This document shows, one piece after another, positions 1-33,035 of a stretch of DNA of 33,035 bases; position 1 is the stretch's first letter; the number at the start of each line of letters is the position of its first letter. The stretch spans positions 1 through 33,035 of the forward strand of contig NZ_JAEULP010000051.1 of NCBI RefSeq assembly GCF_016792905.1, in the 5' to 3' direction. A program made the translations under genes and the position numbers. Below the pieces are notes generated by a model. The model was not told the DNA's origin. It saw only the letters and a program-made list of their open reading frames with translations, and ran no database searches. This DNA is from Tabrizicola sp. (lineage in GTDB: Bacteria > Pseudomonadota > Alphaproteobacteria > Rhodobacterales > Rhodobacteraceae).

Positions 1-103
1 GCTGTGTTGCCTTTTTTGGGGGGGGGTTTGGGGGTGGGGGGGGGGGGGCCCCCCCCCCCTTTTGGGGTGGGGGGGGTGGGGGGCCCCCCCCCCCCCCCCC
101 CCG
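1..103. other. G/C homopolymer tract, probable artefact
   Basis: The window opens with a short T run followed by long uninterrupted G runs, then C runs, then more G and C runs, up to about position 103. Normal mixed sequence starts abruptly after that. Such poly-G/poly-C blocks are typical of low-quality read ends or bad contig termini and are unlike anything else in the window. Any reading frame through it gives only Gly/Pro/Val repeats and should not be annotated as a protein. Confidence 0.8.
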
Positions 104-510
104 CCGCGCAAACCGGATATCTGACGCAACTGCGCTCAACGTCTGCGGGCGCAGAGAAGCGCCCCACGACAGGGACATCACCCCAAAAGACCAACCAACC
201 CTTTCACCTGGCACCAAGTATCCCCGCCGGAGGCCCTTCGCCCGAGCCGGTTGGCGCTTGCGCCAGAGGCGAGACAAAGGCTTGCGCGTCAGCGCTCAAT
301 ATGAAAACCGCCCCCACCCGCCGAACCTTCGAAATCCGGGCCTTCCCGGGCACTATCTCCCGTTCGGAGTAAGGGTACGCCCGGGCATGATCCTTGCCCA
401 ATCCCTAACGGCCACGCGCAACACATTGATTTCAGTTGATCCAATCCCGCTGTCCACCGTGGACACTTGCCCAGCTTGCCACCCCCGCCAAACCACGCCA
501 CTCTCCCCCC
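104..510. other. Intergenic region left of the acyltransferase gene
   Basis: About 400 bases with no convincing gene. A 23-codon open frame (301-372, plus strand, ATG start, protein beginning MKTAPTRRTFEIRAF) is visible but has no recognisable family and no strong ribosome binding site, so it is not called. The right part holds a palindromic repeat described separately at 424-470. No tRNA cloverleaf or terminator with a T-tract was recognised. Confidence 0.5.
424..470 (+). repeat. Palindrome-bearing repeat, copy 1
   Basis: The unit starts with CATTGATTTCA (424-434) and ends with the perfect 15-bp palindrome TGTCCACCGTGGACA (451-465) followed by CTTGC. The same arrangement, in the same orientation and with nearly the same internal spacing, recurs at 23441-23486. 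This copy lies 45 bp before the start codon of the acyltransferase-like gene at 511, where it could be an operator. It could equally be a dispersed intergenic repeat. Function unknown. Confidence 0.6.
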
Positions 511-1224
511 ATGACCGCCCAGACCCGCCTCACCTCCCTCGACATCGCCCGGACCCTGGCCGTGGTCTGCATGGTGATCTTCCACTTCACCTTCGACCTC
601 GCCCTCTTCGGCCACATCGACCCCGGCACGATGTCCCAGCCCTTCTGGTACTACTTCGCCCGGGCCATCGCCGGCAGCTTCCTGTTCCTCTCCGGCATCG
701 GCCTCTGGCTCGCCCACGGCCGCGGGATCCGCTGGCCCGCCTTCTGGAAACGCTGGCTGATGATCGCCGCCGCCGCCGCCCTCATCACGACCGCGAGCAT
801 CTGGCTGGTCCCCGGCGGCCCAATCTGGTTCGGCATCCTGCATGCCATGGCCGCGACCGCGCTCCTCGGCCTGATCGCGCTGCGGCTCCCCTGGCCCCTC
901 ACCCTCGCGCTGGCGCTCCTCATCTTCGCCGCCGCCTGGGGGCCTCGGCTCGAAGCGTTCGACCCGCTCTGGCTGGTCTGGACCGGCCTCGCCCAGAGCC
1001 GCCCGATGATGGGCGACTATACACCCCTGATCCCCTGGGCCGCCCCCGCTCTTGTCGGCCTTGCCACCGCCAAGGCCATCCACATCGACCAGTGGCGCGG
1101 CACCGCCCCCTCACCGCTTATTCGCACCCTCACCTTCCCCGGCCGCCACTCGCTGATCATCTACCTGATCCACCAGCCGGTCCTCTTCGGCCTCTTCAAT
1201 GCCTATGGCTGGGTCACGTCCTGA
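511..1224 (+). CDS. DUF1624 / heparan-alpha-glucosaminide N-acetyltransferase-like membrane protein
   Basis: A 237-residue integral membrane protein of the HGSNAT catalytic-domain (DUF1624) family, whose members are believed to transfer acetyl groups to sugars across the membrane; the bacterial substrate is unknown. Family marks are the N-terminal LDIARTLAVVCMVIFHFTFD segment (residues 10-29) and the C-terminal PGRHSLIIYLIHQPV segment (210-224). About six hydrophobic segments are visible, near 14-32, 47-67, 83-101, 108-125, 129-145 and 213-231. The ATG at 511 places the family motif close to the N terminus; an in-frame ATG at 436 would add an unlikely proline-rich leader and run through the palindrome at 451. 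pheT follows 57 bp downstream on the same strand, so the two may be co-transcribed. Confidence 0.85.
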   Translation: MTAQTRLTSLDIARTLAVVCMVIFHFTFDLALFGHIDPGTMSQPFWYYFARAIAGSFLFLSGIGLWLAHGRGIRWPAFWKRWLMIAAAAALITTASIWLVPGGPIWFGILHAMAATALLGLIALRLPWPLTLALALLIFAAAWGPRLEAFDPLWLVWTGLAQSRPMMGDYTPLIPWAAPALVGLATAKAIHIDQWRGTAPSPLIRTLTFPGRHSLIIYLIHQPVLFGLFNAYGWVTS

Positions 1225-1281
1225 CGCTTCCCCTTGCCGCCGCTTTCCGCTAATCCGGGCCGCAACTCTGGGAGCCCGCCG

Positions 1282-3699
1282 ATGAAGTTCACCCTTGCCT
1301 GGCTGAAAGATCACCTCGACACCGAGGCCACAGTCGACGTCCTTGCCGAGGCGCTGACCGACCTTGGCCTGGAAGTCGAGGGCATCGAGGACCCCACGGC
1401 ACAGCTCGGCCCCTTCCGCATCTGCCGCGTCATCGAGGCCGTCCAGCACCCCAACGCCGACCGCCTCCGCGTCTGCCGGGTGGAGACCTGGCCCGACGGC
1501 CCCGGCGGTCGCACCGAGGAGGTCCAGGTCGTCTGCGGCGCACCGAATGCGAAGACCGGCCTGGTCGGCGTCTTCGCGCCCCCCGGCACCCATGTCCCCG
1601 GCACCGGTGTCGACCTGAAGCCCGGAAACATCCGCGGCGTCGATTCGAACGGGATGCTCTGCTCGGAACGCGAACTCATGCTGTCGGACAACCACGACGG
1701 CATCATCGAACTGCCCGCCGACGCGCCGATGGGCGTGCGCTACATCGACTGGAAGGGCTTGGCCGACCCGGTCGTCGAGATCAAGGTCACCCCGAACCGC
1801 CCCGATGCGCTCGGCATCCACGGCATCGCCCGCGACCTGGCGGCGCGCGGCATGGGCAAGCTGAAACCTGTCGAGGCAGCGCCGGTCAAGGGCAGCTTCC
1901 CCTCGCCGATCGGCATCCACATCGACCCCGCGCTGAAAGCGAAAGGCTGCCCGCATTTCACCGGCCGCCTGATCCGTGGCGTCAGGAACGGCCCCTCGCC
2001 CGACTGGATGCAGGCCCGCCTCAAGGCCATCGGCCTGCGGCCCATCTCGGCGCTTGTCGATATCACCAACTACTTCACCTTCGGCCTGAACCGCCCCCTG
2101 CACGTCTTCGACGCCGCAAAGGTCAAGGGCGACCTCACCATCCGCCCCGCCCGCGAGGGCGAGACGCTCACGGCGCTTGACGGCAAGACCTACACGCTGA
2201 ACCCCAGCCAGATGGTCATCGCCGACGACCACGGCCCGGAATCGCTGGCCGGGATCATGGGCGGCGAGGCTTCCGGCTGCACACCGGAGACGACCGACGT
2301 CTTCCTTGAGTCAGCCTTCTGGGATCCGATCACCGTCGCCGCGACGGGCCGCGCGCTGAAGATCAACTCCGACGCCCGCTACCGCTTTGAACGCGGCGTG
2401 GACCCGGCCTTCACGCTCCCCGGCCTCGAACTCGCCACCCGGATGATCCTCGACCTCTGCGGCGGCGAGGCGTCCGAGGTCGCGCAGGACGGCACGCCCA
2501 TCGACCCGACCCGCAGCTACCGGCTGGACCCGGCCCGCGTGGTCAGCCTGGTGGGGATGGAGATCCCCGAAGCCACCCAGCGCGCCACGCTTCAGGCGCT
2601 CGGCTTCACCCTGAGCGGCAATGACGTGACCCCGCCGACCTGGCGCCCCGACATCCTGGGTGACGCCGACCTGATCGAGGAAGTCGCCCGCATCGCCAGC
2701 CTGACCAGGCTGCAAGGCGCGCCGATGGCCCGCACCCAACCCGGCGTCCCGCGCCCGATCCTGACGCCGCTGCAAGTCCGCGAACGCAGCGCCCGCCGGA
2801 CCATCGCGGCGCTCGGCTACAACGAATGCGTCACCTACAGCTTCATCGACGCGAAATCCGCAGCCCTCTTCGGCGGCGGGACCGAGGCGGTGCGGGTGGA
2901 AAACCCCATCTCGTCCGAGATGACGCATCTCCGCCCCGACCTCCTCCCCGGCCTCCTCGCCGCCGCCGCGCGCAACCAGGCCCGCGGCTTCATGGACCTG
3001 GCCCTGTTCGAGGTCGGCCCCGCCTTCAGTGGTGGAGAACCGGGCGACCAGCACCTGCAGGCGACCGGCCTCCTCGTCGGCGCGGCAGCCGCCCGTGACC
3101 CGCATGGCAGCCGCCGGATGATCGACGTCTTCGACGCCAAGGCCGATGCCGAGGCCGTCCTCGCCGCGCTTGGCGCCCCCGCCCGCGCGCAGATCAGCCG
3201 CAAGGTGGCAGGTTGGTGGCATCCCGGCCGCTCTGGCGCAATCGGGCTTGGCCCCAACACCATGGCCAGCTTCGGCGAGGTCCACCCGCGCATCCTGCAC
3301 GCCATGGACGTAAAGGGCCCCGCCGTCGCCTTCACCGTGCTTGTTGCCAACGTGCCCGCACCGAAGGTCAAGACCCCCACCCGCCCGGCCCTCGCCATCA
3401 GCGACCTTCAGGCCGTGGACCGTGACTTCGCCTTTGTCGTGGATGCCCGCGTCGAGGCGCTGACCGCCGTCAACGCCGCGCAAGGCGCCGACAAGGCCCT
3501 GATCGAGACCGTCCGCGTCTTCGACCAGTTCACCGGCGACAAGGCCGAGGCGCAGATGGGGCCGGGCAAGAAGAGCATCGCCCTGACCGTCCGGCTGCAA
3601 CCGCAGGACAAGACGCTCACGGAAGCCGAGATCGAAGCCGTCAGCGCGAAGATCGTGGAGAAGGTGACAAAGGCAACCGGCGGCAGCTTGCGCTCCTGA
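1282..3699 (+). CDS. pheT: Phenylalanine--tRNA ligase beta subunit
   Basis: Beta chain (805 aa) of the cytoplasmic alpha2-beta2 phenylalanyl-tRNA synthetase, which charges tRNA-Phe; the beta chain binds tRNA and carries the editing site. The order is as in the family: N-terminal MKFTLAWLKDHL, an EMAP/OB tRNA-binding domain from about residue 43 (FRICRVIEAVQHPNADRLRV), the B3/B4 editing region (ISALVDITNYFTFGLNRPLH), B5 and the catalytic-like core, and a C-terminal FDX-ACB anticodon-binding domain (about 710-805, SDLQAVDRDFAFVVD). Length is normal. The ATG at 1282 gives the canonical N terminus and has GGGAG eight bases upstream. pheS, the usual upstream partner, is not directly adjacent: a membrane protein gene precedes pheT. 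Confidence 0.98.
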   Translation: MKFTLAWLKDHLDTEATVDVLAEALTDLGLEVEGIEDPTAQLGPFRICRVIEAVQHPNADRLRVCRVETWPDGPGGRTEEVQVVCGAPNAKTGLVGVFAPPGTHVPGTGVDLKPGNIRGVDSNGMLCSERELMLSDNHDGIIELPADAPMGVRYIDWKGLADPVVEIKVTPNRPDALGIHGIARDLAARGMGKLKPVEAAPVKGSFPSPIGIHIDPALKAKGCPHFTGRLIRGVRNGPSPDWMQARLKAIGLRPISALVDITNYFTFGLNRPLHVFDAAKVKGDLTIRPAREGETLTALDGKTYTLNPSQMVIADDHGPESLAGIMGGEASGCTPETTDVFLESAFWDPITVAATGRALKINSDARYRFERGVDPAFTLPGLELATRMILDLCGGEASEVAQDGTPIDPTRSYRLDPARVVSLVGMEIPEATQRATLQALGFTLSGNDVTPPTWRPDILGDADLIEEVARIASLTRLQGAPMARTQPGVPRPILTPLQVRERSARRTIAALGYNECVTYSFIDAKSAALFGGGTEAVRVENPISSEMTHLRPDLLPGLLAAAARNQARGFMDLALFEVGPAFSGGEPGDQHLQATGLLVGAAAARDPHGSRRMIDVFDAKADAEAVLAALGAPARAQISRKVAGWWHPGRSGAIGLGPNTMASFGEVHPRILHAMDVKGPAVAFTVLVANVPAPKVKTPTRPALAISDLQAVDRDFAFVVDARVEALTAVNAAQGADKALIETVRVFDQFTGDKAEAQMGPGKKSIALTVRLQPQDKTLTEAEIEAVSAKIVEKVTKATGGSLRS

Positions 3700-3743
3700 C
3701 CGGGCCAACACCACCCGTCTTGCCAAGGGATACCCGGGGATCG

Positions 3744-6700
3744 CTATCTTCCGGCGGCCCCCGTCTGGTCTGGATCGGCCGGGTGCTGCGCCGACGTCCC
3801 GCCGATCCAGCCGAAGAACCGCCGAACCAGCCCTTCGAACCCGTCGACAAAGCTGTAGATCACCGGGATCACCAGAAGGCTCAGGAAGGTCGAGGTGATC
3901 AGCCCGCCGATCACCACCGTCGCCATCGGCTGCCGGAAGGACGGGTCGCCCTCGACCAGGCTCAGCGCGGCGGGCGCCATGCCGGCCGACATGGCGATGG
4001 TCGTCATCACGATGGGCCTTGCCCGCTTGTGGCAGGCGTCGACCAGCGCCTCGAACCGGGCCATGCCCTTGCGCCGCGCCTCGATCACATAGTCCACCAG
4101 CAGGATCGAGTTCTTGGTGACGATCCCCATAAGCAGCAACAGCCCGATCACCGAGGGCATCGAGAAACTGGTTCCCGTCACCACCAGCGGGAACAGCGCC
4201 CCGCCAAGCGCCAGGGGCAGCGCCGCCAGGATGGTGATCGGCTGCAGGAAATCGTGGAACAGCAGGACCAGCACTGCGTAGACGCAGAAGATGCCGATGG
4301 CCATCGCCGAGGCAAAGCTGGTGAACAGCTCCGCCTGCCGCTTCAGGTCGCCCTGATCGACGAAGTCCACTCCGGAGGGCAGGTTCTGGTAGGAGGCCAG
4401 CGCCTGCACTTCGGCATTCACGTCCGACAGGTTGCGCCCGTTCAGCTCGATGGAAATCGTCACGTTGCGCTTGCGGTCCAGCCGGCTGATCTTTGACGGC
4501 GCCGAACCCATCTTGATGTCGGCAATCGCCCCCAGCGTCACCGTTCCGTCGGTCGCCGGTACCGGGATCGCCCGGATCTTGTCGATGGACGCGCGCACGG
4601 AAGACTCCAGCGTCACCCGGATCGCGATCTGCCTTGTGTCTAGGTTCAGCTTCGACAGCGCCGAGTCGTAGGCCCCCGCCGTCGCCACCCGGATCGTGTC
4701 GGCGATGGCTTGCGAGGTCACGCCATAGGACGCCGCCCGCGCCAGATCGGGGGTGATGACGATCTCGGGCGATTGCAGAGCGGCGGACGAGGTGACGGCC
4801 CCGATCCCGCTGATCCTTTCCCGAATTTCCGCCTCCAGCGCCGCCGCCGCCTGTTCCAGCGTCGCGGAACTGTCACCCGCCAGCGTCACCTGCAGCTCGG
4901 TTCCGCTCTGGCCCGACCCCACTTCGATCCTGGCCCCTGGAATACCAGCCACGGCGCCGCGGATGTTGCCCTCGATCCCGGTCTGGCTGACATCGCGGTC
5001 GTCGATGTTGGTCAGGCTGATGACGATGGTCGCCGATGTGACCGAGGAGCTGACCCCACCCCCGCCCGGCCCGCCGCCGGTGGACGCACTGCCCGTGGCC
5101 TGGAACACCCCCGTGACATGCTCCACCCCCAGCGCGGCTTCGCTGGCCCGGCGGGCGATGGCGTCGGTTTCCGAGATGGTAGATCCGGGCGGCAGGGTGA
5201 CGCTGATCCGGGTCTGGCTGTCATCCTGCGCCGGGAAGAACCCGGTCGAGAGGTGGGTGACGAGAATATAGGTCAGCCCGAGGAAGGCGATCACCCCCAT
5301 CACCGGAATCCAGCGGTGCCGCAGCGCTCCCTTGATCGTCGCGATGTAGCTCCGCATCAGCCAGCCGTCCTCGGCCTGCGCATGGGCCTTGGTCTTCATC
5401 AGATAGGCCGCCATCATCGGCGTCAGCAGCCGCGCCACCAGCAGCGAACAGAAGACCGCGACGGATGCCGTGATCCCGAACTGCTTGAAGATGATGCCGA
5501 CGATCCCGCTCATGAAAGCGGTGGGCAGGAAGACCGCGATCAGCGTGAAGGTGGTGGCAATCACCGCCAGCCCGATCTCGTCCGCCGCCTCCATCGCCGC
5601 GTCATAGGCGGGCTTGCCCATCTGGATATGCCGCTCGATGTTCTCGACCTCGACGATGGCGTCGTCGACCAGGATGCCGACCACCAGCGACAGCGCCAGA
5701 AGCGTGACCGTGTTCAGCGAATAGCCCAGGTAGTCCATCACCAGGAAGGTCGGGATTACCGACAGCGGCAAGGCAATGGCGGCCAGCAGCGTCGCCCGCC
5801 AGTCCAGAAGGAACAGGAAGACCACGATCACCGCGATCACCCCGCCCTCGTACAGCATGGTCATCGAGGCGTCGTAGTTCTGCTCGGTCGGCAGGATGGT
5901 GTTGTAGGCCTCCTCGATCTCAACCTGCGGATGCTCGGCTGCAAAGGCCGCCATGGCCGCGCGGACATCTTCGACCACCGCAAGGTCGGAATAGCCCGTC
6001 AGCCGCTTGATCTGCGCCGCGATCACCGGCTTGCCGTTGAGGTAGGCCAGCGAAGTCAGGCTGGCGTTGGTGTCCGTCACCGTCCCCAACTCGTCCAGCC
6101 GCACCCAGGCGCCGTTCGGCAGCGGGATCGGCAACGCCCGCAATTCCTCGACGCTTCCCACCGCCGCCCCCACCCGGAACGATTGCGACCCGTTGCCAAG
6201 GTCCGCCGCCCCGCCCGACAGGTCGCGCTGCACCGCCCGCAACTGGGTGTTCACATCCTCGGCCGACAGGCCCAGCCCGGCCAGCAGGTTCGGGTTCAGC
6301 TCCACCCGGATTTCCCGGTCCACGCCGCCCAGCCGCCCGACCTCGCCCACGCCGTCGACCGCCATGATCGCCCGGGCCAGGTCGTTGTCGATGAACCAAC
6401 TGAGTTCCTTGTCATCCAGCCGGTCCGAGGACAGGACGAACGTCACCAGCGGAGAGCTGCCAAGGTTCGACTTCGACACCGTAGGCGCGTTCATCCCCGA
6501 CGGCAGGTCGCCCTGCGCCTGGTCGACCGCGCTCTGCACCTCGTCCTGCGCGACCTGCACGTCCTTGCCGATCTGGAACGCCACCGAGATCGACACCGAC
6601 CCATCGGTGATCGTGCTGTTGACCGACTCCAGCATGGCAAGCCCGGTCAGGCGGTCCTCGATCTTGCGCGCCACCTCGGTTTCCAGCTGGGCCGCAGCCG

Positions 6701-6860
6701 CCCCGTCCAGGCTGGCCGAAATCGTGATCGTCGGCAGCGACATGTCGGGAAAGTTCTGCACGTCCAGCCGGTTGAAGGCCATCAGCCCGGTGATCGTCAG
6801 CAGGATGAAGGCAAGGATCGGCGGAACCGGATTGCGGATCGCCCAGGCCGAGAAGTTCAT
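3744..6860 (-). CDS. RND-family efflux pump, inner-membrane transporter
   Basis: Proton-driven multidrug-type pump of the AcrB/MexF (HAE1) superfamily, 1038 aa, in the inner membrane with large periplasmic domains. It shows the standard N terminus (first membrane helix within residues 10-29, then RLDVQNFPDMSLPTITISA), two repeated 6-helix halves, and the TM4 proton-relay pair D399-D400 in GILVDDAIVEVENIERH. A glycine-rich stretch (GGGPGGGG) lies in the second periplasmic half. The gene starts with ATGA overlapping the adaptor gene stop by 4 bp, so translation is probably coupled. It is last in a three-gene operon (outer-membrane factor, adaptor, pump) and converges on pheT with only 44 bp between. 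Substrate cannot be deduced. Confidence 0.96.
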   Translation of the reverse strand: MNFSAWAIRNPVPPILAFILLTITGLMAFNRLDVQNFPDMSLPTITISASLDGAAAAQLETEVARKIEDRLTGLAMLESVNSTITDGSVSISVAFQIGKDVQVAQDEVQSAVDQAQGDLPSGMNAPTVSKSNLGSSPLVTFVLSSDRLDDKELSWFIDNDLARAIMAVDGVGEVGRLGGVDREIRVELNPNLLAGLGLSAEDVNTQLRAVQRDLSGGAADLGNGSQSFRVGAAVGSVEELRALPIPLPNGAWVRLDELGTVTDTNASLTSLAYLNGKPVIAAQIKRLTGYSDLAVVEDVRAAMAAFAAEHPQVEIEEAYNTILPTEQNYDASMTMLYEGGVIAVIVVFLFLLDWRATLLAAIALPLSVIPTFLVMDYLGYSLNTVTLLALSLVVGILVDDAIVEVENIERHIQMGKPAYDAAMEAADEIGLAVIATTFTLIAVFLPTAFMSGIVGIIFKQFGITASVAVFCSLLVARLLTPMMAAYLMKTKAHAQAEDGWLMRSYIATIKGALRHRWIPVMGVIAFLGLTYILVTHLSTGFFPAQDDSQTRISVTLPPGSTISETDAIARRASEAALGVEHVTGVFQATGSASTGGGPGGGGVSSSVTSATIVISLTNIDDRDVSQTGIEGNIRGAVAGIPGARIEVGSGQSGTELQVTLAGDSSATLEQAAAALEAEIRERISGIGAVTSSAALQSPEIVITPDLARAASYGVTSQAIADTIRVATAGAYDSALSKLNLDTRQIAIRVTLESSVRASIDKIRAIPVPATDGTVTLGAIADIKMGSAPSKISRLDRKRNVTISIELNGRNLSDVNAEVQALASYQNLPSGVDFVDQGDLKRQAELFTSFASAMAIGIFCVYAVLVLLFHDFLQPITILAALPLALGGALFPLVVTGTSFSMPSVIGLLLLMGIVTKNSILLVDYVIEARRKGMARFEALVDACHKRARPIVMTTIAMSAGMAPAALSLVEGDPSFRQPMATVVIGGLITSTFLSLLVIPVIYSFVDGFEGLVRRFFGWIGGTSAQHPADPDQTGAAGR

Positions 6861-7972
6861 TCCTGCCCCTCCACCACCTTGACGACCGACCCGTCCGACA
6901 GGAAGGCCCCGCCCGACACGACCACCTGCGCGTCCTTCGCGAAGTCGCCCAGGATCTCGACCCTGTCGCCCCGCCGTCGCCCGGTTTCCACCCGCTCGCG
7001 CAGGACCGTTGTCGCCTCGCCGGACTGGATCACGAAGACATAGGAAAACCCGTCCTGTAGCGTGATCGCGGTCGCGGGCAGCGTCACCGCCTCGGTTTCG
7101 TCCACAATGAACGACCCCGTCACCAGGATGCCGGTCTTCGGCATCGGCACGCCCTCGGGCGGGATCGGGTCGACATAGACCAGCACCCGCCCGTTGGTCT
7201 GCGAGGCCTCGGTCGACACCCGCCGCACCGTGCCGCCGACATCACCGAAGGGCGAGGGGATCACCACCTTCGTTCCCGTCTCGATCCCGCGCAGCTGGAA
7301 CACCGGCACCTCGGCCTGCCATTCGATCCGGCTGTCGCGGATCAGCCGGAACAGCTCCTGCCCCTGGCTGACAACCTGCCCCAGCGCGGCGCTGACTTCG
7401 GACACCACGCCATCGCTGACCGCCACGATGCGGGTGTTTGCCAGTGACAACTTCTTCGTGGCCAACTGCGCCTCGGCGACCGTCACGCTGGCCTGAGCCT
7501 GGCGTTCCGTGGACAGGTAGGACGCCACCTCCTGCTGCGAGATCGACCCGCCACCCGACAGCTTGCGCGCGCGCTCGGCATCCCCGGTCGCCGTCTCCAG
7601 CGCAGCCCGGGCCGATTCCAGCGTCGCCTCCAGTTCGGCAATACTGTTCTCGATCGACTCGCGCGACAGTTCCGCCAGCACGTCCCCCGCCTTCACCGTG
7701 TCGCCGACCTCGACATTGACCGCCACGATCCGCTCGCCCCCCAGTTCCGAGGCGATCACGGCCTCCGCCCAGGGCGCCAGCCAGCCCGAGGCCTGCACCT
7801 CGACCGGCCAGGTCTCGACCTTGGGCACCGTCGCCTGAACCGTCAGCGCAGCCGGGACCGACGCCTCGGTTGTCACCGCATCGCTGCCCGCCGAGGGCTT
7901 CAGCAGCCAGACCGCCGCCGCCGCAAGGACGACGCCGACAAGGCCCGTGATGATCAGGTTGCGCTTGCGCAT
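6857..7972 (-). CDS. RND efflux periplasmic adaptor (membrane fusion protein)
   Basis: A 371-residue HlyD/AcrA-like adaptor that bridges the inner-membrane pump and the outer-membrane channel. Visible are an N-terminal membrane anchor (LIITGLVGVVLAAAAVWLL, residues 6-24), a biotinyl-lipoyl-like half motif at about 88-102 (VEVGDTVKAGDVLAE), a Glu/Ala-rich helical hairpin at about 103-170, the second lipoyl half (AVSDGVVSEVSAALGQVV), and C-terminal beta-barrel and membrane-proximal regions. No lipobox is seen, so anchoring is by the N-terminal helix. It starts 3 bp after the outer-membrane factor stop and overlaps the pump gene by 4 bp, which fixes its place in the operon. Confidence 0.95.
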   Translation of the reverse strand: MRKRNLIITGLVGVVLAAAAVWLLKPSAGSDAVTTEASVPAALTVQATVPKVETWPVEVQASGWLAPWAEAVIASELGGERIVAVNVEVGDTVKAGDVLAELSRESIENSIAELEATLESARAALETATGDAERARKLSGGGSISQQEVASYLSTERQAQASVTVAEAQLATKKLSLANTRIVAVSDGVVSEVSAALGQVVSQGQELFRLIRDSRIEWQAEVPVFQLRGIETGTKVVIPSPFGDVGGTVRRVSTEASQTNGRVLVYVDPIPPEGVPMPKTGILVTGSFIVDETEAVTLPATAITLQDGFSYVFVIQSGEATTVLRERVETGRRRGDRVEILGDFAKDAQVVVSGGAFLSDGSVVKVVEGQE

Positions 7973-7975
7973 GGT

Positions 7976-9337
7976 CTATCCCTTCGTCGTCTCGTCAGAG
8001 GCGGGCCGCTGCCAGCCGCCGCCCATCGCCTTGTACAGCGCGATCCATTGCCGGATCAGCGCAAGTTGCTGGGAAATCTGTGAAATCCGGCCAGACTGCA
8101 CCTGCCGCCGCGCCTCTTCCCGGTCCAGCAGCGAGACGCGGCCCGCCTGCCAGTCCGCGTCCACGGCCGCAAAATAGGTATCGTACTCTGCCACCAGCGT
8201 CCCGGCGCTGGCCAGGTTCTTCCGTGCCGCGTTCAGCCGGGTCAGCGCCGCCTCGGCCTCGGCCACCGCCGACAGGACCGCGCTGCGATAGGCCTCCGCC
8301 GCGGTGATCGCATCGGCATTCGCCCCCCTGACCGCCGCCCGCCGCTGCCCGCCATCCAGAATCGGCAGCGACAGCGCCGGGCCGAAACTCCAGCCGTTCG
8401 GCTCGCTCAGCGTCACGCTGCCCCCCAGCGTCAGCGAGGGGTAAAGCTCCGCCTTTGCCACCCCAAGGTCCAACAGCGAGGCCGCGAAACTCAACTCCGC
8501 CTCGGCGATATCCGGCCGCTGGCGCAGCATGTCCGCCGGAACCTCGGCCACCCGGAAGCCTTTCGCCGCGGGCATCCCGCCACCCTTCGCCAGGATCGTG
8601 TCGATCGCGTCCTGCGGCTGGCCGGTCAGCACCGCCAGCGTCTGCGCCAGCACCCGGCAATCCGCCACCTGGCTGTCCAGCGAAATCCGCGCACTGGCCT
8701 GGTTTGCCCGCGCCAGCGCCAGGTCGGCCTCGGCCCGCAGTCCCGCCACGACCAGCCGCTGCGTCCCCTCGATGGTCTGGCCCTGCGAGGCCACCGCATC
8801 GCGGTAGACCTGCTCGATCATCCGGCAGGCGCGGTATTGCGCATAGGTATCCGCCACTTCCGCCGAAAGCGACACATAGGCCCCGGCGTAGGCGTGCTCC
8901 TCGGCCTTTGCCCGCAACCGTTCGGCCTTCGCCGTCTTCGACGCCCGCCCGAACAGGTCCAGCTCCCAACTGGCATCCAGCACCGCCGTCCGTGTCCGGG
9001 TCTGCGCCGTGGTCTCGCTGTCAGCATCCTTGACCGAGGCCTGCCCCGTCACATCCGGCCACAGCCCAGCTGCATCCTGTCCCGCCCGCGCGCGTGCCGC
9101 CATCACCTGCGCCGCCGCCGTGCGCAGTGTCGGGCTGCCCGCCTGCGCCAGCGCCAGAAGCTCGGTCAGCTGCGCATCGCCGATCTTCGACCACCAGTCG
9201 ATCTCCAGCGCGGTCTGCATCTGCGGCACCGACGCCGAAAACCGGGCCGCCGTCGCCTGCCGGGCGTCCGGCGCGACGATGGGAACCGAGCAGCCGGTCA
9301 GAAGGATCAGGCTGGCAACAAGCAGGGGGCGGGTCAT
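7976..9337 (-). CDS. RND efflux outer-membrane lipoprotein (NodT/OprM type)
   Basis: Outer-membrane channel component, 453 aa, of the TolC/OprM/NodT family. The N terminus MTRPLLVASLILLTGC is a lipoprotein signal with lipobox LLTGC, so Cys16 is the predicted lipidated residue. Two outer-membrane-efflux repeats follow, with conserved phrases such as ASWELDLFGRASKTAKAER and RQRPDIAEAELSFAA. The ATG at 9337 is chosen because it yields the signal peptide and has GGGAG upstream; the frame stays open further upstream, but only across the divergent regulator gene. First gene of the efflux operon. Confidence 0.95.
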   Translation of the reverse strand: MTRPLLVASLILLTGCSVPIVAPDARQATAARFSASVPQMQTALEIDWWSKIGDAQLTELLALAQAGSPTLRTAAAQVMAARARAGQDAAGLWPDVTGQASVKDADSETTAQTRTRTAVLDASWELDLFGRASKTAKAERLRAKAEEHAYAGAYVSLSAEVADTYAQYRACRMIEQVYRDAVASQGQTIEGTQRLVVAGLRAEADLALARANQASARISLDSQVADCRVLAQTLAVLTGQPQDAIDTILAKGGGMPAAKGFRVAEVPADMLRQRPDIAEAELSFAASLLDLGVAKAELYPSLTLGGSVTLSEPNGWSFGPALSLPILDGGQRRAAVRGANADAITAAEAYRSAVLSAVAEAEAALTRLNAARKNLASAGTLVAEYDTYFAAVDADWQAGRVSLLDREEARRQVQSGRISQISQQLALIRQWIALYKAMGGGWQRPASDETTKG

Positions 9338-9475
9338 TCCGTCAGGTCTCCCGTGTTGCCGCCTCAGATGCCAGAAGCCAGCGTAAAGGAGTGTCAAGAT
9401 TCGGCAAAGAAAGGAAAATACCGGCCCATCCGCCGACGCCCGCGCTATGGTGCGCCCAACGAAAGGGCAAACTGC
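9338..9475. promoter_or_regulatory. Divergent promoter region, efflux operon / two-component genes
   Basis: A 138-bp gap between the efflux operon (minus strand) and the response regulator (plus strand). It is the only place for both promoters and for binding of an OmpR-type regulator. An AT-richer stretch (about 9385-9422) stands out from the surroundings. No clear direct repeat or consensus -35/-10 pair could be assigned by eye. Confidence 0.5.
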
Positions 9476-10150
9476 ATGGCCACCGTCCTCCTGATCGACG
9501 ACGACGCCGAACTGACCCGGCTGGTCGGCGACTACCTGACGCGCGAGGGCTTCACCGTCGCGACAGCCCCGGATGGCAGCAAGGCGCTTGGCCGGATCAT
9601 CGAGACCCGCGCCGACATCGTGGTGCTCGACATCATGATGCCGGGGCCGGACGGGCTGGAAGTCCTGCGCCGCATCCGCGCCGAGACCGCCGTGCCGGTC
9701 CTGATGCTGACCGCCCGCGGCGACGAGGAGGACCGAATCACCGGCCTCGACCTCGGCGCCGACGACTACCTCGCCAAGCCCTGCTCTCCACGTGAGCTGG
9801 CCTCGCGCCTCCGCGCCATCCTGCGCCGTGCCCCATCTGAAGGTGCCACCCCTGCCCAGACCGGGCCCCTGCACCTCGACACCGTCCGCCGCACCGCCAT
9901 CTGGCGCGGAGAACCCCTGCGCCTGACCGGGGCCGAGTTCAACATCCTGGAAGTCCTCGCCGCACAGGCGGGCCGACCCGTCTCGCGCGCCGACCTGTCG
10001 CTGCAAGGCCTCGGTCGCCCCCTCGCCCCCTTCGACCGCGCCATCGACGTGCATCTCTCGACGATCCGGCAGAAACTTGGCGCCTATGACGACGGCCGCA
10101 GTCCGATCCTGAACCTGCGCGGCATCGGCTATCAGTTCGTCGAGGAATAG
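9476..10150 (+). CDS. OmpR/CpxR-type response regulator
   Basis: Cytoplasmic DNA-binding response regulator, 224 aa. The receiver domain (about 3-115) has the acidic pocket D8/D9, the phosphoacceptor D52 (VVLDIMMPGPDG), T79 and K101 in order. A C-terminal winged helix (about 130-222) ends with RAIDVHLSTIRQKLG and SPILNLRGIGYQFV, typical of the OmpR/PhoB subfamily. The ATG at 9476 directly gives the receiver start MATVLLIDDD. The sensor kinase follows after 5 bp. Divergent placement next to the RND operon suggests it controls that pump; this is inference from position. Confidence 0.95.
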   Translation: MATVLLIDDDAELTRLVGDYLTREGFTVATAPDGSKALGRIIETRADIVVLDIMMPGPDGLEVLRRIRAETAVPVLMLTARGDEEDRITGLDLGADDYLAKPCSPRELASRLRAILRRAPSEGATPAQTGPLHLDTVRRTAIWRGEPLRLTGAEFNILEVLAAQAGRPVSRADLSLQGLGRPLAPFDRAIDVHLSTIRQKLGAYDDGRSPILNLRGIGYQFVEE

Positions 10151-10155
10151 ACCCG

Positions 10156-11424
10156 ATGACCCTGCGCGTCTTCATCGTGATCTGGGGCGCGCTGGTGCTG
10201 ACGATCCTCCTGTTCGGCACGCTGGTCGCCGCCTGGGACCCTGCCCCGCCGAAGGGCGCCATGCTGGTCGGCGAACGCGCGATGATCGAACGCCAGCTTG
10301 CCCTTGTCGCCGACCGGGACGGCAGCGCAGCGGCCCTCGCGCACTGGTCGGCCATCGCCCCGGCCTATCCCGGCATCATCCTGGCCGAAGACCCCGCCTG
10401 CGCCGATGATCCGCCGGTCCGCGATGCGGCCGGAACCTGTCTGAAAGTCTCGCTCACCGACACGCCAAGCCGCTTCCTCGAAGGCCTGCGCATCCTGCTC
10501 CTGCCCCTTCTGGTGGGCTTCGCGGTCAGCGCCGCCGCCGCCCTTCTCCTCTCGCGTCACCTGACCCGGCCGATCCGCACCGTCAACGCCGCCCTGCAAC
10601 GCCTGGCCTCGGGCGATCTGGACAGCCGTATCGGCAGCGCGCTCGACGGCTCCAGCGGCGAGCTTGCCCGACTGGGCGGCGCTTTCGACCATGCCGCCGA
10701 CCGGCTGCAAAAGCTTGCCGAAGGCCGCCGCCGCCTGTTCAACGACCTTTCGCATGAAATCCGCTCGCCCCTTGCCCGCCTGCGCGCCGCCGTCGGCCTC
10801 CTGGAGGTCAGCCCCGACCGCCTGGCCGAGATGCAGCGCCAGATCGAGACCGACATCCTGCGGCTCGACAACCTGGTGCGCGACATCCTGACCCTCGCCC
10901 GCTTCGACAGCACCGAAGCGCATCCCGCCCACGTCCGGCTGGATCTGGTCGATATTCTGGAGCCGATCCTCTCGGATGCGAATTTCGAGGGGCAGCCGCG
11001 CGGGGTGGTCGTCAATTACGACGGGCCGGAGAACCTCGAACTCGCGGGCACGGCCGAGCTTCTGCACCGGGCCCTGGAGAACGTGATCCGCAACGCGCTG
11101 TCCCATTCGCCGGACGGTGGCCACGTCAGCGTTCAGGCTACCACGGGAAGCGAGGGGCTCCGGATCGACATCTCGGACGAGGGGCCCGGCGTGCCTGATG
11201 CGGACAAACCAAGGATTCTTGAGCCATTCTTCCGGCTCTCCGACGTGGCCGCGACCGGCGGCACCGGCCTTGGTCTGGCCATCGCCGCGCGAGCGATAGC
11301 TGCCCATGGCGGAACGATCGGCCTGTTCGACAACGTTCCGCGCGGCCTTCGCGTACGGGTCATCCTTCCCGCCCCCGCAGGATCGCTGCCCGTCCGCCGG
11401 ACCGACGATCCGACCACAGCCTGA
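10156..11424 (+). CDS. Two-component sensor histidine kinase (CpxA-like layout)
   Basis: Inner-membrane sensor kinase, 422 aa, partner of the preceding regulator. TM1 is residues 4-27, a short periplasmic domain spans about 28-110, TM2 is about 112-133, then a HAMP linker (about 133-185), the dimerisation/phosphoacceptor helix with H200 (NDLSHEIRSPLARL) and an HATPase domain with an N box (ENVIRNALSHSP), G1 (DISDEGPGVPD) and G2 (GGTGLGLAIAARA). The periplasmic part is small and contains two cysteines (C82, C95) in an acidic setting, a possible redox or metal-sensing feature. Signal unknown. Confidence 0.95.
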   Translation: MTLRVFIVIWGALVLTILLFGTLVAAWDPAPPKGAMLVGERAMIERQLALVADRDGSAAALAHWSAIAPAYPGIILAEDPACADDPPVRDAAGTCLKVSLTDTPSRFLEGLRILLLPLLVGFAVSAAAALLLSRHLTRPIRTVNAALQRLASGDLDSRIGSALDGSSGELARLGGAFDHAADRLQKLAEGRRRLFNDLSHEIRSPLARLRAAVGLLEVSPDRLAEMQRQIETDILRLDNLVRDILTLARFDSTEAHPAHVRLDLVDILEPILSDANFEGQPRGVVVNYDGPENLELAGTAELLHRALENVIRNALSHSPDGGHVSVQATTGSEGLRIDISDEGPGVPDADKPRILEPFFRLSDVAATGGTGLGLAIAARAIAAHGGTIGLFDNVPRGLRVRVILPAPAGSLPVRRTDDPTTA

Positions 11425-11449
11425 TCGCAAGCACTCAGGCCGGGCGACC

Positions 11450-11572
11450 TCAGACCACCGCATGCTCGTGCCGCAGGACCGGCTGCAGGGAGGCGAACGG
11501 CTGCATCACGACATCGGAAGGCAAGGAGGCCGCCAGTGGCAATCCCGCCGGATCGGGGATTGTCCGATTCAT
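11450..11572 (-). CDS. Possible small protein, 40 aa, unknown
   Basis: In the 200-bp gap between the kinase and glycosylase genes, the minus strand carries an ATG-started 40-codon frame (begins MNRTIPDPAGLPLAASLPSD, ends in LRHEHAVV). Its third codon positions are mostly G/C, as in the real genes here, and the amino-acid composition is natural. The ribosome site is poor (AGGG touching the ATG), no family is recognised, and the frame is short. It may be a real small gene, a gene remnant, or chance. Confidence 0.25.
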   Translation of the reverse strand: MNRTIPDPAGLPLAASLPSDVVMQPFASLQPVLRHEHAVV

Positions 11573-11626
11573 CCCTGAAGATCATATGATTAAGCGCACG
11601 CACAGGCTCTCGCCCCGGGGGACGGT

Positions 11627-12175
11627 TTGTTCGACCAGGATTTCCAGTTTGACTCGGACATCGTCGACCTCGCCCGCCGACTGGTCGGGACAAGGCTGCT
11701 TGTCCGGGGCGTGGGCGGAACCGTGATCGAGACCGAGGCCTATGGCCGCGACGATCCGGCCTCGCACAGCTGGCGCGGCCAGACCGCCCGCAATGCCGCA
11801 ATGTTCGGCCCGCCCGGCAGCGTCTATGTCTACCTTTCCTATGGCTGCCACCTCTGCCTGAATGTCGTGGGACGCACTGGCGAGGCTGTCCTCATCCGGG
11901 CGATCCGCCCGGAAGTCGGAGTGCCGCTGATGATGCAGCGGCGGAGCCAGTCGCCCGCCATCGCCTCGGGCCCGGGGCGGGTGGGGCAGGCGCTGGGCAT
12001 CGGGTCTGGTGACAGCGGCCAGCGCTTCGGGACGGCAGACTTCCGGCTCGACTTCGGTCCCACCGCGCCCAGGCTCCTCACCGGGCCAAGGATCGGGATC
12101 AGCCGGGCGACCGACCGGCCCTGGCGCTTCGGGCTTGCCGACACACCGGGTCTCAGCCGTCCCTTCCCGTGCTAG
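11627..12175 (+). CDS. 3-methyladenine DNA glycosylase (AAG/MPG family)
   Basis: Base-excision repair enzyme of the alkyladenine DNA glycosylase family, which removes alkylated purines. The 182-residue protein has the hallmark segments GGTVIETEAYGRDDPASHS (catalytic Glu in the ETEAY motif, residue 35 by homology), QTARNAAMFGPPGSVYVYLSYG, CLNVV, AVLIRAIRP, and GPGRVGQALGI. A TTG start at 11627 is used because an in-frame stop lies at 11591 and no ATG or GTG occurs between; a purine-rich CGGGGGA stands just upstream, and the protein then begins FDQDFQFDSDIVDLARRLVG as the family does. It stands alone and converges with the aldehyde dehydrogenase gene. Confidence 0.92.
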   Translation: MFDQDFQFDSDIVDLARRLVGTRLLVRGVGGTVIETEAYGRDDPASHSWRGQTARNAAMFGPPGSVYVYLSYGCHLCLNVVGRTGEAVLIRAIRPEVGVPLMMQRRSQSPAIASGPGRVGQALGIGSGDSGQRFGTADFRLDFGPTAPRLLTGPRIGISRATDRPWRFGLADTPGLSRPFPC

Positions 12176-12181
12176 GCGGCT

Positions 12182-12242
12182 GCCGGTCCCGCCCGGGAAC
12201 CGGCCACAGTGAACACGTCTGACCTTCACCGACCATGGTCGG
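12182..12242. terminator. Stem-loops between convergent genes
   Basis: The 85-bp gap between the glycosylase and aldehyde dehydrogenase ends contains two dyads. One is GCCGGT+CCCG paired with CGGG+ACCGGC (12182-12204, one bulged A). The other is the perfect 14-bp palindrome CCGACCATGGTCGG (12229-12242). Neither is followed by a T-tract, so they are only weak candidates for bidirectional termination. Confidence 0.35.
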
Positions 12243-12260
12243 GAACCCGGCAGTCCGCGA

Positions 12261-13691
12261 TCAGGCACCCCAGCCGACGATCCCCTTCACTTCGCAGAAG
12301 TCGTGGATGCCCCAGTCGGCATATTCCCGACCATTGCCGGATTGCTTGTAGCCCCCGAACGGGGCCGAGGTGTCCCAGTCCGGGTAGTTCAGGTTTACCG
12401 TCCCCGCGCGCAGCCGCCGGGCGACGGGCTGGGCATCGGGGACCGGACCCGCGATATAGGCGGCAAGGCCGTAGACCGTGTCATTGGCCTGGGCGATGGC
12501 GTCCTCCAGGTCGTCATAGGGCTGGATCGCCAGGACCGGGCCGAAGATCTCCTCGCGCGAGATGGTCATCGCGTTGACCACGTCGCCAAAGACCGTCGGG
12601 CGCACGAACCAGCCCCGGTTCAGCCCCGCCGGGCGGCCCGTGCCGCCGGTCACAAGTGTCGCACCCTCGTCGATCCCGGCCTGGATCAGGCGCTGGACCT
12701 TGTCGAACTGCATCTTCGAAACCAGCGGACCCATGGTGACGCTGGTATCGCGCGGGTCGCCCACCTTGATCGTCTCGGCCGCTTCCTTCGCCACCGCCAA
12801 CGCCTGCGCCTGCTTGTCGCGGGGCACCAGCATCCGGGTCGGCGCATCGCAGGACTGGCCGGTGTTCGACATCACCGCCGTGACACCGGCGGCGACAGCC
12901 GCGGCCAGATCGGCATTGGGCAGGATGATATTCGGCGACTTGCCGCCCAACTCCTGCGCCACGCGCTTCACCGTCGGCGCGGCGGCGGCAGCGATTGCCG
13001 TGCCCGCGCGCGTCGATCCGGTAAAGGATACCATGTCGACCTCGGGATGCGAGGACATGCGGGCGCCAACCTCCGGCCCCAGGCCGTGGACAAGGTTGAA
13101 GACACCCTTCGGCACCCCCGCATCATGGCAGACCTGGGCGAAAAGCGTGCCGGACAGCGGCGCGATCTCGGACGGTTTCAGCACCATGGTGCAGCCCGCG
13201 ATCAGGGCGGGCGCCACCTTGCAGGCGATCTGGTTCATCGGCCAGTTCCACGGCGTGATCAGCGCGCAGACGCCGATCCCTTCATGGACGATGCGGGTGG
13301 TTCCCCGCATGTATTCCCAGTCCATCTCCTTGGCGGCCTTGATCGTGGCCTCCATATGGACCTGGCCAGCCCAGGCCTGCGCGCCGCGCGCCCATTCGAT
13401 GGGGGCGCCCATCTCGGTGGACATGACCTGCGCGAAATCCTCGTAGCGTTCGTTGTAGACATCAAGGATGCGCTGGATCAGGGCGATGCGCTCCTTGACC
13501 GGGGTGACGGTCCAGGCGTCGAACGCGGCGCGGGCGGCCAGGATGGCGCGGTCGGCATCCTCGGTGTTGCCCAGCGCGACCTCGCAGACGATCTCTTCGG
13601 TCGCCGGGTTTTCCACGCCCATCCTCGCCTTGGAAAGCGGCTCGACCCACGACCCGTCGATGTAGAACTTCGTCATGTTTTCCGGGATCAT
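12261..13691 (-). CDS. NAD(P)-dependent aldehyde dehydrogenase family protein
   Basis: Cytoplasmic aldehyde dehydrogenase, 476 aa, oxidising an aldehyde to the acid. The family signature is complete: N149 in TPWNWP, the E247 motif QELGGKSPN, catalytic C281 in NTGQSCDAPTR, and a C-terminal EEIFGPVLAI segment. The ATG at 13691 has AGGAG seven bases upstream. A second in-frame ATG at 13676 would also fit the family, but the first has the better ribosome site. The gene stands alone between the glycosylase and mod genes, and the substrate cannot be assigned. A role oxidising alpha-ketoglutarate semialdehyde for the sugar locus in this window is possible but not supported by position. Confidence 0.93.
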   Translation of the reverse strand: MIPENMTKFYIDGSWVEPLSKARMGVENPATEEIVCEVALGNTEDADRAILAARAAFDAWTVTPVKERIALIQRILDVYNERYEDFAQVMSTEMGAPIEWARGAQAWAGQVHMEATIKAAKEMDWEYMRGTTRIVHEGIGVCALITPWNWPMNQIACKVAPALIAGCTMVLKPSEIAPLSGTLFAQVCHDAGVPKGVFNLVHGLGPEVGARMSSHPEVDMVSFTGSTRAGTAIAAAAAPTVKRVAQELGGKSPNIILPNADLAAAVAAGVTAVMSNTGQSCDAPTRMLVPRDKQAQALAVAKEAAETIKVGDPRDTSVTMGPLVSKMQFDKVQRLIQAGIDEGATLVTGGTGRPAGLNRGWFVRPTVFGDVVNAMTISREEIFGPVLAIQPYDDLEDAIAQANDTVYGLAAYIAGPVPDAQPVARRLRAGTVNLNYPDWDTSAPFGGYKQSGNGREYADWGIHDFCEVKGIVGWGA

Positions 13692-13868
13692 GGCTGTCTC
13701 CTGACAATTCCGGGCGATGTAACTCTGGAAACCTATCGCAAGCCGAAGGGGTGCTGCTAGATCAGTTTCGTAATGCCGGACTCTGTTTACGACATCGCCG
13801 ACCGGGCTTCTGTACTGAAAGCCGGGTACCGTGCCGTGACATGCCGCCGCACGGATGCCCTGTCGCCA

Positions 13869-14960
13869 TCACCATGGCGCACGTCCGACGTTCTCCTGCG
13901 CGACAGAGACCGCCTTCAGCACGGCATACACCTCGCGCCCCGGTTTCAGGTCCAGCGCGGCCACGGATCGCCTCGTCAGCCGCGCGAGCATCACCTCGTC
14001 GCCGACCCTCAGCTGGACCATCGCACCGGGGCCATCGCCAAGGTGGATCGTCCCGACCCTCGCCTGCAGGATGTTGAGCGCCGAAATGCCGGTCGGCCTC
14101 TCGGTGGCAACCATCACGTCCTGGGCAAGGATTCGCAGGCGGAGCACGGCCCCGTCCGGCACGTCCACACGCGGCAGGAACACCGGCCCGCCGCCGGTTT
14201 CCAGCCGGGTCAGACCGTCCCCTTCCTGTGCCGTGACGCGGGCTGTGATCATCGCACCGGCCTCCCGCAGTCCAAGGGTTGGCGCAATCGCAGGGTCGGA
14301 CAGGACCTCTGCCGCCGGGCCCGCGGTAACGACCCGCCCGGCCTCCATCAGGACAACCGTCGTCGCCAGACGCGCCACCTCGGCAACCGAATGGCTGACG
14401 TACAGGATCGGCAGGTTCCATTCGTCCCGCAACCGCTCCAGATAGGGCAGGATTTCCGCCTTCCGCGCCTCGTCCAGCGCAGCAAGCGGCTCGTCCATCA
14501 GCAGGATCCGCGGATTGGACAGGATCGCCCGGCCAATCGCCACCCGCTGCTTCTCTCCCCCCGAAAGGGCGCCCGGCCGCCGGTCCAGCAAGGCGCCGAT
14601 GCCCAGAAGGTCGACGATGCGGGACAGATCGGCACCCTGACCCTTCCCGGAGAACCAGCGGCCGTAAAGCAGGTTCTGCCGCACGGTCAGGTGCGGAAAC
14701 AGCCGCCCGTCCTGGAAGACATAGCCCATCCCGCGGCGGTGGGGCGGCAGCGAGATCCCGGCGTCAGTGTCCAGAAGCGTCAGGCCGTCCAGCGTGATCC
14801 GCCCCCGGTCGGGCCGAAGCAGCCCCGCCACGGCATTGACCACGGTCGATTTTCCCGACCCGGATCGACCGAACAGCGCGGTCACGCCCGACGGAGCCTC
14901 GAACACCGCATCCAGCGCGAAACTGGCAAAAGCATGCTGCAGGGCCACCGACAGCGTCAT
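13869..14960 (-). CDS. modC: Molybdate ABC transporter ATP-binding protein
   Basis: ATPase of the molybdate importer, 363 aa. Walker A GRSGSGKST (31-39), Q-loop VFQDGRLFPHLTV, signature LSGGEKQR (132-139), Walker B LLMDEP (153-158) and the H-loop YVSHSVAE are all present. The C-terminal region (about 285-350, including ISALNILQARVG and GREVYAVLKAVSV) is a TOBE/molybdate-binding domain, the mark that separates ModC from other ABC ATPases. The start overlaps the modB stop by 4 bp (ATGA). Last gene of the modE-A-B-C series; no T-tailed terminator was found after it. Confidence 0.95.
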   Translation of the reverse strand: MTLSVALQHAFASFALDAVFEAPSGVTALFGRSGSGKSTVVNAVAGLLRPDRGRITLDGLTLLDTDAGISLPPHRRGMGYVFQDGRLFPHLTVRQNLLYGRWFSGKGQGADLSRIVDLLGIGALLDRRPGALSGGEKQRVAIGRAILSNPRILLMDEPLAALDEARKAEILPYLERLRDEWNLPILYVSHSVAEVARLATTVVLMEAGRVVTAGPAAEVLSDPAIAPTLGLREAGAMITARVTAQEGDGLTRLETGGGPVFLPRVDVPDGAVLRLRILAQDVMVATERPTGISALNILQARVGTIHLGDGPGAMVQLRVGDEVMLARLTRRSVAALDLKPGREVYAVLKAVSVAQENVGRAPW

Positions 14961-15655
14961 TGCCCGGAAATCCTGCGCGCCACGGCCCGGCTGACCCATT
15001 CCGACAACAAGAGCGCCGTCATCGCCACCGCAATCGCCACCAGCACCAGCCGGAACGCCTGCGCATCGCCCCCCGGCACCTGCAGGAAGGCATAGATCGC
15101 CGAGGGCAGCGTCTGGGTCTGGCCGGGGATGTTCGACACGAAGGTGATGGTCGCACCGAACTCGCCCATCGCCTTGGCGAAGGCGAGGATCGCCCCCGCA
15201 ATGATCCCGGGCAGGATCAGCGGCAGCGTCACCGTCGCAAAGACCCACAGCCGCGGCGCCCCCAGCGTCGAGGCCGCCTGTTCCAGCTTCGGGTCAACCG
15301 ATTCGATGGCCAGCCTTATCGCCCGGACCATCAGCGGAAAGGCCATCACCGCCGCCGCCAGCGCCGCCCCGGTCCAGCGAAACGCCAGCACGATCCCGAA
15401 CCACTGGTCCAGGAACTGCCCGACATAGCCCTTCCGGCCGAAAGTGATCAGCAGGAGATAGCCGGTGACGACCGGCGGCAGGATCAGCGGCAGATGCACC
15501 AGCCCGTTCAGGACCTGCCGACCCCGGAAGTCCCAGCGCGCCAGCGCGTAGGCGACGAGGATGCCCAGGGGCAGGCTGAGCACCGTCGCCCAGACGGATA
15601 CGCGCAGCGACAGGGCCACTGCGCGCCATTCCTCCGCTGAAAGCGCCTCGAACAT
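14957..15655 (-). CDS. modB: Molybdate ABC transporter permease
   Basis: Inner-membrane permease, 232 aa, with five to six hydrophobic segments and the characteristic ModB phrases PLILPPVVTGYLLL, GAALAAAVMAFPLMVRAIRLA, and the cytoplasmic EAA-type loop EQAASTLGAPRLWVF...TLPLILPGIIAGA. Lies 21 bp after modA and overlaps modC by 4 bp, an arrangement that indicates one transcript. Confidence 0.95.
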   Translation of the reverse strand: MFEALSAEEWRAVALSLRVSVWATVLSLPLGILVAYALARWDFRGRQVLNGLVHLPLILPPVVTGYLLLITFGRKGYVGQFLDQWFGIVLAFRWTGAALAAAVMAFPLMVRAIRLAIESVDPKLEQAASTLGAPRLWVFATVTLPLILPGIIAGAILAFAKAMGEFGATITFVSNIPGQTQTLPSAIYAFLQVPGGDAQAFRLVLVAIAVAMTALLLSEWVSRAVARRISGQ

Positions 15656-15676
15656 GCATCCCGTTTCCGGGCTGCC

Positions 15677-16435
15677 TCAGTTCAGGATGGCAAAGCCCTG
15701 TGCGGTGAACTTCGCATCTGCGGCGTCCGACGACAATGCCTCGAAGAAGGCCTTGTCCGCCGCATCCGCCGCCCCGGTCAGCAGCGCCGCCGGGTAGACG
15801 ATCGGCTTGTGAGTGTCGTCCGGGAAGGTGCCGACGACGCTCACGTTCTCGTCCGCCACCGCGTCCGAGGCGTAGACGATCCCATAGGGCGCCTCGCCCG
15901 TGGAAACCAGCGCCAGAGCCGCGCGCACGTTTTCCGACTGCGCGACCGACCCCTCGACCGCCGACCAGACGCCCAGCTTCTCCAGCGATTCCTTGCCGTA
16001 TTGTCCGGCGGGAACCGAATCGACCATGGCCATCGACAGCTTGCCGTCGCCCAGGAGCGCGGCCAGATCGAAGTTCGGCCCGATCTCGACCGGGGCCACG
16101 TCCTTGCCATGTGCGACCAGCACCAGCGTGTTGCCCAGAAGGTCCTCGCGCGTGTCCGGCACGACCAGACCGGCCTTCTCGACCTCGTCCATCCAGTTCA
16201 CGGCGGCCGAGATGAAGATGTCGGCAGGCGCGCCTTCGATGATCTGCTTGGCGAGCGCATTCGACCCGGCATAGCTGATCGTGACCGTGTTTCCGGTCGC
16301 AGCCTGGAAATCCGCTGCGACGGCATCAAGCGCGTCCTTCAGCGAAGCGGCCGCGAAGACGACGACCTCTTCCGCCAGGGCGGGGGTGGCAAGCGATGCG
16401 GCAAGAATCGTAGCAAAGGCAAGGCGGCGAGTCAT
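15677..16435 (-). CDS. modA: Molybdate-binding periplasmic protein
   Basis: Substrate-binding protein of the molybdate importer, 252 aa, exported to the periplasm by an N-terminal signal peptide (MTRRLAFATILAASLATPALA, cut near residue 21). Ligand-site motifs are FAAASLKDALDAV and YAGSNALAKQI near the N terminus, then PADIFISAAVNWMD and a C-terminal GIVYASDA segment. The ATG at 16435 has GGAGGA five bases upstream. The frame is open further upstream, but that extension merely repeats the end of modE and lacks a ribosome site. Two Mo-box-like sites lie just upstream. Confidence 0.96.
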   Translation of the reverse strand: MTRRLAFATILAASLATPALAEEVVVFAAASLKDALDAVAADFQAATGNTVTISYAGSNALAKQIIEGAPADIFISAAVNWMDEVEKAGLVVPDTREDLLGNTLVLVAHGKDVAPVEIGPNFDLAALLGDGKLSMAMVDSVPAGQYGKESLEKLGVWSAVEGSVAQSENVRAALALVSTGEAPYGIVYASDAVADENVSVVGTFPDDTHKPIVYPAALLTGAADAADKAFFEALSSDAADAKFTAQGFAILN

Positions 16436-16448
16436 GGAATCCTCCAGT

Positions 16449-16472
16449 CGATATTTCCCGCCAGACATATCA
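16449..16472 (-). promoter_or_regulatory. Mo-box-like site proximal to modA
   Basis: A 24-bp imperfect dyad with left half CGATAT (16449-16454) and right half ATATCA (16467-16472), lying 13 bases before the modA start codon. Length and half-sites resemble the ModE operator known from enterobacterial modA. A position this close to the ribosome site would suit repression of modABC by molybdate-loaded ModE. Matches the neighbouring site at 16497 at 20 of 24 positions. Confidence 0.7.
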
Positions 16473-16496
16473 ATCAGGTGGCCCCGGCGTGGCAAG

Positions 16497-16520
16497 CGTT
16501 ATTTTCCGCCAGACATTTCG
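16497..16520 (-). promoter_or_regulatory. Mo-box-like site overlapping the modE stop
   Basis: Second 24-bp element, starting CGTTAT and ending CATTTCG, spaced 48 bp from the modA-proximal box. It includes the stop codon and last codons of modE. It shares the core TCCGCCAGACAT with the 16449 site apart from one base, so the two are tandem near-copies. Confidence 0.55.
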
Positions 16521-16864
16521 CTTTTCGCCTTGCCGCGCAGCAAATGTTCCAAAGCGGCAATCGAAGTCGCTGCCGCCTCTTCCGACCGGGCCACGACATC
16601 ACGGTACAGCCGAAGGACCTCGGCTCCGTGGTCGGTCAACCGCGCTCCACCGCCACCCTGGCCACCGCGCGCACTGGAAATCAGCGGCTGCGCGAAGGCC
16701 GCATTCAGTTCCTCGGCCAGCATCCAGGCGCGCTTGTAGCTCATCTTCATCTGGCGCCCGGCGGCAGCGATCGAGCCCGTCTCGCGGATGCGCTCAAGCA
16801 GTTCTGCCTTGCCCGGACCCATCATCGCCCCGTCGAACAGGATGCGCAGCTTCAACGCCGTCAT
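16499..16864 (-). CDS. modE: ModE-type winged-helix regulator, DNA-binding domain only
   Basis: A 121-residue cytoplasmic regulator matching the N-terminal DNA-binding domain of ModE: LRILFDGAMMGPGKAELLERI, the helix-turn-helix GSIAAAGRQMKMSYKRAW, and wing residues GGQGGGGARLTDHG. Full-length ModE (about 260 aa) continues with two molybdate-binding Mop/TOBE domains; here the protein stops shortly after the dimerisation helix. Adjacent modA and the Mo-boxes support the assignment. The ATG at 16864 has GAGGAG upstream, and the box at 16891 lies the same distance from it as the moeA box lies from moeA. It is unclear how this short form senses molybdate. Confidence 0.88.
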   Translation of the reverse strand: MTALKLRILFDGAMMGPGKAELLERIRETGSIAAAGRQMKMSYKRAWMLAEELNAAFAQPLISSARGGQGGGGARLTDHGAEVLRLYRDVVARSEEAAATSIAALEHLLRGKAKSEMSGGK

Positions 16865-16890
16865 GGCCCTCGCTCCTCTTCCGCCTGAGT

Positions 16891-16914
16891 CGATATTTCC
16901 TGAAATGCCTATCG
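16891..16914 (-). promoter_or_regulatory. Mo-box-like site before modE
   Basis: A 24-bp dyad with perfect outer half-sites CGATA (16891-16895) and TATCG (16910-16914), with the internal TTTCC shared by the other boxes. It begins 27 bases upstream of the modE start codon, the same distance as the moeA box from moeA, which suggests autoregulation of modE. Confidence 0.7.
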
Positions 16915-17030
16915 CTGACAAGGCCCGCGATGCGACGGACGACCGGCGCGGCCCGACATTTCCCCCACCGATGGGGCGGCACATCGCCGCGTCCGGTCGG
17001 CCCGGCACCAAAGTCCTGTTGGTGAACCGG

Positions 17031-17225
17031 ATGAATCGATATATTCCTTGGAACATGTCCCGGGAATTCGCCTTGAACACGGCTGCACCACCTGAACCCC
17101 GTGGTCTGATCCAGACGGACGACCAGCGCTTTGCGGTTTCCACGACATTCGCGCGGGACGGTCAGGCCGTTGCCCGGGTGACGGGGCGGCGCGACAGCGG
17201 TTCACGCAGGCCGAGCCGCCAGTAG
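17031..17225 (+). CDS. Possible small protein, 64 aa, unknown
   Basis: An ATG-started frame of 64 codons (begins MNRYIPWNMSREFALNTAAP) that ends 12 bp before the AcoR-like gene, on the same strand. It has a plausible but not strong G/C bias at third positions and no recognised family or clear ribosome site. Its first codons coincide with a Mo-box-like sequence (17037-17060), which argues that the stretch is regulatory rather than coding. The 374-bp gap between modE and the AcoR-like gene otherwise holds only the two boxes. Confidence 0.2.
   Translation: MNRYIPWNMSREFALNTAAPPEPRGLIQTDDQRFAVSTTFARDGQAVARVTGRRDSGSRRPSRQ
17037..17060 (+). promoter_or_regulatory. Weaker Mo-box-like site in the modE / AcoR-like intergenic region
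   Basis: Left half CGATATATTCC closely follows the other boxes; the right half ACATGTCC matches the ACATATCG-like pattern at six of eight positions. It is 178 bp before the AcoR-like gene and 173 bp before modE, so it could serve either. The least certain of the five sites. Confidence 0.4.
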
Positions 17226-17237
17226 GGAGCGTCGGAC

Positions 17238-18179
17238 ATGCACACTACGGCCAGCCAGCACGTCACCCGCATCGAAGCGGCCATCCGGTCGGGCCAGGCC
17301 GCACGATCCTCGGTTGCCGCATCCTGGGCACGGTCGGCGACGCTCTACCATCTCGACCCGGCTGCCGCGCGGCTGGAAAACCGGCTGACCGCGTCGGAAC
17401 TCGCCGTCGCCTGCGAGCGATCCGGGACGCTCCTGCCGACGGCTGCCCCGCATCTTGACCGGCTGTTCCATAGCGTCGGCGGGCTTGGCGCCTGCATCGT
17501 GCTGGCCGATGTCGAAGGCGTGGCGCTCGACCGCCGCGGCAATGTCGGCGACGATCGGGATTTCGCCTCCGCAGGCCTCTGGACCGGCACCGCCTGGTCC
17601 GAGGCGCGGGCCGGGACCAACGGTATCGGCACCTGCCTGGCCGAGGGGCGGGCCGTCACCATCCACCGCGACCAGCATTTCCTGGCGCGCAACATCGGGC
17701 TCAGCTGTTCCTCGGCCCCGGTCTTCGGCCCCGAGGGCGAGCTGATGGCGGTGATCGACGTCTCGACCGCCCGGTCCGACCTGCCGGAAGCCGTCAGCGG
17801 CCTGATCGGTGCGACCGTGACCGAGGCAGCCCGAAGGGTCGAGGCTGACCTTTTCAGCCAGCGCTTCCCCCGCGCCCGGCTGGTGCTGGTGCCCGGAACC
17901 GAACGCGGAATCGGCGCCACACTTGCGGTCGACGCGAACGATCTGGTGATCGGCGCCACTCGGGCGGCCCGCCTGCACCTGAACCTGTCGGGCAATCTCG
18001 CCGCCTCGCCCCGGCCGCTGGCAGATCTGTTGGGCCAGGATGCCGGGGACGGTTTCGAAGATGCCGAGCGCGCCGTCATCGCGCGGGCCTTGGCACGCTC
18101 CGGCGGCAACATCTCGGCTGCCGCGCGGGCGCTTGGCCTCAGCCGCGCGACGCTGCACCGCAAGCTCGACCGCCGCTGA
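17238..18179 (+). CDS. GAF / Fis-type HTH regulator (AcoR-like, lacking AAA+)
   Basis: Transcription regulator, 313 aa. A GAF sensory domain (about 70-200) has the AcoR-like core AGTNGIGTCLAEGRAVTIHR and HFLARNIGLSCSSAPVFGP. A C-terminal Fis-type helix-turn-helix follows (about 275-313, SGGNISAAARALGLSRATLH). The AAA+ sigma-54-activation domain that full AcoR proteins carry in between (GAFTGA motif, Walker boxes) is absent, so it cannot drive sigma-54 promoters itself; such short forms are known in alphaproteobacteria. It lies 145 bp before an acetaldehyde-type dehydrogenase gene, with an 11-bp inverted repeat in the gap, and probably controls it in response to an aldehyde, alcohol or acetoin-like compound. 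Confidence 0.9.
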   Translation: MHTTASQHVTRIEAAIRSGQAARSSVAASWARSATLYHLDPAAARLENRLTASELAVACERSGTLLPTAAPHLDRLFHSVGGLGACIVLADVEGVALDRRGNVGDDRDFASAGLWTGTAWSEARAGTNGIGTCLAEGRAVTIHRDQHFLARNIGLSCSSAPVFGPEGELMAVIDVSTARSDLPEAVSGLIGATVTEAARRVEADLFSQRFPRARLVLVPGTERGIGATLAVDANDLVIGATRAARLHLNLSGNLAASPRPLADLLGQDAGDGFEDAERAVIARALARSGGNISAAARALGLSRATLHRKLDRR

Positions 18180-18192
18180 TCGCAGTTTGTCT

Positions 18193-18224
18193 GCCGACCT
18201 GTCTCAATCCTGCGACAGGTCGGC
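18193..18224 (+). promoter_or_regulatory. Inverted repeat, candidate operator for the aldehyde dehydrogenase gene
   Basis: Perfect 11-bp arms GCCGACCTGTC (18193-18203) and GACAGGTCGGC (18214-18224) around a 10-base spacer. The inner part reads TGTC-N-CA-N4-TG-N-GACA, a symmetrical site suited to a dimeric Fis-type HTH. It is 13 bp after the regulator stop and 100 bp before the dehydrogenase start. No T-tract follows, so a terminator is less likely than an operator. No -24/-12 sigma-54 promoter was found between it and the gene. Confidence 0.6.
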
Positions 18225-18324
18225 TCGGTGATCCACCCCGCCCGGGATGACCGACTCGCTCCTTCGCCGCAGCATTGCCCCAGGGTCGCCTGGAGGAGGC
18301 GGCTGAACCGAGGAGGAGAACAGA

Positions 18325-19842
18325 ATGACCAAGATGGATCCCAAATCCCTGACCGCTGCGCCGTTCCAGAAGCGCTATGACAACTTCATCGGCGGCGAAT
18401 GGGTCGCGCCGAAATCCGGCCGCTACATGGAAAACATCTCGCCCGTCACCGGCCTGGTGGTCTGCGAAGTGGCCCGTTCGAACGCGCAGGACATCGAACT
18501 CGCGCTTGACGCCGCGCACAAGGCCCGCAAGCGCTGGGGCGAAACCAGCGTCACCGAACGCTCGAACATCCTTCTGAAGATCGCCCAGCGCATCGAGGAC
18601 AACCTCGAAGCCATCGCCATCGCCGAGACCTGGGACAACGGCAAGCCGCTCCGCGAGACGATGGCGGCGGACATTCCCCTGACCATCGACCACTTCCGCT
18701 ATTTCGCGGGCGCGATCCGGGCGCAGGAAGGCTCGATCGGCCAGATCGACAACGACACCGTGGCCTACCATTTCCACGAACCCCTCGGCGTCGTCGGCCA
18801 GATCATCCCGTGGAACTTCCCGATCCTGATGGCGGCCTGGAAACTGGCCCCGGCGCTGGCCGCGGGCAACTGCGTGGTGTTGAAACCGGCGGAACAGACC
18901 CCGGCCTCGATCATGTACCTGATGCAGTTCATCGCCGACCTGCTGCCGCCGGGCGTCCTCAACATCGTCAACGGCATCGGCGAGGAAGCGGGCGCTGCGC
19001 TCTCCTCCTCCAAGCGCATCGCCAAGATCGCCTTCACCGGCTCGACCCCGGTCGGCAAGATGATCATGAAGGCCGCCGCCGACAACCTGACCAACATCAC
19101 GCTGGAACTGGGCGGCAAGTCGCCGAACCTCTTCTTCGCCGACGTGATGAACGAGGATGACGCCTTCCTCGACAAGGCGATGGAAGGTTTCGCCATGTTC
19201 GCGCTGAACCAGGGCGAGGTCTGCACCTGCCCGTCGCGCGCTCTGGTGCAGGAATCGATCTACGACCGCTTCATGGAACGCGCCGTCAAGCGGGTCGAAG
19301 CCATCGTCGCGGGCGACCCGCGCGCCACGGCAACCATGATCGGCGCCCAGGCCAGCCAGGAGCAGTACGACAAGATCTCGTCCTATCTGGAGATCGGCCG
19401 CAAGGAAGGCGCCAAGGTGCTGACCGGCGGCGCGGTGAACCACTTCGGCGGCGATCTGTCCAAGGGCTTCTACATCCAGCCCACCATCTTCGAAGGCACC
19501 AACAAGATGCGGGTGTTCCAGGAAGAAATCTTCGGGCCGGTCGTCTCGGTCACGACCTTCAAGACGCTTGAGGATGCGCTGGAAATCGCCAACGACACCG
19601 TCTTCGGCCTTGGTGCAGGCGTCTGGAGCCGCGACACCAACACCGCCTACCGCGCCGGCCGCGGCATCGAGGCGGGCCGGGTCTGGACCAACTGCTACCA
19701 CGCCTATCCGGCAGGGGCTGCCTTCGGCGGCTACAAGCAGTCCGGCATCGGGCGCGAGACGCACAAGATGATGCTCGACCACTACCAGGAGACGAAGAAC
19801 CTCCTGGTCAGCTATTCGCCCAACAAGCTCGGCTTCTTCTAG
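18325..19842 (+). CDS. Acetaldehyde-type aldehyde dehydrogenase (ExaC/AcoD family)
   Basis: NAD-dependent aldehyde dehydrogenase, 505 aa, closest in style to ExaC/AcoD enzymes that oxidise acetaldehyde to acetate. Key residues are N164 (IPWNFP), E261 (LELGGKSPN) and catalytic C300 in the subfamily-specific [11 protein letters not shown]. The C terminus [19 protein letters not shown] is also typical. The start at 18325 has a strong AGGAGGAG site. Follows the AcoR-like regulator and is closed by a good terminator, so it forms a single-gene unit. Probable role is alcohol or acetoin catabolism or aldehyde detoxification. Confidence 0.95.
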
Positions 19843-19860
19843 GCCCTGATCCCGCACAGG

Positions 19861-19886
19861 AAGGGGGCGCCCGTCGCCCCCTTTTT
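19861..19886 (+). terminator. Rho-independent terminator
   Basis: GGGGGCG (19863-19869) pairs with CGCCCCC (19875-19881) around a 5-base loop, extended by AA/TT, and is followed by a run of Ts (19882-19886). It stands 18 bp after the aldehyde dehydrogenase stop and shortly beyond the end of moeA on the other strand. The A-run on the left is short, so it mainly serves the plus strand. Confidence 0.9.
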
Positions 19887-19897
19887 CCGGCGCCACC

Positions 19898-21160
19898 TCA
19901 GACGGGCGGTCGCCCGACACGCCGGGGCACGCCGTCCCGGATCGGCACCACCTCGACGATCCCGCCCTCCGCGATCTCCGTCATGTCGGGGGTCAGCACG
20001 ATCAGGATCTCGGCCCGCGCCAGCGCCGCGACATTGGCCGAGCCCTGCTGCACCAGCGGCATGGCGCAACTCCTTCCCTCCGGCCCGGTCTCGATCCGCC
20101 CGAGCAGCACATCCGTGCGGCCCGCAGGCTTGGCATGGGCTCGGCCCAGCGGCAGCCGCCACGCCGGTGAAAGCGGCAGCGGCAGGTCCAGAAGCCGCGC
20201 CAGGATCATCCGCCCGATCAGGATGAAATCCACCAGCGCCGCCACCGGGTTTCCCGGCAGCACCAGCACCGGGCAATCGTCGATGTCGCCGAAACCAACC
20301 GGCTTGCCCGGCCGCATCTGCAACCGCCAGAACTCGACGGCCCCGCGTCGCGCCACCAGGCCCGACATATGGTCGGCAAGCCCGACCGAGGCCCCGCCGG
20401 TACTGACGATCAGGTCATGCCCAGGCGCCGCTTCGGTCAGGCGCCGCAGCAGATGCTCCGGTTCATCCGCGCAAATCCCCAGGTCGGTGACATCGGCCCC
20501 GCAGCCCGCCAGCAGCCGCGCCAGAAGCGGACGATTCGTGTCGCGAATCTGCCCGGGGCCCAGCTCGCGCTCCGGCGCGGCAAGTTCGTCGCCGGTCGAG
20601 ATCAGCGCCACCTTTGGCGCCCTGGAAACCTGCACCGTCGCCACATCCAGCGCCGCCAGCAGCGCCAGTTCCCCGGGTCCAAGCCGGTGCCCTGCCGACA
20701 GGATCAGCTCATCGCGGCGGACGTCCTCGCCCACCGGCCGGATATGGCGCCGGACGCCCGGCTTGCGGCATAACGTGACCTCGGTCCCGCGCAGCTCCGC
20801 GTCTTCCTGCATCACCACGCAATCCGCACCCGGTGGCATCGCAGCCCCGGTGAAGATGCGCGCGGCCTCGCCCGCGGCAACCGGCTGCCCCAGGCGTCCG
20901 GCCATGATCACCTGCGACACATGCAGGCTGACCGCCCTGCCTTCCAGCGCGTCGGCGGACCGCAGCGCAAATCCGTCCATTGCCGCGCAGTCAAACCGCG
21001 GCAGGCTGCCCGGGGCAACGACGTCCGACCGCAGCCAGCGCCCGCACGCGGCCTCCGCCGTCACGCGCTCTGCGCCCACCCTGCTGAACGGATAGGTCTC
21101 AAGGAACGCCAGCGCGTCATCCAGACGAAAACGTCCCACCGCCCCGGAAGATTTGGCCAT
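19898..21160 (-). CDS. moeA: Molybdopterin molybdotransferase MoeA
   Basis: Cytoplasmic enzyme, 420 aa, that inserts molybdate into adenylylated molybdopterin, the last common step of molybdenum cofactor synthesis. Domain order is as in the family: N-terminal region (RFDCAAMDGFALRSAD), the IFTGAAMPPGADCVVMQED segment, the MoCF-binding domain (VALISTGDEL, GQIRDTNRPLL, DLIVSTGGASVG, VLPGNPVA) and a C-terminal beta domain. The frame stays open upstream of the ATG at 21160. That start is preferred because the MoeA-like sequence begins there and a Mo-box lies 27 bases upstream, the same spacing as at modE. Its presence beyond the mod cluster joins uptake and cofactor assembly. Confidence 0.95.
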   Translation of the reverse strand: MAKSSGAVGRFRLDDALAFLETYPFSRVGAERVTAEAACGRWLRSDVVAPGSLPRFDCAAMDGFALRSADALEGRAVSLHVSQVIMAGRLGQPVAAGEAARIFTGAAMPPGADCVVMQEDAELRGTEVTLCRKPGVRRHIRPVGEDVRRDELILSAGHRLGPGELALLAALDVATVQVSRAPKVALISTGDELAAPERELGPGQIRDTNRPLLARLLAGCGADVTDLGICADEPEHLLRRLTEAAPGHDLIVSTGGASVGLADHMSGLVARRGAVEFWRLQMRPGKPVGFGDIDDCPVLVLPGNPVAALVDFILIGRMILARLLDLPLPLSPAWRLPLGRAHAKPAGRTDVLLGRIETGPEGRSCAMPLVQQGSANVAALARAEILIVLTPDMTEIAEGGIVEVVPIRDGVPRRVGRPPV

Positions 21161-21186
21161 CACCTGCCCGATCCATGCCTTGCTCC

Positions 21187-21210
21187 CGATATTTTTCGCT
21201 GAATATAACG
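21187..21210 (-). promoter_or_regulatory. Mo-box-like site before moeA
   Basis: A 24-bp dyad with CGATAT (21187-21192) and ATATAACG (21203-21210). Read on the minus strand it begins CGTTATATTC, very like the enterobacterial ModE operator. It is in the 86-bp gap between moeA and the gene for the dehydrogenase small subunit. This is the best match to the classic Mo-box among the five. Confidence 0.75.
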
Positions 21211-21248
21211 CTGACATCAAGTCGGCCGCGCAGTAGCGCACCGGGGCG

Positions 21249-21662
21249 CTAGACTCCTCGATAACAGGGGCCCCGGGCCATGACCGGTTCGACCGCCGCC
21301 ATGATCTCGTCGTAGTCGACCTCGGTCGTCAGCGCCTCGAACCCGGGATAGCCCAGCCGCCGCATCACCTCCGGACTGGCCAGATAGGCCCCCGCGATGA
21401 AGCGCCCCAGAAGCGCCCGGTCCTCCACCGACAGTGCCCGCACCGGCGCCAGCGGATCGGCGGGCGGTTCGGCGGGAAAGCGCGCGACCACGGCCAGGAA
21501 CCCGGGCGCGAGGTCTGCCCGGGTCTTCAGCACCATCGGCAGAAGCCGGTCCTGCACCCCCACCGCAGGGGCCGAGGGGAAGCCAAGTCCCGGATCGCCC
21601 GGAATCATCGCGTCGCACAGCCAGTCAAGCCGGGCCGCCACATCCTGATGACTGATCGCCAT
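21249..21662 (-). CDS. Gluconate 2-dehydrogenase subunit 3-like protein
   Basis: A 137-residue protein resembling the small (subunit 3) partner of FAD-dependent gluconate/sugar dehydrogenases: early DAMIPGDPGLGFPSAPA, then ALLGRFIAGAYLASPEVMRRLGYPG (split by variable positions) and a short C terminus. Subunit 3 proteins usually carry a Tat signal that exports the flavoprotein complex; none is visible here, since the protein starts MAISHQDVAARLDWLCD. It starts 10 bp after the GMC dehydrogenase stop, has a GAGGAGGGGAG ribosome site, and is presumably its partner. Assignment rests on pairing and motif style. Confidence 0.75.
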   Translation of the reverse strand: MAISHQDVAARLDWLCDAMIPGDPGLGFPSAPAVGVQDRLLPMVLKTRADLAPGFLAVVARFPAEPPADPLAPVRALSVEDRALLGRFIAGAYLASPEVMRRLGYPGFEALTTEVDYDEIMAAVEPVMARGPCYRGV

Positions 21663-21672
21663 GCTCCCCTCC

Positions 21673-23292
21673 TCAGAACGCCTGCCCATGGCGGTTCCGC
21701 ACGATGGCCTCCGCATTGCGCAAGGCCAGCGCCGCGACCGTCGCCGTCGGGTTCACCGCGCCCGAGGTCGGCATCACGCTGCCGTCGATGACGAACAGGT
21801 TCGGCACGTCATGCGCCCGGCCATAGCCATCGACGACCGATGTCTCCGGGTCCTCGCCCATCCGCGCCGTGCCCAGGATATGCCAGCCGGTCTCCTTCAA
21901 GGGCGGCGCGGCCATCGTCTCGTAGGCGCCCGCCTCGCGCATCGAGATCATCGCCTTCTCCTGCATGAACTTCTGCAAGCGATACATGCCCGCGTCATAG
22001 CGGTAGGTGACCTTGGGCGCGGGAATGCCGTCGTCGTCCTTCAGCTCCGGGTCCAGCGTCACCCGGTTGTGCTCGAAGGGCAGGTCCTCGGCGATGATGT
22101 CCCAGATCGCCGACCGGCCGAAGCGCTTGTAGACCGTCTTGTGGAACGCCTCGCCCCATTCCGTCTCGGCCCCCCAGGGGTGCGCGCCGATGGCCCCGAG
22201 GGGCGATCCCGTCGGCATCAGCATCAGCTTCGCGCCGCGATGGAAGCCCCGGTCCGCGCCGGTTTCGGCGAATTCCAGGCTATAAGCCCGCTGCGCTGCG
22301 GTGCCCTGCCAGCTGTCCATCACCTCGTCGAACAGGCCCGTGACAGTAGTAAACGGGTGCATCATCAGATTCTTGCCCACCAGACCCGAACTGTTCGCCA
22401 GCCCGGCCGGGGATCGCGATGTGGCCGAGTTAAGCAGCAGCCGCGGCGTCCCGATCCCGTTCGCGCAGATCACCACGATCCGGCTTTTCTGGCTATGCGT
22501 CCCGCCGGTGTCGCGGTCGACATAGGTGACGCCCGTCGCCAGCCCCTTGGCGCTGGTCTCGACCCGGATCACCCGCGCCCGCTGCACCAGCCTGACGCCC
22601 AGCTTGATGTTCAGCGGCCAATGCGTCCGGTCGACCGAGGCCTTGGCCCCGTCGAAACAGGCCGGGGCCGAACAGGCGCCGCGCCTCACGCAAGGGTTCA
22701 GTCCGGCATGTTTCACCGTGGCGATGGCATTGGTGCCCGGCCAGATATGCCAGCCCAGCCGCTCGTGCGCCTTGAACAGCCGCCGCTCGATCGCCCCCAG
22801 GGGCAGCGGCGGCAGCGGCGGGTCGAAATGCGGATAGGCCGGGTCGCCGCCGACCCCCGACACCGCCATCTGCAACTCCACCCGGTCGTAGTAGGGCGCG
22901 AGGTCGTCATAGCTCAGCGGCCAGTCGGCCCCCACGCCGTCCAGCGTCCTGACCTTGAAGTTCGACGGCTGGAAGCGGTTCCAGGCCCCGGCATAGATCA
23001 CCGTCCCGCCGCCGACCCCGTTCCACATCAGCGGGTTGATGTCGGATTCCGTCGCGTTGATCGGATAGTCGGACGGCATCCTGCGCCGGTTCGGATTAAA
23101 CCCGAAGCCCATGTCCTTGCGCAGCTCGAACCCCGGCTCGTCGAACCTGATCGAGGCATAGTCGGGGTATTCACCCTGCTCCAGACAGACCACCGACATG
23201 CCTGCCGTGGCCAGCACCTGCGCCGTGATCGCCCCGCTCGGCCCCGCGCCAATGATCGTCACGTCGCTGTCTTTGCCGCCGCCCGCGTTCAT
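21673..23292 (-). CDS. GMC-family FAD-dependent dehydrogenase/oxidoreductase
   Basis: Flavoprotein of the glucose-methanol-choline family, 539 aa from the chosen start. The ADP-binding motif DVTIIGAGPSGAITAQVL lies near the N terminus, followed by NPLMWNGVGGGTVIYAG and a C-terminal block WHILGTARMGEDP ... FVIDGSVMPTSGAVNPTAT that carries the active-site His/Asn region. A cysteine-rich patch CVRRGACSAPAC is near the middle. ATG 23292 (GAGAGG upstream) is preferred; a TTG at 23406 would add 38 residues of non-conserved leader. With the subunit-3-like partner it probably oxidises a sugar, polyol or sugar acid. No cytochrome subunit is adjacent. Confidence 0.9.
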   Translation of the reverse strand: MNAGGGKDSDVTIIGAGPSGAITAQVLATAGMSVVCLEQGEYPDYASIRFDEPGFELRKDMGFGFNPNRRRMPSDYPINATESDINPLMWNGVGGGTVIYAGAWNRFQPSNFKVRTLDGVGADWPLSYDDLAPYYDRVELQMAVSGVGGDPAYPHFDPPLPPLPLGAIERRLFKAHERLGWHIWPGTNAIATVKHAGLNPCVRRGACSAPACFDGAKASVDRTHWPLNIKLGVRLVQRARVIRVETSAKGLATGVTYVDRDTGGTHSQKSRIVVICANGIGTPRLLLNSATSRSPAGLANSSGLVGKNLMMHPFTTVTGLFDEVMDSWQGTAAQRAYSLEFAETGADRGFHRGAKLMLMPTGSPLGAIGAHPWGAETEWGEAFHKTVYKRFGRSAIWDIIAEDLPFEHNRVTLDPELKDDDGIPAPKVTYRYDAGMYRLQKFMQEKAMISMREAGAYETMAAPPLKETGWHILGTARMGEDPETSVVDGYGRAHDVPNLFVIDGSVMPTSGAVNPTATVAALALRNAEAIVRNRHGQAF

Positions 23293-23425
23293 GCCTCTCG
23301 CCCCGAAGGCCTGCGCCTCGACATAGTTTAGCGCTACACGTCGCGCTTGCGCAAGATGGCTTTCGCCGGTCAGGGCTGTTTTCCTGACTGGATCGAAGCT
23401 GGGCAAATTCTTAAGATGTAGTAAA

Positions 23426-23437
23426 TGTCCGCGGACA
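23426..23437. promoter_or_regulatory. 12-bp palindrome upstream of the GMC gene
   Basis: TGTCCGCGGACA is a perfect palindrome 134 bp before the GMC start. It shares the TGTCC/GGACA arms of the 15-bp palindrome centred 42 bp away, about four helical turns, so both could bind the same dimeric regulator. Confidence 0.45.
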
Positions 23438-23440
23438 AGC

Positions 23441-23486
23441 CATTGATTTCATTGACTCGAAAAATCTGTCCACCGTGGACACCTTG
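23441..23486 (+). repeat. Palindrome-bearing repeat, copy 2
   Basis: CATTGATTTCA (23441-23451) and the palindrome TGTCCACCGTGGACA (23467-23481), followed by CCTTGC, repeat the arrangement at 424-470 in the same orientation. It sits directly after the FAH gene stop and in the upstream region of the GMC gene. Read on the minus strand, the hairpin TGTCC/GGACA is followed by GATTTTT, so it may also act as a terminator for the FAH gene. This copy has a T-tract; the other does not. Confidence 0.6.
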
Positions 23487-23489
23487 CGG

Positions 23490-24659
23490 TCAGATGCGGT
23501 CCCCCAGCCCCCGGGCCACCAGATTCCGCATCAGTTCCCGCGTCCCGAAGGTCCATTCCGGGCAGTCATCCGTCCGCCGGACCCGGTTGACCAGCCGCCC
23601 CAGCAAGGGCGTCGCGATCTCCACCACATCGCCCACCTCATGGGTGAACCCCTGCCCCACCCCCCGCCGGTCCTTCACCGGGGCGAACATCGTCCCCAGG
23701 AACAGCACCGCCCCGTCCGGATACTGATGGTTCCGGTTCAGCATCTGCCGCGCCAGTTCGGCCGGTTTCCGGCTGATCGCGGCCAGATCGCTCTCCCCGG
23801 TCATCTCGAACCCGTCCTCGCCCGTGACCCGCAGCGACACCCGCACTCCTTCCAGCGCCGCCATATCGAACCCGCCGTGGAACAGCCGGATGAACGGCCC
23901 CACCGAACACGAGGCATTGTTGTCCTTTGCCTTCCCCAGCAGCAGCGCCGACCGCCCCTCGACATCCCGCAGGTTCACGTCGTTGCCCAAGGTCGCGCCC
24001 AGGATCGCCCCGTCCGAGCGAACCACCAGCACCACCTCCGGCTCCGGGTTGTTCCATTCCGAGATCGGATGGATCCCCACATCCGCCCCGCAGCCGACCG
24101 AAGCCATCGGCTGCGCCTTGGTGAAGACCTCGGCATCCGGCCCGATCCCCACCTCCAGATACTGCGACCAGAGCCCCATGCCCTGCAGCACCCGCTTCAC
24201 TTCCCGCGCCTTCTCCGACCCGGCAACCACCCCCCGCAGGCTGTCGCCGATCACCGGGGCCAGCCGGTCGCGGATTTCCTGCGCCCGCCCGCTGTCGCCC
24301 TTGGCCTGCTCCTCGATCACCCGTTCCACCATGCTATCGGCAAAGGTCACCCCCGCCGCCTTGACGGCCTGCAGGTCGATCGGGGCCAGAAGGTGCAGCC
24401 CCCGCCCCGCAAGGGCATCGTCCAGCGTTCCGAGGTCCGCCAGCCCTTCAACCGCCTCCAGTTGCCCAGCGATCCCGTCAATCTCCAGCAGACCCGACAT
24501 GGTTGCCGAAACCGAGGTCAGGTCCAGAAGGCGCCCGTTGCGGACCAGCACCGGGCAAGGCCCGCCTGTCGCGTCCGCCCAGACCCGGCCAATCAGGACG
24601 GCACGGCCTGCATCCTCGGGGAGGACCTCCTCGGCGGACAGCATCAACGCGGTGATCAT
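23490..24659 (-). CDS. FAH-family enzyme, probable 2-keto-3-deoxy-pentonate dehydratase type
   Basis: Protein of 389 aa in the fumarylacetoacetate hydrolase superfamily. The C-terminal half has the FAH fold marks: NNPEPEVVLVV (metal-binding glutamates), LGNDVNLRDVEGRSALLLGK, KDNNASCSVGPFI and LFLGTMFAP. The N-terminal half (LPEDAGRAVLIGRVW, GRLLDLTSVSATMSGLLE) and the length are those of the long subgroup that includes the Caulobacter XylX type, which dehydrates 2-keto-3-deoxy-pentonates to alpha-ketoglutarate semialdehyde. It is much longer than true acylpyruvate hydrolases (about 220-280 aa). Divergent from the UxaA-family gene with a 26-bp dyad between. Exact substrate is inferred. Confidence 0.8.
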   Translation of the reverse strand: MITALMLSAEEVLPEDAGRAVLIGRVWADATGGPCPVLVRNGRLLDLTSVSATMSGLLEIDGIAGQLEAVEGLADLGTLDDALAGRGLHLLAPIDLQAVKAAGVTFADSMVERVIEEQAKGDSGRAQEIRDRLAPVIGDSLRGVVAGSEKAREVKRVLQGMGLWSQYLEVGIGPDAEVFTKAQPMASVGCGADVGIHPISEWNNPEPEVVLVVRSDGAILGATLGNDVNLRDVEGRSALLLGKAKDNNASCSVGPFIRLFHGGFDMAALEGVRVSLRVTGEDGFEMTGESDLAAISRKPAELARQMLNRNHQYPDGAVLFLGTMFAPVKDRRGVGQGFTHEVGDVVEIATPLLGRLVNRVRRTDDCPEWTFGTRELMRNLVARGLGDRI

Positions 24660-24732
24660 TCCAGGGTCCTTTCCAGCGGAAGTAGGGGTCAGGCGGGGTG
24701 ATAGCGCTTGACGGTGGCTCCGTCTAGGATCA

Positions 24733-24758
24733 TCTGTCTTTTGCACGCAAAAGACAGA
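24733..24758. promoter_or_regulatory. Perfect 26-bp operator-like dyad
   Basis: Arms TCTGTCTTTTGC (24733-24744) and GCAAAAGACAGA (24747-24758) are exact reverse complements separated by AC. The site lies in the 111-bp gap between the divergent FAH and UxaA-family genes, 12 bp before the UxaA start codon. No long T-tract follows, so an operator for a dimeric regulator, probably the nearby GntR/FCD protein, is more likely than a terminator. Confidence 0.75.
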
Positions 24759-24770
24759 AAGGCCGAGTTC

Positions 24771-26306
24771 ATGCCACTGGACGAAACCGCCGCAGCCCTG
24801 CTTCTGAACCCTGCCGATGATGTCGCCGTCGCCCGCCGCCGCATTGCGAAGGGCGAGCCGACCGGACTTTCCGGAGTGACCGCCAACCAGCTGATCCCGC
24901 GCGGGCACAAGGTGGCGCTGCGGGCGATTCCCGGCGGGACGGCGCTGCGCAAGTTCGGGCAGGTCATCGGCATCGCCACGCAGGACATCGCGGTGGGCGA
25001 CCATGTCCACCTGCACAACCTGGCAATGGCCGAGAACGCCGCCGAGCACCTGTTCGCGGTCGAGCGGGACGAAACCGGGATGCTGCCCCACGACCTCTGC
25101 CGCAGCTTCATGGGCTATGACCGGGGCGCGGGCGGCGTGGGGACACGCAATTACATCGGCATCGTCACGACAGTGAACTGCTCGGCCACCGTGTCGCGCT
25201 ACATCGCTGACCATTTCAACCGGATGGGGGGCCTTGACGGCTTTGACAACATCGACGGCGTGGTCGCGCTGACCCACGGCCTCGGCTGCGCGATCAGCGC
25301 GGGCTCGGAAAGCTACCGCTACCTGACCCGGACGATCCAGGGCTATGCCCGCCACCCGAACTTCGGCGGGATCATCATGGTGGGCCTTGGCTGCGAGACG
25401 AACCAGATCCAGCCGATCCTGGAGCATTACAGGCTGGAGGAGGGCGAGCGCTTCCGCACGCTGAACATCCAGTCGATGGGCGGCACGCGGAAGACCATCG
25501 ACGCCGCCTGCGGCATGATCCGCGAGATGCTGCCCGGTGCGAATTCGGCCCGACGGACGAAGCAACCGCTGTCGGGACTGAAGGTCGCGCTGGAGTGCGG
25601 CGGGTCGGATGGCTATTCCGGGATCACTGCCAACCCGGCGCTGGGGGTAGCCTCGGACCTGATCGTCAGGAATGGGGGGACCACCTGTCTGGCAGAGACG
25701 CCGGAAATCTACGGGGCTGAACACCTGCTGACGCGCCGCGCCGTCACGCCAGAAGTCGGCCACAAGCTGATGGAGCGCATCGACTGGTGGCGCGACTACA
25801 CCGCACGCAACGGGGCCGAATTGAACAACAATCCGAGCTATGGCAACAAGCAGGGCGGGCTGACCACGATCCTGGAGAAGTCGCTGGGCGCTGTCGCAAA
25901 GGGCGGCTCGATGCCGCTGAAAGCCGTCTACGAATATGCCGAAATCATCGAACAGCCCGGCTTCGTCTTCATGGACACGCCCGGCTATGACCCCGTGGCC
26001 GTGACGGGGCAGGTCGCGGGCGGCTGCAACGTGGTGTGCTTCACCACCGGGCGCGGCTCGGTCTCGGGCTGGAAACCGGCGCCGACGATCAAGATCGCCA
26101 CCAACACCGAGATGTTCGACCACATGCGCGAGGATATGGACATCGACACCGGGGGCATCGCGACCGGGACCGAGAGCATCGAAAGCGCGGGGGAGAAGAT
26201 CTTCGAGCGCATCCTTGCCGTGGCGTCGGGCGAGAAGACGCTCAGCGAACAGTTCGACTACGGCGACAACGAGTTTGTCCCCTGGCAGGTCGGCGCGATC
26301 CTTTAG
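24771..26306 (+). CDS. UxaA/altronate dehydratase family sugar-acid dehydratase
   Basis: Cytoplasmic dehydratase, 511 aa, with an N-terminal SAF domain (about 10-95, VARRRIAKGEPTGLSGVTAN) fused to the UxaA C-terminal domain: YDRGAGGVGTRNYIGIVTTV, MVGLGCETNQIQ, LECGGSDGYSGITANPALG, and a C-terminal cysteine-bearing GCNVVCFTTGRGS. The family removes water from aldonates (altronate, galactarate, and in some bacteria D-arabinonate) to give 2-keto-3-deoxy acids. Pairing with the FAH enzyme that would use such a product favours an aldonate of a pentose or 6-deoxy sugar over altronate. ATG 24771 is used (AAAGG upstream); a TTG further up would run through the dyad. Its stop overlaps the stop of the convergent GntR gene. 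Confidence 0.88.
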   Translation: MPLDETAAALLLNPADDVAVARRRIAKGEPTGLSGVTANQLIPRGHKVALRAIPGGTALRKFGQVIGIATQDIAVGDHVHLHNLAMAENAAEHLFAVERDETGMLPHDLCRSFMGYDRGAGGVGTRNYIGIVTTVNCSATVSRYIADHFNRMGGLDGFDNIDGVVALTHGLGCAISAGSESYRYLTRTIQGYARHPNFGGIIMVGLGCETNQIQPILEHYRLEEGERFRTLNIQSMGGTRKTIDAACGMIREMLPGANSARRTKQPLSGLKVALECGGSDGYSGITANPALGVASDLIVRNGGTTCLAETPEIYGAEHLLTRRAVTPEVGHKLMERIDWWRDYTARNGAELNNNPSYGNKQGGLTTILEKSLGAVAKGGSMPLKAVYEYAEIIEQPGFVFMDTPGYDPVAVTGQVAGGCNVVCFTTGRGSVSGWKPAPTIKIATNTEMFDHMREDMDIDTGGIATGTESIESAGEKIFERILAVASGEKTLSEQFDYGDNEFVPWQVGAIL

Positions 26307-27274
26307 CCGAAGAAGCTGGCCGGTTCCGGACTGCCCTCGCGGCGAACGAGGTCGGCCCGCATCACCACGTTGTCTTCCGAGGCGAGGATGTGGTGGCGCA
26401 GGGCCGCACTCGCGCCCGCCCGGTCGCCGCGCACCATGGCATCGAAGACGGCGAGATGTTCCTCGAACAGCCCTTCGCGCGGGGGTTTGGCGACGCGGGT
26501 TCCGACCGTGTGCTTCGACAGCGTCAGCACGCAATGGCTGCGCAGAAGTGCCTGCGACAGCTCGCGGTTCGGGCCCGCGCCGACGCAGGTGACATGCAGG
26601 TCGACCTCCAGCCCGTACATCTCGGCGGCGGAGATGTCGGGGTAGCGGGCCAGCCCCTCGGCATGGCGGACGGACATTGCCGCCAGCGCTTCCGGCGCGA
26701 TGTGATCCATCGCCCCGGCGATCGCCACGGGTTCCAGGAGGGCGCGCAGTTCGTACAGCTCGCGGACGCGGCGTTCGTCCAAAGGCACCACCGACCAGCG
26801 CGAGGCTTCGTCCTTCTCGACCATCCCCAGCGTTTCCAGCCGTGACAGCACGTCGCGCGCCACCGTCCGGCCGACGCCGTAGTGGCGGGCAAGTTCATGC
26901 TCGTTGATCCGGGCGCGCCCGAAGAACGCACGATGGACGACCCGCGCCTCGACCTCGTCATACAGCACCTGCCAGGCGAAGCTGACCTTGGGTTCCTGCA
27001 ACAGGGCCAATCCGGACAGGCTTTCCGCCAAGGGCAGCCGAAGCACCGCCACCCCGGCAGGCCCGACGATGTAGCCTCGTGGCCCGGCGCGGTGGATCAG
27101 TCCTTCGGCGATCAGAGCCTGGATCGCCGTGCGAACGGGTTCGCGGCTGGCGCCGAGGAGCTGCGCGAGCGGCTGTTCGGTCAGCACCGTGCCCGGCGCG
27201 ATCTCACCCCCGGCAATGGCCGTACGCAGGCCCCGGGTGATCCGGTGTGCCAGGGTTTCCTTGCGTCGTTCCAT
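26303..27274 (-). CDS. GntR/FCD-family regulator with two tandem winged helices
   Basis: Regulator of 323 aa. An N-terminal GntR winged helix (about 5-71: GGEIAPGTVLTEQPLAQLLG, SREPVRTAIQALIAEGLI) is followed by a second one (about 98-164: ARINEHELARHYGVGRTVAR, DVLSRLETLGMVEKDE) and then an FCD effector domain (about 169-310). Candidate metal/ligand residues there are D225, H227, H273 and H294/H295. Usual FCD regulators are about 220-250 aa with one winged helix, so the extra domain is real added sequence. Lies 70 bp after the SDR gene on the same strand and faces the UxaA gene; it probably controls the sugar locus through the dyad at 24733. Confidence 0.88.
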   Translation of the reverse strand: MERRKETLAHRITRGLRTAIAGGEIAPGTVLTEQPLAQLLGASREPVRTAIQALIAEGLIHRAGPRGYIVGPAGVAVLRLPLAESLSGLALLQEPKVSFAWQVLYDEVEARVVHRAFFGRARINEHELARHYGVGRTVARDVLSRLETLGMVEKDEASRWSVVPLDERRVRELYELRALLEPVAIAGAMDHIAPEALAAMSVRHAEGLARYPDISAAEMYGLEVDLHVTCVGAGPNRELSQALLRSHCVLTLSKHTVGTRVAKPPREGLFEEHLAVFDAMVRGDRAGASAALRHHILASEDNVVMRADLVRREGSPEPASFFG

Positions 27275-27344
27275 CTGCCTTCGGCCTTTGTCGGGACGAC
27301 AGGATAGACGTGCCGGAAGCGGCGCGGCAAGCCTGCCCGGCGGG

Positions 27345-28118
27345 TCAGCCGCCCATGGCCCCTATGGAACGGTCAAGGTGGGTGTAGCCGCCGTCCGGGA
27401 ATATCCATTGCCCGGTGGTGTGGCCCGAGCGATCCGACAACAGAAATGCGCAGGTATCGGCAATCTCGCGCGCCTCGGTCATGCGGTGCCCCAGAGGAAT
27501 GCGGGCGGTGATCTGGCGGAGCGCGCCATCCGGGTCCGGCAACGTGTCAAGCCAGCGGCGGTAGAGGGGCGTCATCACTTCTGCGACGACGATCGCGTTG
27601 ACGCGGACCTTGTGCGGCAGGAACTCCACCGCCCATTCGCGGGTCAGGCCAAGTTGCGCCGCCTTGGCCGCGATATAGGCCGAAGTGCCGCCCTGCCCGG
27701 TCAGCGCGGTCTTCGAGGTGATGTTGACGATGGCCCCTTGGGTGGCGCGCAGGTCGTCGGCGAGGAGGTGGACCATCGTGTAGTAATGGATCAGGTTCTG
27801 GTCGAGGCTCTTGCGGAAGGCCACCGGCCCCTTGTCGAGGCCCACACCATCATTGGCACCGGCGTTGTTGACGAGGCCGTGGATCGCGCCGTGTTTCTGG
27901 CGGATGGCTGCGACCGCCGCCGCGCAGGCTGCGTCGTCCGACAGTTCGGCCTGATGGAAATCGGCGCCGGTCCGGACCAGCCAGTCGGCATCTGGCTTCC
28001 TGCGCGCGAGGATTACCGGGCGGGCGTCTTCCTCGGCCAGCACCTCGGTGATCGCGGCGCCGATGCCCGAGCCGCCGCCGGTCACGATGACGGTCTTGCC
28101 GTGTAGGTGCAGGTCCAT
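27345..28118 (-). CDS. SDR oxidoreductase, L-fucose/D-arabinose dehydrogenase-like
   Basis: Classical short-chain dehydrogenase, 257 aa. Cofactor motif TGGGSGIG (13-20), NNAG (84-87), catalytic S135, Y148 and K152 (AYIAAK) are intact. The opening MDLHLHGKTVIVTGGGSG and the RPVILARRKPD region resemble bacterial L-fucose dehydrogenases, which also oxidise D-arabinose at C1. This fits a locus with an aldonate dehydratase and a keto-deoxy acid dehydratase. The cofactor may be NAD or NADP. Starts 16 bp after the kinase stop with a GGAG site, so it is the end of the sugar operon. Confidence 0.88.
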   Translation of the reverse strand: MDLHLHGKTVIVTGGGSGIGAAITEVLAEEDARPVILARRKPDADWLVRTGADFHQAELSDDAACAAAVAAIRQKHGAIHGLVNNAGANDGVGLDKGPVAFRKSLDQNLIHYYTMVHLLADDLRATQGAIVNITSKTALTGQGGTSAYIAAKAAQLGLTREWAVEFLPHKVRVNAIVVAEVMTPLYRRWLDTLPDPDGALRQITARIPLGHRMTEAREIADTCAFLLSDRSGHTTGQWIFPDGGYTHLDRSIGAMGG

Positions 28119-28134
28119 GGCAGTCTCCGGTCGG

Positions 28135-29094
28135 TCAGTCGGTCAGGGTGGCGGGGTCTTGCGCGAGGAAGCTACCCACCTGGGCCAGGTCCTTCAACCC
28201 CGCCCCCGCCCCTACCGCCTGCACCGACATCGCCGCGACGGCTGACCCAAAGCGCAGGGCGTCGGGCACCGGCATGTGGTGGACGATGCCATGGATGAAC
28301 CCCGCGACGAAATTGTCACCCGCGCCGGTTGTGTCGGCGACCTCGACCTTGAAGGCGGGAGCGGTGAAGGTTCCCGCTTCGGTGAAGGCGATGGCCCCGG
28401 CCGCGCCGCGTTTCAGGACGACGTTCCTGACACCGCGCCGCCGGAAGTCTTGCGCCACGCTCGCCGGGTCCTTCGTGCCGGTGAAGACCTGCGCCTCCAG
28501 CTCGCTCGGCAACACCCAGTCGAGATGCGGCCAGATGTCGGCAAGGTCGTCAAGGCCATAGCCCTGCTGGTCCATCACGAAGTCGGCGAAGGTGAGGGCG
28601 CCGACCGATCTTGCCTTGCTCAGAAGGTCGGCCACGGCCCGCCGGTCGAAGCGTTCCGAGGTGAAGAGGCTGGCGATGGACAGCGCCTTCAGGCCGGGCT
28701 TCACCAGCGACAGGTCGACGTGTTCCGGCCCAAGCTCGGCATGCGAGCGGGAATGCGGGGTGATGAAGCAGTGCTCGCCCCCGTCCTCGATCATCACGAC
28801 GCCCGTTGCCGTAGCCTGGCCGGGCTTGATGAACAGGCCGTCGGTTCCGACCCCGGCGCGGGCAAGCTGGTCGCGGATGAACTGGCCCTGCACGTCGTCG
28901 CCGACCATGCCGATCAGGCCGACCCGGTTGCCAAGCTTTGCCAGCGCCACCGCCTCGTTGTTGGCATCGCCGCCGGTCGCCAGCGTGATGCCTTGGACGA
29001 ACCCCGTCTCGCCCGACTTCGGCAGTCCGTTGATGCCCCGGACCAGAACGTCGACCACAATCATCCCGGCGCAGAGGATTTCCGGGTCGGCCAT
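28135..29094 (-). CDS. PfkB-family carbohydrate kinase
   Basis: Ribokinase-like sugar kinase, 319 aa. Substrate motif TGGDANNEAVALAKLG (about 40-55) and the ATP/anion-hole motif DTTGAGDNFVAGF with catalytic D260 are intact. Members phosphorylate ketoses, ribose or 2-keto-3-deoxygluconate; the sequence alone does not tell which. The ATG at 29094 shares one base with the stop of the zinc dehydrogenase gene; a GTG one codon upstream is an alternative start. The pair suggests that a polyol is oxidised to a ketose and then phosphorylated. Confidence 0.9.
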   Translation of the reverse strand: MADPEILCAGMIVVDVLVRGINGLPKSGETGFVQGITLATGGDANNEAVALAKLGNRVGLIGMVGDDVQGQFIRDQLARAGVGTDGLFIKPGQATATGVVMIEDGGEHCFITPHSRSHAELGPEHVDLSLVKPGLKALSIASLFTSERFDRRAVADLLSKARSVGALTFADFVMDQQGYGLDDLADIWPHLDWVLPSELEAQVFTGTKDPASVAQDFRRRGVRNVVLKRGAAGAIAFTEAGTFTAPAFKVEVADTTGAGDNFVAGFIHGIVHHMPVPDALRFGSAVAAMSVQAVGAGAGLKDLAQVGSFLAQDPATLTD

Positions 29095-30134
29095 CACGCG
29101 CCTTCGAACTTGATGACGGCCTTCACCATGGTCGATTTCTCGGTGATGCAGTCCTCGAACGCCTGCAGGGCCTGATCGAGGGGGTAGTAGCGCGAGATGA
29201 TCGACTTCAGGTCGATCTTGCCGCCCGCCACCGCGTCGATGCAGGTCGGGTAGATGTTCGAATAGCGGAAGTTCGACTTGATGGTCAGCTCCTTGTTGGT
29301 CATCAGCTGGAAGTCGATGGGCGTCTGCCCAGTGACGTTGCCGACGATCATGATCGTGCCGCCGCGCTTGGCCATCGCGATGGTCTGGCTGGCGGCGACC
29401 GTGCTGCCTGCGGTTTCAAAGACGAGGTCGGGACCGATGCCACCGTGCAAGGCCCTGACCGCCTCGATCGGGTCCTGGTTGCGGGCGTTGACCACGGTCT
29501 TGGCCCCCAGTTCCAGCGCCTTCGACAGACGGATGTCGAAGAGGTCGACCACGGTGATGTTGGTGATCCCCATCGCCCGCAGCGCCAGCACGGTGACAAG
29601 CCCGATGCAGCCCGACCCCAGGATCGCCGCCGACTGGCCGATCCGGGCGCCCGCCTCACGCGCGGCGGTCATGGCAACGGCAAGCGGCTCGATCAGCGCG
29701 CCTTCGTCGTACGACACGGTGTCCGGCAGATTGAAGCAAAGGTCCGCCGGATGTGCCACATACTGGCGCAGGATTCCGGGAGCGCGAGGGGCGCTGGGGA
29801 AGACCACGTTCGGGCACAGGTTGTAGCGACCGCCCTTGCACCATTCGCACTTGCCGCAAGTGATGCCGGGCTCCAGGCAAACACGGTCGCCGGGCTTGTG
29901 AGTGGTGACAGCCTTGCCCACCGCCACCACTTCGCCCGCGCCCTCATGGCCTAGGATGAAGGGGTAGACATCGGGAAACTCCGGCTCGCCGTGTTCGTAG
30001 AAGTGCACGTCCGACCCGCAGACGCCACAGTATTTCATCCTGATCAGGACCTCGTTGTCCTTCGGCACCGGCATGTCGACCGGGCCATAGGTCATCTTGC
30101 GGTTTTCAAGCACGAAGCAGGCGTGGTTGGTCAT
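29094..30134 (-). CDS. Zinc-dependent polyol/alcohol dehydrogenase (sorbitol dehydrogenase type)
   Basis: Medium-chain dehydrogenase, 346 aa, of the sorbitol/xylitol dehydrogenase group. Catalytic zinc ligands are C39 (CGVCGSDVHFYEHG) and H63-E64 (GHEGAGEVV). The structural zinc lobe has C93, C96, C99 and C107 (CGKCEWCKGGRYNLC). A nucleotide-binding motif GSGCIG is followed by an acidic residue (VVDLFD), favouring NAD. It most likely oxidises a sugar alcohol to a ketose. In a run of closely packed genes with an SDR upstream and the kinase downstream. Confidence 0.93.
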   Translation of the reverse strand: MTNHACFVLENRKMTYGPVDMPVPKDNEVLIRMKYCGVCGSDVHFYEHGEPEFPDVYPFILGHEGAGEVVAVGKAVTTHKPGDRVCLEPGITCGKCEWCKGGRYNLCPNVVFPSAPRAPGILRQYVAHPADLCFNLPDTVSYDEGALIEPLAVAMTAAREAGARIGQSAAILGSGCIGLVTVLALRAMGITNITVVDLFDIRLSKALELGAKTVVNARNQDPIEAVRALHGGIGPDLVFETAGSTVAASQTIAMAKRGGTIMIVGNVTGQTPIDFQLMTNKELTIKSNFRYSNIYPTCIDAVAGGKIDLKSIISRYYPLDQALQAFEDCITEKSTMVKAVIKFEGA

Positions 30135-30147
30135 GGGCGGGAGTCCT

Positions 30148-30948
30148 TCACAGTCCGGCGAGTTTCAAAGACACGGCGCGCAGCTTGGCCCGCGCCTCCG
30201 GATCATAGCATTGCTCATGGGCGGGCATGTCCACGCCCCGGTTCAGGTAGCGGCCGGTCTGGCCGTCGAATTTCGGGTTGGTGGCGAGGTCGAACAGGTG
30301 CCCGGCGCCGTCCTCCAGGCTTTCCACGACCTCATGCCCCATCGCCCGGACCATGGTAGTGGCCATGAAGGAATTGGGGTGCATGGTGTTGACGGTGACA
30401 CCCCTTGGCGCCAGCTCCTCGGCCAGATCCAGCGTGCCCATGATCATCGCGACCTTGGACCGGCAATAGGCAGCCTCGCCCGAGTAGCCCTTCTCGACCT
30501 GAAGATCGGAGAAGTCGATGGCGTGCTGCCCGTCCGAGGCGACGTTGACGATCCTCCCACCCTTCGGGACAGCATCCTTCAGAAGGTGGTTCATCAGGAA
30601 CCCTGACAGGTAGTTGATCCCGAACCGCGCCTCCAGCCCGTCGTCGGTCGTCTCGCGCGGCGCGCCTTCCGGCCCGGTGCCGATCCCGGCATTGTTGACC
30701 AGCAGGTCGATCCTCGGATGCCTGGCCTTCACCTCGGTGGCAAAGCGGCGGATGTCGGACAGTCTGGCGAAGTTGCTGGGCATGAATTCCGCCGAGCCGC
30801 CCGCCGCCTTGATCTCGGCCACCGTCTCGGCCCCGCGAGTGGCGCTGCGACCGTGGACGATCACATGGAACCCAGCCTTGGCCAGCTTCGGGGCCACGAC
30901 GCGGCCCATGCCGTCAGTGCCGCCGGTGATCAGTGCTGTCTTCATCAT
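30148..30948 (-). CDS. SDR family oxidoreductase
   Basis: Short-chain dehydrogenase, 266 aa, with TGGTDGMG (8-15), NNAGIG (85-90), S138 and Y161/K165 (AAYCRSK). HGR after the second strand suggests NADP preference. The type resembles retinol-dehydrogenase-like/WWOX-like SDRs (sequence of the form NVASDGQHAIDF between Ser and Tyr) rather than sugar-specific ones, so its substrate in the sugar operon is open. Starts with GAGGGA upstream, 12 bp after the importer ATPase gene. Confidence 0.88.
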   Translation of the reverse strand: MMKTALITGGTDGMGRVVAPKLAKAGFHVIVHGRSATRGAETVAEIKAAGGSAEFMPSNFARLSDIRRFATEVKARHPRIDLLVNNAGIGTGPEGAPRETTDDGLEARFGINYLSGFLMNHLLKDAVPKGGRIVNVASDGQHAIDFSDLQVEKGYSGEAAYCRSKVAMIMGTLDLAEELAPRGVTVNTMHPNSFMATTMVRAMGHEVVESLEDGAGHLFDLATNPKFDGQTGRYLNRGVDMPAHEQCYDPEARAKLRAVSLKLAGL

Positions 30949-30960
30949 GCTGTCCCTCGC

Positions 30961-32046
30961 TTACAGCCGCTCACCCGTGGCCAGATCGAAGACCGAGGCC
31001 TGCGCGGGCAGGAAATGCACCCTGAGCGCCTGCCCCTCTTCATAGCCGCTGTCGTCTGCCACCTTCACCGAAATCGTGGTGTCGCCGACCCGCGCCCAGA
31101 GCAGCGCCTCCGGCCCGGTATGTTCGACGACGGTGATCGTCGCCTCCACCGGCACGGCGCCCGAGGGGGCGGTGCCCACGACCCAGTGCTCGGGGCGGAT
31201 GCCGATCTCGATTTCCTGCCCCACCCGCCAGGGCGCTGCCGTCGCATAGCCTTGCAGGGGGAACCGGCGCCCATCCGGGGTTGCCACTTCCAGCGACGCA
31301 CCGTCCGCGACTTTGGCCTTGAGGAAGTTCATCGAGGGCGATCCCACGAACCCCGCCACAAAACGGTTGGCCGGGCGCATGTAGACGTCTTTCGGCGCCG
31401 CAAATTGCTGGATCACGCCCTTGTTCATCACCGCGATCCGGTCGGCCAGTGTCATCGCCTCGATCTGGTCGTGGGTGACGTAGATCATCGTGGACCCTAG
31501 GTCCTGGTGCAGCTTCTTGATTTCCACCCGCAACTCGGTGCGCAGCTTGGCGTCGAGGTTCGAGAGAGGTTCGTCGAACAGGAACACATCCACATCCCGC
31601 ACCAGCGCCCGGCCGATGGCGACGCGCTGGCGCTGGCCGCCGGACAGCTCGGAGGGGCGGCGGTCCAGCAGCGCGCCGATTTGCAGGATTTCGACCGCCC
31701 GCTTCACCCGCGCCTCGATCTCTGCCTTCGGCATCTTCGACATGCGCAGGCCGAAGCTAAGGTTCTCGCGCACGGTCATGCGGGGGTAAAGCGCGTAGGA
31801 CTGGAACACCATGCCGACGCCGCGGTCCTTGGGCTCGGCCCAGGTGACGTTGTCCGCGCCGATCCAGATTTCGCCCTCGGCAATCTCCTGCAAGCCCGCG
31901 ATGCAGTTCAGAAGCGTGGACTTGCCGCAGCCCGAGGCACCGAGGAGGACGATGAACTCGCCCTCGGCAATGTCGAGGTTCAGCGCCTCGATCACCGTGA
32001 CGGCCCCGAAGGCGACCGAGACGTTTTTCGCTTGGACGACGGCCAT
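30961..32046 (-). CDS. Sugar ABC transporter ATP-binding protein (UgpC/MsmK type)
   Basis: Importer ATPase, 361 aa. Walker A GASGCGKST (36-44), Q-loop MVFQSYALYPRMTV, signature LSGGQRQRV (134-142), Walker B VFLFDEP and H-loop YVTHDQIEAMT are present, followed by a C-terminal OB/TOBE region (about 240-360, SPSMNFLKAKV, GIRPEHW). This is the layout of carbohydrate importers of the MalK/UgpC class. Starts 3 bp after the permease stop. Confidence 0.95.
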   Translation of the reverse strand: MAVVQAKNVSVAFGAVTVIEALNLDIAEGEFIVLLGASGCGKSTLLNCIAGLQEIAEGEIWIGADNVTWAEPKDRGVGMVFQSYALYPRMTVRENLSFGLRMSKMPKAEIEARVKRAVEILQIGALLDRRPSELSGGQRQRVAIGRALVRDVDVFLFDEPLSNLDAKLRTELRVEIKKLHQDLGSTMIYVTHDQIEAMTLADRIAVMNKGVIQQFAAPKDVYMRPANRFVAGFVGSPSMNFLKAKVADGASLEVATPDGRRFPLQGYATAAPWRVGQEIEIGIRPEHWVVGTAPSGAVPVEATITVVEHTGPEALLWARVGDTTISVKVADDSGYEEGQALRVHFLPAQASVFDLATGERL

Positions 32047-32049
32047 GGC

Positions 32050-32952
32050 CTATCCTTTCACTGCGCCAGCCGCGATCCCGCGGACGAACCAGCGCCCGGA
32101 CAGGAAATAGACGGCGAGGGGGACGATGGCGGTGATCATCGTCGCCGCCATGTTGACGTTGTATTCCTTCACGCCCTGGGTGGCGTTGACGATGTTGTTG
32201 AGCTGCACCGTCATCGGCATGTTCGCAGGTCCCGCGAAGACCACGCCCAGGATGAAGTCGTTCCAGATGCCTGTGACCTGCAGGATCACCGCCACCACGA
32301 CCATCGGCGTGGCCATCGGCAGCATGATGTGGCGGAATATCTGCCAGATGCCCGCGCCATCCACCCGCGCCGCCTTGAAAAGGTCGATCGGCAGCGAGGT
32401 GAAGAAATTGCGGAAGAGGAGGCTGAGGACCGGCAGGCCGAATGCGGTATGGATCAGGATGATGCCGGGCAGCGTGCCGAACAGGCCGACCGTCGAGAAG
32501 ACGCGGACCAGCGGATAGATAAAGACCTGGAAGGGGATGAAGGCGCCGACCAGCAGGATCGCGAAGATCACGGTCGACCCACGCGCCCGCCAGAAGGACA
32601 GCATGTAGCCGGTCCAGGCCGCCAGCGCGATGGAGAGGATCGTCGAGGGGATCAGGATCTTGAACGAGTTCACGAAGCCCACCTTGACGCCGGTACAGTT
32701 CAGCCCGGTGCAGGCGCTGCCCCAGGCCTTGACCCAGGCGTCGAAGTTCAGCGACCAAGGCAGCTCGAAGATGCTCCCCTGCCGGATCTGTTCCATCGTC
32801 TTCAGCGAGGTGATCAGCATGACGATCAGCGGCATCAGGAAGAAGAGCGCGGTCACGATGATGAAGGCATAAAGCCCGACGCGGCCCAGCGAGACGCTGG
32901 TGGGTTTCGGCCCGTTGGCGTTGGGGTTGTGCCGGGGGGTGGCAGCGGTCAT
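32050..32952 (-). CDS. Carbohydrate ABC transporter permease (MalG type)
   Basis: Inner-membrane permease, 300 aa, with about six membrane helices (first around residues 25-48). The EAA loop that docks on the ATPase reads AARVDGAGIWQIFRHIMLPM, and the C terminus GRWFVRGIAAGAVKG is typical of MalG-like proteins. An unusual short cysteine-bearing periplasmic stretch (CTGLNC) follows the first helix. Overlaps the preceding permease gene by 4 bp (ATGA). Confidence 0.95.
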   Translation of the reverse strand: MTAATPRHNPNANGPKPTSVSLGRVGLYAFIIVTALFFLMPLIVMLITSLKTMEQIRQGSIFELPWSLNFDAWVKAWGSACTGLNCTGVKVGFVNSFKILIPSTILSIALAAWTGYMLSFWRARGSTVIFAILLVGAFIPFQVFIYPLVRVFSTVGLFGTLPGIILIHTAFGLPVLSLLFRNFFTSLPIDLFKAARVDGAGIWQIFRHIMLPMATPMVVVAVILQVTGIWNDFILGVVFAGPANMPMTVQLNNIVNATQGVKEYNVNMAATMITAIVPLAVYFLSGRWFVRGIAAGAVKG

Positions 32953-33035
32953 ACCGGCGCCCTCCCCTTCGCCTTGCGGAAGTTCTCCATGTAGATGTAG
33001 GGCACGACGACCGCGATGACGGTGATCAGCATGAC
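32949..33035 (-). CDS. Sugar ABC transporter permease (MalF type), C-terminal fragment
   Basis: The last 28 codons of a gene that continues beyond the right edge. The translated end (MLITVIAVVVPYIYMENFRK, then AKGRAPV) is a final membrane helix and basic tail typical of MalF-type sugar permeases. The 4-bp overlap with the MalG-type gene supports this. The substrate-binding protein gene is expected further right. Confidence 0.8.
   Translation of the reverse strand, partial: VMLITVIAVVVPYIYMENFRKAKGRAPV

Follow-up and report, generated by a model that had tools for sequence, protein, structure and literature searches.

In Agrobacterium tumefaciens, two boxes reportedly precede modA, and the activity of the regulator, ModE(S), is said to follow Moco status. 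The locus described here resembles that ModE(S)/modABC system in having a single-domain ModE of the 2IJL kind. In S. meliloti, where a short modE adjoins modC, modA is preceded by two consensus sites with a spacing of 42 bp. With Escherichia coli ModE/modABC, the locus shares the same dyad logic (consensus ATCGNTATATA-N6-TATATANCGAT, according to excerpts of PMC545781) and the same DNA-binding fold (1B9M, 1O7L). Two further systems are similar, as far as extracts of the sources describe them: in Rhodobacter capsulatus, which has MopA and MopB, Mo-boxes repress mopA-modABC with molybdate present (PMC6925177), and in Desulfovibrio a ModE DNA-binding domain alone has predicted sites at mod operons (PMC545781).

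The window, by which we mean the whole stretch of DNA analysed (33,035 nt), comes from contig NZ_JAEULP010000051.1 of Tabrizicola sp., whose genome is 92.9% complete. We consider it likely that the 24-bp elements in this window are Mo-box operators of a short ModE(S), which would repress its targets at high Moco and release them at low Moco (Table 1).

Table 1. Genes and Mo-box elements of the window, with the evidence for each.
Feature	Positions	Strand	Evidence
aldh1, aldehyde dehydrogenase gene behind modABC	12261..13691	-	PF00171
Weak Mo-box candidate, 23 bp 5' of aldh1	13715..13738	-	7.0 bits; not listed by R1
modC, with TOBE domain	13869..14960	-	domain match
modB	14957..15655	-	TIGR02141, PRK09421
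modA	15677..16435	-	TIGR01256
Proximal Mo-box, modA promoter, 13 bp 5' of modA ATG	16449..16472	-	33.8 bits
Conserved TTG, putative -35 core of modA promoter, between both boxes	16493..16495	-	conservation
Distal Mo-box, modA promoter, across modE stop codon (16499-16501), codes ModE tail	16497..16520	-	29.4 bits
modE(S), 121 aa, DNA-binding domain alone	16499..16864	-	domain, fold and model evidence
Degenerate Mo-box 5' of modE	16891..16914	-	18.0 bits; half-site with R1
Mo-box without counterpart in relatives	17037..17060	no strand assigned	24.5 bits; 10.7 bits with R1
GAF-Fis regulator gene	17238..18179	+	PF01590, PF02954
exaC-type aldehyde dehydrogenase gene	18325..19842	+	NF050026, 934 bits vs cut-off 900
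moeA, extra non-orthologous copy	19898..21160	-	MoeA_N, MoCF_biosynth, MoeA_C
Mo-box 5' of moeA	21187..21210	-	31.5 bits; 0 mismatches to genome-search pattern

The initial annotation had reported five 24-mers, at 16449, 16497, 16891, 17037 and 21187, and all five are present where claimed. The 27-base distance it gave for the boxes before modE and moeA is also correct (the A of the ATG lies at 16864 and 21160, the box starts at 16891 and 21187), but the right halves of three elements are looser than it had described (ATTTCG at 16497, ATGTCC at 17037 and CTATCG at 16891). Scoring against an outside consensus, the published ModE motif CGNTATATA-N6-TATATANCG (16 scored letters, from excerpts of PMC545781), placed the five elements as the top matches among all 33,012 window positions, with 13/16 letters for the moeA box and 11/16 for each of the other four; five positions reached at least 11 letters as compared to 0.275 expected (Markov-1, 40 simulated windows). 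With a matrix made from 70 boxes at loci of 42 relatives, the window excluded, all five scored far above the next-best window position (18.0-33.8 bits, Table 1, against 7.0 bits), and only 0.0008 sites of at least 18 bits are expected per window (Markov-2 simulation, 39.9 million positions). By these sequence measures, the five elements are confirmed as genuine.

A pattern search of the organism's own genome, scored with the matrix, revealed six strong sites: the five in the window and one 5' of a DUF2478 gene. Among 32 genomic sites with at most two mismatches to the search pattern, six score at least 18 bits and the next scores 11.1; that pattern list barely exceeds its control (32 versus 23 sites), and it is the matrix, not the list, that distinguishes the predicted sites. 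C50:11777 (11.1 bits), which sits within a pfkB-like frame, was set aside. We also searched 32 genomes of the genus with a stricter model, R1, and among the matches listed at E<=1 all adjoin modE with two exceptions, the moeA box here and a box before aldh1 in one relative (G005). These model searches are not exhaustive, since 150 candidates were scored per genome and known sites were overlooked (17037 in one search; 4/32 genomes gave no match in the genus search).

The two sites 5' of modA constitute a conserved predicted operator pair: the dyad 24-mer CGATATGT-N8-ACATATCG recurs, mostly twice, 5' of modA at the majority of modE-modA loci examined from Rhodobacterales, and consensus, matrix and locus count all place Mo-boxes in the modA promoter. 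In 65 loci with modA after modE (excluding one duplicate and 15 loci with another arrangement), which are related and thus not independent counts, 43 have two boxes, 18 have one and four have none in the scanned interval; two of these four have a box before modE (L020, L175) and a third has one further down (L197). The proximal box is present in 57/65 and the distal box in 46/65, and paired boxes are 44-48 bp apart. Among loci retrieved once the matrix had been finalised, a box of at least 12 bits was found in the modE-modA interval in 19/21 with modA downstream, or 18/20 minus a duplicate. A TTG lies 19-23 bp 5' of the proximal box in 57/57 cases; the proximal box occupies the expected -10 place, and the distal box ends directly 5' of this TTG. 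A consensus scan of 16300-17400 found no sigma-70 promoter, so the -35/-10 assignment rests on conservation. Control by a Moco riboswitch was rejected, since nothing within 13000-22000 matched an Rfam family at its gathering score.

Beyond this pair, single boxes precede other genes. The element 5' of modE is probably a ModE-type operator: it is retained in three close relatives, although R1 sees in it a half-site only. At 4.1 bits (E 4.9 for the window) it does not stand out from positions 8529 and 14709, which are unrelated. The conservation that the initial annotation expected upstream of modE thus holds in close relatives but not beyond them; for moeA it was not observed, and true orthologues were not found among relatives. 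The moeA site is very likely a ModE-type operator. Because this copy is additional and not orthologous to the genus moeA, and because its strong box turned up in none of the other genomes examined, the predicted moeA arm appears to be a species-level addition. We saw no support for a conserved moeA arm of the regulon: neither 29 relatives' moeA loci (29-41% identical) nor the genome's own second moeA has an upstream box, though none of these is a clear orthologue. The 17037 box, with no conserved counterpart among the relatives examined, faces the GAF-Fis/exaC unit and has a TTG 18 bp 5' on the plus strand only; a small frame at 17055-17225 had no family match in family profile searches. The weak aldh1 candidate has stronger equivalents at the same place in G005 (26.0 bits) and G017 (23.0 bits). 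The DUF2478 box is present in this genome only (1/21 loci) and was rejected as a genus-wide trait. Seven of 21 DUF2478 matches nevertheless lie at most 40 bp behind a moeA match.

The primary sequence and model of the regulator provide clues to its signal. ModE(S) matches 2IJL, a putative Agrobacterium tumefaciens ModE, in sequence (E 4e-26) and fold (E 2.6e-9), indicating a ModE-type winged-helix DNA-binding domain; it also matches TIGR00637 (E 6e-23, 80.7 bits), below the 98.5 cut-off. HTH_1 is its sole Pfam match, and an AF2 model with a PDB fold search revealed a single domain and nothing further, in keeping with a molbindin/TOBE-free regulator. A canonical full-length ModE was rejected, as the C-terminal molybdate-binding domains are not present in the 121 aa. 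Searches of the genome found no second modE and no short stand-alone Mop (TOBE search, E<=0.001), though at 92.9% completeness a stand-alone Mop may be missed. Given these absences, direct molybdate sensing by ModE(S) appears unlikely; from the missing domain and the behaviour reported for the Agrobacterium protein, we infer that the signal is Moco status, not molybdate. The single molybdate regulon of the initial annotation is partly supported: the sequence favours ModE-type operators for modABC, with the one for modE probable and the one for the extra moeA very likely, but the regulator has no molybdate-binding domain.

In one alternative, ModE(S) acts on the same boxes but senses molybdate via another protein, for example ModC with its TOBE domain or a stand-alone Mop; the neighbouring modC does have such a domain, but the three TOBE matches in the genome are modC and two in open reading frames 351 and 375 codons long, none a short stand-alone Mop, and we consider this improbable. 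The distal box overlaps the modE stop codon and encodes the ModE C-terminal tail, whose motif (D-M/I-S/P-x-x-K) occurs in 42/46 loci with a distal box, as it would if the tail were a functional peptide and the DNA likeness merely followed from it. Yet the motif is missing in 17/19 loci without the box, and codon choice is reversed: across the 42 loci having box and motif together, the final Lys is AAA in 40/40, as compared to 15/117 Lys elsewhere in the same genes, and the stop is TAA in 40/42 versus 2/19 without the box. Moreover, modE of G065 (L027) terminates earlier, with a complete box directly 3' of its stop, and the tail is modelled with low confidence (last residues pLDDT <50). A functional tail as the source of the DNA likeness is very improbable on this evidence; instead, as a by-product of layout, the operator would spell out the C-terminal residues of the very repressor it serves. 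The reversed codon and stop-codon choice makes this a clear example of a protein C-terminus dictated by an operator.

Another alternative is that function is confined to the modA pair, with the modE site perhaps included, the moeA, 17037 and aldh1 elements being chance AT-rich promoter sequence. The lack of conservation of the moeA and 17037 boxes and the low score of the aldh1 candidate, together with its absence from the R1 matches, fit this reading, which we nonetheless regard as rather unlikely: none of the 39.9 million simulated positions (Markov-2) reached 21 bits, none of 195,368 positions in other loci that were fetched reached 15 bits, the moeA site stands before a Moco gene, and aldh1 boxes occur in 3/3 genomes with the gene linked to modABC, weakly in this one, but in 0/14 other orthologues examined (excluding the split matches in G018 and G025, as well as any paralogue of at most 63% identity). 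This last distribution suggests that a cofactor regulon has captured a metabolic gene and, with the 17037 box facing exaC, that the aldehyde dehydrogenases may not be bystanders, although the initial annotation had called the unit between modE and moeA unrelated. Mo-free nitrogenase takes over from Mo-nitrogenase, and by analogy we offer the speculative and doubtful proposal that in this small clade ModE(S) is a cofactor-status switch for aldehyde oxidation: Mo-free aldh1 and exaC would be released when Moco is short, replacing Moco-dependent oxidases, for which the genome has four MoCoBD_1 matches, with the main operator kept in the end of the repressor gene so that operator and tail co-evolve.

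Returning to the Mo-box operators of ModE(S), we infer both binding to the boxes and the resulting regulation, by which ModE(S) probably shuts off molybdenum uptake when Moco is plentiful. Under that condition, ModE(S) dimers would occupy both modA boxes, flanking the -35 and covering the -10, and turn modABC off. At the single boxes close to start codons, the dimer would likewise lower modE and the additional moeA copy, and for this clade aldh1 and the DUF2478 gene are probable further targets. When Moco falls, all targets would be released, increasing molybdate uptake and cofactor insertion. The locus offers a compact system for testing how molybdenum status can be read by a ModE that has no sensing domain.

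Neither a Mo-box across a modE stop codon nor one at a gene for an aldehyde dehydrogenase is mentioned in the titles and abstract openings surveyed, which does not establish absence from print. As far as the excerpted sources go, full-length E. coli ModE has two molybdate-binding domains (PMC545781) where ModE(S) has none; Rhodobacter capsulatus has two ModE-like regulators, acting also on anfA and morAB (PMC6925177), where we find one short protein; and the Desulfovibrio protein has another predicted site, CGGTCACG-N14-CGTGACCG (PMC545781). Unlike in Agrobacterium tumefaciens, modE here is directly 5' of modA, which places the distal operator on the modE stop codon, and extra single boxes are found at moeA, aldh1, the DUF2478 gene and 17037.

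The initial annotation had reported five 24-bp ModE-type operator-like sites (Mo-boxes) in the window; all five are present where it placed them, and its 27-base distance from the modE and moeA boxes to their start codons is correct. Ranked against an E. coli-type ModE consensus, independent of the window and taken from an excerpt of PMC545781, they are the top five of 33,012 window positions; five positions carry at least 11 of 16 consensus letters versus 0.275 expected. Scoring with a matrix of 70 boxes from 42 loci of relatives, window excluded, left 7.0 bits for the next-best window position (Table). Among 39.9 million simulated positions one reached at least 18 bits and none at least 21, while none of 195,368 positions in 47 other fetched loci reached 15 bits. 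R1, a stricter search model, clearly matched 16449, 16497, 21187 and 17037; at 16891 it found a half-site alone, on par with unrelated positions. The five-box observation holds.

Table. Boxes and other features; scores are bits on the relatives-only Rhodobacterales matrix unless stated (G000, own genome; C, own-genome contig; L, fetched locus)
Feature	Position	Score
Proximal box, modA promoter	window 16449	33.8
Distal box, modA promoter	window 16497	29.4
modE box	window 16891	18.0
17037 box	window 17037	24.5
moeA box	window 21187	31.5
Box 29 bp before DUF2478 gene	G000:C69:60784-60807 (L099:2785-2808)	25.8
Mo-box, Shinella sp. WSC3-e plasmid	L082:7256-7279	27.4
Mo-box, Shinella sp. WSC3-e plasmid	L082:9799-9822	19.7
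Consensus ModE site, Methylobacterium radiotolerans pMRAD01	L207:14820-14843	12 of 16
Consensus ModE site, Methylobacterium radiotolerans pMRAD01	L207:16814-16837	13 of 16
Second own moeA	C14:39037-40146	
Candidate 56-codon frame, plus strand	window 17055-17225	
GMC oxidoreductase gene and 139-codon frame	window 21249-23406	
RND efflux pump-like region	window 3744-11424	
Low-complexity contig start	window 1-370	

The minus strand carries modE, modA, modB, modC and the aldehyde dehydrogenase gene aldh1, as well as moeA beyond a plus-strand unit encoding a GAF-Fis regulator and an exaC-type aldehyde dehydrogenase. Upstream of moeA, in the same orientation, lie a GMC oxidoreductase gene and a 139-codon frame without family match. 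In the ORF list, RND efflux pump-like, membrane-fusion and outer-membrane frames adjoin a response regulator and sensor kinase, and the contig start is rich in G/C runs, possibly an assembly edge.

Of 81 modE loci examined, one of them the window's own and 80 from relatives, we kept 65, removing one duplicate and 15 without modA behind modE. The scanned modE-modA interval holds two boxes in 43, one in 18 and none in 4, three of which have a box nearby but outside it; the proximal box occurs in 57 of the 65, and the boxes are spaced 44–48 bp. We fetched 32 loci after fixing the matrix; modA lies downstream in 21, and in 19 of them (18 of 20 minus a duplicate) the interval contains a box scoring 12 bits or more. 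A TTG lies 19–23 bp upstream of the proximal box in 57/57 loci and extends to TTGAC in 6 of the 14 where the distal box is missing. The modA promoter would have its -35 element between the two boxes and its -10 element inside the proximal one; a consensus promoter scan found no promoter, so this placement draws on conservation.

The distal box covers the modE stop codon. ModE ends in [DE]-x-[SPAF]-x-x-[KR] at 42 of the 46 loci that have a distal box versus 2 of the 19 that lack it; because the loci are related by descent, p-values on such counts overstate independence. Among the 42 tail loci, two of which end in Arg, the final Lys codon is AAA in 40/40, versus 15 of 117 Lys codons elsewhere in the same genes; the tail Asp is GAT in 37 and GAC in 1 (elsewhere 47 versus 94); and the stop codon is TAA in 40, versus 2 of the 19 loci lacking the distal box. 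In one relative (G065, locus L027), the modE stop codon comes earlier and is directly followed by a complete box. Together, this codon and stop bias and the G065 arrangement indicate that constraint acts mainly on the DNA, the ModE tail being a by-product.

At modE itself, CGATNNGC...GGAAATATCG is retained 25–27 bp before the gene in the three closest relatives, while the surrounding upstream DNA has diverged. Relatives' counterparts of this box score 8–9 bits where scored, a CTTG ahead of it is invariant in seven aligned loci, and the 16891 box is degenerate. The conservation expected of the site thus extends to these three relatives; most other loci examined have no clear modE box. Autoregulation of modE is likely in this subclade.

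P0001, the 121-residue window ModE, has a single winged-helix domain and no molybdate-binding domain, and TIGR00637 scores 80.7 bits against it, below its own cut-off of 98.5. Both sequence and fold place 2IJL, a putative Agrobacterium tumefaciens ModE, as its closest solved structure, followed by the DNA-binding portion of ModE from E. coli; the P0001 structure model has a mean pLDDT of 89, with residues 119–121 below 50. The own genome (92.9% complete) yielded no second modE, two further matches having E >0.1; of its three TOBE matches, one is modC and the others lie within larger frames. Given the lone winged-helix domain, the missing molybdate-binding domain, the proximity to 2IJL and the lack of a second modE, we class P0001 as ModE(S), a short ModE with the DNA-binding domain only. 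Agrobacterium ModE(S) reportedly represses modABC via two boxes and responds to molybdenum cofactor (Moco) rather than molybdate. By analogy with that precedent, and given the domain loss, Moco is more likely than molybdate to be the signal.

Across 32 genomes of the genus, every R1 hit listed at E<=1 adjoins modE, bar the window moeA box and a box before the aldh1 orthologue of relative G005. Where aldh1 sits behind modABC (G000, G005, G017), a box precedes it by 23–25 bp in 3/3 (7.0, 26.0 and 23.0 bits), the window's being weak taken alone; orthologues located elsewhere have a box in 0/14, and the DNA upstream of these 14 looks alike, in L107 consisting of an mttB-family gene. On the plus strand alone, facing the GAF-Fis/exaC unit, a TTG lies 18 bp ahead of the 17037 box. 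The initial annotation's "unrelated" aldehyde dehydrogenase unit is therefore too strong, yet two relatives with the same GAF-Fis/exaC neighbour (L005, L103) have no such box; a link of the aldehyde dehydrogenases to the regulon is possible. In congener loci L107 and L108 (G015, G013), a hydroxyisobutyrate-dehydrogenase-like gene follows aldh1, which in L107 stands behind the mttB-family gene. The candidate 56-codon frame starts inside the 17037 box and has no family match.

The moeA box is strong and one of three own-genome places found by R1 at E<=10 (150 of 576 candidates scored). Window moeA is an extra copy, with 29–44% identity to relatives among the matches listed. Conservation of its site found no support: we saw no Mo-box before the moeA genes of 29 relatives or before the genome's other moeA copy, none of them a clear orthologue. 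The closest plasmid protein to its product is from Shinella (51% identity), where boxes lie behind moeA and farther downstream, none before it. That cluster holds moeA/glp, a small molybdopterin-binding protein and an ABC transporter labelled iron, which may transport oxyanions.

Genome-wide, a pattern scan allowing up to two mismatches gave 32 sites versus 23 in the control; six reach at least 18 bits, namely the window boxes and the one before a DUF2478 gene. The latter box has no counterpart at the other 20 DUF2478 loci in the genus, though 7 of all 21 DUF2478 matches sit close behind a moeA match. Riboswitch control was rejected, no Rfam family matching at gathering score in window 13000–22000.

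Comparable arrangements occur elsewhere. In S. meliloti a short modE adjoins modC, and modA is preceded by a pair of consensus sites, 42 bp apart, that match 13 and 12 of 16 letters (16.4 and 8.1 bits). Plasmid pMRAD01 groups a short modE, fdh (formate dehydrogenase), mobB and glp/moeA, with sites before mobB and after glp that score <8 bits; with Shinella, it thus provides parallels for near-moeA sites in ModE(S) clusters. The regulon predicted here is of this known ModE(S) kind, with the operator over the modE stop codon as its apparent layout variant, moeA as a predicted species-level addition and aldh1, exaC and DUF2478 perhaps as further ones.
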